From NCBI RefSeq assembly GCF_947493125.1, contig NZ_CANLQB010000001.1, positions 682,001 to 746,000 of the forward strand: 64,000 nucleotides of DNA. Direction: 5' to 3'. The stretch comes from an uncultured Roseobacter sp. (lineage in GTDB: Bacteria > Pseudomonadota > Alphaproteobacteria > Rhodobacterales > Rhodobacteraceae). Every line of letters starts with the position of its first letter. Within the stretch, counting starts at the first letter, position 1. The notes below the pieces were generated by a model. That model was given only the letters and a program-made list of their open reading frames with translations. It did not search any database and was not told where the DNA came from. The position numbers and the translations under genes are program-made. Below are positions 1 to 64,000 of the stretch, piece by piece.

Positions 1-234
1 CGTACCGGAATAGCTCTGACTGTCATGCCATTGGCCCTGATCATCCCGCCATGTCCGCACAAATGTGGTGGAATAGCTCACGCCGTTTTCCCCTTCATTG
101 CGCCAGATCGAGGCTTTGAGGTTGTCATCACGCAACGTGTCAACTGGGCGGTTGGGTGCGGGTTCTTCTTTTGGCTGCGCATAATGCGCCATCGGCGATG
201 GTCCTTGCCCGCCGTTTTGTCCATTATCTTGCAT
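1..234 (-). CDS. Conserved hypothetical protein, partial (C-terminus off the window)
   Basis: Reading the minus strand from an ATG at 234 gives 78 open codons to the window edge. A ribosome site AAAGGA lies 5 nt upstream. The protein starts MQDNGQNGGQ and contains the segment LKASIWRNEGENGVSYSTTF followed by VRTWRDDQGQWHDSQSYSG. This pattern (IWRNEGENG, then a Y-S-T-T and a W/Y-R-D repeat) is common in small proteins of unknown function on alphaproteobacterial plasmids and integrated elements, often beside mobilization genes. It is the last visible gene of the leftward coupling-protein operon. The function is unknown and no catalytic motif is visible. Confidence 0.72.
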   Translation of the reverse strand, partial: MQDNGQNGGQGPSPMAHYAQPKEEPAPNRPVDTLRDDNLKASIWRNEGENGVSYSTTFVRTWRDDQGQWHDSQSYSGT

Positions 235-262
235 GAGGTTCCTTTCTGTTTTGGGGGATGGG

Positions 263-736
263 TTAACGGGTATGATTGCGCGCAACGTGACGGGTTTGCT
301 CCGGCTGGCTGCGCGCTTTCTCAAAGTCTTCTTGCGCCATGGGCTGCTGTTTTGGCGGCGGATCTTTGTATTCTTTCTCGGTCATCGTGCGCATGCCTTG
401 CGTGGCGTGCCGATCTTCCTTCGCCTGCAGGTGATGGAACTTCGCGCGATCCACAGACTGCGCATGCGGCAGGTCCGCATGCATATCCAACTGGGCCGTC
501 GGCATATGGCTCATGCGCTGCTGGCGAAAACTGTCATAGTCTTTCACCAGATCGACAGGCTGCCGCGCTTCATGCGTTTGCTCAAAACTCTTTCCCGCAT
601 CGGGCGCGCGGTCCGGGCTTTGCATGTCGCGCCCAGTCGCCGGAACCTGTCCGGGCAGGTCCGCCTTGTTGTTATGCGTGAATGATCCCGGATCGTGGTT
701 GAGATCGCCGGATTTGCCGTCGGTCGTCTCAGACAT
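263..736 (-). CDS. Hypothetical hydrophilic protein downstream of the coupling protein
   Basis: A 157-residue, highly charged protein (MSETTDGKSGDLNHD...) rich in His, Gln and Asp, with no membrane segment or signal peptide. Its ATG lies 3 nt beyond the coupling-protein stop, and its ribosome site GGGAGA sits inside the end of that gene, so the two are almost certainly co-translated. I recognise no family. Composition and position suggest a soluble accessory of the mobilization machinery; this is inference only. Confidence 0.7.
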   Translation of the reverse strand: MSETTDGKSGDLNHDPGSFTHNNKADLPGQVPATGRDMQSPDRAPDAGKSFEQTHEARQPVDLVKDYDSFRQQRMSHMPTAQLDMHADLPHAQSVDRAKFHHLQAKEDRHATQGMRTMTEKEYKDPPPKQQPMAQEDFEKARSQPEQTRHVARNHTR

Positions 737-739
737 GGA

Positions 740-2353
740 TTATCTCCCAATATAGCTCCATAGGCCGTCTTGATATTGCGGAAGGTGAGCAAAGCGCTCA
801 GGCACTGGTGCAGTAATCACAGGCCGCCAGCGTGTGCCGAAGAGCGTCTTGATTTGAACTCTATCGGTGGGCGGAAAAAACGGATTGGGATGGTAGCGAT
901 GCGCAAACATCCGCTCTTCAAAATACCGCCTTTTCTCCGCGAGGATCGGATAACGCACCCCATCAGCAAAGACGTAAGCGGCGTTCTCAGGCCCATGCAG
1001 GATTTCATCCGGCGTACGCAGCAAGCGGCGTTCTTTGCTCTGATACTCGGAGGCAAAGGCCAGTTGCGCCTTGCGTGCATTGAGCTCAAACGGGTCCGCG
1101 CCATTCATCAGCCCATGCAGTAGGTCTTTTCTGCGCGCGGCAGCCTCGCCTTGATGCAGCGCATGATTATAGTGCAGCGTTTGCATGCCGAGCCTGTCAG
1201 ACACACGCTTGGCATCATCAAAGTCGCGGATAGAGAAATAGACTTGTAAAGCCGCACCGGACGTCAGGATCGCACGCCCATCTGAACCCAGATTGTCCAT
1301 CTGGTGCGAAGACTGGAAAACGGCGAAGAGTGTAATCCCGAGGCCCGATCCCATCGTAAAGAGCTCAATCATGAGGGGAAACGCGCCGATGTTGCCGCAT
1401 TCGTCCAGGCTCCAGAATTGACGCGGCGCATCTGGGCGCTTTGCTTTTTCAAGCATCGCGCCGACAAAAAAGCAGCGCAAAATTGGTGCCCAGTGGGACA
1501 CCGATTGCAGCGGTGGCATCAGATAGACTTGATAGAACTGATCGCTCCGGCAAAGCTGATCCAGCGTAAAATCGAAGGGTGCGCTCAGGCTTGCCCGCAA
1601 TCTGGGGTCAGAGAGCGGCCCAACTGCGCGGAGCATTTCGCCTAAAATTCCCATCGCGCCGGAACCGTCATTGTCTTTCTTCAAGACAGCGGCCAATTCT
1701 TCTTCAACGCGGAAGGCGATGTCATAGCCGGAACTGTGAAGCGCATAGGCCGTATCCAACCAACGCTCGCCCGCTGCTGCCAGATCATTCACAGCATCAT
1801 ACAAATCTGGCAGGGTGAGCACGCCGTTTTTGACGGCGAGCCCGACCATGATCCCGGTAAGTTGCTGTTGTGCGCGGTCCTCAAAATACGGGTTCTTTGA
1901 GCCCGGCGTTCTCGGGCATAGGTTTCTTGCGAACACAGCGGCGTCTGCAACGAGGTTTGGGTTGTCTTTGTTCAGTCCGCCCACCGGATTCACACGGTGT
2001 TGTGGTAGTCCGTGCATTCCTGTTGCGTTCCAGTAAATGCAAGCTTTGCCGTCCGGCGTTTGGTCACGTGCTACCGCTGCGCCCTCTCCCTTAGGACAAA
2101 GGATAAGGGACGTCGTGTTCGGCATAATCCCGTAAAGTTGCTGGGGTAGGACCACCCCAACGCCTTTCCCTCCGCGCGCCCCAGCCACGACGAGAACCCC
2201 GCCGCGATTGATGTCAAACCACAAAGGACGGCCCGCGTAGGTAAGGCAGTACATGGAGGCTTCGGTTTGCCGGAACATCCCCGCGCGGGCGATTTCCGCG
2301 CGGGTGGCAAACTTCGCTGAGCCATGGGCATGGCGCGCGTCATCATAGGCCAT
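740..2353 (-). CDS. VirD4/TraG-type conjugative coupling protein (T4CP ATPase)
   Basis: This 537-residue protein belongs to the type IV coupling protein family, membrane-associated ATPases that bring the relaxase-DNA complex to the transfer channel. The Walker A loop is GARGGKGVGVVLPQ near residue 64 and the Walker B segment reads FWSLDECGNIG. The arrangement matches TraG/VirD4 proteins without a long N-terminal membrane domain. I chose ATG 2353 (MAYDDARHAHG) because AAAGGA lies upstream; a longer frame to 2488 adds an Arg-rich tail with no ribosome site. The small membrane proteins encoded just upstream may supply the missing membrane anchor. No VirB channel genes are in the window, so the element looks mobilizable, or its channel genes lie further left. 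Confidence 0.9.
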   Translation of the reverse strand: MAYDDARHAHGSAKFATRAEIARAGMFRQTEASMYCLTYAGRPLWFDINRGGVLVVAGARGGKGVGVVLPQQLYGIMPNTTSLILCPKGEGAAVARDQTPDGKACIYWNATGMHGLPQHRVNPVGGLNKDNPNLVADAAVFARNLCPRTPGSKNPYFEDRAQQQLTGIMVGLAVKNGVLTLPDLYDAVNDLAAAGERWLDTAYALHSSGYDIAFRVEEELAAVLKKDNDGSGAMGILGEMLRAVGPLSDPRLRASLSAPFDFTLDQLCRSDQFYQVYLMPPLQSVSHWAPILRCFFVGAMLEKAKRPDAPRQFWSLDECGNIGAFPLMIELFTMGSGLGITLFAVFQSSHQMDNLGSDGRAILTSGAALQVYFSIRDFDDAKRVSDRLGMQTLHYNHALHQGEAAARRKDLLHGLMNGADPFELNARKAQLAFASEYQSKERRLLRTPDEILHGPENAAYVFADGVRYPILAEKRRYFEERMFAHRYHPNPFFPPTDRVQIKTLFGTRWRPVITAPVPERFAHLPQYQDGLWSYIGR

Positions 2354-2364
2354 GACCAATCCTT

Positions 2365-2586
2365 TCAGTCGAACACGACTTCGGGAATGTCGACTTTGAT
2401 ACCAGCATCGCAGCCGGGTTCGCCGGGACCGCAAAACTCTTTCTCTTCTTCTGCCAACAGCACGATGAGGCCGAAGATTGTGATGCAAAGTGCTACAATG
2501 AACGACCCTGAACCTTGGCTGCCTTGGTTCGACTTAATCGGCTGCATGATGTAGCCGTCATTGTCATTTTTATTGCCGCCAAACAT
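2365..2586 (-). CDS. Small single-span membrane protein
   Basis: A 73-residue protein starting MFGGNKNDNDGY, with one hydrophobic helix (FIVALCITIFGLIVLLAEEE) and an acidic, cysteine-containing tail (CGPGEPGCD). AAGGAG lies 7 nt before the ATG, which favours 2586 over the TTG six bases earlier. It ends 11 nt before the coupling protein and is presumably co-transcribed with it. The family is unknown; a membrane partner of the coupling ATPase is plausible. Confidence 0.7.
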   Translation of the reverse strand: MFGGNKNDNDGYIMQPIKSNQGSQGSGSFIVALCITIFGLIVLLAEEEKEFCGPGEPGCDAGIKVDIPEVVFD

Positions 2587-2614
2587 GGGCAAACTCCTTT
2601 TATATGATGTGAGG

Positions 2615-2923
2615 TTACAGCCAGCGCGCGAAGAAGCGGCTGGTGAGCGCGAGTGCGATGGCTGAGCTCAGAAACCGGGTCAGCACAAAAATGATCGCGA
2701 GCAACAGCACGCCCCAAGCCACCGATACGGCCACCGCCAGAGTGCTTGTTTCCGCAATGGCGTAATGCGTGGCCGTGTAGGTTTTGATGTGTGGAATACT
2801 GGCGCTGTACGATGGAGGCGTCAGGAAAAACGCCGCCGTGCACGCCCCGACTATCGCGCAGGCGTCAATGGATTTGGTCAAGGGGGACGACCCCATCTGA
2901 CCGGATGGGTGATTGTGATACAT
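2615..2923 (-). CDS. Small membrane protein, two hydrophobic segments
   Basis: A 102-residue protein (MYHNHPSGQMG...) with hydrophobic stretches around residues 20-38 (IDACAIVGACTAAFFL) and 60-90 (LAVAVSVAWGVLLLAIIFVL). AAGGA lies 7 nt upstream of the ATG at 2923. It is part of the leftward string of small membrane genes leading into the coupling-protein gene. No recognised domain. Confidence 0.66.
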   Translation of the reverse strand: MYHNHPSGQMGSSPLTKSIDACAIVGACTAAFFLTPPSYSASIPHIKTYTATHYAIAETSTLAVAVSVAWGVLLLAIIFVLTRFLSSAIALALTSRFFARWL

Positions 2924-3046
2924 GGGTGTATCCTTGTTTTGGACGCAAAGCGACAGGCCGCAGACCAACGCTCTGCGTTATGAGGTGTGGACTTGGGGAG
3001 GTGTCTGCGCAGGCGACCCCACGCAGGCTAGGCTAAGAACGCCCGA

Positions 3047-3349
3047 CTAGGCTTTCGCGTTCTTGCTATAATCTGGATTTTTCACGGTTGGCCAACAAGC
3101 GCTCACAGCAAATGCCAAGCCAATGCCAACCGCGCCCCAGAATGCATTTTCATCGGGACTTTGGAGCCACATGCGGTGCGCGACATACATGAAGAAATAT
3201 GAAGCCAGAATCTTGACAAATCTCTGCCCTGCGGGCTGATCGATCCTTTTTTTTGGAAGCTTTTGCGCAGGGGGCGCGTTGACGTAGCCGGGATGTGGCT
3301 GCGCGTGTGTATATTGCCCCTGAAATGGGGTTTGATCTTGCTGGTCCAT
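3047..3349 (-). CDS. Small membrane protein, first gene of the coupling-protein operon
   Basis: A 100-residue protein with a Pro/Gln-rich N-terminus (MDQQDQTPFQGQYTHAQ), a basic patch (KLPKKR) and two hydrophobic segments near residues 46-58 and 68-88 (AVGIGLAFAVSACWP). It resembles other small, poorly conserved inner-membrane proteins of mobile elements. It heads the minus-strand gene string 3349 to 1. Function unknown. Confidence 0.62.
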   Translation of the reverse strand: MDQQDQTPFQGQYTHAQPHPGYVNAPPAQKLPKKRIDQPAGQRFVKILASYFFMYVAHRMWLQSPDENAFWGAVGIGLAFAVSACWPTVKNPDYSKNAKA

Positions 3350-3395
3350 TTTTGTGCCCTCTTGATGGACACCGCTACGGATGCTAAATGCTCAT

Positions 3396-3424
3396 TGTGT
3401 GTTGGAGTACCAATCCAACGCACA
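3396..3424. repeat. Inverted repeat in the intergenic region, 11-bp arms
   Basis: Arms TGTGTGTTGGA and TCCAACGCACA face each other across 7 nt, with one mismatch. The repeat lies in the 196-bp gap between the ribbon-helix-helix gene and the coupling-protein operon. Such sites can be relaxosome or operator sites. The adjacent gene codes for a likely DNA-binding protein. Confidence 0.55.
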
Positions 3425-3462
3425 ACATCCAGCGCCGTTCACGGCGATTGGGTTTTCACAGA

Positions 3463-3491
3463 AGCCGTTCATGCTAACCGCGTGAGCGGCT
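3463..3491. repeat. Second inverted repeat, AGCCGTTCA / TGAGCGGCT
   Basis: Nine-base arms with one G-U-type mismatch, an 11-nt loop, and a short TTTT on the plus strand. No plus-strand gene ends here, so a DNA-binding or transfer-origin role fits as well as termination. Confidence 0.4.
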
Positions 3492-3545
3492 TTTATGTTT
3501 GGCTGATACGATGATATTTAAGGACGTCCGTAAAATCAAGCCCTT

Positions 3546-4025
3546 TTAATCGGGCTCGGATTCTTCGCTATGCGAAGGTTGAAATGATGGGTATTTCGAC
3601 AGGACCTCATCAAGCTTTTCAGTAACCCAACTTGTTCTATCCAAACCATCCAAGGCGGCGGCAGCGTCAATACGAGCCAAAAATTCTGGTTGGAACCTAA
3701 GCGTTACTTTTTTCTTATCTCGATTTTCTTCGGCTTGAGACCCTAGTTCTGGAAATGGTAGTTCCTCAGTCGCTCGATATGTCTTTTTCTTCAATGGCTC
3801 CTCGTTATCGTTCAAATCACGTCTCAAACGCTTGAGAATAGCACCATCTTCGGGAATTTGTCCATCTTTTCCTGTAGTTACATCTTTTGAGCCGCTAGGA
3901 TACTCGGTGATTTCCACATCATCACCGCGCCGATGGCGCTCGCGAATGACCTGTGACGTCAGCCGGTCCGTCTTGCTTTTTTTCCCTTTTTTTACCACGC
4001 GAGTCCCCTCGGCCAATGTAACCAA
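3546..4025 (-). CDS. Ribbon-helix-helix-type DNA-binding protein (probable)
   Basis: A protein of up to 159 residues. The C-terminal third reads KKVTLRFQPEFLARIDAAAA followed by LDGLDRTSWVTEKLDEVLSK, the beta-strand plus two-helix layout of ribbon-helix-helix (Arc/MetJ-like) DNA-binding domains. The N-terminal half is basic and low in hydrophobic residues. The first in-frame start is TTG at 4025. A GTG at 3998, with GAGGGG six bases upstream, may be the real start. It neighbours two inverted repeats and mobilization genes, so it may be an autorepressor or relaxosome component. Confidence 0.6.
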   Translation of the reverse strand: MVTLAEGTRVVKKGKKSKTDRLTSQVIRERHRRGDDVEITEYPSGSKDVTTGKDGQIPEDGAILKRLRRDLNDNEEPLKKKTYRATEELPFPELGSQAEENRDKKKVTLRFQPEFLARIDAAAALDGLDRTSWVTEKLDEVLSKYPSFQPSHSEESEPD

Positions 4026-4125
4026 CCCTACTGAGCAACGACCGACTACAAGAACTTTGCCATTGCTCTTGCCGTGAAGAACGCCAAGATTGAGTCAAAA
4101 GTTAGTGTTACAGCGGATGTTTATC

Positions 4126-4431
4126 ATGGCTCAGGCCCGCAGATTAGTCATTGAAGCGCCGAGAGGCAAATTTTTGAACCAGGTCTTGCATTACGTCGAG
4201 AAAAACCATGCCGAACTGGCCGAACCGGGTCATTGTCGCAAGGAGCACGGCGTAGCGCGCGGTCTTGGTGATGGGATGAAACCGGTCCTGAAGCTAACCA
4301 TCGTTGCAGTAGACGACGGAGAAGGAAACCCAGCACCTGCGATGATCGAAATCGAAGAATACGCAAAAACCTTAGGGTTCATTTGTCATATGCAGATCAC
4401 CGAGATGGATGTTAGTGACCCTGACGAGTAG
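4126..4431 (+). CDS. Hypothetical protein upstream of a membrane metallopeptidase
   Basis: A small acidic protein of about 101 residues (MAQARRLVIEAPRGKF...DVSDPDE), with no signal peptide or membrane helix. Its stop is 11 nt before the peptidase start, so the two form a pair. The start is uncertain: ATG 4117 and ATG 4126 are in frame and neither has a strong ribosome site. No family recognised. Confidence 0.5.
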   Translation: MAQARRLVIEAPRGKFLNQVLHYVEKNHAELAEPGHCRKEHGVARGLGDGMKPVLKLTIVAVDDGEGNPAPAMIEIEEYAKTLGFICHMQITEMDVSDPDE

Positions 4432-4442
4432 AAGGAGCGGCC

Positions 4443-5780
4443 ATGACCCGTGCATGGAGCGTTGATTTTGCGAACCTTATATTGCTCCTTTATACCAGCG
4501 CTCTGTTCGCGATGCTTTACCCAAAGAGCGTATGGATTGCAGCTTCACTAGGGTTGGTCACAACAGCAGCTTTTGTGTACCTGTTTTCGATCAAGCCAAC
4601 GCGTGAGTCGAACAGCTTTGATTTGCACCACCCGGACCTGAGACTAACGAGGCTGGAATTTAGAACACATCCTTCGTTTAGCTTTTTCGCCGCGAAGAGT
4701 AAGCGTCGAAATCTCATCATGGTGCCTGAATGGCGCGCTGACTTCGAGATCAGCGAGAACGAGCCAATGATTTTCCACGAGTTTGCTCATCTTAAGCGAG
4801 GAGATACCTTCGCTTTTGTCTGGCTGTATCCCTTTGTCGCGGTCTTCTCGGTCTGCTTTATCCTTTTGGCTACTGGACTGCTTGGTGAAGCCCCTAGTCT
4901 TCACTTAGTGCAGTTCATAGGAAGCCTATCTGGCGATCCTGATGGGTCGATGGAAGAGATTGTCGTTGCAGTTATCTTATTGCCAACTTTTGCGCTCATC
5001 CAAATGCTGTTGCTGATGCGTGACCGGGAGTACGGAGCAGACCGCTACGCGTTTCGACTTTTGGGTGAACGATATTCAGGATTCATCGCAAACGCAGCGA
5101 AATCAGAAGAAACAGACTATCAAGATCGGTCTCTCAAAGACCATTGGAGAACTCTTGTTGATAGCATTCTGCACCCAACATTTGGCCAAAGACGTGAAGC
5201 GCTAAAAAATCCATTTTCTTACACTGAACTTCTAGGTGTTTGGTCCGGTCTGCACTTCTCGGCAATTCTGACGTTCTCGATCATTGTATGCGCGATCCTC
5301 ACTCTCGAAGTGATAGTCAGATCGCACGGAGGTCTTGGTATAGATTTCTTTGATTTAGCGACTCAGCAACAGATGAGTGTTTTCATTTTGACCTTAACCG
5401 CCGGGCCGCTCTTTGTCGCCATACTGTCACATGGCAGTCTGGTCGTGAGAAACACCGTTGTTGAGCTTGGACCGAAAAGGTCGTGTTTGCGTCTCTTGCC
5501 GCACCTTTTAGCAACTTCCTTCTCATTTTTTTTTATAGCTCTTCTTATCAATTTTGCCTCTGATGGAAACGTTCGCGCCGAAGAGGGGTGGAACTTTGAC
5601 TTTAGGCGCACAGCAACCGCCACTGCCATTTTCTTTTTTCTGCTTTGGGCGTTTTGGTCCCGCTTCGCAAAACCTGTCGAGAAAAACCGGTTGGCCTTTC
5701 TTTTTCACGGTGCTCTTGCGGTCGTGGCGGCGGTGCTCGCCAATGTCATCACTCTGGTTACTGTACCAAGCATACAATGA
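4443..5780 (+). CDS. Integral membrane zinc metallopeptidase, M48/M56-like
   Basis: A 445-residue polytopic protein with about eight hydrophobic segments. Between the second and third lies the zinc signature MIFHEFAHLKRGD (HExxH), and after the next helices comes REYGADRYA, the ExxxD element that supplies the third zinc ligand in M48 peptidases. The active site should face the cytoplasmic side of the inner membrane, as in HtpX/Ste24 relatives. AAGGAG lies 5 nt before the ATG. It pairs with the small upstream gene, which may be substrate or regulator. BlaR1-like M56 sensors are an alternative, but no C-terminal sensor domain is visible. Confidence 0.78.
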   Translation: MTRAWSVDFANLILLLYTSALFAMLYPKSVWIAASLGLVTTAAFVYLFSIKPTRESNSFDLHHPDLRLTRLEFRTHPSFSFFAAKSKRRNLIMVPEWRADFEISENEPMIFHEFAHLKRGDTFAFVWLYPFVAVFSVCFILLATGLLGEAPSLHLVQFIGSLSGDPDGSMEEIVVAVILLPTFALIQMLLLMRDREYGADRYAFRLLGERYSGFIANAAKSEETDYQDRSLKDHWRTLVDSILHPTFGQRREALKNPFSYTELLGVWSGLHFSAILTFSIIVCAILTLEVIVRSHGGLGIDFFDLATQQQMSVFILTLTAGPLFVAILSHGSLVVRNTVVELGPKRSCLRLLPHLLATSFSFFFIALLINFASDGNVRAEEGWNFDFRRTATATAIFFFLLWAFWSRFAKPVEKNRLAFLFHGALAVVAAVLANVITLVTVPSIQ

Positions 5781-5814
5781 CGTGTTCGACGTCGCTGTCT
5801 TGGACTGATGCAGA

Positions 5815-6240
5815 TCAATTCGATATTTCACTCCAATCGCCAATATCCAGCTCTTTGCCGTTCGGGCGCAGTAGAACAGTCGTGACTAGGTCGACCTTAT
5901 CAGCGGTGAGTTTTCCTATGTTTTGGCTAAAAAAAACCGTTCCCTTTTGCATGCAATCGAACAAATAGCCGGTTTCGGCGTCCGACCCTGAAAGCGCCTC
6001 AGGTATCGAGACAGCAAACTTAAGGGCGTCAAAGTCGGCCCAAAAACCAAACCCGCCTTCACACGATATACCTTCGTTATAGCCCGCCTTTTTAACAAAG
6101 GCGGGGACTTCAGATGACGATTGCGCCAAAGCACTGCCAAGAGACAAGAGGCTCGCAAAACTGGCAACCAAACCAACCTGCGTGACCAACTTGTGACAGG
6201 TGAACTTGGAAAAAGATACCGCAAAATGATTTGCAAGCAT
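5815..6240 (-). CDS. Secreted protein, paralogue A of a tandem trio
   Basis: About 141 residues with an N-terminal hydrophobic export segment (VGLVASFASLLSLGSALAQS). The mature part has a Cys before GFGFWADFD, a second Cys (LFDC), and a terminal LLRPNGKELD. The two genes upstream share the same order of features: Cys, F-x-x-W-x-D, Cys, L-x-G/R-P-x-G-K. This marks an old tandem duplication. ATG 6240 is chosen; GTG 6252 is also possible. Function unknown; likely periplasmic or extracellular. Confidence 0.62.
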   Translation of the reverse strand: MLANHFAVSFSKFTCHKLVTQVGLVASFASLLSLGSALAQSSSEVPAFVKKAGYNEGISCEGGFGFWADFDALKFAVSIPEALSGSDAETGYLFDCMQKGTVFFSQNIGKLTADKVDLVTTVLLRPNGKELDIGDWSEISN

Positions 6241-6270
6241 CAACCGATCCACTCAACAAGAGACTGAAAG

Positions 6271-6615
6271 TTATTCACTGAATTTTCCGCCATTCGGTCC
6301 GAACAAGTCGATTTGCAGCTCTCTCGCGTCAACAACTTGGCCTGACAAAACAGCTTGCTGTAGTACTGGCGCTAGATGCAGGGCGACACAGTCTCGCATG
6401 GCTGTCTTGTTGCCACCAATTTCAGCAATCCCTACATCGGAAACCAAGGCGAACCTTGGCGTTTTGGGATCAATCCAAACAGAAAACGGGCCTTCGCAGT
6501 CCTTGTGTTCAGTATAGCTTCGATCGAGAAAAGAAGGCCGCGCACCTCTTTCACCGGCGAACAAAGACGAAGCACATAGCCCAATCACACCCAGTACAAG
6601 AAAAAATATTCGCAC
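6271..6615 (-). CDS. Secreted protein, paralogue B of a tandem trio
   Basis: I place the start at GTG 6615, because GGAG lies 7-8 nt upstream and translation then begins with a clean signal peptide (MRIFFLVLGVIGLCASSLFA). The longer frame to 6675 would put a charged stretch before it. The mature part reads PSFLDRSYTEHKDCEGPFSV then WIDPKTPRFALVSD, with a later Cys and IDLFGPNGGKF. This is the same pattern as both neighbours. Function unknown. Confidence 0.64.
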   Translation of the reverse strand: MRIFFLVLGVIGLCASSLFAGERGARPSFLDRSYTEHKDCEGPFSVWIDPKTPRFALVSDVGIAEIGGNKTAMRDCVALHLAPVLQQAVLSGQVVDARELQIDLFGPNGGKFSE

Positions 6616-6744
6616 CTCGGGTTCTCCGTGTAAGTGTACCAGTATCACGCTATGCGAGTGGTCTTCGGTTTCCAACCTAAATTTGGTAATGCAGGGATTT
6701 CAGGGATTCATTGCGCGATTGATGCCCAAAGATTGGTAATACCG

Positions 6745-7113
6745 CTATTCAAAAGCTAGCCTTTGTTCAAAGATTAATTTCCCTGTTGGTCCGTAGAGCT
6801 TGAACTCAACGTCATCCAAGGGCCGTCCTTCCAGCCGTGCATCAATCGCGTTGGGGCTGATCTTGATCACGGTTTCACCGCCTTCAACGCATGTGTTGAT
6901 ATCCGGGATAGCTGCCGACAGATCAAAGTCCATGGTCTTCGCGATTACGGCAATTCGTCCAGCATTGGGATCAACCCAGCCGAAGAACGGCTCTGGGCAT
7001 CCCAACTCAAACAAGTAACCAGAGTCCAGAAACGGAGGCGCAGCGGGTGGCGTCTCTGCCAGCGCCAAGGGCGCTGCAGAAACCAAACCAAGCAATAGGA
7101 ATATACGCTTCAT
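6745..7113 (-). CDS. Secreted protein, paralogue C of a tandem trio
   Basis: 122 residues with a clear signal peptide (MKRIFLLLGLVSAAPLALA). The mature part has PPFLDSGYLFELGCPEPFFG then WVDPNAGRIAVIAK, a mid-protein Cys (INTCVEGG) and a closing KLYGPTGKLIFEQ. GGGGAG precedes the ATG. The two conserved cysteines may form a disulfide. The gene starts 7 nt after the stop of the VPLPA-tailed protein, so the four genes 7884-5815 probably form one transcript. Confidence 0.68.
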   Translation of the reverse strand: MKRIFLLLGLVSAAPLALAETPPAAPPFLDSGYLFELGCPEPFFGWVDPNAGRIAVIAKTMDFDLSAAIPDINTCVEGGETVIKISPNAIDARLEGRPLDDVEFKLYGPTGKLIFEQRLAFE

Positions 7114-7119
7114 GTCTTT

Positions 7120-7884
7120 TCACTCCCCTCGCTGGCGCCGCGCGACCCAACCAAGACCGAGCATGCCAGCCAGCATCAGCGGCAGTGACGCTGGTAGAGG
7201 AATGGGAGCAAGCGGATCAGTTACATCACCGCTATCACCCGTGATCGAAAACTCACCCGCCCCAAAGAACAACTCTGTGTCCACGAACCCGCGAGCGTCC
7301 GACACTGTGATCACGCCACCGAGTAGGTCGAAATCGTTATCAAGACCGCCGACCGCACCGGAGAGCAAAGTGTTCGGATCATTGAAGATGTAGTCACCGC
7401 TTCCTGTCGCGCTGATCCCGAATGTAAATGATGCCGGAAGGAGCGCCCCAAGCGCACCGCTCCAGCCATCGGTCAACGCTGGAAGAAGGTGCGATGTAAC
7501 CGTCAAGCCTTGCTGGTTTGATCCCTGAATTTGGTTGACCTGCGCGACATCAACCGTCGGCAAGGACGTTGGGCTCGGAAGACCCTGAACTGCGGATGGC
7601 TCGTAAAGGATGTTTCCAAACTCCGTAGTCAGTGAGAACGACGTGAGCGCTGTCGTGATCGTGCCAAAGTCAAAGAACCGTCCAACGCCGGGGTCTGGGT
7701 TGCCGTCCGCGAAGTCGGCGTCGAACACCAGTTCCGCGATGTAGGCGCTGCCGGGCGTGTAAATGACCGACCCGTCTGATCCATCCGTGGAGCCATTGAC
7801 GGTGAGTGTGACAGTTGAAGCGAAAAGCGGCGCGCTCAGCAGCGAACAAGCAACCGCTGCGGGCAGAAAAATTCGAGACGTCAT
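7120..7884 (-). CDS. Secreted protein with VPLPA/PEP-CTERM-type sorting tail
   Basis: A 254-residue protein with a signal peptide (MTSRIFLPAAVACSLLSAPL), a beta-rich, Gly/Thr/Asp-rich middle, and the C-terminal sorting signal IPLPASLPLMLAGMLGLGWV followed by ARRQRGE. That is the motif-helix-arginine cluster of VPLPA-CTERM proteins, which are processed by an exosortase-type enzyme and exported to the surface or matrix. AAGGAG lies 7 nt upstream of ATG 7884. No exosortase is in the window. It heads an operon with three secreted paralogues, which may be its partners. Confidence 0.82.
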   Translation of the reverse strand: MTSRIFLPAAVACSLLSAPLFASTVTLTVNGSTDGSDGSVIYTPGSAYIAELVFDADFADGNPDPGVGRFFDFGTITTALTSFSLTTEFGNILYEPSAVQGLPSPTSLPTVDVAQVNQIQGSNQQGLTVTSHLLPALTDGWSGALGALLPASFTFGISATGSGDYIFNDPNTLLSGAVGGLDNDFDLLGGVITVSDARGFVDTELFFGAGEFSITGDSGDVTDPLAPIPLPASLPLMLAGMLGLGWVARRQRGE

Positions 7885-7913
7885 TGAAGCACTCCTTAAG
7901 GCTGAGAGGAAAT

Positions 7914-8045
7914 TTTTTCTGATAAGTTGGCAACCGTTGCTAGCTGTGGCTTGTGGCCTAGGAATGTTGCAGAAAGTGATCACTGCTGCGTTGCAACGCG
8001 TTGACATCAAGCCATTTTCCATACAATCCTAACTTATCAGAAAAA
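7914..8045. repeat. Perfect 15-bp inverted repeat flanking two palindromes, beside a recombinase gene
   Basis: TTTTTCTGATAAGTT (7914-7928) and AACTTATCAGAAAAA (8031-8045) are exact inverse copies 102 bp apart. Between them sit AGTGATCACT (7975-7984) and GCGTTGCAACGC (7988-7999), both perfect palindromes. The recombinase gene starts 41 bp to the right. Arm sites flanking a palindromic core is the layout expected of a tyrosine-recombinase attachment or resolution site. Confidence 0.6.
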
Positions 8046-8085
8046 GATCATATTGAGATTGACGGCAGATTTTTGAGTCTGTTCA

Positions 8086-8715
8086 ATGGCTTACATGATC
8101 GCCAAATCCGCCCCGAAACAGCCGCGCAATGTCAACCACCCAAAGAAGGGCGCGAGCATAAAAGTTGAGCCGATCAGACGGCTGGAAGACATCGCCGCGA
8201 TTAAATCCCGCCTAAGTGGAAATCCGCGCGACCTTTGCCTCTTCACCTTTGGAATCAACACCGGCTACCGCGCAGGAGAGATTCTCACACTGACGGTTGG
8301 ACAGGTCAGCCATCTCAAGGCCGGGGACAGGCTAGAGATCAAACAGAGTAAGGTCGGCAAGTATCGCTCCGTCACAGTCAATGGCGCTGTTGTCGCTGCG
8401 CTGGAAAACTGGCTACACGAACATCCGAACCCGGCGAATGATGCACCGCTCTTCATATCCCGGACTGGGAAGAAAGCCCTCAAGGTGTCATCGGTGAATG
8501 CCATGATCAAAAGCTGGTGCGCTGACATCGGCCTGCAAGGCAACTACGGCACCCACACCATGCGCAAGACCTGGGGCTACCACCAGCGCGTCCAGCAAAA
8601 CCGACCCATACCACTCCTCATGGTCGCCTTTGGCCACACCACTCAGGCCCAGACGCTCGACTACCTCTGCATTCAGGATAGCGAGATCGAAAGCCTCTAC
8701 GATCTGGAGCTGTAG
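8086..8715 (+). CDS. Catalytic-domain-only tyrosine recombinase/integrase
   Basis: A 209-residue protein with the full catalytic set: Arg62 (TGYRAGEI), Lys89 (KQSKVGKYR), His157 and Arg160 (HTMRKTWGYH), His184 (FGHTTQAQ) and the nucleophile Tyr193 (TLDYLC). It lacks the N-terminal core-binding and arm-binding domains of phage integrases, so it resembles short FimB/FimE-like recombinases. It lies beside a 15-bp inverted repeat with internal palindromes, a possible substrate. It could mobilise the element or invert/resolve a local segment. ATG 8086 is used; ATG 8095 is an alternative. Confidence 0.88.
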   Translation: MAYMIAKSAPKQPRNVNHPKKGASIKVEPIRRLEDIAAIKSRLSGNPRDLCLFTFGINTGYRAGEILTLTVGQVSHLKAGDRLEIKQSKVGKYRSVTVNGAVVAALENWLHEHPNPANDAPLFISRTGKKALKVSSVNAMIKSWCADIGLQGNYGTHTMRKTWGYHQRVQQNRPIPLLMVAFGHTTQAQTLDYLCIQDSEIESLYDLEL

Positions 8716-8818
8716 GTCTCTTATCTTAAAATGGCGAGCACTTGCCCCGTAAATGCATCGTAACCAGTTGCTTTGTATTTGAAATTCTGTACGCTTGTCA
8801 GTCTGATGCGGAGGATTG

Positions 8819-10504
8819 ATGACAGCAAAAACAAAATCAGAAAGGTTTCGCAGGCTAATTTCACACGGCTTCTTTGCGCCAGAGCTACCACCATGCTTTG
8901 TGTCGGAAGACTTGGCTAAGTACCGGCAATCTGTCTGGAAAGCTATAAATTTAATTCCCCCGAAAAAGAAGGGAGGCTCTCCTCCAATACAAAAGTATGT
9001 TTCGGAACCATGTTCTTTTTACTTTCCGCGATATGGGCGTGATGATCGTAAGCATGGAGTGATCAATCCCGTTTCATACTTGGCTATTGCACACACCGTA
9101 TCCGAGAATTTTGTTGCTTTGAGAAATGCCGCGAAAAAGTCCAAACTGTCAGCATCGCCGCCAGTTTTTGATTGGACGGGTGAGCGCGCTGTCTTAAGAC
9201 CAAGTATTGATATGCGAGACGATTTTCGAGTGGATCTATCGTCGCGGGTCGAAGAGTACTCAGTAGCAGATATAAGAGCCTTTTTTCATTCGATCTACAC
9301 GCACGCGATTCCTTGGGCAATCCATGGTAAAAAGTGGGCAAAGAAGAACAGATCTCTAGCTAACTTTGGAAACCTCTTAGATCTGTATTGCCGGAATGCA
9401 CAAGACGGTCAGACTATTGGATTGCCTGTTGGGCCTGATACTTCTCGCCTCATCGCTGAGGTGATCGCGTCCGCTGTTGATGAACAACTTCGCACTACGC
9501 TCAAGATAAGCGGACAAGATGCATCAAGATACGTGGATGACTACACCGTTGGATCGATAGAAGGGGTTTCGGGAACGGCATCCATTGCTGCCTTGAGGCA
9601 GGCCGTATCAACATTCGAGCTTGAGTTAAACAACGACAAATCTGAAGTAGTGCCCACGTCAGTCCGGCAAGGCTCCGGTTGGAAGCAAGCAATAAGAGCC
9701 CATATTCCTAGAGGCAACTACAATCATGATTCATTTCAGCGGTTCTTCTATGAAGTCGGACGGGTCTGTAGCGAACAGCCAGACATCAACATCGAGAAGT
9801 TTGCTTATCAGAATGCGAGGTCTGCTTTTGTAAGCGCTGATGATTGGAAAAAAGTGCAGAGCGCCTTGATAAGCGCCTACCGGCGCAATCCAAGCCTTGT
9901 GTCGTTCCTAGCAGAGATCCTGATACTTCGAGAAATAAAGCACAACGATGTAAACAAGATTTCACTAAAGGTATTTCTTGAGGCGCGGCTTCCCACTTTG
10001 GCTCAGGAAAACCGAACAGGCGAAATTGTATGGTTGTTGTTTCTTACACTACGTCTAGAAATAGCATTGGAAGCAAGGAAGATAAGTCCGCTTTTTGAGA
10101 TTGAAAACGGTTTAGTTGCAATTCTTGTCAACGTCGCAGATTCACGGGGCCTAATATCAGGTAAGGTTGACTATAGCCTTTGGCGAACATCAATGCACGG
10201 CGACGCGCTCTATGGTCCGATGTGGCTATACGCTTACCAGAGCTCAATGCTAGGAATTGGTCCAATCAAGAAAACTACCTACATCGAAAACGATGCGTTT
10301 TTCGCTCCGATCTTAGCAAAGAACATAAGCTTTTTGGACATCGATGCAGGCTTCACGTCAATTGATACAGTGCTCCGAAGCCGACGAAGTGAGAACCAAA
10401 GAATTAAAACTTTACGACTGGACTTTATGGAGGATTTTGATTTTGAAACGGAAGAATTTGATGATGAAGACTTCGAGTTCGACGAAGAAGTGAACCTCTA
10501 CTAA
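8819..10504 (+). CDS. Abi/DRT-type reverse transcriptase (antiphage candidate)
   Basis: 561 residues. RT motif A is ADIRAFFHSIYTHAIPWAIH with Asp151. Motif B is TIGLPVGPDTSRLIAEVIAS. The catalytic YVDD box is at residues 238-241 (SRYVDDYTVGS), followed by LELNNDKSEVV. The phrase SIYTHAIPWAIHGK and the absence of a maturase or endonuclease domain place it with abortive-infection and 'unknown group' defence RTs, not group II introns. The C-terminal 300 residues look alpha-helical, as in AbiA/AbiK relatives, and the protein ends in a strikingly acidic tail (EEFDDEDFEFDEEVNLY). ATG 8819 has GGAGG 4 nt upstream. I cannot assign a DRT subclass. A structured intergenic region and a membrane-protein gene follow directly. 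Confidence 0.88.
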   Translation: MTAKTKSERFRRLISHGFFAPELPPCFVSEDLAKYRQSVWKAINLIPPKKKGGSPPIQKYVSEPCSFYFPRYGRDDRKHGVINPVSYLAIAHTVSENFVALRNAAKKSKLSASPPVFDWTGERAVLRPSIDMRDDFRVDLSSRVEEYSVADIRAFFHSIYTHAIPWAIHGKKWAKKNRSLANFGNLLDLYCRNAQDGQTIGLPVGPDTSRLIAEVIASAVDEQLRTTLKISGQDASRYVDDYTVGSIEGVSGTASIAALRQAVSTFELELNNDKSEVVPTSVRQGSGWKQAIRAHIPRGNYNHDSFQRFFYEVGRVCSEQPDINIEKFAYQNARSAFVSADDWKKVQSALISAYRRNPSLVSFLAEILILREIKHNDVNKISLKVFLEARLPTLAQENRTGEIVWLLFLTLRLEIALEARKISPLFEIENGLVAILVNVADSRGLISGKVDYSLWRTSMHGDALYGPMWLYAYQSSMLGIGPIKKTTYIENDAFFAPILAKNISFLDIDAGFTSIDTVLRSRRSENQRIKTLRLDFMEDFDFETEEFDDEDFEFDEEVNLY

Positions 10505-10772
10505 CTTGTAGAGCCGGCGCAGTTATTGTCGCTGTCAATCCATCCGTCGAGGCTGAGATAATCCATAGGACGGACCGTAACCGCCTATTCCGAGATCAGA
10601 GCGTATGACAAAATGACTTCCGTTTCGACCTTACGTTACACGCAAGATATGCGGTGTATGACACCGCATTTGCTCAGCGATTTTCAATCGCCTCGGCAAG
10701 GGGGCGTGCCGCCCCCTGTGCAACCCCCTGCCAATTCTTGTTTGGAGCCTTGATCATCAAGGAGTTGAAGGT
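10505..10772 (+). ncRNA. Structured intergenic region with four perfect triloop hairpins (candidate RNA)
   Basis: Four consecutive perfect stems, each with a loop of exactly three bases, lie between the RT gene and the next ATG: 10649-10669 (9-bp stem, loop ATG), 10677-10691 (6 bp, loop TTC), 10699-10717 (8 bp, AGGGGGCG/CGCCCCCT, loop TGC) and 10748-10762 (6 bp, loop TCA). A further CTCTAC/GTAGAG pair spans the RT stop codon (10496-10513). No U-run follows the hairpins, so they are not simple terminators. RT defence systems often carry a structured RNA next to the RT gene. Whether this is one is inference. Confidence 0.45.
10748..10762 (+). promoter_or_regulatory. Hairpin covering the ribosome site of the downstream membrane-protein gene
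   Basis: CCTTGA-TCA-TCAAGG folds so that the AAGG of AAGGAG (10759-10764) is base-paired. The start codon is at 10773, so this is the natural ribosome site. Translation of the membrane protein could therefore depend on opening this stem. Confidence 0.4.
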
Positions 10773-11438
10773 ATGAGTGAATGGAAATCTGAACATCGCC
10801 TGCTTCAGTGGCCGTTCATCAAGGCTTTCGCTGGCAGTGAATTCGTCAAGTTTGCTGCGGTAATTCCTGTCGTTGGTTACATCATAATTTTCAACGATAG
10901 TGTGGTTGGCTCGTTGAGCTTCTTGCGAATAGCCGGTGTTGATGAAACGGACAGTGATCCATTCTGGCTTTCCAGCGTCACGAAACTTCGACTAGCTTTT
11001 TTCGGTGGCATATTCATGCTCGTTGCGAATTCACTGCAAGCATGGCTGGCTCCTCGAGCACTCGAAAACTCAAAGAATGACGTCGACTTCACAGACCGTG
11101 TTGTCTCGACATTATCTTATGGAGAAATTGTTGCAATGCAGAAAGAGGTGCTTTTAAAAAACTGGGTTTGGCGAACACCGATGATGACTAGCCTCAATCG
11201 CGCTTCTAGAGACCAACTAATCCCGCACCCAGATTTCTCGGGTTTCTCTGACAAAAGAGTGATTTTGCGTCATGGAGACTATCTCCGTGGCCTATCACGG
11301 GAATGGTGGTCAGGCAAAATGCACCAAAGGCGAGGTTGGCGATACACAATATTGTTGATCGCCAGCATGGGCTACGCCATGTTGCTAGCTCCGACATTGG
11401 ACATCACCCAAGCGGTCGTTTTCGATCTCGTTCGCTGA
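10773..11438 (+). CDS. Multi-span membrane protein between RT and PHP-SMC ATPase
   Basis: 221 residues with hydrophobic segments around 26-42 (FAAVIPVVGYIIIF), 74-90 (AFFGGIFMLVANSL) and 188-208 (YTILLIASMGYAMLLAP). Between the second and third is a soluble region with aromatic and charged residues. AAGGAG lies 8 nt before the ATG. I do not recognise the family with certainty. Membrane-spanning effectors are frequent partners in antiphage loci, and the location between an Abi-like RT and a TrlF-like ATPase makes an effector role a reasonable inference. Confidence 0.72.
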   Translation: MSEWKSEHRLLQWPFIKAFAGSEFVKFAAVIPVVGYIIIFNDSVVGSLSFLRIAGVDETDSDPFWLSSVTKLRLAFFGGIFMLVANSLQAWLAPRALENSKNDVDFTDRVVSTLSYGEIVAMQKEVLLKNWVWRTPMMTSLNRASRDQLIPHPDFSGFSDKRVILRHGDYLRGLSREWWSGKMHQRRGWRYTILLIASMGYAMLLAPTLDITQAVVFDLVR

Positions 11439-11568
11439 TTGAGCGGCACCTTAAAGCTGCGTGATCGTGTGAGGCTTTCAAGGCTCTTGACTTGTCGGCT
11501 GAGCTCTTTTTCGCTAGCATATAAAGCAGATAATTCTTGTTTTTTTAGTAAAAACCATAGGTTAAGGT

Positions 11569-14562
11569 ATGAACAGCAAACGCGAGCAGCCTCAAAGTCG
11601 AGGGTCAACTTGGCACTATTGGGAGCCCCACATTCATGCTCCGGGAACGCTGCACGAAGACCGTTATGACGGCTCTGAAGACCTAGAAGACTATCTCCAA
11701 AAGCTCGAAAATCTCACTCCGGTCCCAAGCGCTATCGGCATAACTGAGTATTGCGTAACCGAGACTTATGAGCGTGTGAGAGAGCAAAAGTCGCTAGGAA
11801 GGCTCGAGAATTGCAACTGCTTGTTCGCAAATATCGAATTGCGCTTAGATATTGGAACAACGAAAGGGTACTTCGTCAATATTCACCTATTGGTGTGCCC
11901 AGATGATGAGAACCACATTGCTGAGACGAACAAATTTTTGAGCAAGCTAGAGTTTTCCGCTTTTGATGACACGTTCTCCTGCACCCCAACCGAACTTATC
12001 AGGCTCGGTCGGAAACACGATTCAGCTCTTGATGAAAGAGCCGCGCTACGCAAAGGTGCTATGCAATTCAAGATTGCTCGCGAGAAACTGGTTGATATTC
12101 ACCAAAGAAACGCTTGGGCACGCGACAATATATTGATTGCCGTTTCTGGTAACGCAGACGGGACTTCAGGTGTCAAAGAAGCAGCCGACCAAACGCTTAG
12201 GCAAGAGATTGAGTCCTGCGCTCATGCAATATTCACAGGAAACCCTAAACAAAGGGAGTTCTGGCTCGGGAATTCTTCCAAGATAACCGTTGAGAAGCTC
12301 CATGAGCGTTACAACGGTCAAAAGCCTTGCATATGGGGTTGCGATGCGCACGAATACTCTAAAATTGGCAACCCTGATGGCGACAGATACTGCTGGATCA
12401 AGGGAGTCCCGAGTTTTGATACCTTAAGGCAAGCTTGTATTGATCCTGAACGTGCATTTGTTGGAGCCCAACCGCCATCTGGAGCGTCACCATCTCAGGT
12501 CATTGATCACTTGGTAATCAAAAACGCGGATTGGGCAAGGACCAATCGATTGAACTTTAACCCTGGACTAGTGGCGATCATTGGCGCCCGTGGATCGGGC
12601 AAAACAGCCTTAGCTGACATGATAGCGGCGGGCTGCCACGCGTTTGAAGATCAGCCTGACAGCCCCTCGTTCTTGAAGAAGGCTAAGGAAAAGTTTCAAG
12701 ATGATTCAATCGAATTGGCCTGGGCAGACAACTCGGACACAGCCCATGTTTTGCTTTCTCACCCCGTGGGCAGAGGCTCAGACAGTTACCCGCGCGCACG
12801 GTATTTGTCGCAGCAGTTCGTTGAGTATCTGTGTTCCAACGAAGGAATGCCAGAGCTTCTGAAGGAAATCCAACGAGTTATATTCAACTCGCATACCACG
12901 CTGGAGCGTGACGCCGCGCTTGACTTCGAAGAGCTTTTAGATGTTCGCACGCACGCGTATCGCGATGCCCGAAATCGTGAAGAGACTGCATTGGCAAATC
13001 TGTCAGATGAAATCGGTGCCGAACTGGAAAAGGCAAAGAAGGTGGAGTCACTGACCAAGAAAGTGACTGAAAAGGAAATAAAGATTCGTAGGTATGAAGC
13101 TGATCAAAAAGCCCTTATGCCCAAGAACCCATCTACCGCTTCAACGCGCCTTGCCCAGTTGATGGAAGCGGTGGAGCCAAAACGCCAAGCGCTTCGAAAC
13201 TTCAAATTCCAAGAAACCAGCCTAAAGAACCTAGAAGGAGACATCTCCGAGGTCAGAAACAATATGGCTCCTGCTCATTTGCGAGATCTCGAAAAAAAGC
13301 ATGAAAAAACGTCCCTTCAAGAGGCTGAGTGGAGCAGGTTCTTACTGGATTTTTCAGGACAGGTTGACGAAACCGTCAACGAACACTCTACGAAGATTAG
13401 CAAAAAGATTGAAGAACTCAAAGGAGACAAGCCAACGGAATCTGGCGATGTATCGGTTGCATTCATTGAAGACGATGCTGACCTTAGAAAAGTGTCTCTC
13501 GAACTGCTTGAAGCTGAGATATCGAGGCTGCAGGCCGTCGTCACATCAGACAAGGTATCAGCAAAAAAACTGCAAACTGTTTCGAGAAATATCCAGACGG
13601 AGAACGCAGCGCTTGAAAGAATCCGAGAAGAGTTAGTGGACTGCAAAGGAGCGTCGGATCGCGCGCGAGAATTGGTCGAGGAGAGACGTGAAGGCTATGA
13701 GCGGGTCTTTGATGCCCTTCTGAGCGAAGAGCGTGTGCTCAAGGAGCTCTACTCTCCTTTGGTGGATCGGTTGAAGGACTATGAGGGCACGTTACGCAAT
13801 TTGTCATTTGCCGTGAGGCGTGTCGCCGACGTGGAAAAGTGGTCAGAGCATGCGGAAAATAGTCTGTTCGACCGACGTGGTGGCCCCTTCAAAGGTAAAG
13901 GAACTCTGACTGAGATTGCCGAAGAAAAGCTCAAGGCAGCTTGGCAGACCGGAACTAAAGAAGAAGTCTCCGAGGCCATGACGGCTTTTCGAGATACTTA
14001 CGAAAAGGAGCTGCTCGAGCGCGCGCCCTACCAAGATGCAAAGTCACAGGAGTATCGGGAGTGGGCAAGACGTTTCGCGAAATGGCTATATGGAACTAGC
14101 CACATCAAAATCGAATACGGTGTTCTCTACAATGGCGTGGACATCCGTAAGCTCTCGCCAGGAACCCGTGGCATCGTACTGGTACTGCTATACTTGGCTC
14201 TCGATGATGAAGACGAACGGCCACTAATCATTGATCAGCCAGAGGATAACCTAGATCCGAAGTCGATTTTTGATGAGCTTGTCCCGCTGTTTCATCTATC
14301 CAAGCAACGTCGGCAGGTCTTCTTGGTCACGCATAACGCGAACCTCGTCGTCAACACTAACGCTGACCAGATTATCATTGCAGATGCAGAACCGCATGAA
14401 GTGGATGGTCTACCACCAATCAGTTACGAGACGGGCGGCTTGGACGAAGCACATATATGGAAACAAGTTCGAAAGATTTTGGAAGGCGGCAAAAATGCCT
14501 TTCGTGATAGAGCCAGACGGCTCAGAATTTCTCTTCCTCGAAGGCATCCAGACGACAAATAA
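11569..14562 (+). CDS. PHP-SMC fusion ATPase (TrlF-like), probable defence protein
   Basis: 997 residues. The N-terminus is a PHP-type phosphoesterase-like domain: WEPHIHAPG supplies the HxH pair (His21, His23), and AIGITEYCVTETY resembles the next metal motif. An SMC/Rad50-like ATPase follows: Walker A GARGSGKT near 339-346, a long charged coiled-coil from about 460 to 760, the signature LSPGTRGIVLVLL near 862, and Walker B PLIIDQPEDNLD near 885. The final HNANLVVNTNADQI is typical of ABC/SMC heads. This architecture is annotated as the TrlF family and recurs in defence islands, where a nuclease gated by a DNA-sensing ATPase is assumed. The start has AAGG just upstream with unusually short spacing. 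Confidence 0.87.
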   Translation: MNSKREQPQSRGSTWHYWEPHIHAPGTLHEDRYDGSEDLEDYLQKLENLTPVPSAIGITEYCVTETYERVREQKSLGRLENCNCLFANIELRLDIGTTKGYFVNIHLLVCPDDENHIAETNKFLSKLEFSAFDDTFSCTPTELIRLGRKHDSALDERAALRKGAMQFKIAREKLVDIHQRNAWARDNILIAVSGNADGTSGVKEAADQTLRQEIESCAHAIFTGNPKQREFWLGNSSKITVEKLHERYNGQKPCIWGCDAHEYSKIGNPDGDRYCWIKGVPSFDTLRQACIDPERAFVGAQPPSGASPSQVIDHLVIKNADWARTNRLNFNPGLVAIIGARGSGKTALADMIAAGCHAFEDQPDSPSFLKKAKEKFQDDSIELAWADNSDTAHVLLSHPVGRGSDSYPRARYLSQQFVEYLCSNEGMPELLKEIQRVIFNSHTTLERDAALDFEELLDVRTHAYRDARNREETALANLSDEIGAELEKAKKVESLTKKVTEKEIKIRRYEADQKALMPKNPSTASTRLAQLMEAVEPKRQALRNFKFQETSLKNLEGDISEVRNNMAPAHLRDLEKKHEKTSLQEAEWSRFLLDFSGQVDETVNEHSTKISKKIEELKGDKPTESGDVSVAFIEDDADLRKVSLELLEAEISRLQAVVTSDKVSAKKLQTVSRNIQTENAALERIREELVDCKGASDRARELVEERREGYERVFDALLSEERVLKELYSPLVDRLKDYEGTLRNLSFAVRRVADVEKWSEHAENSLFDRRGGPFKGKGTLTEIAEEKLKAAWQTGTKEEVSEAMTAFRDTYEKELLERAPYQDAKSQEYREWARRFAKWLYGTSHIKIEYGVLYNGVDIRKLSPGTRGIVLVLLYLALDDEDERPLIIDQPEDNLDPKSIFDELVPLFHLSKQRRQVFLVTHNANLVVNTNADQIIIADAEPHEVDGLPPISYETGGLDEAHIWKQVRKILEGGKNAFRDRARRLRISLPRRHPDDK

Positions 14563-14765
14563 TTTGTCCAACGGCAGCTTTAGTCTCACGCTGAAAATGA
14601 CTTAGGGCTCCGCCCCCGGCGCACTTCGATAAAAATAGACAAGGCCGTGGCTCAGTCCCTTGCGCCCGCACCAACCTCGTCGATTTTTCCCTCCGTTTGC
14701 ACCCCCGTTCTCGCCGAAGGGCAAGGTTGCATGAGCAACCCATACCCTATGAAGAGGACAAGAAA

Positions 14766-15284
14766 ATGAAAACGTCACAAGGAGATATCCAAATCTATGT
14801 AGCCTGTTTGGCTAGCTATAATAGCGGACAGTTGCACGGCACGTGGATTGACGCGGAGCAAGACGCCAACGCGATCAGTGACGAGGTGCAGGCCATGCTG
14901 GCAGCGTCATCAATGGACGATGCGGAAGAGTGGGCTATCCATGACTATGAGGGCTTCGAAGGCGTGCGCGTATCGGAGTGGGAAGGCTTTGCCGAGGTTT
15001 CAAAGCTTGCAGCATTCATCGCCGAACACGGCAAGATGGGCGCGGCGTTGATCAACCATCTCGGGTCAATCGAGGAAGCCCGCAAGGCTATCGAAGACAG
15101 CTACGCCGGAGAGTATTGCTCTCTGGCAGAGTTCGCCGAAGAGTTAACTGAACAGAGCACAGACATCCCTGAGAGCATCCGTTCCTACATCGACTATAAC
15201 CGCATAGCGCGGGACATCGAGATCAATGACGTGTTCACCGTCGAAACAGGCGTTGAGCAAGTCCATGTGTTCTGGAGTCACTGA
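14766..15284 (+). CDS. ardA: Antirestriction protein ArdA
   Basis: 172 residues from ATG 14766 (MKTSQGDIQIYVACLASYNS). The opening IYVACLASYNSGQLHGTWID, the acidic surface and the elongated fold signature are those of ArdA, a DNA mimic that blocks type I restriction when conjugative DNA enters a recipient. The upstream leader contains a small GGGC-TCC-GCCC hairpin near 14606. A longer frame from 14697 adds an Arg-rich tail that I treat as non-coding. Its presence supports conjugative transfer of this region. Confidence 0.92.
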   Translation: MKTSQGDIQIYVACLASYNSGQLHGTWIDAEQDANAISDEVQAMLAASSMDDAEEWAIHDYEGFEGVRVSEWEGFAEVSKLAAFIAEHGKMGAALINHLGSIEEARKAIEDSYAGEYCSLAEFAEELTEQSTDIPESIRSYIDYNRIARDIEINDVFTVETGVEQVHVFWSH

Positions 15285-15285
15285 C

Positions 15286-15579
15286 ATGAGCGTTCAGATA
15301 CACCACATGACATGGGAAGGCATCGAGATTGAGCTGACCTATGACCCCGCAGCATGGGGCGGTGAGATTGCGCATCTTGAAGTGCGCAGCATCAATCCAG
15401 AGCATGCCCCACTGCCAATTACACAAACAGGCTATAGATCACACTTTCATGCCATCGGAACTCTCGAAGAGACAGAGGGTTCGTTGATCGAGCAAGTGAC
15501 TGCATGGCTGAATGAAGAAGCCAAGTCTGATAAGTGGCAGAATTATCTGGAAGACAGCCGCCAGTTGTCCTTATTTTGA
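15286..15579 (+). CDS. Small conserved hypothetical protein downstream of ardA
   Basis: 97 residues (MSVQIHHMTWEGIEIELTYD...LEDSRQLSLF). The ATG comes one base after the ardA stop, so the two genes are translationally coupled. The N-terminus, an Ile/Glu-rich beta pattern followed by a Trp-containing AAWGGEIAHLEVRS, resembles small plasmid proteins of unknown function that travel with ardA. An auxiliary antirestriction role is possible but unproven. Confidence 0.7.
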   Translation: MSVQIHHMTWEGIEIELTYDPAAWGGEIAHLEVRSINPEHAPLPITQTGYRSHFHAIGTLEETEGSLIEQVTAWLNEEAKSDKWQNYLEDSRQLSLF

Positions 15580-15614
15580 AGTGCTTGCGGGTTGTAATAG
15601 CAGACAAGCAAGCA

Positions 15615-17255
15615 CTATCGCGCACCCGAAGTCATCTGTGGCTTCTGGGGTTCGTTTGGGTCATTCGCGGCAGGTGAGTTGTAAATGTCGCCCATACGGT
15701 TTTGTTGTTCAAGCCACGCCTTACGGTCTAGTTCTGCGACGGCTTGACCTGCACTTTGATTGAGCTGCCCCAATTCCTCATTGCGCAGCTTTTTCATACC
15801 GTCGGGGTATTGGCTTTCGAGCAAATTAATTGCCGCATCTGGCGTATCGGGGTTAGTCAGATAGGCATGACCTTGACTATACTCAACGGGGTGCATTTCC
15901 GTATATGGGTCGTTAATCCGCTCAATCAGTTGGGAAGCTTCTGTATAAGCCTCGCTCGTTTCGCCACTGGTTGCGGCCATCCATTGCGCATCGTCGCCTA
16001 AGGCAAGGTCAGGGTTGCCAGTCGGAATTTTTGGAAGCATGTCTTCGGGCAGTTCACCGCCAAGACGGTATTTCAGCATTTCGAGGTTAGGCGGCAAAAC
16101 ACCAGTTTCAATGTGTGTGCTCGCATGCAGGGCTGCGTCATTGTCGCCATCGATGTTTGGGACTTGTTTTGCGCCGATATCGTGTTCAAATTCGGCGAAC
16201 CGCGCGTCACGCTCGGCATCACGTTGGAGATCATAAAGCGCAAGGATTTCGGGATCAGCCGTTACAGATTGTTGCGCGGCCAAGTCAGCTTCGCGTTCAG
16301 CAATCGGATATCGGTGTTCTGCAATGATGCGATTGACGTAAGGATTTGCCAGATCGTCGGCGTAGCGCGCGCCTACTTCACACCCCACAGCACCCGTTGC
16401 AAGCGAGCCCCAACCTCCGCCACCGACAGCGCCAGCAAGCGCGCCAACGCCACAACCGATCACACCTGGTGTAACCTGCACAAATTCTTCGAACGCGCCG
16501 TCTTGGTCGCCGTGCACGGCCATCATACTGGCATCCCAATATTCGGGTTTGGCAGTTTCTGCCATTGCATCACCGGCCTGCGCGGGGCTTCCTGTCATGA
16601 TGAGTGTACCGACACCCGCAACCGCAATCATGCCCGTGCCGAGAAGAACGCCTTTTGCGTCTGGTAGATTGAGTTTCGTGTTCGTCACGTCTGCCTCGTA
16701 TGGATGCCCAGCCTTGAAATCACGCGCGCGTGTGTAATCGTCGACAAGATCACCAGCGCCCAAAGAGCGCTTGGGGGCGTTTGAAAGCTCAGTCTTGTAC
16801 TTGGAAAGGTGGTCAATCCATGCTCCGTCAGACACGGAACGAACTTCAGGCCTCTTGCCATCCATGTTGTCAGCGGCATCATTCAATGCACTATCGAAGT
16901 CCTTATTTTGCCGCCTTAACTCAGGCCTAATTAGCGTCCCTGCATGTCCATCAGTTTCAAACTGTGCTGGATTGAAAAAGAGCATGGTACGGTTTGATGG
17001 GTTACTGTTAAAAAATGTAATCCTATCAGTTGAGTCATCTATAAAATACTTTGTCTCTGGATCGCTCAGCGTTTCACGCACATGTCCGCGAAAATTGTCT
17101 TTTTCAACAATTTGCAAGGAGTCCCCCATGCTTCTGCTTGGTGGCTGAGACTTTCCGCTACTTCGTTCGTCTCTTAGGTCTGGTGAGTGCTTTCGAAAAG
17201 CGTGCTCAGTCACACTGTTTATGTATGCATCAACAATTTGGTTCGGCTCACTCAT
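15615..17255 (-). CDS. Large glycine-zipper protein behind the relaxase (candidate exported effector)
   Basis: 546 residues, mostly hydrophilic and Asp/Glu-rich. It has a hydrophobic segment at 202-227 (GVLLGTGMIAVAGVGTLIMT) and a glycine-zipper-like stretch at 264-297 (GVGALAGAVGGGGWGSLATG). Residues 88-120 (TMLFFNPAQF, then GTLIRPELRR) resemble a linker seen in bacterial secreted toxins. No signal peptide is present. Its ATGA start overlaps the stop of the small gene upstream. Position beside a relaxase, a membrane-active-looking segment and a coupled small partner suggest a protein carried by a type IV system. I cannot name a family. Confidence 0.62.
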   Translation of the reverse strand: MSEPNQIVDAYINSVTEHAFRKHSPDLRDERSSGKSQPPSRSMGDSLQIVEKDNFRGHVRETLSDPETKYFIDDSTDRITFFNSNPSNRTMLFFNPAQFETDGHAGTLIRPELRRQNKDFDSALNDAADNMDGKRPEVRSVSDGAWIDHLSKYKTELSNAPKRSLGAGDLVDDYTRARDFKAGHPYEADVTNTKLNLPDAKGVLLGTGMIAVAGVGTLIMTGSPAQAGDAMAETAKPEYWDASMMAVHGDQDGAFEEFVQVTPGVIGCGVGALAGAVGGGGWGSLATGAVGCEVGARYADDLANPYVNRIIAEHRYPIAEREADLAAQQSVTADPEILALYDLQRDAERDARFAEFEHDIGAKQVPNIDGDNDAALHASTHIETGVLPPNLEMLKYRLGGELPEDMLPKIPTGNPDLALGDDAQWMAATSGETSEAYTEASQLIERINDPYTEMHPVEYSQGHAYLTNPDTPDAAINLLESQYPDGMKKLRNEELGQLNQSAGQAVAELDRKAWLEQQNRMGDIYNSPAANDPNEPQKPQMTSGAR

Positions 17256-17650
17256 TTTTTTGCACGCTCTCTTCTAATAATACGCGAGGCCTGCCACACC
17301 GATTGATGGACGGAGTCCAAAAGATCCGAGTATTTTTCGTATGAGTCGCCTTTTTCTATTTCTATCAGCTCATCAAACTGGTGAATTGCGGTATAAAGTA
17401 GTCCAACCAACAACATGTAATGATCATCATTTAGGATGAGTGCCTTTGGGTCCTGGTTGTCAGATTCATTAACTATCTTTGATAAACTATTGATGCGATC
17501 TTGGGCTGCATAATGATCCATGATCGTCTCGTCAATTTCGTCATAATGGTCGTTCTGGTAGTTCACAAAGAAATGTACCAGCCACCATTCGTCATCAGTA
17601 AAATCACTGATCGTTGTTGTCTTGTTGTCGCGTAATATTTTCAAAAACAT
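17252..17650 (-). CDS. Small acidic helical protein coupled to the glycine-zipper protein
   Basis: 132 residues from ATG 17650 (MFLKILRDNKTTTISDFTDD); GTG 17656 is an alternative start. It is strongly acidic with Tyr/His and a Leu-rich helical middle (HYMLLVGLLYTAIHQFDELI), and has no signal peptide. Its stop overlaps the next start by four bases. The size, charge and tight coupling to a possible effector fit an immunity protein or secretion chaperone; that is inference from layout only. Confidence 0.62.
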   Translation of the reverse strand: MFLKILRDNKTTTISDFTDDEWWLVHFFVNYQNDHYDEIDETIMDHYAAQDRINSLSKIVNESDNQDPKALILNDDHYMLLVGLLYTAIHQFDELIEIEKGDSYEKYSDLLDSVHQSVWQASRIIRRERAKK

Positions 17651-17760
17651 CCCCACTTAAAAAATGCCAGACGCCACTATAGCGATAGTTTCCCCAAACT
17701 GCAAATTTTAGATAAGAAATATCGTTTGTTTTCATGATGGTAGGGCGCGCAAGCGGGGCG

Positions 17761-19077
17761 CTATGGACACGGTCCATCCCTTGTCCGTCCGCGTTTAGGC
17801 CTCGGCGATGATCGGGATCGGCGCTGTTTGAACTGCTGTTCCGCATGCTGCGTATCGGCGCGTTGTTGCAGGGTTGATTGATCCTGCCTTAGCTCTTTCA
17901 TGTTGGTTTCACGGCGCTCACGGAAGGCTTGTTCTTTCGTCTCGATGCGTTGGCGCAGCATCGCTTGTTGCGCCGTGAGGCGCTCTTTTTCCGATCTATC
18001 GCGCGCTTGTGCCTTGAGCGCCGCGTCACGGTTTTGGGCTTCGATCTTGCGGCGTTTGCCTGTGATGCGATCAATCAGCCCCATAAAGCCTTTGCGCACG
18101 CGGGCGTCTCGTTCGCGGGTTTCACGCTGCTCACGTAACTTGTGCAGCACATCCATCTTTGTGCGCTCGTCGCGTTGCGCGGCGTCCTGGCGGGCTTTGA
18201 GGGCGGCCATCCGTTCCCTGTCCCGCGCAGCGGCGCGTGCTTGTTCGATGCGGAGCGTTTCAAGACGATCAGTGACGATCTTTGCCGCCTGTTGGTGGGC
18301 GTCCCGAACCGAGGGGAGCTGTTCAGCATCACCGAGGCGGGCTTTCACATCTTTGGTCTTTTGCCCCGTCCATTTGGCGATGGCGTAGACTTCGCCCTGA
18401 TGATCCAGTGCAACATAGCCCCGCCGATCACCCCGCGCGAGGATCAGGCCGCGTTCCCTGAGCGCCGCCTGAAATGCCGCCTTTGAATCCGACACGGCCC
18501 AGGCATCCTGAAACAGGGTCTTGGTCTCTTTGGGGTCGCGCTCAGCCCGTTTGGCTTGCTGCCATTCGGCAAGGCTATAATTGGCGGGGTCTTTCCATTG
18601 CGATTTCACGAGGCCTTTGGGCATCGTCCAGTCATGCTTGAGGTACAGCTCGCGCGAGACATCATTCAGCTTGCGATGATCATGCGCCATATGGACAGCT
18701 TTCATCTCATCTGTATCAATGCGGCACCACACAGCATGGGCATGACGGCGAAGTTCGCCGTCGCTGCCGAGTTTCTCGTGAAACACAATCGCTCTCGGTT
18801 GGCCTGTCAGGCCGAGGCGGTCTTCGACGCGAGATATCGCATCCTCGAATTCTGCGACGGAAACCTGTTCATTCTTAGGCGGGTTCAAACTCAGGGAATA
18901 AAGATGCTGCTGGCATTTGGTGGCGCGGCTTATCGCATAGCTTTCCTGAAAGGCCCCATGCAGATCAGAAGAAGCAAAGCCCCGCACTTCATGCACGGTG
19001 ACGCGTTCATTCTCATCTTTCATCAGATGATTGGCGAGGTCTTTTCCACCGCCGCGTTGATTGCCGACGAGGATCAC
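17761..19077 (-). CDS. MobA/VirD2-type relaxase (mobilization nuclease)
   Basis: 438 residues starting at GTG 19077, which overlaps the mobC stop (GTGA). The N-terminal 150 residues show the relaxase fold: a long alternating region and the metal-binding motif LRRHAHAVWCRID (HxH), preceded by AIVFHEKLGSDGE. The C-terminal half is a long Arg/Glu/Gln-rich coiled coil (RDRERMAALKARQDAAQRDE), typical of MOBP-like relaxases. It should nick the transfer origin and lead the DNA into the recipient, working with MobC and the coupling protein at 740-2353. Confidence 0.87.
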   Translation of the reverse strand: MILVGNQRGGGKDLANHLMKDENERVTVHEVRGFASSDLHGAFQESYAISRATKCQQHLYSLSLNPPKNEQVSVAEFEDAISRVEDRLGLTGQPRAIVFHEKLGSDGELRRHAHAVWCRIDTDEMKAVHMAHDHRKLNDVSRELYLKHDWTMPKGLVKSQWKDPANYSLAEWQQAKRAERDPKETKTLFQDAWAVSDSKAAFQAALRERGLILARGDRRGYVALDHQGEVYAIAKWTGQKTKDVKARLGDAEQLPSVRDAHQQAAKIVTDRLETLRIEQARAAARDRERMAALKARQDAAQRDERTKMDVLHKLREQRETRERDARVRKGFMGLIDRITGKRRKIEAQNRDAALKAQARDRSEKERLTAQQAMLRQRIETKEQAFRERRETNMKELRQDQSTLQQRADTQHAEQQFKQRRSRSSPRPKRGRTRDGPCP

Positions 19078-19520
19078 GACGGACGTAGCCCAAGGGCGCG
19101 GAGCAAGTCCTTGCGCAATTCGATGATCGACACCAAGGCCAGCCGCAAAAGCCGTTCGCTCTTCTCATCCAGATGCAGCGTGCCGTCTTTCACGGCCCAA
19201 GTCAGTTGTTCAAGATCATGCGCTAGGTTTGATGCGCCAAGCGCTCGCAGTACCTTCGCCAGCGCCGAGTGATCTTTGACCGGGTTCAATCCGCGAGATC
19301 GACGGGGCTTGGCATCCTCCGCCAAAAGGCATTCACGAATGTAGGCACTCAAGGATTTCTTGCCTGCGCGTTGATCCAACAATGCGCGTTCTTCAGGTGT
19401 AAAGCGAACGGAAACAGGCGCGATTTTCTTGCGCTTGGGCTTTGGCGGTTTTTCCAGAACCCGTTCATTGAACGTCTCGGTGATATAGGTGTTTTGGTCT
19501 TCGAGAAGGAACTTGTTCAT
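19074..19520 (-). CDS. mobC: MobC-like relaxosome accessory protein
   Basis: 148 residues. VRFTPEERALLDQRAGKKSL then SAYIRECLLAED is the ribbon-helix-helix-like core of the MobC family, which binds the transfer origin and helps the relaxase melt DNA. The C-terminal part (LARALGASNLAHDLEQL-like, then a Leu-rich helix) also matches the family layout. GAGGGG precedes the ATG. It is followed by the relaxase with a 4-base overlap. Confidence 0.85.
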   Translation of the reverse strand: MNKFLLEDQNTYITETFNERVLEKPPKPKRKKIAPVSVRFTPEERALLDQRAGKKSLSAYIRECLLAEDAKPRRSRGLNPVKDHSALAKVLRALGASNLAHDLEQLTWAVKDGTLHLDEKSERLLRLALVSIIELRKDLLRALGLRPS

Positions 19521-19811
19521 AACTCAAGCCCCTCGAACTCAACCCCCTTGAGCTGAGCTTCCCAATCCTCCAAAATGTCGAATAATTCGTTCGAACAGAG
19601 TCCCGCTCTGTCCGCCACTGACCTTTCGCGCGGCGAGACACCAAGAGCCTCCTTCAATGTATGTTGCGTGGCGGGCGTATCGGCACCCTCACGAGGGCAT
19701 TCGAACGGCCAACACCTGCGCCGCCATGTCAAACACATGATGCGCGGGCGGTCGGAGCGGTCGCTATCCGAGCGGCAAGGACGGGTTGCGGTTTTGCGGT
19801 GAGACCAGAGT
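19521..19811. other. Region upstream of mobC, candidate transfer origin; possible small ORF
   Basis: This 291-bp stretch lies between mobC and soxT, the position where transfer origins of Mob systems are usually found. It holds a perfect ACAGAG-TCCCG-CTCTGT hairpin (19595-19611) and CCCTCACGAGGG (about 19688-19699). A minus-strand frame 19738-19517 ends in an ATGA overlap with mobC, so a short coupled gene (ending EAQLKGVEFEGLEL) is also possible. It probably contains the boundary between the mobile region and the sulfur island. Confidence 0.4.
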
Positions 19812-20864
19812 TTACTCCGCCGGGGAGAAACCGGTGATCAGCTGTTTGAGGCCGAGGCTTGCGCCCAGGAAGATCGCGAGAAACGCGACCGGTGCGCTGA
19901 AGGCCAGAGTGGCGAATGCGGAGATCCCTTGCCCCACGCTGCAGCCGACGGCCAGTATGGCACCCGGACCCATCAGCGCGGCGCCGCCAATCTGACGCCG
20001 CAGTTCGCGCGGGTCTTCGCAGGCCTCCCAGCGAAAATGACCCTTGGAGTAGGAGCCGAGTGCCGCCCCGATCACCACGCCCACCACGGAGCCGACGCTG
20101 AAGGACAGCGCGTTGCCGGAGGCGGTCATCGCATAGAAGATCGTGTCTCCTATGGGGGCTGCGAAGGTGTGGGTCTCGATCGGCTCGGCTTCGAACCCCG
20201 TCATGGCGACCCAATAGGTGCCGACCCAGCCTGATGCGATCGCCAGCCCGACGACGGCGCCCCAGATGACGTGTCCATATGACCGGCGCATGTCCGACGC
20301 CGACAGCGCGAAGAGTACCAGCGCGCCCCCCGCGAGCAGACCGGTGGTGATCGGGGCGATGCCAAGCGTTTCGAAGAGCTGGGTGAACCCCTGGGGTGTG
20401 GTTGCGTCCGTTTCGACGGGGAAGAGCGCCACCCGCAGGTGGGCGAGCGGGCCCGACATCACCACGTAGGCTGACAGCCCCATCACGAGCACGATGACGA
20501 AGGACCTCAGATCACCGCCCCCGAGCCGCGCCAGCGCTCCGTAGCCGCAGTTGCCGCTGAGCGCCATGCCGTAGCCGAACATGAGCCCACCGACGATGGT
20601 TCCGATGGGGTTCCAGACGCGGTCGAGATAGGCGGTCTCTGCCGGATCGAAGAGGCCCATGGGGATGGCAAGATGGGTGCCGATGATCGCCACGCCAATC
20701 GCGATGGCCCACATGCGCATGCGGCGATCATCCGAGCCGTAGAGCGCATCTTCAATGGCTCCGAGGGTGCAGAACCGGCCGATGCGCGCGGCAAGGCCAA
20801 GGGCGATGCCGCCCAACAGACCGATCAGAGCAACGGTGTTGGCTTCCCCGAGTGTTTCCAGCAT
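19812..20864 (-). CDS. soxT: SoxT, YeeE/YedE-family sulfur transporter
   Basis: 350 residues with about nine to ten membrane helices and the paired YeeE signatures around cysteines: GYGMALSGNCGYGALARLGG in the first half and GPGAILAVGCSVGQGISAF in the second. YeeE/YedE proteins take up thiosulfate or related sulfur species. The gene is the last of a soxS-soxR-soxT string divergent from soxV, the order known from Pseudaminobacter salicylatoxidans and Paracoccus. GGAGG lies 8 nt before the ATG. Confidence 0.88.
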   Translation of the reverse strand: MLETLGEANTVALIGLLGGIALGLAARIGRFCTLGAIEDALYGSDDRRMRMWAIAIGVAIIGTHLAIPMGLFDPAETAYLDRVWNPIGTIVGGLMFGYGMALSGNCGYGALARLGGGDLRSFVIVLVMGLSAYVVMSGPLAHLRVALFPVETDATTPQGFTQLFETLGIAPITTGLLAGGALVLFALSASDMRRSYGHVIWGAVVGLAIASGWVGTYWVAMTGFEAEPIETHTFAAPIGDTIFYAMTASGNALSFSVGSVVGVVIGAALGSYSKGHFRWEACEDPRELRRQIGGAALMGPGAILAVGCSVGQGISAFATLAFSAPVAFLAIFLGASLGLKQLITGFSPAE

Positions 20865-20906
20865 ATCGGCTTCCTCCCGAAGACCGATCAGTGGCGAGGT
20901 GACCGG

Positions 20907-21287
20907 TCAGTCGTCCCTGCAGAACAGGTCGTAGACCACTTCCATGATTTGCCGGGGCCGGTCATCTGTCAAGCTGTAGTAGATCGTCTTGCCCTCGCGG
21001 CGCGGTGTGACGAGGCCTTCGAGACGCAGGCGGGACAGCTGCTGCGACACGGCGGCCTGACGGGCGGAGAGCAGATCCTCCAACTCGGTCACCGACTTTT
21101 CGCCGGAGGCCAGATGGCACAGGATCATCAGACGCCCTTCGTGGCTGATCGCCTTGAGGAAGTTCGATGCGGCCTGGGCATTCTTCATCATCTTGTCCAT
21201 GTCCTCGGCGCACATGTCGGCGTCGAAGACAGGCAGGCGCGATGGGGTCGCGGTGGCGTTGGGGTCAGGTGTCACATCGAACGTCAT
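20907..21287 (-). CDS. soxR: SoxR, ArsR-family repressor with a SqrR-like cysteine pair
   Basis: 126 residues. The winged helix is ARQAAVSQQLSRLRLEGLVT followed by the wing RREGKTIYYSL. Cys57 (LMILCHLAS) and Cys123 (DLFCRDD) are 66 residues apart, the same separation as the persulfide-sensing Cys41/Cys107 of SqrR. Cys26 is a third cysteine. In known sox systems SoxR represses the sox genes until reduced sulfur is present. Candidate operators of the form ATTC-N8-GAAT lie at 21700 (one mismatch), 23120 and 35713. It starts 6 nt after soxS ends. Confidence 0.93.
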   Translation of the reverse strand: MTFDVTPDPNATATPSRLPVFDADMCAEDMDKMMKNAQAASNFLKAISHEGRLMILCHLASGEKSVTELEDLLSARQAAVSQQLSRLRLEGLVTPRREGKTIYYSLTDDRPRQIMEVVYDLFCRDD

Positions 21288-21293
21288 ACGCGC

Positions 21294-21662
21294 TTAACCC
21301 TTGCTGTCCAATGGGATATTGGCCTTTTCGAACATCATTGTGAGCAGGCCCCAGAAGAAGTCCTCGCCGGGGTAGCCCTCGATCCGGCCGACCTCGGTGT
21401 CATCCTGGACCAGAATGAAGGTGGGGGTGAAATGGACCCGCTGGGCGAAGGCCACATCCGGTGAATGCCCGTGAACATCATAGCGCTGCAGGGGCGCTGT
21501 CCTGCCTTCGACGGTCTTGGGATAGATATGCGCGATCTCCTCGTTCCACTTCGCGCACCAATGGCAGCCGGCCTCCTCGGCCATCAGCAGATAGGTGTCG
21601 GCCACGGCGGGCAGGGGCAGCCACAACCCGGCTGCGCAAAGCCATGCGATCACTGTTCTCAC
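21294..21662 (-). CDS. soxS: SoxS, periplasmic thioredoxin-like protein
   Basis: 122 residues from GTG 21662, chosen because GGAGG lies 5 nt upstream and translation then opens with a signal peptide (MRTVIAWLCAAGLWLPLPAV). The redox motif is GCHWCAKW (Cys33, Cys36). SoxS keeps the SoxYZ carrier thiol in a usable state in Paracoccus. It heads the leftward soxSRT operon. Confidence 0.9.
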   Translation of the reverse strand: MRTVIAWLCAAGLWLPLPAVADTYLLMAEEAGCHWCAKWNEEIAHIYPKTVEGRTAPLQRYDVHGHSPDVAFAQRVHFTPTFILVQDDTEVGRIEGYPGEDFFWGLLTMMFEKANIPLDSKG

Positions 21663-21699
21663 GCCGACCTCCGATTGACGCAGTTGCAAAATCAATCAT

Positions 21700-21715
21700 A
21701 ATCTAATTTGTGAAT
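21700..21715. promoter_or_regulatory. Candidate SoxR operator between soxS and soxV
   Basis: AATCTAATTTGTGAAT fits ATTC-N8-GAAT with one mismatch. It lies in the 79-bp gap between the divergent soxS and soxV starts and could control both directions. Confidence 0.5.
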
Positions 21716-21741
21716 ATCTCAAGGCGAGAGGCCGCCGAAAC

Positions 21742-22482
21742 ATGTTTGACGTTACATTTTTGGGCGCGTGGCTGGCCGGTCTGCTGTCTTTTCTATCGCC
21801 TTGTATCTTGCCGATGGTCCCCTTTTACCTCAGTTACCTGGCCGGGGTGGGGATGAACCAGATTTCGGCGGAGACCGAGATATCGGGCGCTGTGCGTCTG
21901 CGCGCCTTTCTGGCGGCGTGCTGTTTCGCGCTGGGGGTGATCACGGTGTTCATGGGGCTGGGCGCCACGGCCACGGCCTTTGGCCAGATGGTGCGCGAGT
22001 ATTTCGATGTTCTGCGCTGGGTGGCCGCGGCGATTATCATCGCCATGGGGCTGCATTTCCTTGGCGTGGTGCGGATCGGGCTGCTTTATCGCCAGTATCG
22101 GGCCGATGCGGGAGCGACGTCTCATGTGAGCCTTCTGGGGGCCTTCGTCATCGGGCTGGCTTTTGCCTTCGGCTGGACGCCCTGCGTGGGGCCGGTGCTG
22201 GCCGCGATCCTGTTTACGGCCGCGGGGCAGGACACCGCCGCCCAGGGTGCCAGCCTGTTGTTCATCTATGGGCTGGGTATGACCTTGCCCTTTGTCCTGG
22301 CCGCCCTGTTCATCGGGCCCTTCATGTCATGGATGACGCGGTTTCGCCGGCATCTGGGTCTGATCGAGAAAGCGATGGGGGCGCTTCTGGTGCTGTTCGG
22401 CGTGCTGATCGCGACGAATTCCATCAACTACATCGCCTTTTGGATGCTGGAGCACATTCCGTGGTTCAGCGCCATCGGCTAA
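21742..22482 (+). CDS. soxV: SoxV, CcdA-type transmembrane thiol transporter
   Basis: 246 residues, six membrane helices, with the CcdA cysteine motifs LSFLSPCILPMVPF (Cys21) and FGWTPCVGPVLAAI. SoxV passes electrons from cytoplasmic thioredoxin across the membrane to periplasmic partners such as SoxW and SoxS. The gene opens the rightward sox operon, followed after 15 bp by soxW. Confidence 0.94.
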   Translation: MFDVTFLGAWLAGLLSFLSPCILPMVPFYLSYLAGVGMNQISAETEISGAVRLRAFLAACCFALGVITVFMGLGATATAFGQMVREYFDVLRWVAAAIIIAMGLHFLGVVRIGLLYRQYRADAGATSHVSLLGAFVIGLAFAFGWTPCVGPVLAAILFTAAGQDTAAQGASLLFIYGLGMTLPFVLAALFIGPFMSWMTRFRRHLGLIEKAMGALLVLFGVLIATNSINYIAFWMLEHIPWFSAIG

Positions 22483-22497
22483 ACTTGGGAGGATATC

Positions 22498-23058
22498 ATG
22501 GTTCGACTGATTGCGTTGCTGACTGCCCTCTGTCTCGCGCTGCCTGCGGCGGCGGCCGAACTGGGGGATGACGGGCTGCACAAGGCCCCGTGGATGCGGG
22601 ATACGTTCAAGGACCTGGCCGAGGATCTCGATGAGGCCAACGCCGAGGGCAAGCGCCTGATGATCATGGTCGAGCAGCGCGGCTGCATCTATTGCACGAA
22701 GATGCATGAGGAAGTCTTCGTGATCCCTGAGATCGAACAATACATCGAGGACAATTTCTTTGTGGTCCAAATCAACATGTTCGGTGACGTGGAGGTCACC
22801 GACTTCGATGGCACAACCCTGCCGGAAAAGGACATGGTGAAACGGTGGGGGGCACTGTTCACGCCCAGTATCTACTTTTTTCCCGAAGAGGTTGGGGCGG
22901 ACGTGAGCGCGCATCAGGCGGCGGTGGCGAACATGCCCGGCGCCTTCGGGCGCTGGACGACCTTCAACATGTTCACCTGGGTGGTGGAGAAGGGATACGA
23001 GGGGGAGGAGTCCTTTCAGCGGTACCACGCGCGCAAGTTCGAGGAGCAAAAGGGCTGA
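22498..23058 (+). CDS. soxW: SoxW, periplasmic thioredoxin
   Basis: 186 residues with a signal peptide (MVRLIALLTALCLALPAAAA) and a thioredoxin-fold redox pair RGCIYCTKM (Cys63, Cys66). It receives electrons from SoxV, whose gene ends 15 bp upstream. The cis-Pro region is FTPSIYFF. Confidence 0.93.
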   Translation: MVRLIALLTALCLALPAAAAELGDDGLHKAPWMRDTFKDLAEDLDEANAEGKRLMIMVEQRGCIYCTKMHEEVFVIPEIEQYIEDNFFVVQINMFGDVEVTDFDGTTLPEKDMVKRWGALFTPSIYFFPEEVGADVSAHQAAVANMPGAFGRWTTFNMFTWVVEKGYEGEESFQRYHARKFEEQKG

Positions 23059-23119
23059 CCTTTGCTGCAGGTGCGAAAGGTCCTTGCTGAAAATGCCGCG
23101 TCTGCGAACAGATATAAAA

Positions 23120-23135
23120 ATTCAATTAGTTGAAT
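23120..23135. promoter_or_regulatory. SoxR operator upstream of soxX
   Basis: ATTC-AATTAGTT-GAAT is an exact ATTC-N8-GAAT site. It sits inside a 20-bp near-perfect palindrome (23118-23137, arms AAATTCAA and TTGAATTT) in the soxW-soxX gap, where SoxR is known to bind in related sox loci. Confidence 0.75.
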
Positions 23136-23211
23136 TTGATGTTGCGTTGCGCGGTTTGTGTACCGTAGTCTACCCGTCAACAGCCCACAGGAATCGGGCG
23201 AGGGAGGGTGC

Positions 23212-23688
23212 ATGAAACATGTGATTGGAGTGGGGTGCGCTGTCGCGCTGGCCGGTACGATTGTATGGGCGGAGGCGGTGAAACCGACCGATGTCGTCTT
23301 TGAAGATGGTGCCGTGTCGGTCTCCCTGAGCGGCATGCCGGGCGATCCGGCGAACGGTGCCGTCCTGATGAACAAGGGCTCGGGCAACTGCATTGCCTGT
23401 CATGCGGTCGATGCGCTGTCGGATCTGCCGTTTCATGGCGAGGTCGGCCCGCCGCTGGACGGGGTGGCTGACCGCTGGAGCGAGGCGGAGCTGCGCGGGA
23501 TCGTGGCGGATGCGAAGAAGATGTTCGATGGCACGATGATGCCGTCATTCTACAGAACCGAAGGGTTCATCCGCCTTGGCGATGCCTATACCGGCAAGGC
23601 CTTTGAAGGCGCCGAAGTGCAGCCCCTTCTGACCGCGCAGGAGATCGAGGACGTCGTGGCGTTTCTTGTGACCCTGAAAGAAGAGTAA
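23212..23688 (+). CDS. soxX: SoxX, c-type cytochrome subunit of SoxXA
   Basis: 158 residues from ATG 23212, which has GAGGGAGG upstream. A signal peptide (MKHVIGVGCAVALAGTIVWA) is followed by a single heme-binding motif GNCIACH (Cys60, Cys63, His64) and a distal methionine in TMMPSF (Met110). SoxX pairs with SoxA to couple thiosulfate to the SoxY cysteine. Confidence 0.95.
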   Translation: MKHVIGVGCAVALAGTIVWAEAVKPTDVVFEDGAVSVSLSGMPGDPANGAVLMNKGSGNCIACHAVDALSDLPFHGEVGPPLDGVADRWSEAELRGIVADAKKMFDGTMMPSFYRTEGFIRLGDAYTGKAFEGAEVQPLLTAQEIEDVVAFLVTLKEE

Positions 23689-23710
23689 CCTGAAACGACT
23701 GGAGAGTTCC

Positions 23711-24133
23711 ATGGAACTGACACGGCGAAAACTGCTTGCAATCGGGTCCGGCGCGGTGGCGCTGTCGAGCCTGACCGGCCTTCCGGCCTTTGCCAGCCTG
23801 ACGGATGACGCGATCACGCAGCTGACGGGCGGGGCGGACCTGGGGGAAGGCGCGGTGTCGATCACCGCCCCAGAGATCGCGGAAAACGGCAACACCGTTC
23901 CAATCGAGGTCTCGGCGCCCGGGGCGGTGGCGATCACGCTCTTTGCGGATGGCAATCCAGTGCCCAACGTGGCCACCTTCAAATTTGGCCCGCTGAGCGC
24001 ATCGCGCAGCGCCTCCACACGCATCCGTCTGGCCACCACGCAGGACGTCATCGCGATCGCGGAGATGGAAGACGGCTCGTTCCAGAAGGCATCGGCGAAC
24101 GTGAAAGTGACCATCGGCGGCTGCGGCGGCTGA
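23711..24133 (+). CDS. soxY: SoxY, sulfur-carrier protein
   Basis: 140 residues with a Tat-type leader (MELTRRKLLAIGSGAVAL) and the diagnostic C-terminal swinging arm GGCGG. Cys138 carries the sulfur intermediates through the cycle. It is exported as a complex with SoxZ, which lacks its own signal. Confidence 0.97.
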   Translation: MELTRRKLLAIGSGAVALSSLTGLPAFASLTDDAITQLTGGADLGEGAVSITAPEIAENGNTVPIEVSAPGAVAITLFADGNPVPNVATFKFGPLSASRSASTRIRLATTQDVIAIAEMEDGSFQKASANVKVTIGGCGG

Positions 24134-24193
24134 TCCAGAGACACGCGCCCTCACGCAGGACAGCGGCAGGGCATAGAAAATCGGAGAAGAGAC

Positions 24194-24523
24194 ATGGCAT
24201 CTGGTGTAAAACCCCGCGTCAAGGTTCCCAAGACGGCGGCTGCTGGCGAGACGATCACGATCAAGACCCTGATCAGCCACACGATGGAAAGCGGCCAGCG
24301 CAAGGACGATGATGGCAACGTCATCCCACGGTCGATCATCAACCGCTTCACGGCGGACTTCAACGGCCAGAACGTGATCGACGTCACGCTGGAGCCGGCG
24401 ATTTCAACGAACCCGTATTTCCAATTCGAGGCGATCGTGCCGGAATCCGGTGAGTTCCAGTTCACCTGGTACGACGATGACGGTGACGTCTACGAAACAA
24501 GCAAGAAGATCGAAGTCTCCTGA
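24194..24523 (+). CDS. soxZ: SoxZ, partner of the SoxY carrier
   Basis: 109 residues with an immunoglobulin-like beta fold and no signal peptide (MASGVKPRVKVPKTAAAGET). It is conserved with SoxZ throughout, including SHTMESGQRKD and FNGQNVIDVTLEP. It is carried out of the cell with SoxY by the Tat system. Confidence 0.96.
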   Translation: MASGVKPRVKVPKTAAAGETITIKTLISHTMESGQRKDDDGNVIPRSIINRFTADFNGQNVIDVTLEPAISTNPYFQFEAIVPESGEFQFTWYDDDGDVYETSKKIEVS

Positions 24524-24555
24524 GAAGACAGGGATCTCGCCAGGGAGGGACACCA

Positions 24556-25389
24556 ATGAATTTGAAACCGTGGATGGCCGCTGCCGTCATCGGACTGGCC
24601 GGGAGCGCATTTGCGCAAGACGACAGCACGCTGTCGATTGATGGTGAGGAGTTCGTCACCGAAACCGAGGCGCCGGCGCATCTGGAGAATGTCAGCACGA
24701 TCTATTCGGGCTGGCGGTTCCGGACGCCGGAAACCCAGGCGTTGCAGGTCGATGACTTCGACAACCCGGCGATGATCTTTGTGGATCAGGCCCTGGATCT
24801 GTTCCAGCAGGTCGATGGGACCGAAGGCAAATCCTGCGCCTCCTGTCATACGGATGGTCCGGAAGAGTTCGCCGGTTTGCACGCCAAGATGCCCAAGGTC
24901 GTCGACGGCAAGCTGATGGTGATGGAAGAGTTGATCAACACGCACCGCCAGGACGCCATGGGCGCCGAGCCGTGGAAATGGTCCGGTGCGGACATGCAGG
25001 CCATGGTCGCGCTGATCGGGCTGCAATCGCGCGGCATGCCGATGAACGTGGCCATTGATGGCGATGCGGCGCCGTTCTGGGAGAAGGGCAAGGAGATCTA
25101 CTATACCCGGTACGGTCAGTTGGAGCTGTCCTGTTCCAATTGCCACGAAGACAACTATGGCAACATGATCCGAGCCGATCACCTGAGCCAGGGTATGATC
25201 AACGGTTTTCCGACCTATCGCTTGAAACAGGCCAAGCTGATTTCGCGTCACAACCGGTTCCGTGGCTGCATTCGTGACACGCGGGCAGAGACCTTTGCGG
25301 AGGGGTCGGACGAGTTCAAGGCCCTGGAGCTCTATGTGGCCAGCCGCGCCAATGGGCTCGACATCGAAACACCGGCGGTCCGACAGTAG
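24556..25389 (+). CDS. soxA: SoxA, diheme cytochrome c of SoxXA
   Basis: 277 residues, signal peptide (MNLKPWMAAAVIGLAGSAFA), and two heme motifs: CASCH (Cys94-His98) and CSNCH (Cys193-His197). Cys238 in FRGCIRDTRAE is the active-site cysteine that ligates the second heme and forms the persulfide. It joins thiosulfate to SoxY together with SoxX. A terminator-like hairpin follows the stop. Confidence 0.96.
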   Translation: MNLKPWMAAAVIGLAGSAFAQDDSTLSIDGEEFVTETEAPAHLENVSTIYSGWRFRTPETQALQVDDFDNPAMIFVDQALDLFQQVDGTEGKSCASCHTDGPEEFAGLHAKMPKVVDGKLMVMEELINTHRQDAMGAEPWKWSGADMQAMVALIGLQSRGMPMNVAIDGDAAPFWEKGKEIYYTRYGQLELSCSNCHEDNYGNMIRADHLSQGMINGFPTYRLKQAKLISRHNRFRGCIRDTRAETFAEGSDEFKALELYVASRANGLDIETPAVRQ

Positions 25390-25397
25390 GCAAATCA

Positions 25398-25426
25398 GGG
25401 GCGCGCCGGTGGCAGCGCCCCTTTTT
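25398..25426 (+). terminator. Rho-independent terminator between soxA and soxB
   Basis: GGGGCGC (25398-25404) pairs with GCGCCCC (25415-25421) across a 10-nt loop and is followed by TTTTT. It should end or attenuate transcripts from soxX. soxB-F may then be partly independent. Confidence 0.75.
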
Positions 25427-25477
25427 CCGGCGTATGAATTCAAACATACGCATATGTATGAGGAAGGCTAGACAGAC

Positions 25478-27178
25478 ATGATCTCGCGCAGGGACTTTCT
25501 GCAGGTAGGCATGGCGGCCTCCGCTCTGGTGGGGGCGTCGGGGGTCGGCGGTTGGGCACGCCTCGCTGCCCAGCAGGCGCTGACGCAGGAGCAGTTGCTG
25601 GAGTTCGAGACCTTCGGGAATGTGTCGCTGATCCACATCACGGACATTCATGCGCAGCTGAAACCGATCTATTTCCGCGAGCCGTCGGTGAATATCGGGG
25701 TGGGCGGCAACAAGGGGGCGGTGCCGCATGTGACCGGCGCCGAATTCCGCAGGCTCTATGGAATCGACGATGGCAGCCCCAGCCACTACGCGCTGAGTTC
25801 CGGTGACTTCTCCGCCCTGGCGCAGGCCTATGGCCGTGTGGGCGGGCTCGACCGTGTCGCGACTATCGTGAAGGCGATCCGCGCGGACAGGCCCGATGCG
25901 CTGCTGCTCGATGGTGGCGACACTTGGCATGGCTCCTACACCTGTCTGAAGACCGAAGGTCAGGACATGGTCAATGTCATGAACGCGTTGCAACCCGACG
26001 CGATGACCTTCCACTGGGAGTTCACGCTGGGATCGGACCGGGTGGCCGAGCTGGTGCAGGGGCTGCAGTTCGCCGCTCTGGGCCAGAACATCTTCGATGC
26101 CGAGTGGGATGAGCCCACCGATCTCTTCCCGCCTTACAAGATGTTCGAGCGTGGCGGCACCAAGATCGCCGTGATCGGTCAGGCCTTTCCTTACATGCCC
26201 ATCGCCAACCCAGGCTGGATGTTCCCCGAATACGCCTTCGGGATCCGGGACGAGAACATGCAGAGCATGGTGGATGAGGTTCGGGCGGCGGGCGCGGACT
26301 GCGTTGTCGTGTTGAGCCACAACGGCTTCGACGTGGACAAGAAGATGGCGACGGTCGTGAGCGGCATCGACGTGATCCTGTCGGGTCACACCCATGATGC
26401 GCTGCCGGAACCGGTGCTGTCAGGCGAGACGCTGATCTTCCCGTCGGGGTCGAACGGCAAGTTCGTGACCCGCATTGATCTCGACATCCGCGACGGGCGC
26501 ATGATGGGCTATCGCTCGAAGCTCATTCCGGTCTTCTCCGACGTGATCGCGCCCGATGCGGAGATGGCCGCGCTGATCGCTGAGCAGCGCGCGCCGTTCG
26601 AGGCTGAGCTGGGTGAGGTGATCGGCCAGACCGAGAGCCTGCTCTATCGCCGCGGCAACTTCAACGGCACGTGGGATGACCTGATCTGCGATGCGCTGCT
26701 CAGCGAACGTGAGGCGGAGATCGCCTTGAGCCCCGGGGTGCGCTGGGGGCCGTCGCTGATCCCCGGTCAGGACATCACGCGGGAGGATATCTTCAACGTT
26801 ACCTCGATGACCTATGGCAAGGCCTATCGCACGGAGATGACCGGCGAGTTCCTGAAAGTGGTGCTGGAGGACGTGGCGGACAACATCTTCAACCCCGACC
26901 CCTACTACCAGCAAGGCGGGGACATGGTGCGCACTGGCGGGCTTGGATACCACATCGACGTAGGTCAGCCGCAGGGCAGCCGGATCAACAACATGACCTT
27001 GCTGGGGACGGGGGAGCCGATTGATCCGGCGCGCGCCTATGTGGTGGCGGGATGGGCCTCGGTGAACCCAGGGACCGAAGGGCCGCAGATCTGGGATGTG
27101 GTCGAAAGCCATATCCGCAAGATAGGCAGTGTGACGGTCAACAAGGACAATAACAGCGTCGTCGTCAGCGGCGTGTAA
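25478..27178 (+). CDS. soxB: SoxB, dimanganese sulfate thiohydrolase
   Basis: 566 residues with a Tat leader (MISRRDFLQVGMAAS). Metal motifs of the 5'-nucleotidase/metallophosphoesterase family are present: HITDIHAQ (Asp56, His58), LLLDGGDTWHGS (around 143-153), FHWEFTLG (His179) and LSGHTHDALPEP. SoxB hydrolyses sulfate from the SoxY cysteine. A weak ATTC-N8-GCAT site lies at 25438-25453, in the gap after the soxA terminator. Confidence 0.96.
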   Translation: MISRRDFLQVGMAASALVGASGVGGWARLAAQQALTQEQLLEFETFGNVSLIHITDIHAQLKPIYFREPSVNIGVGGNKGAVPHVTGAEFRRLYGIDDGSPSHYALSSGDFSALAQAYGRVGGLDRVATIVKAIRADRPDALLLDGGDTWHGSYTCLKTEGQDMVNVMNALQPDAMTFHWEFTLGSDRVAELVQGLQFAALGQNIFDAEWDEPTDLFPPYKMFERGGTKIAVIGQAFPYMPIANPGWMFPEYAFGIRDENMQSMVDEVRAAGADCVVVLSHNGFDVDKKMATVVSGIDVILSGHTHDALPEPVLSGETLIFPSGSNGKFVTRIDLDIRDGRMMGYRSKLIPVFSDVIAPDAEMAALIAEQRAPFEAELGEVIGQTESLLYRRGNFNGTWDDLICDALLSEREAEIALSPGVRWGPSLIPGQDITREDIFNVTSMTYGKAYRTEMTGEFLKVVLEDVADNIFNPDPYYQQGGDMVRTGGLGYHIDVGQPQGSRINNMTLLGTGEPIDPARAYVVAGWASVNPGTEGPQIWDVVESHIRKIGSVTVNKDNNSVVVSGV

Positions 27179-27180
27179 TC

Positions 27181-28458
27181 ATGGGAACCTCAGATATGGA
27201 TGATGCCTTCAAACCATCCCGACGGGCCTTCCTTCGCGGCTCAGCCGCCGTGGCGGCGGCCGGCCTGGCCGGTGCGGCCTACGCCAATGGCCCAGATCCG
27301 CTGATCACGGAGTTGCAGGACTGGGCCAGCTACACCGGGGTGGGCGTCGATGAGACGCCCTACGGGATGCCGATCAGCTTTGAGAGCCATGTGGTGCGCC
27401 GCAATGTGGAATGGCTGACCGCCTCGCCGATCTCGTCGATCAACTTCACGCCGATCCACGCGCTCGATGGCACGATCACACCGCAGGGCTGCGCCTTCGA
27501 GCGGCACCACTCCGGCGCCATCGAGCTCAGCAAGCCAGACTACCGGCTGATGATCAACGGGCTGGTCGATCAGCCGCTGGTCTTCACCTATGAGGATCTG
27601 GAACGTTTTCCGCGTGAGAACCATGTGTATTTCTGTGAGTGCGCGGCCAACACCGGCATGGAATGGGCCGGGGCGCAGCTGAACGGCGTGCAGTTCACTC
27701 ATGGCATGATCCACAACATGGAATACACCGGCGTGCCGCTGCGCACGCTGTTGAAAGAAGCCGGTGCGGAAGTTTCGCGTGACAAATGGGTCTATGTGGA
27801 AGGTGCGGACGCGTCGTCCAACGGGCGGTCGATCCCGATGGAAAAGGCGCTGGATGACGTGCTCGTGGCCTTCAAGGCGAATGGCGAGGCGCTGCGGATG
27901 GAGCATGGGTATCCGGTGCGGCTCGTCGTGCCAGGCTGGGAAGGCAACATGTGGGTCAAATGGCTGCGCCGCATCGAGGTGACCGACATGGCCGTGGAAA
28001 GCCGCGAGGAAACCTCGAAATACACCGACGTCTACGCGGATGGCACGGCACGAAAGTGGACCTGGGAGATGGACGCCAAATCCGTCATCACGTCGCCCAG
28101 CCCGCAGATGCCGATCACCCATGGCACGGGCCCGCTGGTCATCTCCGGGCTGGCCTGGTCCGGTCACGGCAGGATCACGCGGGTGGATGTCTCCAAGGAC
28201 GGGGGCATCACCTGGGAGACCGCGCGTCTGGGCAAGCAGGGTGACACCAAGGCGCTGACCCGCTTTTACCTCGACATGGACTGGGACGGCGCGCCGATGC
28301 TGCTGCAATCGAGGGCCATGGATGAAACCGGCTATGTGCAGCCGACCAAGGCACAGCTTCGCGAGAAGCGGGGCGAGAATTCGGTCTATCACAACAACTG
28401 TATCCAGACCTGGTACGTGAACGCAGAAGGGATCGCCGAGAATGTCGAAGTCTCCTAA
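27181..28458 (+). CDS. soxC: SoxC, molybdenum sulfane dehydrogenase subunit
   Basis: 425 residues with a Tat leader (SRRAFLRGSAAVAAAGLAG), a sulfite-oxidase-fold molybdopterin domain (VYFCECAANTGMEW carries the conserved Cys region) and a C-terminal dimerization domain. With SoxD it oxidises the outer sulfane sulfur, so this organism should fully oxidise thiosulfate without sulfur globules. ATG 27181 is 2 nt after soxB; ATG 27196 is an alternative. Confidence 0.95.
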   Translation: MGTSDMDDAFKPSRRAFLRGSAAVAAAGLAGAAYANGPDPLITELQDWASYTGVGVDETPYGMPISFESHVVRRNVEWLTASPISSINFTPIHALDGTITPQGCAFERHHSGAIELSKPDYRLMINGLVDQPLVFTYEDLERFPRENHVYFCECAANTGMEWAGAQLNGVQFTHGMIHNMEYTGVPLRTLLKEAGAEVSRDKWVYVEGADASSNGRSIPMEKALDDVLVAFKANGEALRMEHGYPVRLVVPGWEGNMWVKWLRRIEVTDMAVESREETSKYTDVYADGTARKWTWEMDAKSVITSPSPQMPITHGTGPLVISGLAWSGHGRITRVDVSKDGGITWETARLGKQGDTKALTRFYLDMDWDGAPMLLQSRAMDETGYVQPTKAQLREKRGENSVYHNNCIQTWYVNAEGIAENVEVS

Positions 28459-29752
28459 CATCCTCTGGCCCGCGCTCGGCGGCACGGCACTTGTGCTCGG
28501 GGCTGCCTTTGGCCTGATGAACCGCGATTATGCGGGCGACCGGATTGAGGCGCTTGAGACGCGGGTCGAGGCGGTCTCTGCCCAGGCGAGTTCGGCGGCG
28601 GAGCAGGCCGAGGCCGAAGCGGCGCGCGCCGCCGCGCTTGAGCAGCAGGTTGCAGAAGTCCAGGCCGCCGCCTCTGTGATGGCCAAGGGCGGGTCCGTCA
28701 CAGCACCTGCACCGCACCGGGATGGGCGCTATGGTCTTGGCCGCGCGGCCTACGCCGAAGAGATCGCCGCCTGGGACGTGGATGTCCTGCCGGATGGGCG
28801 CGGTTTGCCCGAAGGCAGCGGCGATGTCTGGACCGGAGAAGAGGTTTTCGTCGAGCAATGCGCCTCCTGCCACGGTGATTTTGCGGAAGGTGTCGACAAC
28901 TGGCCGGTGCTGGCGGGCGGGTTCGACACGCTGGCCGACAAGGACCCGGTCAAGACGGTGGGCAGCTACTGGCCGTATCTTTCGACTGTCTATGACTATG
29001 TGCACCGCTCGATGCCCTTTGGCGGCGCGGGCACGCTCTCGGCGGATGAGACCTATGCCATCGTCGCCTATATTCTCTATTCCAACGATATGGTGGAGGA
29101 TGATTTCGTGTTGAGCCGCGACACCTTCATGGATGTGGAGATGCACAATGCCGAGGGTTTTGTCGTCGATGATCGGCCCGAGTTGGAGTATGCGGAATGG
29201 CGCGCAGAGCCCTGCATGGAGAACTGCAAAGAGGAGGTCGAGATCACCATGCGGTCGGTGTTTCTGGTCGAAACGCCGCCTGAGGGTGGGTCCAACTCGG
29301 TCATGAACGAGGCGGCGGTCGACGGTTTGCCTTCGTTCACATCGGAGGGCCCGTCGTTTATTCCGGCAGCGGCGCCCACGCCCGCGGCGGCGCCCGCGCC
29401 CGTTGCCACCCCTGCCGCGGCGAGCGAAGATGACGCGATGCTGAAACAGGGGGAGAAGGTGTTCAGGAAATGTGCCGCCTGTCACGCCGTGGGTGAGGGG
29501 GCCAAGAACAAGGTGGGCCCGCAGTTGAATGGCATCATGGGGCGGACCATGGGGTCGGTCGACGGCTTCAGCTATTCGGACGGGTTTGTTGAGGCAAATG
29601 CGGCGGGCAAGGTCTGGACACCCGAGGAGATGGCGGCCTTTCTCGCCAAACCCAAGACCTATATGAAAGGCACCAAGATGGCCTTTGCCGGGCTGAGGAA
29701 AGACGAGGATCTGGCGGCCATCACCGCGTATCTGCAAAGTTTTGCGGAGTGA
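28442..29752 (+). CDS. soxD: SoxD, diheme cytochrome c subunit of SoxCD
   Basis: 436 residues overlapping soxC by 17 bases. An N-terminal membrane-like/signal segment is followed by a coiled stretch, a first heme domain (CASCHGDFAEG), a Pro/Ala linker (APTPAAAPAPVATPAA), and a second, c550-like heme domain (KCAACHAVGEGAKNKVGPQL, then YMKGTKM). It takes up the electrons released by SoxC. Confidence 0.95.
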   Translation: MSKSPNILWPALGGTALVLGAAFGLMNRDYAGDRIEALETRVEAVSAQASSAAEQAEAEAARAAALEQQVAEVQAAASVMAKGGSVTAPAPHRDGRYGLGRAAYAEEIAAWDVDVLPDGRGLPEGSGDVWTGEEVFVEQCASCHGDFAEGVDNWPVLAGGFDTLADKDPVKTVGSYWPYLSTVYDYVHRSMPFGGAGTLSADETYAIVAYILYSNDMVEDDFVLSRDTFMDVEMHNAEGFVVDDRPELEYAEWRAEPCMENCKEEVEITMRSVFLVETPPEGGSNSVMNEAAVDGLPSFTSEGPSFIPAAAPTPAAAPAPVATPAAASEDDAMLKQGEKVFRKCAACHAVGEGAKNKVGPQLNGIMGRTMGSVDGFSYSDGFVEANAAGKVWTPEEMAAFLAKPKTYMKGTKMAFAGLRKDEDLAAITAYLQSFAE

Positions 29753-30462
29753 TGGCGACCCGAGCGGCCCGATATCTTGTGTCATTGGCCTGTGCCGCGC
29801 TGATGGCGCTGCCGGTTCGGGCCGAGACGGGCGATGTTGCGGCGGGCGAAAAGGTGTTTCAGCAGTGCAAGGGCTGTCACCAGGTGGGCTCGGGCGCGAC
29901 GCACCGGATCGGCCCGCATTTGAACGGGCTGTTCGGGCGCAAGGCGGCCAGTCTCGACGACTTCGCCTATTCCAAGAGCTTTCGCCGGGCGGGTGCGGGC
30001 GGTCTTGAGTGGCATGCGGACACATTGGATGTCTTTCTTGAGAACCCCCGTTCGATGACCAGCGGGACACGGATGAGTTTTCGCGGGATCAAGGATGCTC
30101 AGGAGCGTGCGAACCTGATCGTATTCCTGCGCCAGTTCTCCGATAATCCGGCAGACATCCCGGAGGCGGATCCGACGGCCCAGGGGGCGGATCATGATCT
30201 GGATCCGGCGATCCTCGCGCTTGTCGGGGACCCGGAGTATGGCGCGTATCTGAGTGGCGAGTGCACCACCTGCCACCAGGCCGGGGGAACCGATGCGGGC
30301 ATTCCGTCGATCACGCTGTGGCCTGAGGAGCAGTTCGTCACCGCCATGCACGCCTACAAGAACAAGCAGCGCAACCATCCGGTCATGCAGATGATCGCGG
30401 GCCGTTTGGGAGATGAGGAGATCGCGGCGCTTGCAGCCTATTTCAAAGACCTCACCAACTGA
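29752..30462 (+). CDS. soxE: SoxE, diheme cytochrome c
   Basis: 236 residues from ATG 29752, which overlaps the soxD TGA. A signal peptide ends at VRA. Heme motifs are CKGCH (Cys39-His43) and CTTCH near residue 172. The first half resembles a class I cytochrome c, the second a smaller SoxE/FccA-type heme domain. It is the probable electron acceptor for SoxF. Confidence 0.9.
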   Translation: MATRAARYLVSLACAALMALPVRAETGDVAAGEKVFQQCKGCHQVGSGATHRIGPHLNGLFGRKAASLDDFAYSKSFRRAGAGGLEWHADTLDVFLENPRSMTSGTRMSFRGIKDAQERANLIVFLRQFSDNPADIPEADPTAQGADHDLDPAILALVGDPEYGAYLSGECTTCHQAGGTDAGIPSITLWPEEQFVTAMHAYKNKQRNHPVMQMIAGRLGDEEIAALAAYFKDLTN

Positions 30463-30486
30463 GGCAACCCTAGGGAGGAAAGAGGG

Positions 30487-31755
30487 ATGACATTGAACAG
30501 ACGGACGTTTCTTGGAACATCTGCCGTTGCTGCCGCGAGCCTTGCGGCGCCGATGGTCCGTGCGCAGGGCAAACCGCGCGTCGTTGTGGTGGGTGGTGGC
30601 GCCGGCGGGGCGACCGCCGCGCGCTACATTGCGAAGGACAGCAAGGGCGATATCGACGTGATGCTGATCGAGCCCACGCGGACCTATTACACATGCTTTT
30701 TCTCGAACCTCTACATTGGCGGGTTCAAGGAGATTGACGATCTGGGCCACAGCTATGGCGGTCTGGCTGCGGGCGGTGTGAATGTGGTGCATGACTGGGC
30801 CGTTGGCGTGGACCGCGACGGCAAGACCGTAGCGCTCGCAGGCGGGGCCGATGTGGCTTACGACAAGCTGATCCTGTCACCGGGGATCGATTTCGTAGAA
30901 GGGTCCGTCGAAGGGTGGGACCTGAATGCGCAAAACGCCATGCCGCACGCCTACAAGGGCGGGTCGCAGACGGAATTGCTGAAGGCGCAGCTGGCCGCGA
31001 TGCCGGAAGGCGGGATCTTCGCCATGGTGGCACCTCCGAACCCCTACCGCTGCCCCCCTGGGCCCTATGAGCGCGTGTCGATGGTGGCGCATTACCTCAA
31101 GCTCAATAATCCGACTGCCAAGATCATCGTGGCGGACCCCAAGCCGAAATTCTCCAAGATGTCGCTGTTTGAAGAAGGGTGGAACACCCATTATGCGGGC
31201 ATGGTCGACTGGATCGGAGAGGACTTTGGCGGCAATGTCGTGTCGGTCGATCCGGCGGCCATGACGGTGAGCATCGATGGCGAGGACACCAGCGTTGATG
31301 TGTGCAACGTGATCCCGGCGATGAAGGCGGGCCGGATCGCCGAAATGGCCGGTGTGACCGAGGGCAACTGGGCGCCGGTGAACGCGGCGGATATGTCGAG
31401 CAAGACTGATCCGGACGTCTATGTGCTGGGCGATGCGAGCCAACAGGGCGACATGCCGAAATCCGGCTTCTCGGCCAACAGTCAGGCCAAGGTCTGCGCC
31501 AATGCGGTGCGCGGTGCACTGACCGGCTCAAAGGTGTTCCCGGCCAAGTATTCGAACACCTGCTGGTCGCTGATCGAAACCAACGATGGCGTCAAGGTCG
31601 GGGCCACCTACGAGGCGACCGAGGAGAAGATCGCCAAGGTCGATGGCTTCATTTCGCAGACAGGCGAAAGCGCCGATGTGCGCAAAGCCACCTACGAAGA
31701 GTCGGAAGGTTGGTATGCGGGCATCACCGCTGACATGTTCGGCGTGGAGGCCTGA
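30487..31755 (+). CDS. soxF: SoxF, flavocytochrome c sulfide dehydrogenase flavoprotein
   Basis: 422 residues with a Tat leader (MTLNRRTFLGTSAVAAASLA), the FAD dinucleotide motif VVVVGGGAGGATAARYI, the redox and sulfur-binding cysteines (YYTCFFSNLY and CPPGPYERVSM), a second nucleotide region DVYVLGDASQQG and the C-terminal FCSD domain. It oxidises sulfide in the periplasm and passes electrons to SoxE, whose gene is directly upstream. Confidence 0.93.
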   Translation: MTLNRRTFLGTSAVAAASLAAPMVRAQGKPRVVVVGGGAGGATAARYIAKDSKGDIDVMLIEPTRTYYTCFFSNLYIGGFKEIDDLGHSYGGLAAGGVNVVHDWAVGVDRDGKTVALAGGADVAYDKLILSPGIDFVEGSVEGWDLNAQNAMPHAYKGGSQTELLKAQLAAMPEGGIFAMVAPPNPYRCPPGPYERVSMVAHYLKLNNPTAKIIVADPKPKFSKMSLFEEGWNTHYAGMVDWIGEDFGGNVVSVDPAAMTVSIDGEDTSVDVCNVIPAMKAGRIAEMAGVTEGNWAPVNAADMSSKTDPDVYVLGDASQQGDMPKSGFSANSQAKVCANAVRGALTGSKVFPAKYSNTCWSLIETNDGVKVGATYEATEEKIAKVDGFISQTGESADVRKATYEESEGWYAGITADMFGVEA

Positions 31756-31835
31756 GACAAGGGGCAGGGCCTTGGGGCAGCTCGAGGCCTTGTACGCGGT
31801 GATGAGTGGCCCTGCGGCCATATCGGGAGGAACAG

Positions 31836-32267
31836 ATGAAACAGACCATTTTAGCCATAGCACTCGGCGCTGGTGGGAGCGCCGCCCATGCGGAGGCCCC
31901 CATCGTCGTGCCGTTCGATGGCAGTTTCGATGACGCCAGTTTTGCGGTGGAAACGGCCATCGTCGGGCGTGGTCTGGTCATCGACTATGTCAGCCACGTG
32001 GGCGACATGCTGAACCGTACGGGCGCGGATGTTGGCAGCGAAATCAAGCTGTTCGATGCTGCAGATATCTTCATTTTCTGCTCCGCTGTCGTCTCACGGG
32101 ACGTGATGGAGGCCGACCCGATGAATATCGCGCACTGTCCTTACGGCATATTCGTCGCCGAACGCGACGGCGAGGTCATGGTCGGGTATCGAGCCTATCC
32201 TGACGGCGCCATGGCCAAGGTCGAAGACCTGTTGCAAGGCATCGTCGCGGAGGCCGTGGAGAACTAG
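31836..32267 (+). CDS. DUF302-domain periplasmic protein
   Basis: 143 residues from ATG 31836 (GGAGG 5 nt upstream) with a signal peptide (MKQTILAIALGAGGSAAHA). The pattern of a Val-rich strand, then GRGLVIDYVSH, LFDAADIFIFCSAV and GEVMVGYRAYPDG matches the DUF302 fold, whose members are often found with sulfur or heme genes. The role is unknown; the position at the end of the sox operon suggests a sulfur-related accessory. Confidence 0.78.
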   Translation: MKQTILAIALGAGGSAAHAEAPIVVPFDGSFDDASFAVETAIVGRGLVIDYVSHVGDMLNRTGADVGSEIKLFDAADIFIFCSAVVSRDVMEADPMNIAHCPYGIFVAERDGEVMVGYRAYPDGAMAKVEDLLQGIVAEAVEN

Positions 32268-32695
32268 CGGACGGCAACAGCTGTATCCGTCCGGGGCGGG
32301 ACGCGTCGCGGGGCAACGGCACCTATCGCGACTTTGCGGTGCTCGAGCCGCACGGTGGGGCACGACGGACCGCGACCGGACGCAATGGCCACGGACCGTA
32401 TGACGACCTGGTGCTCGAACGACGGTTTGAGCATTGGAGTGGCGCGCGCCCGGGTGCACGAAGGGTCGACATTGGATCGCGCCTCCGGACCATCCCAGCC
32501 ATATCGGTCTGGTGACGGTGGGGGATCCGCGCCACAGCAAGGCCCTCTTGGCGACGTGGCTGTGCAGTCGTCAGATCCCTGTTCCGCCGATCAACCAACA
32601 TGACCGTTTCGACGGGGGCGGAGCGGTTGCGCTGGACGCGTTGTGGGCATGGTACCAGCGGTCGCCGAGGCCGGTTGCGGCGCAGACGGGTTTGC
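32268..32695. other. Intergenic region without a supported gene
   Basis: About 430 bp between convergent genes. A CGGACGG/CCGTCCG hairpin (32268-32293) follows the DUF302 stop and may end that transcript, although no T-run follows. Several frames are open on both strands, but none has a ribosome site, a family motif or plausible composition. Confidence 0.6.
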
Positions 32696-33763
32696 TTAGG
32701 CGGACCGGGCCACTGGCGGGCGCGCGGCGATCCAGCGATGGGTGAGCAAGGCACCGAGCCACATGCAGGCGACGGCAACCCACGCCGTCAATGCCATGAT
32801 GGACCCACCCGCCATGCCCGCGCCCACGGCGCATCCGCCGGCCAGCATGCTGCCAAAGCCCATGAGCACGCCGCCGATCAGATATCGCTCCATCGGCGTA
32901 TCGGCCTCGAAGCGCTGGATGCGTGCCTCGCCTTTGGCAAGCGCGGTCAGCAAGGCTCCGATGAAGACGCCTGGCACGAGCCCAAGCCCGAAACTTGGGG
33001 TGACACTTGGCGTTGTTACAAGCGCCATGAGCGTGTCCGCGGATGGCCCGGTGAAGGTCACGGATTGCACTGCGGTCACCTCGAAGGACACCTGTGCAAT
33101 CGTGTAGGTGGCGGTCCAGCCGAGAAACACGGCGAAACCCACAGCTGCGGCGGCGGCGAGGTTGAAGACCGGTACGCGGTGCACCCGGCCAAAGGCCAGA
33201 CTTGCCAGAAGTGCCAGTCCTGACAGGGTTGTCACATGAGGGACATCGACGTCTAGCATCGTCGTGAGACTGCGGGCCGTCCCACCCGGCACCGTCCAAA
33301 GCAGCGCCAGAGCCTCGCGCACCGGCGCAAGCGCCCCGCTCAGCGCGGCCTGGGCGACGATGGTCACCACAAGGCCGGTGACGATCGCCCGCAGGTTTCC
33401 AGTGGCCGAAAGCACAAGCAGACGGCTGACGCAGCCCCGTGCAAGGATCATACCGACCCCGAACATCAGCCCGCCGATGATCGCGCCGGACAGGCTGCCG
33501 GTGGTGGCCAGTTGTCTGGCGCCGCTTGTGTCCAAAGCTCCTATGAGGACACTGGCTTGCACCGCCGAAAGGGCGGCGAAGAAGGCAACCAGCCAGACGG
33601 CAAGGCGCGGGCCAGGGCGGCCTTCGGCCACTTCAACGACTGCAGCACGCAGACAGAATTTCGACAGCAGAGCCGCGGCCCCGAACAGGAGCCCCACGAA
33701 AAATCCTGCGGCACAGAGGATCGCGGGATCACCGAACCGGTCTATCAGGGCGTCCATGTCCAT
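32696..33763 (-). CDS. YeeE/YedE-family sulfur transporter
   Basis: 355 residues with about ten membrane helices and the two family cysteine motifs, GMILARGCVSRLLVLSATG and GSMLAGGCAVGAGMAGG. It is a second full-length thiosulfate-transporter homologue in this locus and is clearly diverged from soxT. GGGAG lies just before ATG 33763. It follows the SoxG/SoxH-like pair on the same strand and may be co-transcribed with them. Confidence 0.86.
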   Translation of the reverse strand: MDMDALIDRFGDPAILCAAGFFVGLLFGAAALLSKFCLRAAVVEVAEGRPGPRLAVWLVAFFAALSAVQASVLIGALDTSGARQLATTGSLSGAIIGGLMFGVGMILARGCVSRLLVLSATGNLRAIVTGLVVTIVAQAALSGALAPVREALALLWTVPGGTARSLTTMLDVDVPHVTTLSGLALLASLAFGRVHRVPVFNLAAAAAVGFAVFLGWTATYTIAQVSFEVTAVQSVTFTGPSADTLMALVTTPSVTPSFGLGLVPGVFIGALLTALAKGEARIQRFEADTPMERYLIGGVLMGFGSMLAGGCAVGAGMAGGSIMALTAWVAVACMWLGALLTHRWIAARPPVARSA

Positions 33764-33843
33764 AGGCTCCCGGCATCAAGCTTCGCTGGGGGGTATGACA
33801 GGGCGGCAGAGCCCGCGCCTTGACCCAGCGCAAAGGGGCCCTC

Positions 33844-34788
33844 TCATTCAAACTCCATCTGCTCGTAGACGCGCCCGGCGTTTCGGGTCGACAGTTCCTC
33901 GAAGGTGTCGAGATGGGCATAGGGGCTTTGGTCGACGTAATATGCGTCAGCCAGATCGCCGCCCGCCTCCAGGTGCGCGCCGATCTGGCCGCGCAGGTAG
34001 ATGAGATAATCGCGGGTGTAGCGGCGCACCTGGGCCATGTCGGTCGGATGACCGTGGCCCGGTATGACGTAGGTCGCGCCGAGCGCTTCGAAGCAGCACT
34101 CCCATGTTTCGATCCAGTCGAGCACGACGGTGTCTTCGAAAATTGGCAGCATCCGTTCGTGGAACGCCATATCGCCCGCGATGACGAGGCCTTGCTCGGG
34201 CAGCCAGACCTGCGTGTCGCCGGGACCATGCGCGGGGCCGAGGTGCAGGACCTCGATGCGGAAATCGCCCATTTCGATGATCTCGATGTCTTCGAAGGTC
34301 CGGGTCGGCGGGGCGACAACTGTGCCTTCGGCCTTGTCACGATTGTAGCGCTTCATGCTTTCAAGACTGCGGTGCCCGTTCTCCTCGATCTCTCGCGCGG
34401 CATCGATGTGCGCGAGGGTCGGCACGCCTTGCTCGGCCCAGTAGGAATTGCCGAGCATCGCGTGGCCCTGACCGTTTTCGTCAATCACCAGTTTCACGGG
34501 CTCCTCGGTGATGGTCTTGATCTCGTCATGCAGCGTCTGCGCCAGGAGGTAGGCCGCCCCGCCGTTGATCACCACCACACCGTCGCCGGTGACGATAAAG
34601 CTCAGGTTGTTGTTGTGGCCGCTGTTCTCGTAGGTGGGTGGTGCCGTGGCGCCGATGGCGGACCAGACATGCGGGATCACCTCGACGGGTTTGGAGTAGA
34701 GCAGGGATCCGGGGTATTGGTCCGCAATGTCCTCGCTCGCCAAGGCGGGTACGGCGAGACACAGTACGGCTGCCGCCGCGCGCATCAT
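33844..34788 (-). CDS. SoxH-like beta-lactamase-fold protein with a degenerate zinc motif
   Basis: 314 residues with a signal peptide (MMRAAAAVLCLAVPALA). The overall layout follows metallo-beta-lactamase hydrolases: HNNNLSFIVTGDGVVVINGG, then HLGPAHGPGDTQVWLPEQGL with GDMAF, then YVIPGHGHPTD. The HxHxDH box expected after the second strand is replaced by VIDENGQGHAMLGNSYW, so three or four zinc ligands are missing while later ligands remain. Paracoccus SoxH is of similar length and role unknown. The start overlaps the upstream stop as ATGA. Confidence 0.85.
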   Translation of the reverse strand: MMRAAAAVLCLAVPALASEDIADQYPGSLLYSKPVEVIPHVWSAIGATAPPTYENSGHNNNLSFIVTGDGVVVINGGAAYLLAQTLHDEIKTITEEPVKLVIDENGQGHAMLGNSYWAEQGVPTLAHIDAAREIEENGHRSLESMKRYNRDKAEGTVVAPPTRTFEDIEIIEMGDFRIEVLHLGPAHGPGDTQVWLPEQGLVIAGDMAFHERMLPIFEDTVVLDWIETWECCFEALGATYVIPGHGHPTDMAQVRRYTRDYLIYLRGQIGAHLEAGGDLADAYYVDQSPYAHLDTFEELSTRNAGRVYEQMEFE

Positions 34789-35699
34789 GCGGCCCCGGGC
34801 ACGAAGATGTACCCCTCCGCATCGCGCTCCACGCGTCCCATTCCGCCCTGCGGCAGATGAAAGCCCACGATCTGCGTCTGTTCGGACAGGAGACGATCAA
34901 ACAACCGCGTTCGCGTCACAGCCGCCATATCGCCATCCTGATCAGAGCCGCTGACCCAGTCAGGTCTGCGGAACGCCACATGATGGTTGCCGATTGCATC
35001 GCCAAGCACCATCGCACTCTCCGATCCGTTGCGGATTTCAAAGCTCATGTGACCCGGCGTGTGTCCGGGCGTCGAAACGGCGAGGACACCGGGCAAGATC
35101 TCTTGCCCGTCATTGAAGAGCTCGACACTTTCCTCGATGACCTCCATCCGCCGCCTGGCCCCAACGGCAAAGGCGGCGCGTGCTTCGCCGATGGTGTGCA
35201 CGGTCTCGGGGTTCCACCAGTAGTCCCATTCGGCACGTCCCATCAGGTAGGTCGCGTTGGAAAACAGTGGATCGTCGAAGTCGTCCAGCAGGCCCCAGAT
35301 GTGATCGGGATGGGCATGTGTGAAGACGACATGGGTGATCTCCTCCGGGGTGAGCCCCGCTGCATCGAGGCTGTCGAGAACGTTTCCGGCCGTCGGCATG
35401 AAGTCCGGACCGGAGCCCGCGTCGAACAGGACGGTTTTGTCTTCATGCTGGTACAGGGCCAGATTGCATTCGAGGGTCAGCCGCTCCCGCGAAATGCCGA
35501 ACTCGGACAGGACGGGCGCGAGCTGTTGCTGGGGCATGGGGTCGAAGACAAAATCTCCGGGCAGCGCCAGGTATCCATCGCTTACGGTTGTCAGGTTTGC
35601 CTTGCCGACCTTTGCAGTCAGTGGGCGCGGGGCAAGGCCAATGGCGGCCGTGGAGTACGCGCCGCTGTGTAATAGAAACGATCGGCGGCCAAATTTCAT
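34785..35699 (-). CDS. SoxG-like metallo-beta-lactamase-fold periplasmic protein
   Basis: 304 residues with a Tat leader (MKFGRRSFLLHSGAYSTAAI). The zinc box is intact: VVFTHAHPDHIWG, followed by STPGHTPGHMSFE and MVLGDAIGNHHVAF. It is a likely thiol or persulfide hydrolase working with the downstream SoxH-like protein, whose gene it overlaps by four bases. An exact ATTC-N8-GAAT site (35713-35728) lies just before its AAGGAGGG ribosome site, so SoxR control is likely. Confidence 0.86.
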   Translation of the reverse strand: MKFGRRSFLLHSGAYSTAAIGLAPRPLTAKVGKANLTTVSDGYLALPGDFVFDPMPQQQLAPVLSEFGISRERLTLECNLALYQHEDKTVLFDAGSGPDFMPTAGNVLDSLDAAGLTPEEITHVVFTHAHPDHIWGLLDDFDDPLFSNATYLMGRAEWDYWWNPETVHTIGEARAAFAVGARRRMEVIEESVELFNDGQEILPGVLAVSTPGHTPGHMSFEIRNGSESAMVLGDAIGNHHVAFRRPDWVSGSDQDGDMAAVTRTRLFDRLLSEQTQIVGFHLPQGGMGRVERDAEGYIFVPGAA

Positions 35700-35712
35700 G
35701 AGCCCTCCTTAA

Positions 35713-35728
35713 ATTCTCATATGCGAAT
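35713..35728. promoter_or_regulatory. Candidate SoxR operator upstream of the soxG-like gene
   Basis: ATTC-TCATATGC-GAAT is an exact match to ATTC-N8-GAAT and is palindromic at 14 of 16 positions. It lies 14-29 nt before the start codon at 35699. Confidence 0.65.
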
Positions 35729-36043
35729 GTTTATTATTTTTGTGGGCCGCGCAAGTGGGTTTGGTATATCCGGAGGCCCGTGTTGTCGGCAAACTGAGCA
35801 GATGGTTACTCCCGGCAACCGCAGATTTTTGTGCGGAAGTAAGGTCGGGAGTGTCGAACGCTGTCTTGCCACAGCGACAGGGCGCGACGAGCGAGGGGCA
35901 TATTTTTGGGCACAAGATGACGTGAAGCTGGTTTGCCTGAGGAGGATTGTTGGGTCGGCCTGTTTGCCCGGCGGTCGCAATCAAGCGGATGCAGGGCGCG
36001 GCGCGGCCCTCACGGCTCGTCGCGCGGCCACGCCTTCGGGGTT
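35729..36043. other. Non-coding gap between the soxG-like and Crp/Fnr genes
   Basis: About 315 bp separating divergent genes. Open frames on both strands show no ribosome sites, family motifs or plausible composition. It should contain the promoters for both neighbours. Confidence 0.55.
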
Positions 36044-36057
36044 TTGACAGATATCAA
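36044..36057. promoter_or_regulatory. FNR/CRP-type box upstream of the Crp/Fnr gene
   Basis: TTGACAGATATCAA matches TTGAY-N4-ATCAA, the consensus of FNR/DNR-type regulators. It lies 50 nt before the start of a Crp/Fnr-family gene and may be its own operator. Confidence 0.6.
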
Positions 36058-36106
36058 ACCGCTCTCCGAGGCATTGACCTATTCTTGCCAAAAAGGGGTG
36101 ATCCAG

Positions 36107-36775
36107 ATGTCGACAGAAGCGCAATGGCGTTCGAGTTTTCCGGGCTTGTCCGGCGTTTCGGAGGAGGTGTCACGTGTCTTGGACCGCAGCGCAAAGCCCG
36201 TCCATCTTGCAGAAGGTACCGTCATTTTTGGTCCGGGCAGCCCGGCCCAAAACCTTCTGCTGTTGAGGTTCGGGTCGGTCAGGGTTCAGCAGTTGTCCGA
36301 GACGGGGCGAGAGATTGTCCTGTATCGTGTCCAGGCAGGCGAAAGCTGTGTGCTCACGACCGCCTGCCTGTTGGCTTTTGAGAACTATTCGGCAGAAGGC
36401 ATTGCGGAGACTGACATCGAGGCGATTTTGATCGCGCGCGATAACTTCGACACGCTCATCTCGATTTCCAAGGATTTCCGGGCCTTCGTGTTCGACGCCT
36501 ACTCAAGGCGCATGACCGATCTCTTCCTTGTCATCGAAGAGATTGCGTTCAAACGGATGGATATCCGCATCGCTCAGAAGCTTCTGGAACTGGCGGAGAC
36601 GAGCGCACGCCTACATCTGACCCACCAACAACTTGCTGTTGAACTGGGGACGGCACGGGAGGTCGTCTCACGCCAGCTCAAAGAGTTTGAACGCCGTGGC
36701 TGGCTGGTTTTGTCCCGGAGAACAGTCGAACTCAGGGACCGACAGGCCGTGACCCAGCTGGCGGAAACGTCCTGA
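36107..36775 (+). CDS. Crp/Fnr-family regulator with a CX5C pair, probably redox or sulfur responsive
   Basis: 222 residues from ATG 36107. The cyclic-nucleotide-like beta barrel spans about 30-120 and contains AGESCVLTTACLLAF (Cys81, Cys87). The winged helix is LTHQQLAVELGTAREVVSRQ. It lacks the N-terminal iron-sulfur cysteines of true FNR. Crp-family members with this ESCVLTT-type motif commonly sit with DUF2892 and YeeE genes, as here. It probably controls the downstream DUF2892 and transporter genes through a TTGAC-N4-ATCAA box. Confidence 0.86.
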   Translation: MSTEAQWRSSFPGLSGVSEEVSRVLDRSAKPVHLAEGTVIFGPGSPAQNLLLLRFGSVRVQQLSETGREIVLYRVQAGESCVLTTACLLAFENYSAEGIAETDIEAILIARDNFDTLISISKDFRAFVFDAYSRRMTDLFLVIEEIAFKRMDIRIAQKLLELAETSARLHLTHQQLAVELGTAREVVSRQLKEFERRGWLVLSRRTVELRDRQAVTQLAETS

Positions 36776-36860
36776 GACGCCCCTCCAATGTGACAAACTC
36801 ACAGACGCGCGCGCGCCGTGTGACGTAGGTCGGGGCGATCAAACGCAGAAAGGTGAGACT

Positions 36861-37073
36861 ATGACTGCTAATCTTGGAACACTCGACCGTGCTGCCCGGC
36901 TTATTCTGGGCCTTGTCCTCTTTGTGGCGCCGCTGCTGAATGTACCAGCCATCTGGTCCAACACGGCGCTCAGCTTTGGTAGCATGGTGGTTGGACTGAT
37001 CCTCGCCGGGACCGCTCTCGTCCGGTTTTGTCCACTCTACCGGATCCTCGGCATCTCAACCTGCAAGCTCTAG
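36861..37073 (+). CDS. DUF2892 (YgaP-type) small membrane protein
   Basis: 70 residues with two membrane helices. The N-terminus ANLGTLDRAARLILGLVLF and the closing FCPLYRILGISTC are family hallmarks. It is often fused or adjacent to rhodanese domains and sulfur-responsive genes. AAAGGTGAG precedes the ATG. The next gene starts 3 nt after the stop. Confidence 0.88.
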   Translation: MTANLGTLDRAARLILGLVLFVAPLLNVPAIWSNTALSFGSMVVGLILAGTALVRFCPLYRILGISTCKL

Positions 37074-37076
37074 TAG

Positions 37077-37508
37077 ATGGAAACGGAATTCACACCGCTG
37101 GCCTCCTTTGCCGGTGGCCTCTTGATCGGCACTGCCGCGGTGCTTCTGATGCTTCTCAGAGGCCGGATCCTGGGGGTGACCGGCATACTCGCTGGCGCGC
37201 TCAGGCCGGCGGGCGCCGAAGATGCAGCCTGGCGCATCCTGATGCTGCTGGGCATGGGCGCCGGACCATGGGTCTTTCATCTCTTTTCCGGGCATCTGCC
37301 GGTCATAACCGTCCCGGCGTCCCTCGGCGTGCTTGTGGTCGGCGGCCTTTGCGTTGGCGTCGGGGTCACGCTGGGCAGCGGGTGCACCTCGGGGCATGGC
37401 GTCTGTGGCTTGGCCCGGATGTCCCCAAGGTCGGTCGTGGCGACGCTGACCTTCATGCTGACAATAGGCGCTACGGTTTTCGTGATGCGCCATGTGTTGG
37501 AGGGCTGA
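37077..37508 (+). CDS. YeeE/YedE half-transporter, PmpA-like
   Basis: 143 residues with four helices and a single sulfur-transporter motif, GVTLGSGCTSGHGVCGLARM. Half-size YeeE proteins occur as PmpA/PmpB pairs that import sulfur compounds. The partner starts 3 nt after the stop. It lies in an operon with the Crp/Fnr and DUF2892 genes. Confidence 0.86.
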   Translation: METEFTPLASFAGGLLIGTAAVLLMLLRGRILGVTGILAGALRPAGAEDAAWRILMLLGMGAGPWVFHLFSGHLPVITVPASLGVLVVGGLCVGVGVTLGSGCTSGHGVCGLARMSPRSVVATLTFMLTIGATVFVMRHVLEG

Positions 37509-37511
37509 GAC

Positions 37512-37958
37512 ATGCGGCATCTGCTCACAGTGCTGATTGGTGTGCTGTTCGGCACCGGGATTTCGCTGTCAGGCATGGCCAATCCGGCGAAAGTGCTCAA
37601 CTTCTTCGATGTTTTTGGACCATGGGACCCGAGCCTCGGCTTGGTCATGGCCGGGGCCGTGATGGTGACGTTCGTGGGCTACAAGCTGGTCCTGAAACGA
37701 AGGCGTCCGGTCTTTGAGCAGACCTTTGAGATACCGGAAAATCGAAACCTGGATGCGCGGCTGATCACAGGCGCGGGCCTCTTCGGCCTTGGCTGGGGCC
37801 TTGCAGGCTTTTGCCCTGGAGGGGCGCTTCCCGCATTGGGAACCGGCAATCGCGAGGTTGGTGTCTTTGTGGTCGCTCTGATCGCAGGTCTTCTGATCAC
37901 CAGAGTCGTTCTTATGCGCGTCACGCAAGGCCAACAGCAAAAACAACCCGCCGAATAA
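37512..37958 (+). CDS. YeeE-related half-transporter, PmpB-like (DUF6691)
   Basis: 148 residues and four helices. The motifs LSGMANPAKVLNFFDVFGPW and GWGLAGFCPGGALPALGTG are characteristic of the second half of the PmpAB-type pair. Together with the upstream PmpA-like gene it should form one complete permease. Confidence 0.88.
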   Translation: MRHLLTVLIGVLFGTGISLSGMANPAKVLNFFDVFGPWDPSLGLVMAGAVMVTFVGYKLVLKRRRPVFEQTFEIPENRNLDARLITGAGLFGLGWGLAGFCPGGALPALGTGNREVGVFVVALIAGLLITRVVLMRVTQGQQQKQPAE

Positions 37959-38243
37959 GCCTGCCGCAGGACAGGCGACCGCTGAGCTGGAAAACGGCCT
38001 GTGCCGCGATTCGCTGCGGCGTGGTCAACGGTGCCTGGCTTCACGGGGGATGGCATCCGGGATGATGTGCGGTTGCGAGGGTACATTGGATCTGCGCTTG
38101 GCATGCAAGCCTGATGACATGCCGACATCGACGTGCGTCGGTACTCGGAGAAGACGATCCAAAACAGACCGGCTTTGATTTGCCTCAACGACGCCAGTGG
38201 TCAAACAGCGCATTCTCCACTTCGAACAGGCAGGAGGGAGACC

Positions 38244-38651
38244 ATGTTCAAAATTTCGAAACCGTCAGAGAACCGGCTGGACATCGAGCTGTCAGGCGGT
38301 CTGGACGCGGATGAGATGCGAGAGGCTCTTGAGTCCCTCACGGTCGCCTCGCAGGACATGGCCGGAGGCAAGATGCTCTACAGGATTTACGACTTCGAGA
38401 TGCCAACCTTCGGGGCCTTGGCGGTCGAGTTCCAGCAGTTGCCCAAGCTCTTCGGTGTGATCGGCCGCTTTGGCAGATGTGCAGTGCTGTGCGATGCCTC
38501 GTGGATCCGCACGGCGGCGGAGATCGAAGGCGCGCTGATCCCCTTTCTTGAGATCAAGAGCTTTCCGCTGGCAGAGGCAGAGGCCGCCGAAGCCTGGCTG
38601 GAGGATGGTGTGGGGACGGACGAGGGTGGAGATTCGAACGTTCCGGTTTGA
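38244..38651 (+). CDS. SpoIIAA/STAS-like soluble protein
   Basis: 135 residues from ATG 38244 (GGAGGGAG upstream). MFKISKPSENRLDIELSGGL then a helix, LYRIYDFEMPTFGALAVEFQ, and CAVLCDASWIRTAAEIEGAL fit the SpoIIAA-like fold (PF11964), which binds small lipophilic or phospho-ligands. The role is unknown. It lies between the transporter operon and a cytochrome lipoprotein. Confidence 0.72.
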   Translation: MFKISKPSENRLDIELSGGLDADEMREALESLTVASQDMAGGKMLYRIYDFEMPTFGALAVEFQQLPKLFGVIGRFGRCAVLCDASWIRTAAEIEGALIPFLEIKSFPLAEAEAAEAWLEDGVGTDEGGDSNVPV

Positions 38652-38843
38652 CCGTGCAAGTTCGACCGATGGTCGGATCGGTTTTCAGATGACGGGGGCC
38701 ACTCAGAGCACCAGCAAAACAGTGTTCAGCCTCGGGCGGGATTTGAGCGCTGAGCACCCTCCCTGACCGCTTTCGTGATGGCATGGTAGCTTTTGCAGCC
38801 AGACCCGTAAGACCGTCAGGCATAAACAAAAAGGAGAGGCATT

Positions 38844-39272
38844 ATGCAGAAGACTATCCTGGCCATCTTTACGTTCGGAGCCGCCCTTTCGGTGCTGGTG
38901 TCATGCGCCGCGCCGCCCGGGCAGAACCAGGTCATGCCAACGCGTGCAGATGGCGGTGCCTTCTTCGCCGCGAACTGTGTGGCCTGCCATGGGGCGGACG
39001 GCAAAGGCCGGGGCACCGCCGCGACGGCGCTCGCCCCTGCGCCGACGAACTTGACGACGTTGAGCGCCCGAAACGACGGCGTTTTCCCGGCCGCTCGGGC
39101 GCTGAGCTACATTTATGGTGATCCGGAGACCAGCCACCTCGCGCGGGTCATGCCGCAGTTCGGCGGGGCAATGGCCGAGGATCTTGTGCCGGTCGAGATC
39201 GACGGCGTGCTGACACCGACACCGAGAGAACTCGCGGGCTTGCTGGTCTATCTGGAGAGCATCCAGGAGTAG
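38844..39272 (+). CDS. Monoheme cytochrome c lipoprotein
   Basis: 142 residues. The leader ends in a lipobox (ALSVLVSC), so the mature protein is probably lipid-anchored. The heme motif is NCVACHGADGKGRG, with a distal methionine in RVMPQFGG. It resembles the small cytochromes that feed electrons to terminal oxidases. AAGGAG precedes the ATG. It could serve the Sox pathway, but this is position-based inference. Confidence 0.85.
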   Translation: MQKTILAIFTFGAALSVLVSCAAPPGQNQVMPTRADGGAFFAANCVACHGADGKGRGTAATALAPAPTNLTTLSARNDGVFPAARALSYIYGDPETSHLARVMPQFGGAMAEDLVPVEIDGVLTPTPRELAGLLVYLESIQE

Positions 39273-39538
39273 TGCAGCAAGGGGTCGAAAGCGGCGTACC
39301 GGGCTGTTTCGGTAGGAGGCCATCTAACCCGTGGGATGGGCCGGACAGGCCAAACGATCCGACATAGGTCGTGCGCGGATATGGTCCTGTCCGGTTTCGC
39401 ATTGGCTGGGGCACAGGGCCATCAACGGAGTGGTATTCTGGGATGGCACGCTGTCATCACCAGTCCCAAAGGACCTCTAGGAGGCCCGTCGAGAGAAGCG
39501 AAGGGCGGGGGCCACCGCAGTGGACGCCGCCCCTGCAA

Positions 39539-42500
39539 TCAGACGAAGCTGAACATATCGGCGTCAAGGTTTGCCAAGTCGGTGTCGCGGAAGGTCAGGT
39601 GGTCGTCGTCGTTGAAGACGAGGGCGACGGAGTTGCGCGAGACCGTTGCGATCTCCAGAAGATCCTCGAAGTTGTCGAACCCCTCCATGTCGATCACGAC
39701 CTGATCAGAGGGCAAGCCGACGCCCGGTTCTGCGTTCCCGACTTCGAAGTCGGTGATCAGGTCATGGCCGCCATTGAAGACAAATGTGTCGGCCCCAAGG
39801 CCGCCGCGCATCTGATCGTTTCCGGCACCGCCGTTGAGAAGATCATTGCCGTCCGACCCAATCAGAAGATCATCGCCCTCCTCTCCGAAGAGCGCATCGT
39901 CCGAGAAACCGCCCTTGAGCCGGTCGTCATCGGCGCCGCCGTAGAGGGTGTCTTCGCCCCAACCGCCATCGAGGCGGTCTTGGCCCGCGTCACCGCGCAT
40001 CACGTCGTGACCCCGATCGCCTTTCAGACTGTCATCGCCGTCACCGCCGGACAGAAGATCATCGCCGTCTCGTCCATTGACCCGGTCGTCGGCGGCGCCT
40101 CCGCGCAGAAGATCCGTGTCAAGCCCGCCGCGATAGCCGCCTGCCGAGGCGGCAGGCGTGTCTGACGTGGTGAAGTTGAACGTTGACGTGTCGCCTGACG
40201 CGATCCCTTCGAAGGCCTGTCCGGTGGTGTCGAGGAGTGCACCGCCCTCGATTTCGACGGCGTAGCGGCTGTCCGCTTGAAGCTGCGAGGGAGGCGTGAT
40301 GACCACCCGGTCGCCGTCAAACGTGACGAGACGCGGATCGATCACGTCGATTTCAGTACGCGCGCCGGTGTCGCGATTGACCAGGGTGATTGTCCCTGTG
40401 CCGGCGGTGACCTCCTCGGTGAAGTTGAGCGTGAGAACGGTGTCGTTTGCCACGTCACGCTCATTGTCTGCTGGTGTTGCCGATGTCAGGAAGGGCGCGG
40501 CATCGGCGTCGAAATCCACCTGACGCGGACTGTAGACCGGTCCGTCGGAGGAATAGCCCAAGCGTCCGTCGGAGTTCGACCCCCAGGTGAAAATCGCGCC
40601 GGTGTCGCTGACGGCGATGATGGAGTTCGGCCCGGTCTGGATCTCGACGATTGTGACATCATCGAGTTCCGCGATCTTGGTGGGATAGAAAGCGGCTTCG
40701 CTTTCAAGATCCGGGTCGCCGTCGAGGCCTCCGGTCGGGCCTTCGTCATTTGGACCCCAGGCATAGACGTCTCCATCCTTGGTCAGTGCCATGGACCAAC
40801 GCGCCCCGCCCTTGATGTCGATAATCCCCTCGGGCAGTCCGGTCAGTTCAATCGGCGCTGCGACGTCCTCGGGCGCTGGCGTGAACGTACCATCGCCGTT
40901 GTCCTGCCCCTGCAGCAGCTGACCTGTGCGGCTTTCCCCCCAACCGAAGACCCGCCCATCGGCGGTGATGGCATAGGACGTGCGCCCCTCACCGGAGACT
41001 GCAACGATTGTGTCCGGCAGGCCCTCGATCAGCGTTGGCGTGATCACACGGCGATCCTCGGACGGGCTGACCTGGTTGTCGGTGTTGCCACCGAAGCCAT
41101 AGACGTCACCCTCCGCTGTCAGGACCAGCGTATGCGTGACCCCAGCCGAGACCGCGACAACGGTTTTTTCGGAGACGGCCTCAATGACCGCCGGAACCAG
41201 GCGTTCGTCCTGGTCGCCGGTCCCCAATTGGCCGTTGGTATTGCTGCCCCAGCCGTAAAGCGTGCCATCTGCGGCAATGGCGAAGGAGGTGCCGTTGCCG
41301 TTCTCGATGCCGGTGATGTCAATGTCATCCAGTGCGCCGATCTTCTCGGCCGAACTGCGCGCCTCTTCGTCACCCAGACCGAGGGGCCCGCGGTTGTTGA
41401 AACCGAAGGCGTAAACATCGCCGTCGTCTGTGAGGAAGGTCGTGTGCAGGAGCCCGCCTGCGACCGATACGATACTGGCATCGAACCCTTCGGGCAGGTT
41501 GACGGGCACGGGGGTCTTCACGTCGAACCCGGTCGTGCCGTTGCCAAGCTGGCTCACAACGTTCTCGCCGGAACTATAGAGCACGCCATCCCGAAGGAAG
41601 ACCGAGAAGTGATTGCCAGCGCCGGCAGTGGCGGGGACCATCACTGCATTGCTCTCATAGGGTTCGACGGCGCGAGGCCGCTCCAACTGGGCGTCATATT
41701 GATCGGAGCCGAAGAGGCTTGTCTCATCGGCATCGAAATAGTCGCCATCGCCGTTCAGATTGGTCAGCTTGACCACATTGGCATCGCCGCCGAAGCTGTT
41801 GGCCGTCAGAATCAGGCTGCCCTCCGCATCTGCGGCGATGGAGAAACCGATATCAGCCGGGATGGCACCCGGCATGAAATTCGCGTTCCAGACTTCCGTG
41901 GCCTCGAAAACGCTGTCGATTTGGCCGGAGCCGTCGAGATCGGTCAGGCGGTAAACCTTGAGGATCTCATCGGCATCGGGGAACCAGGTCACCGTGTAGA
42001 GCGACCCGTTGATACCCACCGCGCTGGAGATGTCGACCGGTGCTCCGAAATTCATGTCATCGGAGATGAAGTCGGTGACTTCCGTGGGCTGAATGACGCC
42101 GTCGGCATTGAGATCTTCGATACGGAAGATCACATCCGTTGCCGCGCCGTTCAGATCGTTCAGATACGCAAGGTTGCCATCAAAGCTCAGGTCGAAGGGC
42201 ACTGCGGTGTCGATGATGGTCTGGACATCGAGCCAGACCGTTGCCTCGCCCGCGTCATTCGCATCGCCGTCGCCGTTGAGGTCCACCGTCCGATAGATCG
42301 CGTCCTGCGGCGTCGAGGTGGTTCCGGCGTTGGCGATGTAGATGGCACCGTCGGGCCCTTCGGCGATCCCGTTGGGTGTGACGGTCGACAGACCGCCTGC
42401 GTTCTCAGCGGAGAACCAGACCACAGCCTCCCCCGCATCCTGCGCGTCGCCGTCAGCGTTCCTGTCCGTTAGGCGATAGACCGTATCGCTGCTGCCGTCT

Positions 42501-42715
42501 CCAATGAAGACGGAGCGATCTGCCGCCTGATGAACGGTGAAGACATTGCCGGTCGGCTCCGTCAGGCTGCTTTCATTTGTTGCGTCGAAGAAGACCCGCG
42601 TCTCATCCGCGCTGCTGGCCGTTCCGTCCCCGTCCAGATCCCGCAGCAGCAAGAGCTGATCCTTGCGTTGATCCGCGACCAGAATTCCCGTTGTTTGTGT
42701 AGATAAGCGTCCCAT
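39539..42715 (-). CDS. RCC1-repeat, RTX-type secreted calcium-binding protein
   Basis: 1058 residues from ATG 42715 (a frame to 42796 has no better start). Residues 1-390 contain six loops of the type DLNGDGDANDAGEATVW, each Asp/Asn/Gly-rich and EF-hand-like. Residues 390-760 hold RCC1 repeats (LYGWGSNTNGQLGTGDQDER and similar), predicting a seven-bladed propeller. A Big-type domain follows (ATPADNERDVANDTVLTLNF), then about ten RTX nonapeptides (GGDGDDSLKGDRG) and a type I secretion tail (DADMFSFV). RCC1 modules in an RTX exoprotein are uncommon. It is probably exported by a type I system not in this window. Confidence 0.88.
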   Translation of the reverse strand: MGRLSTQTTGILVADQRKDQLLLLRDLDGDGTASSADETRVFFDATNESSLTEPTGNVFTVHQAADRSVFIGDGSSDTVYRLTDRNADGDAQDAGEAVVWFSAENAGGLSTVTPNGIAEGPDGAIYIANAGTTSTPQDAIYRTVDLNGDGDANDAGEATVWLDVQTIIDTAVPFDLSFDGNLAYLNDLNGAATDVIFRIEDLNADGVIQPTEVTDFISDDMNFGAPVDISSAVGINGSLYTVTWFPDADEILKVYRLTDLDGSGQIDSVFEATEVWNANFMPGAIPADIGFSIAADAEGSLILTANSFGGDANVVKLTNLNGDGDYFDADETSLFGSDQYDAQLERPRAVEPYESNAVMVPATAGAGNHFSVFLRDGVLYSSGENVVSQLGNGTTGFDVKTPVPVNLPEGFDASIVSVAGGLLHTTFLTDDGDVYAFGFNNRGPLGLGDEEARSSAEKIGALDDIDITGIENGNGTSFAIAADGTLYGWGSNTNGQLGTGDQDERLVPAVIEAVSEKTVVAVSAGVTHTLVLTAEGDVYGFGGNTDNQVSPSEDRRVITPTLIEGLPDTIVAVSGEGRTSYAITADGRVFGWGESRTGQLLQGQDNGDGTFTPAPEDVAAPIELTGLPEGIIDIKGGARWSMALTKDGDVYAWGPNDEGPTGGLDGDPDLESEAAFYPTKIAELDDVTIVEIQTGPNSIIAVSDTGAIFTWGSNSDGRLGYSSDGPVYSPRQVDFDADAAPFLTSATPADNERDVANDTVLTLNFTEEVTAGTGTITLVNRDTGARTEIDVIDPRLVTFDGDRVVITPPSQLQADSRYAVEIEGGALLDTTGQAFEGIASGDTSTFNFTTSDTPAASAGGYRGGLDTDLLRGGAADDRVNGRDGDDLLSGGDGDDSLKGDRGHDVMRGDAGQDRLDGGWGEDTLYGGADDDRLKGGFSDDALFGEEGDDLLIGSDGNDLLNGGAGNDQMRGGLGADTFVFNGGHDLITDFEVGNAEPGVGLPSDQVVIDMEGFDNFEDLLEIATVSRNSVALVFNDDDHLTFRDTDLANLDADMFSFV

Positions 42716-43226
42716 ATGGCCACCCCCAAGAAAAAGAGAGAGCCTCGCGTGCAGCTGGGTACTCGATGTCGATGAATAAGGATGCAGAGCATCCACCTCG
42801 TATGTGACGGATTTTCAGACTGGGGTGAACCCCCATTCGGCATCGGGTTTATGCTGGGCGGTTACAGGTGCTCGGATGGAGGGCACGGGCGGAGAGAGAC
42901 CGACCGTCGACAAACTAGGGCACGGCAGTGTTCTTTGATGGTTAGTGACTTGACCCCGCTCTATCTTTGGCGACGGGTGTCACCTTCGGATAGGGGGCTG
43001 GACCGTTGGCAGGCGGTGACGCAGTGATTGCGGGCCCCGGGGGCGGTCCGCCTCGAAAGAGACCGCCCACTTTACTCAAACCCAATGTTGGAGCCGGTGT
43101 CCGGATTATATGGCGACCTTGGCGTGGCCACTGTGCTTGGTCTGCAGCAGGATCGGGGCGGCGTTGGCGGGCGTTGCTTTCGGCGGGTTTTTCGGGGACC
43201 CAATGGTCAGATGATATATCAGACGA
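42716..43226. other. Intergenic region with one strong hairpin, no supported gene
   Basis: About 510 bp. The only clear structure is GGGCGGTC/GACCGCCC (43042-43069, 12-nt loop), followed by a weak ACTTTACT tract; it could terminate neighbouring transcripts. Short frames on both strands lack ribosome sites and sensible composition. Confidence 0.6.
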
Positions 43227-44654
43227 CTAGCGGCAGATGACATCTGTCAGAGTCCTTGCCGCGGCACTTAATGCGGCATCGTCAAAGCCGGCATATCCAA
43301 GCAGGAGGCCCTGAGGCGGATCCGGCAGGACCGAATGTGCCGAGAGCGCGCGGACGGTCAGACCTGCCGTAGCGCATGCAGCGGCGATATCGCGGTCGGT
43401 CTTGTGTGATGCAAGAGCGGGCTTCAGCGCGACGCACAGGTGCATGCCGGAGCGATCCGGGCGCAGATCCAAATGTGCGCGCAGCGGTGCCAGCTCCGCC
43501 AACAGATGCGCCTGGCGTTTGGCGTAGGTGCGGCGGCAGCGGCGCAGATGGGTTGCGAATTCGCCGCTGTCCATGAAATTGGCCAGCGCAGGCTGAGGAA
43601 CAAGAGACGCATGGGTGCCAGCCTGCTGCAGCCTTTTGCAAGCAACGTCGATCAGGGCGGTCGGGATCACGACATAACCCAGTCGCAGTGCTGCGCTGAA
43701 GAGCTTTGAAAAGCTGCCCAGATACACCGTGCGCTGCAGACGGTCGAGGCCCGAAAGGGACGGGAGCGGCTGACCTTCGTAGCGAAATTCGCTGTCGTAG
43801 TCGTCTTCGATCAGCAACGCATCACCTGTGCGGGCCCAGTCCAGAAGCGCCAGTCTGCGCGCCAGAGGCATCGCGCGCCCTGTCGGGAAATGGCGCGAGG
43901 GTGTGACAATGGCTGCCCGTGCCCGCGGCAGGCGGGCCGGATCGAGACCGTCGGCGTCGATCCGGAGTGCCTGTGTCTTCAGGGCGGCGCGCTTGAGCGC
44001 GACCCGGAGCGGGGACCAGCCCGGGTCCTCCATGATGACCGGCGATCCCGTTGGCAGCGTCGTGCGAAACAGCAGATCGAAGGCGTCAGATGCGCCCGCG
44101 GTGACGATGATCTGCGCGGGGTCACAGTCAAGCCCTCGCCAGGCGGCTAGATGCGCGCTGATCGCTTGGCGCAGCGGATACCAGCCAAAGGGGTCCGGCG
44201 TGGCCAGAAGGTCTGCCTCGGGCGCCCGCCAGGCCCGCTCGAGATGCCGCGCCCAGATGCGATGCGGAAAGAGCGCGGGGTCCGGCAGTCCGGTCTGAAA
44301 GGGCCGGGGTCGCTGTGGCGGTGCGGGCAGGGCTGACGCGGGCGGGGCAGGGGGCGAAAGGTGTGGCAGATGATCGGCGACAAACGTGCCGCCACCGGCG
44401 CGCGCGGACAGGTATCCTTCGCCCAGCAACTGATCATAAGCCGTCGTGATGGTCATTCGGGACACCGAGAGCTCCGCTGCAAGCGTGCGGCTGGCTGGCA
44501 GGCGTGCGCCGCAAGCGTGTGGGTGCGCCAGAACCAATCTGCGCAAGGTGTCGGTGAGTTGCACATGCAAGGGCTGCGCAGCACCGCGGTCCAAACTGAC
44601 ACCAAAGAGCGCGGTGTTGAAATTGGACTGGGATTTTTTATCGGTATTGGACAT
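43227..44654 (-). CDS. MocR/GabR-type regulator (HTH-aminotransferase fusion)
   Basis: 475 residues from ATG 44654. The N-terminal GntR-type winged helix contains LPASRTLAAELSVSRMTITT. The C-terminal fold-type I aminotransferase domain has TAGASDAFDLLFR, EDPGWSP, DDYDSEFRYEG and the pyridoxal-phosphate lysine in YLGSFSKLFSAALRLGY. Such proteins sense B6-linked metabolites. The divergent neighbour is a pyridoxamine-oxidase-like gene, its probable target. TATTGGAC/GTCCAATA spans the start region. Confidence 0.9.
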   Translation of the reverse strand: MSNTDKKSQSNFNTALFGVSLDRGAAQPLHVQLTDTLRRLVLAHPHACGARLPASRTLAAELSVSRMTITTAYDQLLGEGYLSARAGGGTFVADHLPHLSPPAPPASALPAPPQRPRPFQTGLPDPALFPHRIWARHLERAWRAPEADLLATPDPFGWYPLRQAISAHLAAWRGLDCDPAQIIVTAGASDAFDLLFRTTLPTGSPVIMEDPGWSPLRVALKRAALKTQALRIDADGLDPARLPRARAAIVTPSRHFPTGRAMPLARRLALLDWARTGDALLIEDDYDSEFRYEGQPLPSLSGLDRLQRTVYLGSFSKLFSAALRLGYVVIPTALIDVACKRLQQAGTHASLVPQPALANFMDSGEFATHLRRCRRTYAKRQAHLLAELAPLRAHLDLRPDRSGMHLCVALKPALASHKTDRDIAAACATAGLTVRALSAHSVLPDPPQGLLLGYAGFDDAALSAAARTLTDVICR

Positions 44655-44670
44655 GTCGTCCCGTCCAATA
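44645..44670. promoter_or_regulatory. Inverted-repeat operator between mocR and the oxidase-like gene
   Basis: TATTGGAC and GTCCAATA are separated by 10 nt. A further direct copy ATTGGAC is at 44622-44628, 24 nt from the first. The pair overlaps the mocR start codon, so binding would repress mocR itself and could activate or repress the divergent gene. Confidence 0.6.
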
Positions 44671-44713
44671 CGCTGGTAGCAGCGGCCAGACAACCACAGC
44701 CGGAGCGCCTGCC

Positions 44714-45367
44714 ATGACCGAGACCTTACCCATCACCGACCGATCCCGCCTGCGACGTCTTCACACACGTGGGCATTTCGATCGTGACACGATCAATGCC
44801 ATTCTCGATGCGCAACCGCTCTGCAGTGTCGGGTATGTGTTTGATGGCAAACCATATGTGACGCCGACCTTGCAGTGGCGGGAGGGCAATCACGTCTACT
44901 GGCATGGCTCATCTGCGAGCCGGGGGTTGCGGCGGTCGAAGGATGCGGAGGTTTGCCTGACCGTATCTATCCTGGATGGATTCGTGCTCGCGCGCTCCGG
45001 CATGCATCATTCGGTGAATTCCCGGTCGGTCATGCTCTACGGCAGAGCGACCAAGGTCGAGGATCCGGAGGTCAAGCTCGCCAAGCTGCGGACCTTTGTG
45101 AACGGGCTTTTCCCGGGCCGCTACGACATGCTGAGGCCGGATCATGCACAGGATCTGAAGGCCACAATGGTGTTGGGGATGGAGATCGCGGAAGGCAGCG
45201 CGAAGATCCGCACGGGCGGACCTGTCGACGACGAGGAAGACTATGCGCTGCCGATCTGGGCGGGAGTGATCCCGGTCCGCACCGAAGTTGGCGAGGTGAT
45301 CCCCGACCCGCGCAACCTGGATGGGGTTGAGATGCCAGAGCACGTTCGGGACTTCCGTCTGCCGTGA
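44714..45367 (+). CDS. Pyridoxamine 5'-phosphate oxidase-like FMN-binding protein
   Basis: 217 residues with the split-barrel flavin-binding fold of the PNPOx/Pyridox_ox_2 group: LCSVGYVFDGKPYVTPTLQW, HGSSASRGLRRSKDAEVCLT and GRATKVEDPEVK. Members reduce or bind flavin and related cofactors; substrate unknown. The gene is divergent from mocR, a classic regulator-target arrangement. Confidence 0.85.
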   Translation: MTETLPITDRSRLRRLHTRGHFDRDTINAILDAQPLCSVGYVFDGKPYVTPTLQWREGNHVYWHGSSASRGLRRSKDAEVCLTVSILDGFVLARSGMHHSVNSRSVMLYGRATKVEDPEVKLAKLRTFVNGLFPGRYDMLRPDHAQDLKATMVLGMEIAEGSAKIRTGGPVDDEEDYALPIWAGVIPVRTEVGEVIPDPRNLDGVEMPEHVRDFRLP

Positions 45368-45371
45368 TCTC

Positions 45372-46991
45372 TCAAAGGTTGTGGTGGGCCAGAAAGGCCT
45401 TGGCCTTGTCCATACAGGCGTGCCAGGCCGGCTCATGGCCCAGCAGGATATGGTTTTTGCTGTCGAGCACGACGAACTCGGCGCCAGGAATGCTCGCCGC
45501 CAGCGCCCGCCCCTGATCCAGGGCGATCCGTTCATCGTCGCGGGCATGGAACACGATGGTCGGGACCTGGATTTTAGGCAGATCTTCACGCACGTCGATG
45601 GTTCCGAAGGCCTCCTGAAAGCGCACGGCGTTTTCCGGCGAGACCGTCAAGCGTTGGAATTCGTCGAACCATTCGAGGTCTTCCGGCCTGGCGTCGGGCA
45701 TGAAGGTTTGCGAGAAGATATGGCGGTAGGCTGGGTTCGACGTGCCCCACCCGTGCCGCGTCAGCGTGAGGACGGCTTCGCGGCGTGCTTGTTCCTCGGC
45801 ACTCGCGCCGATCCGCCAGCCGGTGGCGTAGCCGGCGACCAGAATCAGCCCCGAAACACGCTCCGGGTGGCGCGCGGCATAGGCGACGCTGACCGCGCAG
45901 CCTTGGGAGATGCCCAGCAACGGAAAGCGCTCGAGCCCCAGCGCGTCGACCACCGTTTCAAGATCACGGACGAAGGCCTCAAATGTGATATCCTTCACAT
46001 CCCAATCTGACAGGCCATTGCCGCGTTCATCATAGCGGATGAAACGGCGATCCATGGCCCAGGCGTCAAATGTCGGGCCCCAGATCGGGCTGTTGCAGTC
46101 GAGCTCGAGATGATTGAGCCAGTTCGCCGCCTTTACGAGGGGAGGACCATCGCCGATGCTGGCGTGCGCGATCCGCACACCGTCGCTGGAGCGGCAAAAG
46201 CCGATCTGTTGTTTGCGCAGCAAGCGCCGAGGTCGTGCCTCAACCGGTCGGCTATGATGTGCGGTTTCGCCCGATGCCACCGACGCCTCCGGCATCAATG
46301 GACCTGAAACGGAGAGACCGGCAGCCTTGGCGGCGGCGAAGAAGTCTGCCTCGTGCTGGCGGGCTTCGTCCTCGCGACCTGTCTGGGCCAAGGCCTGTAC
46401 GAGGCTGCGTGCGGCGTCTTCTTCGAGAGGCGTCTGCTCCTTCCAGCGCCGGGCCCATTTGACCGCCTCTGCCCGCCCGATTTCTGGGTGCAGCGCCAGA
46501 CGGCGCAGCACGTTGCGCCGCAACAGCAGCACATCTTCGCGCTCGGAGGCGAGCCACAGTTGAAAATCTTCGGCACCTGCCTGCGCAAGCCCGTCGAGCA
46601 AGGGCTGCTCCAACTGCGCAGCCATTTCGCGCAGATCCTCGGGCGGCAGGAACGGTGGCTCATCCAGAAGCCGCGCCCGGATCGCCAGCAGGTCGACCTC
46701 GGTTGCTCCACCAGAGAAGGCGACACGTTCGCGATCAGCAACGATGTGGGCCTCTTCGGTGCCATCGACGGCGGGCCTGAGTTTGCTCAGCGCCCACCGC
46801 AGAGACCCGCGCGGATCGTCGGGCAGATCCCAGAACAACTCGCAGAGCCGCTCCCGTCTTACCGGGCGCGCGGTGGCCACAAGATACCCCAGAACGGCCC
46901 GGGCCTTGCGGGAGGCGGGCAGGGCGACAGGCGTGCCATTTCGGGTGACTGCCAGCTCGCCCAGCAAGGAAATGCGCAGCGACGGATCCAT
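45372..46991 (-). CDS. BTAD (SARP-like) activator fused to an alpha/beta hydrolase
   Basis: 539 residues from ATG 46991 (AAGG upstream). Residues 1-110 form an OmpR-like winged helix (LGELAVTRNGTPVALPASRK). About 110-250 is the bacterial transcriptional activator domain with Ala/Leu/Glu helices. From about 290 it is an alpha/beta hydrolase: nucleophile elbow LLGISQGCAVS, acid in HARDDERIALDQG, His in DSKNHILLG. The hydrolase part resembles those fused to adenylate-cyclase-like sensors and may bind a lactone or ester signal. The divergent gene is a homocysteine methyltransferase, with 10-bp direct repeats in the gap. Confidence 0.86.
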   Translation of the reverse strand: MDPSLRISLLGELAVTRNGTPVALPASRKARAVLGYLVATARPVRRERLCELFWDLPDDPRGSLRWALSKLRPAVDGTEEAHIVADRERVAFSGGATEVDLLAIRARLLDEPPFLPPEDLREMAAQLEQPLLDGLAQAGAEDFQLWLASEREDVLLLRRNVLRRLALHPEIGRAEAVKWARRWKEQTPLEEDAARSLVQALAQTGREDEARQHEADFFAAAKAAGLSVSGPLMPEASVASGETAHHSRPVEARPRRLLRKQQIGFCRSSDGVRIAHASIGDGPPLVKAANWLNHLELDCNSPIWGPTFDAWAMDRRFIRYDERGNGLSDWDVKDITFEAFVRDLETVVDALGLERFPLLGISQGCAVSVAYAARHPERVSGLILVAGYATGWRIGASAEEQARREAVLTLTRHGWGTSNPAYRHIFSQTFMPDARPEDLEWFDEFQRLTVSPENAVRFQEAFGTIDVREDLPKIQVPTIVFHARDDERIALDQGRALAASIPGAEFVVLDSKNHILLGHEPAWHACMDKAKAFLAHHNL

Positions 46992-47036
46992 AAAGCTGCC
47001 TTCTGCCCGAAATAAAACGGTTGGACCAGAAAAATT

Positions 47037-47069
47037 CAACGCTGGTGACAACGCTGGTTCAAACGATGG
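47037..47069. promoter_or_regulatory. Direct repeats CAACGCTGGT, candidate SARP-type operator
   Basis: Two exact copies at 47037-47046 and 47049-47058 (period 12) and a diverged third, CAAACGATGG, at 47060-47069. SARP-type activators bind direct repeats about one helical turn apart. The repeats lie in the 121-bp gap between the divergent activator and methyltransferase genes. Confidence 0.55.
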
Positions 47070-47112
47070 GGCTCCAGACAGCGTCATTGTTTATGAATTG
47101 GAGTTTTTTGTG

Positions 47113-48039
47113 ATGATGAAATTGCCGCATGTAAGTGACCGCCCGTTTCTGACGGATGCGGGGCTCGAGACGTGGTTGCTGTTTCAACGCGGGTTCGATT
47201 TGCCGTTCTTTGCCTCGTTTCCCCTGTTGCAGGACGCGGCAGGGCGCGCCGCGATGACAGAATATTTTTCCGGGTTTCTGACGCTGGCGAAAGAGCAGAG
47301 CACAGGCTTTGTTCTCGACACCTGCACCTGGCGGGCAAACCCGGATTGGGCCGCGCGTATGGGGCATGATGCCGTCGCTCTGGCAGAGATCAATGCGGAG
47401 GCTGTACGCTATGCGATGGCTCTGCGCGATGGCGCTGAGGCGCGCGATGCCGTTTTGATCAATGGGGTGGTCGGTCCGCGGGACGATGGTTATGACCCGG
47501 CACAACTGATGTCGGTCATCGAAGCGCGCGCCTATCATCAGCTGCAGGTCGATGCCTTGGCGCAATATGGCGTCGATCTGGTCTCGGCGATCACGATGAC
47601 CAACACGGCGGAAGCCATCGGCATCGCCAATGCGGCTGCGCAGGCCGGTGTGCCCTGTGTGGTCAGTTTCACGGTCGAGACCGATGGGCGTTTGCCCACA
47701 GGGCAACACCTGTCGGAGGCCATTGCCGAGACCGATGCCAAAAGTTCCGAGAGGCCGGTCTATTACATGATCAACTGCGCGCATCCGGACCATTTCCGCG
47801 ACGTCGTCGGTCAGGGAACATGGCGCAACCGAATCTCCGGTCTACGCGCCAACGCGTCGCGCCTGTCGCATGCGGAACTCGACGCCTGCGAAAGCCTTGA
47901 CGATGGCGATCCGCAAGAGTTGGGGGCTCTATATGCCGACCTGAAGGCGTATCTGCCCCGGCTGAACGTCTTTGGCGGGTGCTGCGGCACCGATTTGCGG
48001 CATGTGAGCAGTATTTGTCAGGCGGTGCGGGCCGCCTGA
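47113..48039 (+). CDS. Homocysteine S-methyltransferase family protein
   Basis: 308 residues from ATG 47113. The barrel has DAGLETWLLFQRG, the first zinc Cys in YMINCAHPDHF and the C-terminal Cys pair VFGGCCGTDLRH. Members transfer a methyl group to a thiol such as homocysteine. The position divergent from a sensor-activator suggests control by that protein. GTG 47110 is an alternative start. Confidence 0.87.
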   Translation: MMKLPHVSDRPFLTDAGLETWLLFQRGFDLPFFASFPLLQDAAGRAAMTEYFSGFLTLAKEQSTGFVLDTCTWRANPDWAARMGHDAVALAEINAEAVRYAMALRDGAEARDAVLINGVVGPRDDGYDPAQLMSVIEARAYHQLQVDALAQYGVDLVSAITMTNTAEAIGIANAAAQAGVPCVVSFTVETDGRLPTGQHLSEAIAETDAKSSERPVYYMINCAHPDHFRDVVGQGTWRNRISGLRANASRLSHAELDACESLDDGDPQELGALYADLKAYLPRLNVFGGCCGTDLRHVSSICQAVRAA

Positions 48040-48183
48040 GACGGCAGACTTCTGCAGATGTGTTCGTGCGTGGACAACGACCGCGATCATCCCGTCCTGA
48101 CGTCGTTTCGAGGGAGCGACGTCAGGCCGTCCACCGGCGCCATATGGACCGATCCCTCACTCATTTAACGATTGGATACGACA

Positions 48184-48753
48184 ATGTTTAAGACTATTTT
48201 CCTTGGATCGCTTTTGGCCCTGACCTCTGCCCTGAGCGTCAAAGCCGCAGAACCGATCACCCGGTTTGATGTAGCAGAAGATCACACCCGCTTTGCCTTT
48301 GCGCCAGCTCCCCTGCTTGAAAGCGGGATGCCGGCTCACGGCAACCCCTTCGTCACTCAGGGCTACATCTATCCCGCTGGCACGTTGATGGACGGCACCG
48401 ATGGCGTTCTGGAAGATGGCAGCCCGGCCTTCCCGGATCTGGTGCTGGGCAGCTGGACCTGTGACGGTTGGTTCGTCGGCGATGGTGGCGATGCGACAAC
48501 CGGCGTCTGGCTGGTCAGCCGCCAGATCATGCAGTTCAATTCCGGTGCGGTGATTGTCACCCAGGGCACGGAACTGGCCGATGTGGGTGTGCCAAACAGC
48601 CGCCCGATCACGGCCTCGACCGGTGTCTACGCCACATTCGACGACGCGATGGAACAGACGCTGTTGGGCTTTCATAGTCATATGGGTGTTCAGGCCCGCT
48701 TCGTGATTGCCGAAGATGACTACGAGGCACAGCGCCGCTTCTACGAGGACTGA
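48184..48753 (+). CDS. Secreted protein, allene-oxide-cyclase/dirigent-barrel-like
   Basis: 189 residues from ATG 48184 with a signal peptide (MFKTIFLGSLLALTSALSVK). The segment LGSWTCDGWFVGDGGDATTG followed by VWLVSRQIMQF and ITASTGVYATFDD resembles bacterial AOC-barrel secreted proteins of unknown role. A perfect terminator follows. The substrate or ligand is unknown. Confidence 0.68.
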   Translation: MFKTIFLGSLLALTSALSVKAAEPITRFDVAEDHTRFAFAPAPLLESGMPAHGNPFVTQGYIYPAGTLMDGTDGVLEDGSPAFPDLVLGSWTCDGWFVGDGGDATTGVWLVSRQIMQFNSGAVIVTQGTELADVGVPNSRPITASTGVYATFDDAMEQTLLGFHSHMGVQARFVIAEDDYEAQRRFYED

Positions 48754-48775
48754 TCCCACCGCATCAAAGAGACAC

Positions 48776-48803
48776 AGCGCCCGGCGTGCAACCGCCGGGC
48801 GCT
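48776..48803. terminator. Strong hairpin terminator
   Basis: AGCGCCCGGCG and CGCCGGGCGCT form a perfect 11-bp stem with a 6-nt loop after the secreted-protein gene. The following GGTTTGA is short of a full T-run. Confidence 0.65.
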
Positions 48804-48828
48804 GGTTTGACTTCAGAAAGATATCACC

Positions 48829-49422
48829 ATGACAATGACACAGCACAAGACTTTCACGATTCGTCCGGCCACGGCAGCAGACGCCGAACATCTCGTTCAT
48901 TTCACGGTTTCGGCAAGCAAGGGCCTGTCGCTGATCACCTGGGAGGATGCCAAGCAGCCGGGTGAGACCGCGATGGATGCTGGGCTGCGCCGTGCACGAG
49001 AGGGCACGGGCGGTTTTTCCTTTCGCAAGGCGGATGTTGCGGAGTTTGAGGGGGAGGTGATGTCCGGCATCGTCTCCTACCCGATCGCACCCGATGGGCA
49101 GAGCGATACCTCGGATATCCCGGAGGTGTTCCGCCCGCTCGTCATACTGGAAGAGCGAGCTGGCGCAAGTTGGTACATCAACATCCTTGCCACCTATGAG
49201 CGTGCGCGCGGGCACGGCGCGGCTTCACGCCTTATTCAGCACGTCGAGGCGCGCGCCAAGGCAGCCGGGGAGGCGCGCATAAGCATTGTCGTGGATGCGG
49301 TCAACCCGGCCATGAAGCTTTATGAGCACCTAGGCTTTGAGGAGGTCAGCCGCGAACCCTTCGGCCAATCGGGCGACGACCATCCAGAGGGACACTGGGT
49401 GCTCATGATCAAGCGGATCTGA
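48829..49422 (+). CDS. GNAT-family N-acetyltransferase
   Basis: 197 residues. The acetyl-CoA region is YINILATYERARGHGAASRL (R-x-x-G-x-G/A) followed by ISIVVDAVNPAMKLYEHLGF. The substrate is unknown. The ribosome site is weak (AGAAAG). Confidence 0.86.
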   Translation: MTMTQHKTFTIRPATAADAEHLVHFTVSASKGLSLITWEDAKQPGETAMDAGLRRAREGTGGFSFRKADVAEFEGEVMSGIVSYPIAPDGQSDTSDIPEVFRPLVILEERAGASWYINILATYERARGHGAASRLIQHVEARAKAAGEARISIVVDAVNPAMKLYEHLGFEEVSREPFGQSGDDHPEGHWVLMIKRI

Positions 49423-49515
49423 CGGATTGCGCGCAGCACTGGTCTGACTGTGCAAACAGGTGGTCCGGCGGACATGCCGGGCTATCTGCGCTGGCATGGA
49501 CGGGAAGCGACATAC

Positions 49516-50520
49516 ATGAGCAGTCAGGCACGCGTAGCGATCATTGGCGCCGGGCTCACAGGGCTTTCGCTGGCGCACGCGCTGCGAGATGCGGCGGAGG
49601 TGACCGTCCTTGAGAAATCGCGGGGGGTCGGCGGGCGTATGTCCACTCGCCGGGCAGCCCCTTTTGCCTTTGATCACGGGGCACAGTATTTTTCGGCCCG
49701 AGGGGCTGCTTTTGCCACGTTCTTGGAGCCGTTCCTCTCCCGTGGGATCATAAAGCCGTGGGCGCCTCGTCTGGCTCTTCTGCCGGAGGGCTCGGGGGCT
49801 GCGCCGGACTGGTCGAGCCCACGCTATGTCGCGGTACCCGGCATGACGGCTCTGGCCAAAGCCCTCGCAGAAGAGCTTGACGTCGAGCGGGCGGTCCACG
49901 CGGAGACATTGAAAAAACGCGCCGAGACGTGGCACCTGATGTGCCGAGAGGGACGGGAGTTCGGCCCCTTCGACTGGGTCATCTCTACGGCTCCGGCAGC
50001 GCAGACGATGACCTTGATGCCTGAGGAGTTTTCCGGTCAAGCTGCTTTGGGCGCAGCGAAGATGCTCGGATGCTACAGCCTGATGCTCGGATTTTCGGAG
50101 CCGCTTGCCTTGCCGTGGGAGGCTGCCTGGGTGCAGCAGGATCCGCTAGGCTGGATCGCGGTCGATACGTCGAAACCGGGTCGCGGCGCGGCGCACTCCA
50201 TCCTGGCACAGACGTCCAACAGCTGGGCAGAGGCCAATCTTGAAAGAGATCAGTCTGAGGTTCAGGCGGAGTTGCTGCGGGCATTTGGCGACGTGACAGG
50301 CCAGTCGCCCCGGCAGGCCGCGTATGTCAGCCTACATCGTTGGCGCTATGCCAGCGTGGCGACGCCGGCATCGTCACCCTTCCTGATCGATACCGAACGT
50401 CGGTTGGCAGCGGCGGGCGATTGGTGTGGTGCCGGGAAAGTGGAGGCAGCGTTTGACAGCGCATCGGCATTGGCCGACGCTTTGCGCCCAACGTTGGCCG
50501 AGCAGCGCTCAACCCAATAA
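49516..50520 (+). CDS. FAD-dependent oxidoreductase, renalase/NAD(P)-binding amine-oxidase-like
   Basis: 334 residues from ATG 49516. The dinucleotide motif is VAIIGAGLTGLSLAHALRDA and then EKSRGVGGRMSTRRA, the signature of the renalase-like flavoprotein group, with FDHGAQYFSARG and GDWCGAGKVEAAFDSASALA near the end. The substrate is probably a reduced nicotinamide derivative or amine. Its last 12 bases overlap the convergent TSUP gene. Confidence 0.85.
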   Translation: MSSQARVAIIGAGLTGLSLAHALRDAAEVTVLEKSRGVGGRMSTRRAAPFAFDHGAQYFSARGAAFATFLEPFLSRGIIKPWAPRLALLPEGSGAAPDWSSPRYVAVPGMTALAKALAEELDVERAVHAETLKKRAETWHLMCREGREFGPFDWVISTAPAAQTMTLMPEEFSGQAALGAAKMLGCYSLMLGFSEPLALPWEAAWVQQDPLGWIAVDTSKPGRGAAHSILAQTSNSWAEANLERDQSEVQAELLRAFGDVTGQSPRQAAYVSLHRWRYASVATPASSPFLIDTERRLAAAGDWCGAGKVEAAFDSASALADALRPTLAEQRSTQ

Positions 50521-51264
50521 CGCGCTGCTGCCCGCATAGACCAACCGCAGCGCCATGAGTGTCAGGATGATGGTCAGCATGCGCTTGAACAGGGGCTCAT
50601 TGATCCGCAGCAACACAGATCTCCCGGTCAGCGTGCCGAGAAATCCGAACAGGATCAGAAGCGCCGTGAATGCGGCCCACTGGGTGAAGGCGAAACCCAG
50701 AAGACCGAAGGCGATGGTCTTGAGCAGGTGCTGGACGGTCATCATCGCGGCATGCGTTCCGACATGGCTCATACGGTCAAGCCCGAGGGTCTTGACGAAG
50801 GCGGCAACGAAGGGGCCGGTGCCTCCGACGAACATTGTCAGACCGCTGGAAAGCGCCCCCGTGATGCCTGCAGAGCGTTTCATGATCTGTGGTATTGGAA
50901 GATGAACCGTCCAGAGAATGAAGAGGCCCACAAGGATTTGCAGCAGGCCGGCATCCAACTGGACGACCACGCTGCTGCCGAGCGCGACACCAAGCAGGGC
51001 ACCCATGACAAATGGGGCCAGTGGCGCAGTGTGAATGTAATGGCGAAAAGCAAAGCTGCGGCCGGCATTTGAGCCGAGTTGTAACAGGCCGTGCACAGGT
51101 ATGATTGCGGGCGGGGGCAGGAAGGTCGCCATGGCTGCCAGCATGATCGTGCCGCCGCCGATGCCGAAGGCGGCGGTGATCAGTGAACTGAGGAAGCTGA
51201 GGACAAGCAGCAGCGCTGCAATCGGGCCATCCAGCCCGGCAAACAGCAGATCAGCGGCAGTCAT
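50509..51264 (-). CDS. TSUP/TauE-SafE-family membrane exporter
   Basis: 251 residues, about seven to eight helices. FGIGGGTIMLAAMATFLPPP and the repeat GLTMFVGGTGPFVAAFVKTL are family signatures. Such proteins move sulfite, sulfoacetate or similar anions. It is convergent with the flavoprotein gene, and an anion-export role linked to sulfur metabolism is possible. Confidence 0.85.
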   Translation of the reverse strand: MTAADLLFAGLDGPIAALLLVLSFLSSLITAAFGIGGGTIMLAAMATFLPPPAIIPVHGLLQLGSNAGRSFAFRHYIHTAPLAPFVMGALLGVALGSSVVVQLDAGLLQILVGLFILWTVHLPIPQIMKRSAGITGALSSGLTMFVGGTGPFVAAFVKTLGLDRMSHVGTHAAMMTVQHLLKTIAFGLLGFAFTQWAAFTALLILFGFLGTLTGRSVLLRINEPLFKRMLTIILTLMALRLVYAGSSALLG

Positions 51265-51321
51265 GCTTGGGGACGGTTTTCGGCGCCATTGACGTTCGCT
51301 TTTTTCTGGGGCTGTGCAAGA

Positions 51322-52008
51322 TCAAACCACGTCGACGGTCATGCGTCCCAGCCCTGCAATTTCGAGATCCATCACGTCTCCGCGTTGCACCGGACCGACG
51401 CCTGCGGGTGTGCCCGACAGGATGACGTCGCCGCCAGCCAGGGTGAAATACTCCGAGAGATAGGAGATCATTTCCGGCACTTTCCAGATGAGCTGATTGA
51501 GGTCGCCGCTTTGCCGCATGCTGCCGTTCAACGTGAGCGTGACGGCGCCTTCTTTTGGATGCCCGATGGCGGTAACGGGGTGGATCGGGCCGACAGGGGC
51601 CGACCGCTCGAACGCCTTGCCGATCTCCCAGGGACGGCCCGCGTTCTTCATCTGACCTTGCAGATCGCGCCGTGTCATGTCGAGTGCGATGGCGTAGCCA
51701 AAGACATGATCCAGCGCCTTGTCCGCGGCGATGCCCTCTCCGCCGGATCGGAGCATCACCGCCAGTTCCACTTCGTGATGCACGTCAGAGGACTGTGCGG
51801 GGTAGGGGAACTGACCGCTTGGATCGAGGTTGTCGGGGTTTTTCTGGAAGAAAAAGGGGGCCTCGCGGTCCGGGTCATGACCCATTTCGATGGCATGTGC
51901 GGCATAGTTCCGCCCGATGCAATAGACCCGGCGCACCGGAAACCGCGCATCGGTCCCGACGACAGGCAAGGCAGTCACCAAAGGGGCGTCGATCACATAG
52001 TTCGGCAT
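51322..52008 (-). CDS. Fumarylacetoacetate hydrolase-family protein
   Basis: 228 residues from ATG 52008 (GGAGG 4 nt upstream). FAH motifs: RRVYCIGRNYAAHAIEMGHD, the metal-binding acidic pair in DVHHEVELAVML, ALDMTRRDLQGQMKNAGRPW and GDVILSGTPAGVGPVQRGDV. It probably hydrolyses or decarboxylates a beta-diketone or oxaloacetate-like acid in the cytoplasm. Confidence 0.88.
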   Translation of the reverse strand: MPNYVIDAPLVTALPVVGTDARFPVRRVYCIGRNYAAHAIEMGHDPDREAPFFFQKNPDNLDPSGQFPYPAQSSDVHHEVELAVMLRSGGEGIAADKALDHVFGYAIALDMTRRDLQGQMKNAGRPWEIGKAFERSAPVGPIHPVTAIGHPKEGAVTLTLNGSMRQSGDLNQLIWKVPEMISYLSEYFTLAGGDVILSGTPAGVGPVQRGDVMDLEIAGLGRMTVDVV

Positions 52009-52177
52009 GGGGCCTCCGGTTTTGTCTGGTCGTGCGGCGACCATAGCGGATTTATACGCGAGAACCATGCCGCGTCATGCTGCCGGATGTCAGGCCAAAA
52101 CGCCGCAGTGTGATTGCGGCCTTGCTGATCGTACAATCTGCGCCATCTGGTTCCTCGCGGTAAAGACAGGACAGACG

Positions 52178-52846
52178 ATGGTTTTGCAGATCACCCATCT
52201 GGCCAAGAAGTATGGTGCCGGACAGGATGCTGTCCTGCGGGATGTGTGCCTGCAGATGGCAGCGGGGGAGACGCTAGCGCTGGAAGGCGAGTCGGGCAGC
52301 GGCAAGAGCACTCTGCTGCACCTCGTGGCCGGATTGGATCGCGCGACAGAGGGCACCATAGAAGTCGAGGGAACGGACATCACGGGGCTGTCGGACGCAG
52401 CACTTGCGCAGATACGGCGCACAGTAGTCGGCTTGGTCTTTCAGCAGTTCAATCTGATCCCGAGCCTGACGGTGGAACAGAATATTGCGTTTCAGGCGCG
52501 GTTGGCCGAACGGTACGACGCCGCTTGGACCGGCCATCTGGCGCAGGTCATTGGTCTGGAGGCCCATCTCCAGGCTTATCCCGAAACCCTGTCCGGCGGG
52601 CAGCAGCAAAGGGTGGCAATTGCTCGCGCACTGGCTGCGAAGCCGCGCTTGCTGTTGGCTGATGAGCCAACGGGCAACCTGGATGAGACAACGGCGGACA
52701 CGGTCTTGCAACTGATGCTGGAGAGTGCCGCGGAGAGCGGGACCGCGCTGCTGATGGTGACGCATTCACCTCGACAGGCCAGCCGAATGCAGCGACGACT
52801 GACCTTGACGCATGGCGTTGTGCGCCCGCGAGAGATGTCCGAGTGA
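52178..52846 (+). CDS. ABC transporter ATP-binding protein (LolD/MacB-like)
   Basis: 222 residues from ATG 52178. Walker A GESGSGKST, signature LSGGQQQRVAIARAL and Walker B LLLADEPTGNLDE, with the GNLDE form typical of LolD/FtsE/MacB. The stop overlaps the permease start as TGATG. With the FtsX-type permease and a lipocalin-like protein it forms a three-gene export or envelope operon. Confidence 0.9.
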   Translation: MVLQITHLAKKYGAGQDAVLRDVCLQMAAGETLALEGESGSGKSTLLHLVAGLDRATEGTIEVEGTDITGLSDAALAQIRRTVVGLVFQQFNLIPSLTVEQNIAFQARLAERYDAAWTGHLAQVIGLEAHLQAYPETLSGGQQQRVAIARALAAKPRLLLADEPTGNLDETTADTVLQLMLESAAESGTALLMVTHSPRQASRMQRRLTLTHGVVRPREMSE

Positions 52847-55224
52847 TGCGGCTTGGTCTGATTGCGCTGCTGTCGCACTGGCGACGCAACCCGTGGCAGT
52901 TGGTCACCCTGGTGGCGGGGCTTGCCTTGGCGACAGCGCTTTGGTCCGGCGTGCAGGCGATCAACGCCGAGGCGCGCGCAAGCTATGATCGGGCGGCGGA
53001 TGTTGTCTCCGGTGGTGATCTGGCACAGATCCGGCGCGCGGATGGCGCGCCGATCCGCACGGCGGAATATGTCGCGCTTCGACGTCTGGGCTGGCAGGTG
53101 AGCCCGGTTCTGGAGGGCGACTTCACCGGCCCCTATGGCCGCGTTCAGCTCATTGGCATCGAGCCGATGACCCTGCCGCAGCGTGATCAGGCGGATGGTG
53201 CGTTGCAGAGCCCTCTTCAACCTGATGGAACAGAGCCTCAGGGCAATGTGGTCTCCGTCCATCCTGATGATGTTCGCGTCTTCGAAGGAAAAGACGTGAC
53301 ACTGCGGGTGCAGTCAGAACGTGTATCCGGACGGGCGCTGGCGGATATCGCCGTGGTGCAGGACCTGTTGGACCGGCCTGATCAGATTTCGCGGTTGCTC
53401 GTCGATCCTGTGCAACCCATCGGGCGTCCGGATTTGCCTTCGGATTATCGTTTGACACAAAGCAGTGGCGAAACCGATGTGGCCCGTCTGACTGCGAGCT
53501 TTCACCTCAATTTGACGGCCTTCGGACTGTTGTCCTTCGCTGTCGGAATCTTCATTGTCTATGGCGCCGTCGGCCTGGCGTTCGAACAGCGTCGCTCTGT
53601 GTTCCGGACGCTGCGCGCGCTGGGTCTGCCGTTGCGGTCTCTGATGGTGTTGCTGGCCATCGAGCTGGGTGTCTTTGCATTGGCCGCCGGCGCCCTCGGG
53701 GTCGTCCTGGGATACGTGATTGCTGCGACCCTTTTGCCGGATGTGGCCGCAACGTTACGGGGGCTCTATGGTGCGGATGTGGCCGGACAGCTGCAGGTGC
53801 GCCCGGCCTGGTGGCTGTCCGGTCTCGCTATGGCGCTGGCGGGCACAGCGGTGGCCGGGACCGCCGCGCTTTTCAAGTTGGCGCGATTGCCGTTGCTGTC
53901 CTTTAACCATCCCCGCGCAATGAGCATGCACGCAGGGGCTGCGGCGCGATGGCTGGCAATGCTTGCGATGGGGTTGTTTGCCGCTGGTGCCGTGTTCGCG
54001 CTGGTTGGCCAGGGCCTCTTCGCGGGTTTCGCGCTCTTGGCCTGCCTTCTGATCGGAGCGGCGTTCTGTCTGCCTGCACTGCTGTCAGCCGCGCTTCGGG
54101 TGGTTCAGCGTTGGCATTCCGGGCCGCTGGCAGAGTGGTTTTGGGCAGACAGCCGACAGCAACTGCCGGGACTGTCGATGGCGTTGATGGCGCTGCTGCT
54201 CGCGATGGCGGCGAACATTGGCGTCTCGACCATGGTGTCGAGCTTTCGGCTGACCTTCACCGGATATCTGGATCAACGTCTCTCGTCCGAGCTGTATCTG
54301 ACGGCCAGCAGCCCGCAGCAGGCAGCGGAAATCGCCACATTTCTGGAAGAGGAGGATGCGGCGGTGCTGCCGATTGTCTGGCAAGACCTGCGTATCGGGG
54401 GGCTGCCAGCGGAGATCTACGGCATTCGTGATCACGTAACCTATCATGACAATTGGCCCTTGCTGGGCGCGCTGCCAGAGGTCTGGGATCGTTTGGCAGC
54501 GGGCGAGGGCGCCTTGATCAATGAGCAACTGGCCCGGCGCAATGGCCTGCAACCGGGCGATGACCTTGAAACGGGTGATCGCGTGCTGGGTGTTTACAGC
54601 GATTATGGCAATTCGGCCGGGCAAGTGGTGATTTCCCTAGCCGCTTTCCAGGAGCGTTATCCAGATGTACGCATTCAGCGCTTCGGAGTGCGGACGTCCG
54701 AACCTGAAGCTATTGGCGCCGCGCTGCGCAACCGGTTCGATCTGGAGCCGGATGCGCTGATCAACCAGGCGGATCTGAAGGCTCTTTCGCTAGCGGTATT
54801 CGAACGCACCTTTGCGGTCACAGCTGCGTTGAACTTGCTGACGCTGAGCGTAGCGGCACTGGCACTGCTGATCGGATTACTGACGCTTGCCAACCTGCGC
54901 CTGCCCCAGCTCGCGCCGGTTTGGGCCCTGGGGCTGACACGGCGGCATCTGGCAGTCCTGGAGCTTCTGCGCGCCCTGTGTCTCGCAGCGGTCACTGGCC
55001 TTTTGGCGGTTCCGCTGGGCTTGGCCTTGGCCTGGGTTTTGCTTGCGATCGTGAACGTCGAGGCATTTGGTTGGCGGCTGCCTATGTTCCTGTTCCCGGT
55101 CGACTACCTGAAGCTTGGCGGGCTGACGCTGGTGGCTGCCTTTATTGCGGCGGCCTGGCCCGCACTTCGGCTGTCGCGGACACCACCAGATCGTTTGTTG
55201 AGGGTTTTCAGCAATGAGCGTTAG
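52846..55224 (+). CDS. FtsX-type ABC transporter permease
   Basis: 792 residues from ATG 52846. Two FtsX modules, each with a periplasmic region and hydrophobic spans: an N-terminal helix at about 17-35, three near 220-340, more near 370-420, and a C-terminal set. The final LRLSRTPPDRLLRVFSNER is typical. It belongs to the LolCE/AttEFGH-like group. The next gene overlaps its stop by 11 bases. Confidence 0.9.
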   Translation: MRLGLIALLSHWRRNPWQLVTLVAGLALATALWSGVQAINAEARASYDRAADVVSGGDLAQIRRADGAPIRTAEYVALRRLGWQVSPVLEGDFTGPYGRVQLIGIEPMTLPQRDQADGALQSPLQPDGTEPQGNVVSVHPDDVRVFEGKDVTLRVQSERVSGRALADIAVVQDLLDRPDQISRLLVDPVQPIGRPDLPSDYRLTQSSGETDVARLTASFHLNLTAFGLLSFAVGIFIVYGAVGLAFEQRRSVFRTLRALGLPLRSLMVLLAIELGVFALAAGALGVVLGYVIAATLLPDVAATLRGLYGADVAGQLQVRPAWWLSGLAMALAGTAVAGTAALFKLARLPLLSFNHPRAMSMHAGAAARWLAMLAMGLFAAGAVFALVGQGLFAGFALLACLLIGAAFCLPALLSAALRVVQRWHSGPLAEWFWADSRQQLPGLSMALMALLLAMAANIGVSTMVSSFRLTFTGYLDQRLSSELYLTASSPQQAAEIATFLEEEDAAVLPIVWQDLRIGGLPAEIYGIRDHVTYHDNWPLLGALPEVWDRLAAGEGALINEQLARRNGLQPGDDLETGDRVLGVYSDYGNSAGQVVISLAAFQERYPDVRIQRFGVRTSEPEAIGAALRNRFDLEPDALINQADLKALSLAVFERTFAVTAALNLLTLSVAALALLIGLLTLANLRLPQLAPVWALGLTRRHLAVLELLRALCLAAVTGLLAVPLGLALAWVLLAIVNVEAFGWRLPMFLFPVDYLKLGGLTLVAAFIAAAWPALRLSRTPPDRLLRVFSNER

Positions 55225-56263
55225 GCTTCTGATCGCCAGCGTCTTGGCCGCGGTTCTGTCAGGCGGAGCTGCGATGGCGCAGAGCTTTGCCGGGCTGGGC
55301 AGCGATGCGGAGGGGTTTGCCATGCCTGAACGCGGCTATGTCTTCGACTTTCCCACCGACCACGGCCCACATCCCGATTTTCGGATTGAATGGTGGTACC
55401 TCACGGCCAATCTCACCGGTGAAGATGGAACCGCCTATGGGCTGCAATGGACCCTTTTCCGCAGCGCGCTGGCGCCGGAAGAGCGCGCGGGCTGGCGGAG
55501 CCCGCAGTTGTGGTTGGGGCACGCTGCAATAACCACACCCGAAGCGCACTACGTCGCCGAGCGGCGCGCGCGGGGCGGCATAGGTCAGGCTGGTGTGATT
55601 GCTGATCCGTTCGAGGCGTGGATCGACGACTGGCGCATGGCCGGCACCGATATGAAGAGGATGCAGCTGACCGCGACGGGACCCGACTTTGCTTACGACA
55701 TGGACCTGGAAGCAACCGGGCCGCTGATCTTCCACGGCGAGGATGGGTACTCGCAGAAGTCGTCATCGGGCCGGGCAAGCTATTATTACTCTCAGCCCTT
55801 TTTCGAAATTTCGGGGACGCTGACGCTGCCCGAGGGACCGGTGGAGGTGACTGGCCAGGCGTGGTTGGACCGGGAGTGGGCCTCTCAACCGCTTGGCGCC
55901 TCGCAGGTGAGTTGGGATTGGTTCTCCATGGCCTTCGACAGCGGCGACCGGTTGATGGGATTCACCCTGCGTGACAGCGCGGGACCAGACTATACTGCCG
56001 CCACCTGGATCGAGCCGGATGGCACCACGACCGCCTTTCCCGATGGAGCGTTTTCCGCAAAACCGCTGACGGAGAGCCAAGTCGCGGGGCGAGAGATCCC
56101 GACACGCTGGCGCGCTTTTTTGCCTGAGAAGGGTGTGGATGTCACGGTCGATGCGATCAATCCGCAGGCATGGATGGAGACGTCAATCCCGTATTGGGAG
56201 GGCCCTGTAACACTCTCCGGAAGTCATCGCGGCCGCGGATATCTTGAGATGACCGGCTACTGA
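55214..56263 (+). CDS. Periplasmic lipocalin-like (AttH/CrtC-related) protein
   Basis: 349 residues with a signal peptide (MSVRLLIASVLAAVLSGGAA). FPTDHGPHPDFRIEWWYLTA followed by YGLQWTLFRSAL, and later GQAWLDREWASQPLG, are hallmarks of the AttH/carotenoid-hydratase lipocalin family. AttH genes accompany ABC/FtsX exporters, exactly as here, so this is probably a substrate-binding or envelope partner of that exporter, not a carotenoid enzyme. Confidence 0.87.
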   Translation: MSVRLLIASVLAAVLSGGAAMAQSFAGLGSDAEGFAMPERGYVFDFPTDHGPHPDFRIEWWYLTANLTGEDGTAYGLQWTLFRSALAPEERAGWRSPQLWLGHAAITTPEAHYVAERRARGGIGQAGVIADPFEAWIDDWRMAGTDMKRMQLTATGPDFAYDMDLEATGPLIFHGEDGYSQKSSSGRASYYYSQPFFEISGTLTLPEGPVEVTGQAWLDREWASQPLGASQVSWDWFSMAFDSGDRLMGFTLRDSAGPDYTAATWIEPDGTTTAFPDGAFSAKPLTESQVAGREIPTRWRAFLPEKGVDVTVDAINPQAWMETSIPYWEGPVTLSGSHRGRGYLEMTGY

Positions 56264-56764
56264 CCGGAGAAGTGGTTATCAGCGCCGCAAAAGCTTCTAC
56301 GCGGTCTTCGAGACCTGGCGCTTTGCGATAGAACAAGCGATCAGAGGGCAAGACATGAGCCTTTGGCGCAAAGTCATATCGTATGCGATACACGAACCGT
56401 TGCTGATATTTGCGTTGAGGGCAGGGGCCAACTCATCTTTTCACTGAAAGCTGCTGCCGATGCCGTCCATCCCAGGGATCGAAGCAGAAGTTACATCGCT
56501 TTGCTACACACCCGAGATTCTCGGGGGGGAAGACCTCAAGAGCCAAGAAAAGACTTGCGATGAAGATAAGGGGTCGCACCTCTCGCGACGCCTTTGCTGG
56601 CCAATCCTATCTTTGCCCCAACCAGGCAGCGGCTGCGTGAGGTAGCCTTCATCCGCTCGTGGACCCTATACAGGTTCAGACCAAGCTGGCACCGCTTTTG
56701 CGAATAGTGTTATCCCACCTCCAACAGATGAGACTACGTGCGTCGTGTCAGAGGGGAGCAAGTG
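56264..56764. other. Gap of about 500 bp with no complete gene
   Basis: A short frame 56355-56447 (MSLWRKVISYAIHEPLLIFA...) resembles the N-terminus of membrane-anchored peptidyl-prolyl isomerases but stops after 30 residues, so it may be a remnant. The rest shows no ribosome sites or family motifs. Confidence 0.5.
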
Positions 56765-57913
56765 ATGGACTTTGCAGCGACTGAGGAACAGACCGCCATC
56801 TTTGAGATGGCCTACGCTTTTGGAAAAGAGCACATCGCCCCGTTCGCACAGGACTGGGAAGAGCAGGGCACAATCCCCAAAACACTCTGGCCCAAGGTGG
56901 CAGAACTGGGCCTTGCCGGGATTTACGTGTCCGAGACGTATGGTGGGTCGGGTCTCAGTCGACTGGATGCAACTCTGGTCTTCGAGGCCTTGTCGATGGC
57001 CTGCCCGTCAGTCGCCTCCTTCCTGTCCATTCACAATATGTGCGGCGGCATGATCGACAAATTCGGCTCTGAGGAGAGCAAGGCGCGGTGGTTGCCCCAA
57101 ATCTGCAGCATGGAGACGGTGTTTTCCTACTGTTTGACGGAGCCGGGGTCTGGGTCCGATGCGGCGGCGCTCCGGACGCGGGCGATGCGGACAAATGAAG
57201 GCTATCGGCTCCAAGGTACGAAGGCGTTCATTTCGGGGGGCAGCTATTCTGATGCCTATCTGACCATGGTGCGGACCGGCGAAGATGGCCCGAAAGGTAT
57301 CTCGGCTATAATCGTTGAGGCGGGCAGCGATGGTCTGTCCTTTGGCGGGCTTGAGAAAAAGATGGGGTGGCGGGCACAGCCAACGGCGCAGGTCCAGTTC
57401 GACGAATGCGCCGTACCAGCATCCAACCTGATTGGGGAGGAAGGGCGCGGTTTCACCTATGCAATGGCCGGGCTTGACGGTGGGCGCCTCAACATCGCTG
57501 CCTCGGCGCTGGGTGGGGCGCAGGCGGCGCTGGCCGCGGCTCTGTCCTACGCTGGTGAGCGCAAGGCATTTGGCAAGTCGATCGACCAGTTTCAGTCCCT
57601 ACAGTTCAAGCTCGCGGATATGGAGGTGAAATTGCAGGCCGCGCGGGTGTTCCTGCGACAGGCGGCGTGGAAACTGGATCAGGCTGCGCCAGATGCCACG
57701 AAGTACTGCGCAATGGCAAAGGTTTTTGTGACCGATGTGGCCTTTGAGGTCGCCAATGACGCGCTGCAGATCCATGGCGGCTATGGTTACCTCGCGGATT
57801 ACGGCGTTGAGAAGATCGTGCGCGATCTGCGCGTGCATCAGATCCTTGAAGGCACCAATGAGATCATGCGCCTGATCGTTTCTCGTCAGATGCTTGCAGA
57901 GCGTGCCAGCTAG
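56765..57913 (+). CDS. Acyl-CoA dehydrogenase
   Basis: 382 residues from ATG 56765 (GGGGAG upstream). Motifs: YCLTEPGSGSDAAALRTRA, the middle-domain KAFISGGSYSDAYLTMV, RKAFGKSIDQFQSLQFKLAD and the catalytic region VHQILEGTNEIMRLIV with its glutamate. It resembles the isobutyryl/short-branched-chain subgroup. It would feed electrons to electron-transfer flavoprotein. Confidence 0.92.
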   Translation: MDFAATEEQTAIFEMAYAFGKEHIAPFAQDWEEQGTIPKTLWPKVAELGLAGIYVSETYGGSGLSRLDATLVFEALSMACPSVASFLSIHNMCGGMIDKFGSEESKARWLPQICSMETVFSYCLTEPGSGSDAAALRTRAMRTNEGYRLQGTKAFISGGSYSDAYLTMVRTGEDGPKGISAIIVEAGSDGLSFGGLEKKMGWRAQPTAQVQFDECAVPASNLIGEEGRGFTYAMAGLDGGRLNIAASALGGAQAALAAALSYAGERKAFGKSIDQFQSLQFKLADMEVKLQAARVFLRQAAWKLDQAAPDATKYCAMAKVFVTDVAFEVANDALQIHGGYGYLADYGVEKIVRDLRVHQILEGTNEIMRLIVSRQMLAERAS

Positions 57914-58030
57914 AACCTTTACAAACCGGCTTCGCATTAAGTCTCGCTTCATAACTCTTTGCCATATCTCACGAGGTGATTGTCGCTGTCCTGGCTGATG
58001 ATCACCGTATGAACGGCACAGGATCTTGAT

Positions 58031-59161
58031 GTGACAGCACTCTACCGCACGGAGGCGCGCGCCCACCCCGAGCCAGCGAAACGCGTTCTGATTGTTGATG
58101 ATTCCCGCTCAATGCGATCATGGTTGCGAACAGTTCTGTCTTCCGACCCGCGGCTTGAAGTCATCGGTGAAGCGGCAAATGCCATTGAGGCGCGTGACTT
58201 CATAAAGGCAAATGCCGTGGATGTTCTCACCCTGGATATCGAGATGCCGGGCATGAGTGGTCTGGATTTTTTGACCCGCCTGATGCGTGCGCGACCTATG
58301 CCGGTCGTCATGATGTCCAGCTTGACCGCTGCGGGTAGTGAGGCCGCAATCCAGGCGCTGTCACGCGGCGCCATCGATTGTATGGTCAAACCATCCTGCG
58401 CCTATGGCGACGAGTTGATGCAGGACATTTGTGAGCGCGTATTTCACGCAGCCTGTACCCGCCCATCGCAGTTGCAGATGTGGTTGCAATCGCAGAGCCC
58501 TGCAGCCGCCGCACCGTCGAATGCGCCTCCTGCCGCCTCTCGGATGCCATATCGTCGTGGGTCCCTCATCCTGATCGGTGCCTCCACTGGTGGCGTTGCG
58601 GCTCTGGAGACCGTTCTGCCGACACTTGATCCGCACGGGCCGCCCGTTGTCGTGGTTCAACACATGCCCGGAAACTTCCTCGCCAGTTTCTCGGAACGTC
58701 TCAATCGTCAAATGACGCAAAATGTATACTTGGCCCATGAGAACCGCGCCCTAGAAAGCGGGGATATCGTGCTCGCACCTGGAAATGATCAACATACCGA
58801 ACTGCGGTATAGGGGCGGTAGCTGGTACTGCCGCTTCGTGCCGAATGATCCTCCGGCCCTTCACTGTCCATCGGTCGATGTGCTCTTTGCCTCTGCAGCG
58901 TCCGACGCACGGCATGTCTCGGCCGCTCTCCTCACGGGGCTGGGGCGCGATGGTGCAGAAGGTCTAATGAAGCTGGCGCAAGCCGGAGCAAAGACCTTCG
59001 GTCAGAATGAGGATACCTGCGTTGTTTACGGGATGCCGAAGGCTGCAAAGGCCCTGGGAGCGGTGCAAAACGAGTTGTCATTGGAGAAAATTGGCCCAGC
59101 CATTCGTGACAGTCGGGTTGCAAAGCGGCGTGACGAAACTCAAGGAATGGCAGAGCACTAA
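58031..59161 (+). CDS. cheB: CheB, chemoreceptor methylesterase/deamidase
   Basis: 376 residues from GTG 58031. The receiver domain has IVDDSRSMR and [20 protein letters not shown] with the phosphoacceptor Asp. The catalytic domain has the Ser/His/Asp triad in [25 protein letters not shown] and [12 protein letters not shown]. It resets adapted receptors. It lies head-to-tail with cheD (overlap TAATG). In relatives it would be adjacent to cheA-W-R-Y, but here it is separated by insertion sequences. Confidence 0.94.
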
Positions 59162-59679
59162 TGGCGGGGCCGCGTATTCACATTACTCAAGGTGAGCAGG
59201 CCGTTGGGTCTGACCCCGACTTGGTGATCACGACCCTTTTGGGGTCCTGTGTGTCCTGTTGTCTATGGGATCCAGACGCCAGCGTTGGCGGCATGAACCA
59301 CATGCTGTTGACGAGCTCGAATGCAGAGGATGGTGTTTCGCAGTTGCTTGGAGTGAACGCCATGGAACTTCTGATAAACGATGTCCTGAAGGAGGGCGGT
59401 GAACGGCGCCGCTTGCGCGCAAAGGCCTTTGGCGGCGCCCGTATGGTCGCAGGCCTCAGCGAGATCGGCCAGCAAAATAGTGCGTTCATCCTGAGTTTTT
59501 TGGAACGAGAGGGCATTGTTTGTGAAAGTCATTCTTTGGGAGGTGACACTGCGCGGCAGCTGATGTTCTGGCCTGCGTCTGGACGCGTGATGCAAAAGAT
59601 CCGAAACGACGCACCCAAAGAAACCGCCGCGCAAGTTCGGGCGCCGGAACGCGCTGGAAACGATCTCGAACTGTTTTGA
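59161..59679 (+). CDS. cheD: CheD, chemoreceptor glutamine deamidase
   Basis: 172 residues. VITTLLGSCVSCCLWD (Cys30 nucleophile) and GGMNHMLL (His47), with KAFGGARM and NSLGGDT-like closing motifs (SHSLGGDTARQLMF). It adjusts receptor signalling in the same pathway as cheB. The start overlaps the cheB stop. Confidence 0.93.
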   Translation: MAGPRIHITQGEQAVGSDPDLVITTLLGSCVSCCLWDPDASVGGMNHMLLTSSNAEDGVSQLLGVNAMELLINDVLKEGGERRRLRAKAFGGARMVAGLSEIGQQNSAFILSFLEREGIVCESHSLGGDTARQLMFWPASGRVMQKIRNDAPKETAAQVRAPERAGNDLELF

Positions 59680-59829
59680 GCTTTGGCGAACGCCCAAGAC
59701 ATATTTCTAGGTTGATTGACTACTTCACAATTTGGACGTGGCCAGATATTTTGATTAACCGAGGGGTCCAACCTTTTTTGACAAGTCTGCAGCGTTTCTA
59801 AGGTGTATCCAGGTTAGGCAAAGACTGTG

Positions 59830-60137
59830 ATGATGGGCGCAACCTACCTGAAAGCCCATCGCGCAGGATCCAGCCTAGTGGCAAAAAGGGGGACGTGGCC
59901 TTCTATTCGGGTGCACCAAGGGCGGCCTGAATACCAAACTGCACACCATCTGCGACGGCCAGTGTCGTCCGGTTAACTTCTTGGTCACCGCTCGACAGGT
60001 CAGTGACTGTGTCGGTGCGCGGGCGTTGCTCAGCAACCTGCCGAATGTCGATCGGCTTCTTGGGGGTCTCGACTATGACGCTGACTGTTTTGACAAGCGT
60101 TGGAAGAAAAAGACATAAGCGCCTGAGTTCCTATGCC
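59830..60137 (+). pseudogene. IS5-family (IS427-group) transposase remnant, left part
   Basis: ATG 59830 begins MMGATYLKAHRAGSSLVAK, which matches the 'MIDATYLKAHR-ASSL' core of IS427-group transposases. After a frameshift at an A/G run near 59880-59885, the other frame reads GCTKGGLNTKLHTICDGQCR then ARQVSDCVGARALLSNLP and GLDYDADCF, and stops at 60118 after another shift. The gene is broken by frameshifts and by an IS3-family element at 60138. About 90 N-terminal residues are missing. It is inactive. Confidence 0.8.
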
Positions 60138-60930
60138 TTAGGCGTCCCTAGTTTCCCAGACACATGCCTTCCCAAGTTTGCGCTGCCTTTCTTCATAGTC
60201 AACGGGCGACAGCGTGCCGTTATTCTTGTGCTTGCGCTTCGGATTATAGAAAAGATTGATATACACAAAGACATTGCGCCGCGCATTTTCGAGTGTCTTG
60301 TATTCCCTCCTCCTGATCTTCTCGCGTTTCAGAAGCTGAAAGAAGCTCTCCGCCACCGCGTTGTCATGGCAATTGCCTCTGCGGCTCACCGAGTGTTCGA
60401 GATTGTGTCCGCGTCGGAAAGCGACCTATTCTCGACTGATGAACTGAGCGCCCTGATCTGAATGGACTAGCAAACCCGCAGCGGGCTTTCTCCGCCAGAT
60501 CGCCATCAGCAATGCCTGCACAGCGAGCTCCGAAGCTTGGCGTGACTGAACAGCCAATCCGACAACTCAACGCGAGAAGAGATCAATGACCACGCAAAGA
60601 TATGTGAAGCCTTCTTGTGTCGTCAGATAAGTAATATCTGTTACCCACGCACGATCCGGCGCACCGACTGAAAACTGACGATCAAGGATATTGTCCGCCG
60701 CGATGGATGGCTTGCCGCCATAAACTCCGAGCTTCTTCCTGTAACCGATCTGTGCCTGAACGCCTGCAATCTGGGCCTATCGCGCAACGCGGTTCTCAGA
60801 GACGGTCTCCCCCAGTCGATCAGATCATCGTAGGTCTTGCGATAGCCATCGACCGCGCCGCTATCCCTCTACGCCGTCTTGACCAGCTTGATCTGACGCT
60901 GATCTTCAAGCGCACGCTGGTTTAACGGTT
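60138..60930 (-). pseudogene. IS3-family OrfB (integrase) remnants
   Basis: The C-terminal part is intact enough to read MSRRGNCHDNAVAESFFQLL (60389-60138), containing the last acidic residues of the DDE site. Further upstream a frame reads [20 protein letters not shown] and [20 protein letters not shown], then hits an in-frame TGA after DLFSR. Frameshifts separate the segments, so no transposase is made. Confidence 0.8.
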
Positions 60931-61029
60931 GCTTAACCCATGCTTATAAGCCGCTTGGATGAACGCTCGGCATCTAGCATAGAACATGGACATGATGTTG
61001 CTGACGATGCGCGTCGATGAACGCGTACC

Positions 61030-61296
61030 TCACTTTGCATCCCTGGCGAAATACGCGGTAGAGCCTTTTGAATGTCGCGCTTCTCCGTGACGTGAGGCAA
61101 CTCTTTCTTAAGCCGCCTGACTTCTCCCTCCTGGTCAGTCTGCCTCTGAGGCTTCGAGAATTGCGCTATCCAAGTGTACAGCGACTTCGAGCTGATCCCG
61201 AGCCGCTCGGCCATCCTTGACGGAATATCCACGTTCCGTAATCTGAGCCACAGCGTCGATCTTGAACTCATCTGAGTAGCGAATTTGACCCGACAT
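61030..61296 (-). pseudogene. IS3-family OrfA with compensating frameshifts
   Basis: ATG 61296 gives MSGQIRYSDEFKIDAVAQIT then ERGYSVKD. After a lost base the second frame continues AERLGISSKSLYTWIAQFSK, and a later shift restores an ending YFARDAK with TGA at 61030. The total length divides by three, so two opposite shifts occurred. This is the helix-turn-helix OrfA of IS3 elements, now broken. Confidence 0.75.
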
Positions 61297-61358
61297 TTGC
61301 ATCGTCCTTGGCTTCCAAAATTGCCAAGCAAGGCGTCTGCAAATCTAGGGGCGCCTCA

Positions 61359-61533
61359 GTCAAAGCAACGCAAGGCAGCTGCCAGACACTGAACACAGCG
61401 CTACAAAAAGCACAACCGGATCAAGATCATGTTGGACAGCCTCGAGGACTGTCGGCGCATGGCAACCCGATACGAGAGAGGTCTGAGGATTTTCCTCCCC
61501 GCAATTACTCTCTCTAAAGCCGACATCAATTAG
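61359..61533 (+). pseudogene. IS5-family transposase remnant, right part
   Basis: The reading SKQRKAAARH, then RYKKHNRIKIMLDSLEDCRR and MATRYERGLRIFLPAI, corresponds to the 'RRYKRRNRIEIMFGRLKDWR' end of IS5/IS427 transposases. It contains an internal TGA and ends at TAG 61533. It belongs with the left part at 59830-60137. Confidence 0.72.
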
Positions 61534-61586
61534 CTATGTTCTCTGAGAAAGGAATACAGGAAAGGAATTCAACGTCAAATAATAGT

Positions 61587-61961
61587 TCAGAACAAGTCTA
61601 CTTCGTTATGACTAGCACGCGACGCTCTGATATTACCAACTCCATCACAATAAAGTAAGGTCTGTGTCGCCTCCAGTTTAAGTTTCTGGGATATGCGCTC
61701 TATGTCATGATCTGTAAATGAGGTCTTTTGGGATTGCCCAATTAGCAATGTTAACAATGCCAAGTCTTCTAAGGACTGGCGTAAGAAATCCAATGTTTGT
61801 AAGTCAGCTATCGTCTTGTGATCGGCCGCCCGATCTGCATTGATAGCTGTCCCGATTGCCTGCTCCAGATCGAAAACCTGCGAAGCTAGCCTATCAAGGT
61901 GGGCAGAAATCCGAGTTTGCAGCATCAAAAATCGTTCCGTCGGTGCACAAGAGGAAGGCAT
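61587..61961 (-). CDS. Hypothetical protein at the end of the cheAWRY operon
   Basis: 124 residues, helical, Leu/Ala/Gln-rich (LDRLASQVFDLEQAIGTAIN, LDFLRQSLEDLALLTLLIGQ), soluble. ATG 61961 follows the cheY stop with no gap, so it is co-translated with cheY. Small helical partners of this kind occur beside cheY in alphaproteobacteria. A phosphatase or adaptor role is possible but no CheZ motif is visible. Confidence 0.68.
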   Translation of the reverse strand: MPSSCAPTERFLMLQTRISAHLDRLASQVFDLEQAIGTAINADRAADHKTIADLQTLDFLRQSLEDLALLTLLIGQSQKTSFTDHDIERISQKLKLEATQTLLYCDGVGNIRASRASHNEVDLF

Positions 61962-62348
61962 CTACAATCGACCCACGACGGCTTCGATACAGTTTCTCAA
62001 GTCAGCCTGCTCGAATGGCTTCTTTAGATAGTTGTTCATACCGAGTTTCTTTCCGTGGTCGATAATCTGTTGTTCAGCACGCCCAGTTATCAGAATGAAA
62101 CCAACACCCTTCGTCTTTGGACCACTCCTTAGTTGATGCAGTAGGTTGAGCCCATCCATCTCAGGCATATTATAGTCGGATATCACCAAATGAACCGGAT
62201 GAGTTGACAGTGCTTTCAAAGCGTCAACGCCATTTTCGGCTGTTGATACGTTTCGAATGCCAAAAGCATCTAGAGCCTGCGTGATAAGGCCCCGACTCGT
62301 CGACATGTCGTCCACCACCATTATCCTTATTTGGTCTCTTAGCGACAT
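61962..62348 (-). CDS. cheY: CheY-type response regulator
   Basis: 128 residues, a single receiver domain. Acidic pocket in MVVDDMSTSR, phosphoacceptor Asp in LVISDYNMPEMDGL, the conserved Thr in FILITGRAEQ and Lys in NYLKKPFEQAD. No output domain. It carries the signal from CheA to the motor. Confidence 0.93.
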   Translation of the reverse strand: MSLRDQIRIMVVDDMSTSRGLITQALDAFGIRNVSTAENGVDALKALSTHPVHLVISDYNMPEMDGLNLLHQLRSGPKTKGVGFILITGRAEQQIIDHGKKLGMNNYLKKPFEQADLRNCIEAVVGRL

Positions 62349-62383
62349 ACTTTGACTTCCTCTGACTGTGTTGGAGCGTTGTA

Positions 62384-63232
62384 TTATGCAGATACAGGGC
62401 GATATGTAGTTGGGCCACTGGTCCTAAAACCAGCAACTTCTGGTTCAGCTATTCGTTCGGAATGACCTAGGAATAGATAGCCATCCGACTTTAAGATGTT
62501 GTGGAAGCGTGGCCACAAATTATTCTGTGTTTTTAGATCAAAGTAGATCACAACATTTCGGCAAAATATGACATCCATTTTCTGCTTCATTGGCCATGAT
62601 GAGAGCAAGTTAAGTTCCCTAAAGGTGATAAGGTCCTTCAAAGCCTTATTGGGATAGTAAAAACTTTCCGGCCCCTCGACTTCCTTAGAGAAGTACCGAT
62701 CAAGGTCGTGATTTGGGATACCTGATGTGAGGCGTTCCGGATATCTTGCCTCATTGGCAAACTTTATGACGTTTGCGTCGATATCAGTTGCAAGAATGCG
62801 GACGTCGAAATCAGATACCGCGGGATCGACTTGAAGAAGTGTCATCGCGATTGATAATGCTTCCTGCCCATTAGAGGCGCCTGCCGACCAAATACGTACT
62901 TTTTTTCCCGCACGCAAATCCGGTAACATCTTTTGCTTCAAAGCTTGACTTAAAACGTCGAAATGATGCTTTTCCCTAAAGAAGTGGGATACGTTCGTCG
63001 TAAGGGCGGAAATCATGTGACGCCGCTCTTGTCGGCCCGCTTCTGAGCATACAAAGGCGCTGTAGTCTTCGAAGTCAGGTATGTTTAGCGCTCGAAGACG
63101 ATGGCGCAAGCGCGATTGAATCATCGATGTTTTTTCAACGGCGAGCTGCAGTCCGCTCTCACGATACGCCAGTTGCGCGATCGCATCAAAACTCTCTGCG
63201 GTTATTCCGTTGTCGCTTACTTGACCTTTCAT
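62384..63232 (-). CDS. cheR: CheR, chemoreceptor methyltransferase
   Basis: 282 residues. The N-terminal helical domain has RLRHRLRALNIPDFEDY and TNVSHFFREKHHFDVL. The SAM-binding domain has VRIWSAGASNGQEALSIAMT, LATDIDANVIKFA and VIFCRNVVIYFDLKTQ. It opposes CheB. The overlap with cheW is one base. Confidence 0.94.
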   Translation of the reverse strand: MKGQVSDNGITAESFDAIAQLAYRESGLQLAVEKTSMIQSRLRHRLRALNIPDFEDYSAFVCSEAGRQERRHMISALTTNVSHFFREKHHFDVLSQALKQKMLPDLRAGKKVRIWSAGASNGQEALSIAMTLLQVDPAVSDFDVRILATDIDANVIKFANEARYPERLTSGIPNHDLDRYFSKEVEGPESFYYPNKALKDLITFRELNLLSSWPMKQKMDVIFCRNVVIYFDLKTQNNLWPRFHNILKSDGYLFLGHSERIAEPEVAGFRTSGPTTYRPVSA

Positions 63233-63690
63233 TATGCCGCGTCGCTTTGAACAGAGGTTACGATAGAGCTGAGATCCAGGACACGTATCATACGTTCGTC
63301 AATCAGAGTTAACGCGCTGACGACGTTTGGAGAATTGCTTGTTTGCAGTTCCGGCGGAGGCTGCAGATCTTCATCAGTCAATGCGATTATGTCAGAGACG
63401 GCGTCAACGAGGAGGCCGGTCATAACGTCATCATGATTGACAACAATAATGACGTTTCTATCGGTTTGTCTTTGCGGCTCGAGGCCGAGGCGTTCGGACA
63501 GATCCATGACAGGCAGAACTGTACCACGGAGATTTATAACGCCTTTCATGTAGCTCGGCGCGTGCGGCAGTGGTGTCGTCTTGGTCCATCCCCGAATCTC
63601 GCGCACCGACATTATGTCCAATGAATATTCTTGATCTGCGAGTTGGAAGGTCAGCAGTTCTATTGCAGTGGGTTTTTCCTTTTCGCTCAT
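63232..63690 (-). CDS. cheW: CheW, receptor-kinase coupling protein
   Basis: 152 residues, a single SH3-like CheW domain: FQLADQEYSLDIMSVREIRG, APSYMKGVINLRGTVLPVMD and GLLVDAVSDIIALTDEDL. It links receptors to CheA. It overlaps cheA by four bases at 63687-63690. Confidence 0.94.
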   Translation of the reverse strand: MSEKEKPTAIELLTFQLADQEYSLDIMSVREIRGWTKTTPLPHAPSYMKGVINLRGTVLPVMDLSERLGLEPQRQTDRNVIIVVNHDDVMTGLLVDAVSDIIALTDEDLQPPPELQTSNSPNVVSALTLIDERMIRVLDLSSIVTSVQSDAA

Positions 63691-64000
63691 GCCGTTTGTC
63701 CTGTGTTAGCTGGTGAAACCGCAACTCCCGATGAGCTGATTGCATTGGTGATGATGTCCGAGGTGTCGAGGATCAATGCAATCTGCCCATCACCGAGAAT
63801 GGTGGCGGCTGCGATCCCTGGTGCCCGATAGAAGCTATCATCCAGACCTTTGATGACGACTTGGCGCTGATCTTGAATGCTGTCGATTATAAGCGCGGCA
63901 CGACCACCATCTTCATGCGCGATTAGCAGCACCACCGAGCCCTCATGATCATCTACCGGTTCGCGATAGCCGAGCTCTTTGCCGAGGTCGAAAAGCGGGA
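63687..64000 (-). CDS. cheA: CheA histidine kinase, C-terminal end (partial)
   Basis: 104 residues read from the window edge as PLFDLGKELGYREPVDDHEG followed by GSVVLLIAHEDGGRAALIID and ISSSGVAVSPANTGQTA. This is the C-terminal CheW-like (P5) regulatory domain of CheA: ILDTSDIITNAI and IIDSIQDQRQVVIKGLDDSF match the expected strands. The rest of the kinase lies outside the window. Confidence 0.9.
   Translation of the reverse strand, partial: PLFDLGKELGYREPVDDHEGSVVLLIAHEDGGRAALIIDSIQDQRQVVIKGLDDSFYRAPGIAAATILGDGQIALILDTSDIITNAISSSGVAVSPANTGQTA

What the first reader, a model, noticed from the sequence alone, without database searches (positions are those of the whole stretch)
8819..14562. 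Three-gene RT / membrane protein / PHP-SMC locus: a possible composite antiphage system
An Abi/DRT-type reverse transcriptase (YVDD 238-241, acidic C-tail), a multi-span membrane protein and a 997-residue PHP-SMC ATPase lie consecutively on one strand between a tyrosine recombinase and ardA. Each part is typical of defence genes. Separate recombinase, RT, membrane and TrlF-like genes in one cassette is an arrangement I do not recognise as a named system. The parts could also be independent neighbours in a defence island.
Basis: partly seen in the sequence, partly recalled or inferred. Interest (0 to 1): 0.8.

Follow-up and report, generated by a model that had tools for sequence, protein, structure and literature searches.

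The report
Standalone defence genes in mobile island
Three neighbouring bacterial genes that looked like a new joint anti-virus system are more likely a known type of stand-alone DNA-making defence enzyme, a known type of stand-alone defence ATPase and an unrelated membrane protein that happen to share a mobile island.

Summary
In detail: recombinase, RT with YVDD, membrane protein, PHP-SMC ATPase and ardA lie in that order on the + strand. The composite-system reading is not supported. The RT is a DRT6: best PADLOC model Drt6 (518 bits), best structural match the solved hexameric DRT6 (9wy8, TM 0.80/0.90). A 2026 commentary lists DRT6 as a single-gene system related to DRT4. The 997-residue protein passes NCBI's TrlF cut-off (636 vs 350 bits). 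The membrane protein belongs to an unnamed family. In the DNA fetched, 0 of 28 RT relatives have the other two nearby, 0 of 32 membrane-protein relatives, 0 of 22 TrlF relatives. One feature deserves follow-up: the RT's fast-evolving acidic tail ends in a tyrosine that is the last residue in 13 of 13 close sequences. Related RTs (DRT3b, DRT9, DRT10) prime DNA synthesis from a residue at or near the extreme C-terminus, so Tyr561 is the likely protein primer (about 0.6). Two distant relatives of the membrane protein directly follow a Lamassu LmuB-like ATPase, which leaves a small chance that it is an effector module; four others follow parE.

The parts
8819..10504 (+). DRT6-type reverse transcriptase, 561 aa; YVDD 238-241; helical C-terminal part; low-confidence, probably disordered acidic tail 541-561 ending in Tyr561
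   Evidence: PADLOC Drt6 7.4e-156, 518 bits; PDB 9wy8 by sequence 5e-54 and by fold 3.5e-29, TM 0.80/0.90; AF2 pLDDT 88, residues 540-561 below 50
10439..10501 (+). codons 541-561 of the RT: acidic tail with the terminal tyrosine, the proposed protein primer
   Evidence: 13 of 13 close sequences end in Tyr; mean pairwise identity of residues 541-560 is 0.34 but 1.00 at 561 in 7 non-redundant rows
10505..10772 (+). 268-nt gap with three back-to-back hairpins (about 10649-10717); separates RT and membrane gene; no conserved ncRNA detected
   Evidence: z -1.98; not shared with 11 other RT loci compared
10773..11438 (+). 221-aa membrane protein, unnamed accessory family
   Evidence: no Pfam, PADLOC or NCBIfam match at E<=0.01; relatives in 12 other genomes of 394 in the family sample and in 26 of 390 in the order sample, own included
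11569..14562 (+). TrlF-family PHP-SMC ATPase, 997 aa
   Evidence: NF045780 1.5e-190, 636 bits against cut-off 350; motifs
8086..8715 (+). tyrosine recombinase, 209 aa, mobile-element context
   Evidence: PF00589 2.8e-17
14697..15284 (+). ArdA antirestriction protein, mobile-element context
   Evidence: PF07275 3e-45

Best explanation
The locus is a stack of independent genes in a mobilisable island. (1) The RT is a stand-alone DRT6. It most likely forms a hexamer, starts a DNA chain on its own C-terminal Tyr561 (about 0.6) and polymerises DNA without a nucleic-acid template; during infection the product accumulates and arrests the cell. (2) TrlF is a separate single-gene PHP/SMC-ATPase defence protein. 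(3) The membrane protein is an unrelated accessory gene. Shown here: class, fold, motifs, terminal Tyr, lack of linkage in the loci sampled. Inferred from relatives: hexamer, protein priming, untemplated synthesis, phage trigger, and how TrlF acts.
For: RT class: PADLOC Drt6 518 bits against 352 for the next, Drt4; nearest fold is the hexameric DRT6 9wy8, then DRT4/UG15, AbiK, Abi-P2. DRT6 is listed as single-gene and DRT4-related in PMC13213688; PMC13314766 calls DRT4 Tyr-primed and template-independent, and DRT6 'probably similar'. Independence: membrane gene and TrlF absent from 12 of 12 close and 16 of 16 distant RT loci; RT and TrlF absent from 32 of 32 membrane-protein loci; RT and membrane gene absent from 22 of 22 TrlF loci. 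No neighbour within 5 kb is shared across the close RT loci apart from Gabija in 5 of 12 and one ABC-type ATPase pair. Some distant RTs sit as cargo beside P2-like tail genes (L098, L101, L106; by eye). Priming: terminal Tyr in 13 of 13; DRT3b Y666 of 667, DRT9 Y496/Y498 and DRT10 S456 prime from the C-terminus.
Against: All three genes point the same way with gaps of 268 and 130 nt, so co-transcription is possible. One close RT relative (L007) is followed 23 nt later by a 227-aa protein with a hydrophobic N-terminus (by eye; no family hit), and the distant L097 has short membrane-like proteins on both sides (by eye); neither matches the window's membrane protein. Two distant relatives of the membrane protein directly follow a Lamassu LmuB-like ATPase (L012, L151), so the family can be part of defence operons. 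AbiK and Abi-P2 prime from a fingers-loop Tyr (Y44, Y61), not the tail, and in 7 of 16 distant RT relatives no Tyr lies within the last 10 residues. No activity was tested.
Confidence: 0.85

Rival explanations
1. A true composite system: the RT's DNA product gates the membrane protein and/or TrlF, as proposed for DRT10 (RT plus SLATT membrane protein, tyrosine recombinase nearby).
For: Same strand and order; DRT10 needs its SLATT protein, and two of three tested DRT10 systems had a tyrosine recombinase with them, which was dispensable. [quoted passage not shown]
Against: The RT is Drt6 (7.4e-156), while the UG17 model is at 1.2e-6; the membrane protein hits no family; co-occurrence 0 of 28, 0 of 32, 0 of 22.
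Confidence: 0.05
2. The membrane protein and TrlF form a pair (SMC-type sensor plus membrane effector) and the RT is independent.
For: Distant relatives of the membrane protein directly follow an LmuB-like SMC ATPase in 2 of 32 loci; one other genome, G476, carries both genes on one contig, 48 kb apart.
Against: 0 of 22 TrlF loci have the membrane gene; no LmuB-like or TrlF protein lies by the other 30 of 32 membrane-protein relatives, including the closest (33-44% identity). Genomes with both, own excluded: 1 of 393 against about 0.4 expected from 12 and 13 carriers (my arithmetic, which used different E-value limits).
Confidence: 0.08
3. DRT6 here primes from an internal Tyr, as AbiK does, and the terminal Tyr serves another role such as substrate mimicry or assembly.
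For: AbiK Y44 and Abi-P2 Y61; Y160 and Y473 are invariant in 15 of 15 aligned RTs; 7 of 16 distant relatives have no Tyr near the end.
Against: The window RT has no Tyr between residues 36 and 59, the region that I take, from the order of helices only, to match the AbiK loop. Y160 lies in the conserved YTHxIPW stretch after motif A, which suggests a structural role (inference).
Confidence: 0.3

Closest known systems
DRT6 (PDB 9wy8)
   Same: Nearly full-length sequence and fold match; single gene
   Different: 26% identity in the fold alignment; the clade here ends exactly in Tyr; the end of the 9wy8 chain was not seen
DRT4 / UG15
   Same: Same fold, next-best model and structures; protein-primed, template-independent by two secondary papers
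   Different: Second-best by PADLOC and Foldseek
TrlF family AAA-like ATPase (NF045780)
   Same: Full-length match above the curated cut-off, PHP and SMC motifs
   Different: Nothing notable; up to 51% identical in family genomes and 55% on plasmids
DRT10 (UG17 RT + SLATT + ncRNA)
   Same: RT, membrane protein and tyrosine recombinase side by side
   Different: RT class differs, membrane protein not SLATT at profile level, linkage not conserved, no ncRNA detected
Lamassu (LmuB-like) operons
   Same: Two distant homologues of the membrane protein follow LmuB-like ATPases
   Different: No LmuB here; TrlF is a different SMC-type protein

Membership tests
DRT6 | Best and near full-length match to the Drt6 profile | tested here: met
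   7.4e-156, 518 bits, residues 9-548
DRT6 | Fold of the solved DRT6 | tested here: met
   9wy8 rank 1, TM 0.80/0.90, rmsd 2.7
DRT6 | Catalytic aspartates of the RT (YxDD) | tested here: met
   D240 and D241 invariant in 15 of 15
DRT6 | Single-gene organisation, no ncRNA | tested here: met
   No neighbour within 5 kb shared across the 12 close loci (Gabija in 5 of 12, no other but one ABC-type pair); flanking DNA not shared with the window in 11 loci compared, except 9 nt just before the start codon in L008; no Rfam hit at gathering threshold
DRT6 | Hexamer, DNA synthesis, phage protection | not testable with these tools
   -
TrlF family ATPase | NF045780 above cut-off, full length | tested here: met
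   636 vs 350 bits, residues 11-985
TrlF family ATPase | PHP and Walker motifs | tested here: met
   (motif identities recalled)
DRT10 | UG17 RT | tested here: not met
   RT_UG17 1.2e-6 against Drt6 7.4e-156
DRT10 | SLATT-domain partner | tested here: not met
   Profile level only: no hit for the membrane protein at E<=0.01 in three libraries; 8 relatives against Pfam at E<=1 gave no SLATT. A very divergent SLATT could be missed
DRT10 | ncRNA upstream of the SLATT gene | tested here: inconclusive
   268-nt gap folds with z -1.98; no Rfam hit; not conserved with RT relatives
Three-gene composite system | The three genes stay together across genomes | tested here: not met
   0 of 28, 0 of 32, 0 of 22 loci

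The most novel reading that the evidence does not exclude
The membrane protein belongs to a new family of exchangeable membrane effectors that couple to SMC-type sensor ATPases (LmuB-like in two genomes) and here works with the TrlF ATPase, next to a DRT6 that primes DNA synthesis strictly from its last residue.
Probability: 0.08. Interest if true: 0.55.

Novelty: new member of a known kind. Interest (0 to 1): 0.3.

Why it matters
It removes a false lead (a composite RT/membrane/PHP-SMC system) and replaces it with a cheap, sharp prediction: DRT6 enzymes of this clade prime from the terminal tyrosine. If so, these Class 1-like untemplated RTs would share C-terminal priming with DRT3b, DRT9 and DRT10, and a C-terminal tag should disable them, as one did for DRT9.

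Tried and rejected
Composite system: rejected on linkage. DRT10-like system: rejected on RT class and membrane protein. Conserved ncRNA beside the RT: among 12 loci compared (window, L003-L008, L095, L051-L054) the only shared flanks outside the near-identical plasmids are 39 nt between L003 and L006 and short stretches at the start codon; no Rfam family. Structure of the membrane protein: single-sequence AF2 gave pLDDT 40, not used. Membrane family on plasmids: none; in viral contigs: none with the single protein, profile too divergent to scan; in a class sample: 2 of 289, own included. RT profile in a phylum sample: 2 of 398, own included, the other distant. TrlF in viral contigs: none. TrlF and solved structures by sequence: none at E<=0.01. 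Near-identical DNA of the island on plasmids: none. Left edge of the island not found: the 40 kb to the left show no match to the flanks of two relatives' copies of the first conserved gene. VIA-align was unavailable.

Not done or partial: of 6 close plasmid RT hits I opened 4 (H1, H2, H5, H6; H3 and H4 list with the same identity, score and record length as H2). Of 214 plasmid TrlF records I opened 8. In one search the two weak places in G1275 and G1170 were not opened; six rows repeated places already counted (own included). In the tail count I dropped L105, whose ORF is only 349 aa; L094 is in the tail count but was not in the linkage count. Several loci end near the gene (for example L007, L024, L068, L151, L156), so a neighbour beyond the contig end would be missed. 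For close RT loci flanks were up to 8 kb; the neighbour comparison used 5 kb.

Papers: PMC13213688 was read as part 1 of 2 of its text; PMC13314766, PMC12632851, PMC12483538, PMC13174585 and PMC9508834 as found passages only; all others as search listings. The DRT4 primary paper is not held and the DRT6 one was seen only as a reference, so DRT4/DRT6 mechanism rests on two secondary papers.

Full report
What is there. The ORF order of the finding is correct: tyrosine recombinase 8086-8715, RT 8819-10504, membrane protein 10773-11438, PHP-SMC protein 11569-14562, ardA 14697-15284, all on the + strand (domains). YVDD lies at RT residues 238-241 and the PHP and Walker motifs are present in the 997-aa protein. 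The window lies at 682001-746000 of contig C1 of its genome. GC is 0.45-0.59 per kilobase from 1 to 20 kb and 0.58-0.66 from 20 to 56 kb. DNA from 19600-21600 is matched in 16 of 19 genus genomes, own included, and in the two compared closely the match begins at window 19813-19814. In contrast, 1-8080 is matched in only 1 of 18 other genomes, by 77 bp. A NikA-like gene and a MobA/VirD2-type relaxase lie at 17.8-19.5 kb. The genes therefore sit in a mobile, low-GC island.

What the RT is. PADLOC's Drt6 model is the best of 69 matches: 518 bits over residues 9-548, against 352 bits for Drt4. NCBI's Drt4 equivalog scores 178.7 against a cut-off of 450. The best solved relative by sequence is 9wy8 (5e-54, residues 8-552). 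An AF2 model from 15 sequences has mean pLDDT 88. Foldseek puts the cryo-EM structure of the hexameric DRT6 first (TM 0.80/0.90), then DRT4/UG15, AbiK and Abi-P2. A 2026 commentary lists DRT6 as 'single-gene, DRT4-related', activated by the phage protein ORF55 (PMC13213688). A second paper describes DRT4 as template-independent and primed by a conserved tyrosine, and DRT6 as probably similar (PMC13314766, passages).

The tail. In 13 close sequences (window, L003-L009, L051-L054, L095; L004/L009 and the four plasmid loci are near-copies) all 13 end in Tyr as the very last residue, with 12-16 acidic residues in the last 30. Among 7 non-redundant rows, mean pairwise identity is 0.34 for residues 541-560 but 1.00 at 561. 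The tail has low confidence in the model, so it is probably disordered. Of 16 distant relatives, 9 have a Tyr within the last 6 residues, 2 of these (L096, L103) at the very end. In the other 7 (L104, L106, L107, L108-L111) the last Tyr is 12 or more residues from the end or absent from the last 30. In related enzymes the priming residue is at or near the extreme C-terminus: DRT3b Y666 of 667 (PMC13174585), DRT9 Y496/Y498 (PMC12483538), DRT10 S456 of 456 (PMC12632851). AbiK and Abi-P2 instead use a fingers-loop Tyr (PMC9508834). I infer, at about 0.6, that Tyr561 is the primer. The C-terminal residues of RTs across the UG tree were extracted and aligned in PMC13174585 (methods passage), so the pattern may not be new to print for the family at large.

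Is it a composite? Three tests, all on the DNA fetched (mostly 6-8 kb each side, less at contig ends). RT side: 7 relatives in genome contigs, 4 opened of 6 close plasmid hits, 1 close and 16 distant viral contigs: 0 of 28 carry the membrane gene or TrlF. Membrane side: 12 relatives besides own in 394 family genomes and 20 further places from a profile search of 390 order genomes: 0 of 32 carry RT or TrlF. TrlF side: 14 places in family genomes and 8 plasmid loci: 0 of 22 carry the RT or the membrane gene. I conclude that the three genes are independent.

What the neighbours are instead. Some close RTs have no obvious partner in the ORF lists (L004, L005, L009; by eye). L003 has a different tyrosine recombinase upstream. 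L006 is followed by two small genes without PADLOC match, L007 by a 227-aa protein with a hydrophobic N-terminus and no family. L095 comes from the viral collection. In 5 of 12 close loci the RT lies beside Gabija genes. In the four rhizobial plasmids GajA and GajB lie upstream, 15 nt before the RT; in L008 a different GajA type and a GajB-like helicase lie downstream (PADLOC for L051 and for the L008 GajA; the rest by match). That is two arrangements, and Gabija is common (recalled), so I read this as island clustering. A blast of neighbours within 5 kb across the 12 loci showed no other shared gene except an ABC-type ATPase in L004 and L005; the remaining matches lie inside the RT gene itself.

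The membrane family. Four copies lie directly downstream of, or overlap, a gene that passes NCBI's parE cut-off (L028, L146, L148, L150; positions; family). Two distant copies directly follow an LmuB-like ATPase (L012 by PADLOC, 1.5e-43; L151 by match to L012, 1.1e-226), and no other of the 32 does. Four proteins upstream of LmuB in L012 match no PADLOC model. Most others sit beside varied genes (by eye). So the family is not tied to defence.

How it likely works. The RT likely acts alone as a hexamer that starts DNA on its own tail and makes untemplated DNA whose accumulation during infection stops the cell (inferred from DRT4, DRT3b and AbiK). TrlF likely senses DNA with its SMC-like ATPase and cuts with its PHP domain (inferred from domains and recalled; two searches found no paper on TrlF in defence). 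The membrane protein's role is unknown; my best guess is an accessory membrane effector or exclusion factor (weak).

Verdict. Real observation, known parts; new member of known kinds; interest 0.3, carried mainly by the terminal tyrosine and the membrane family.

Noticed in passing
L051-L054 4123-9704; L008 7917-13441: DRT6 RTs beside Gabija genes in two arrangements (GajAB 15 nt upstream in rhizobial plasmids, GajA split by an IS4 transposase in L053; a different GajA type downstream in Novosphingobium).
   Followed up: partly
L012 6363-10004; L151 2669-6330: Four-gene layout: two small genes, an LmuB-like ATPase and a distant relative of the window's membrane protein; the small genes in L012 match no PADLOC model. 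Possible Lamassu variant with a membrane component.
   Followed up: partly
L028 8710-11336; L146 6278-8904; L148 6678-9070; L150 8073-10728: Membrane-family gene directly downstream of, or overlapping, parE in four genomes (parE confirmed).
   Followed up: partly
L098, L101, L106: Distant DRT6/DRT4-like RTs lie as single cargo genes next to P2-like tail genes (by eye).
   Followed up: no
window 10649-10717: Three back-to-back hairpins between the RT and the membrane gene; no T-run.
   Followed up: partly
window 15615-19520: Relaxase, NikA-like gene and a 546-aa protein without family on the - strand next to ardA, suggesting a mobilisable element; right edge near 19.5-19.8 kb.
   Followed up: partly
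window 4443-5780: Membrane-bound M48-like metalloprotease (weak Pfam match, just below cut-off) in the same island.
   Followed up: no
L007 9722-10405: 227-aa protein with a hydrophobic N-terminus 23 nt after a close DRT6 RT; no Pfam or PADLOC match.
   Followed up: partly
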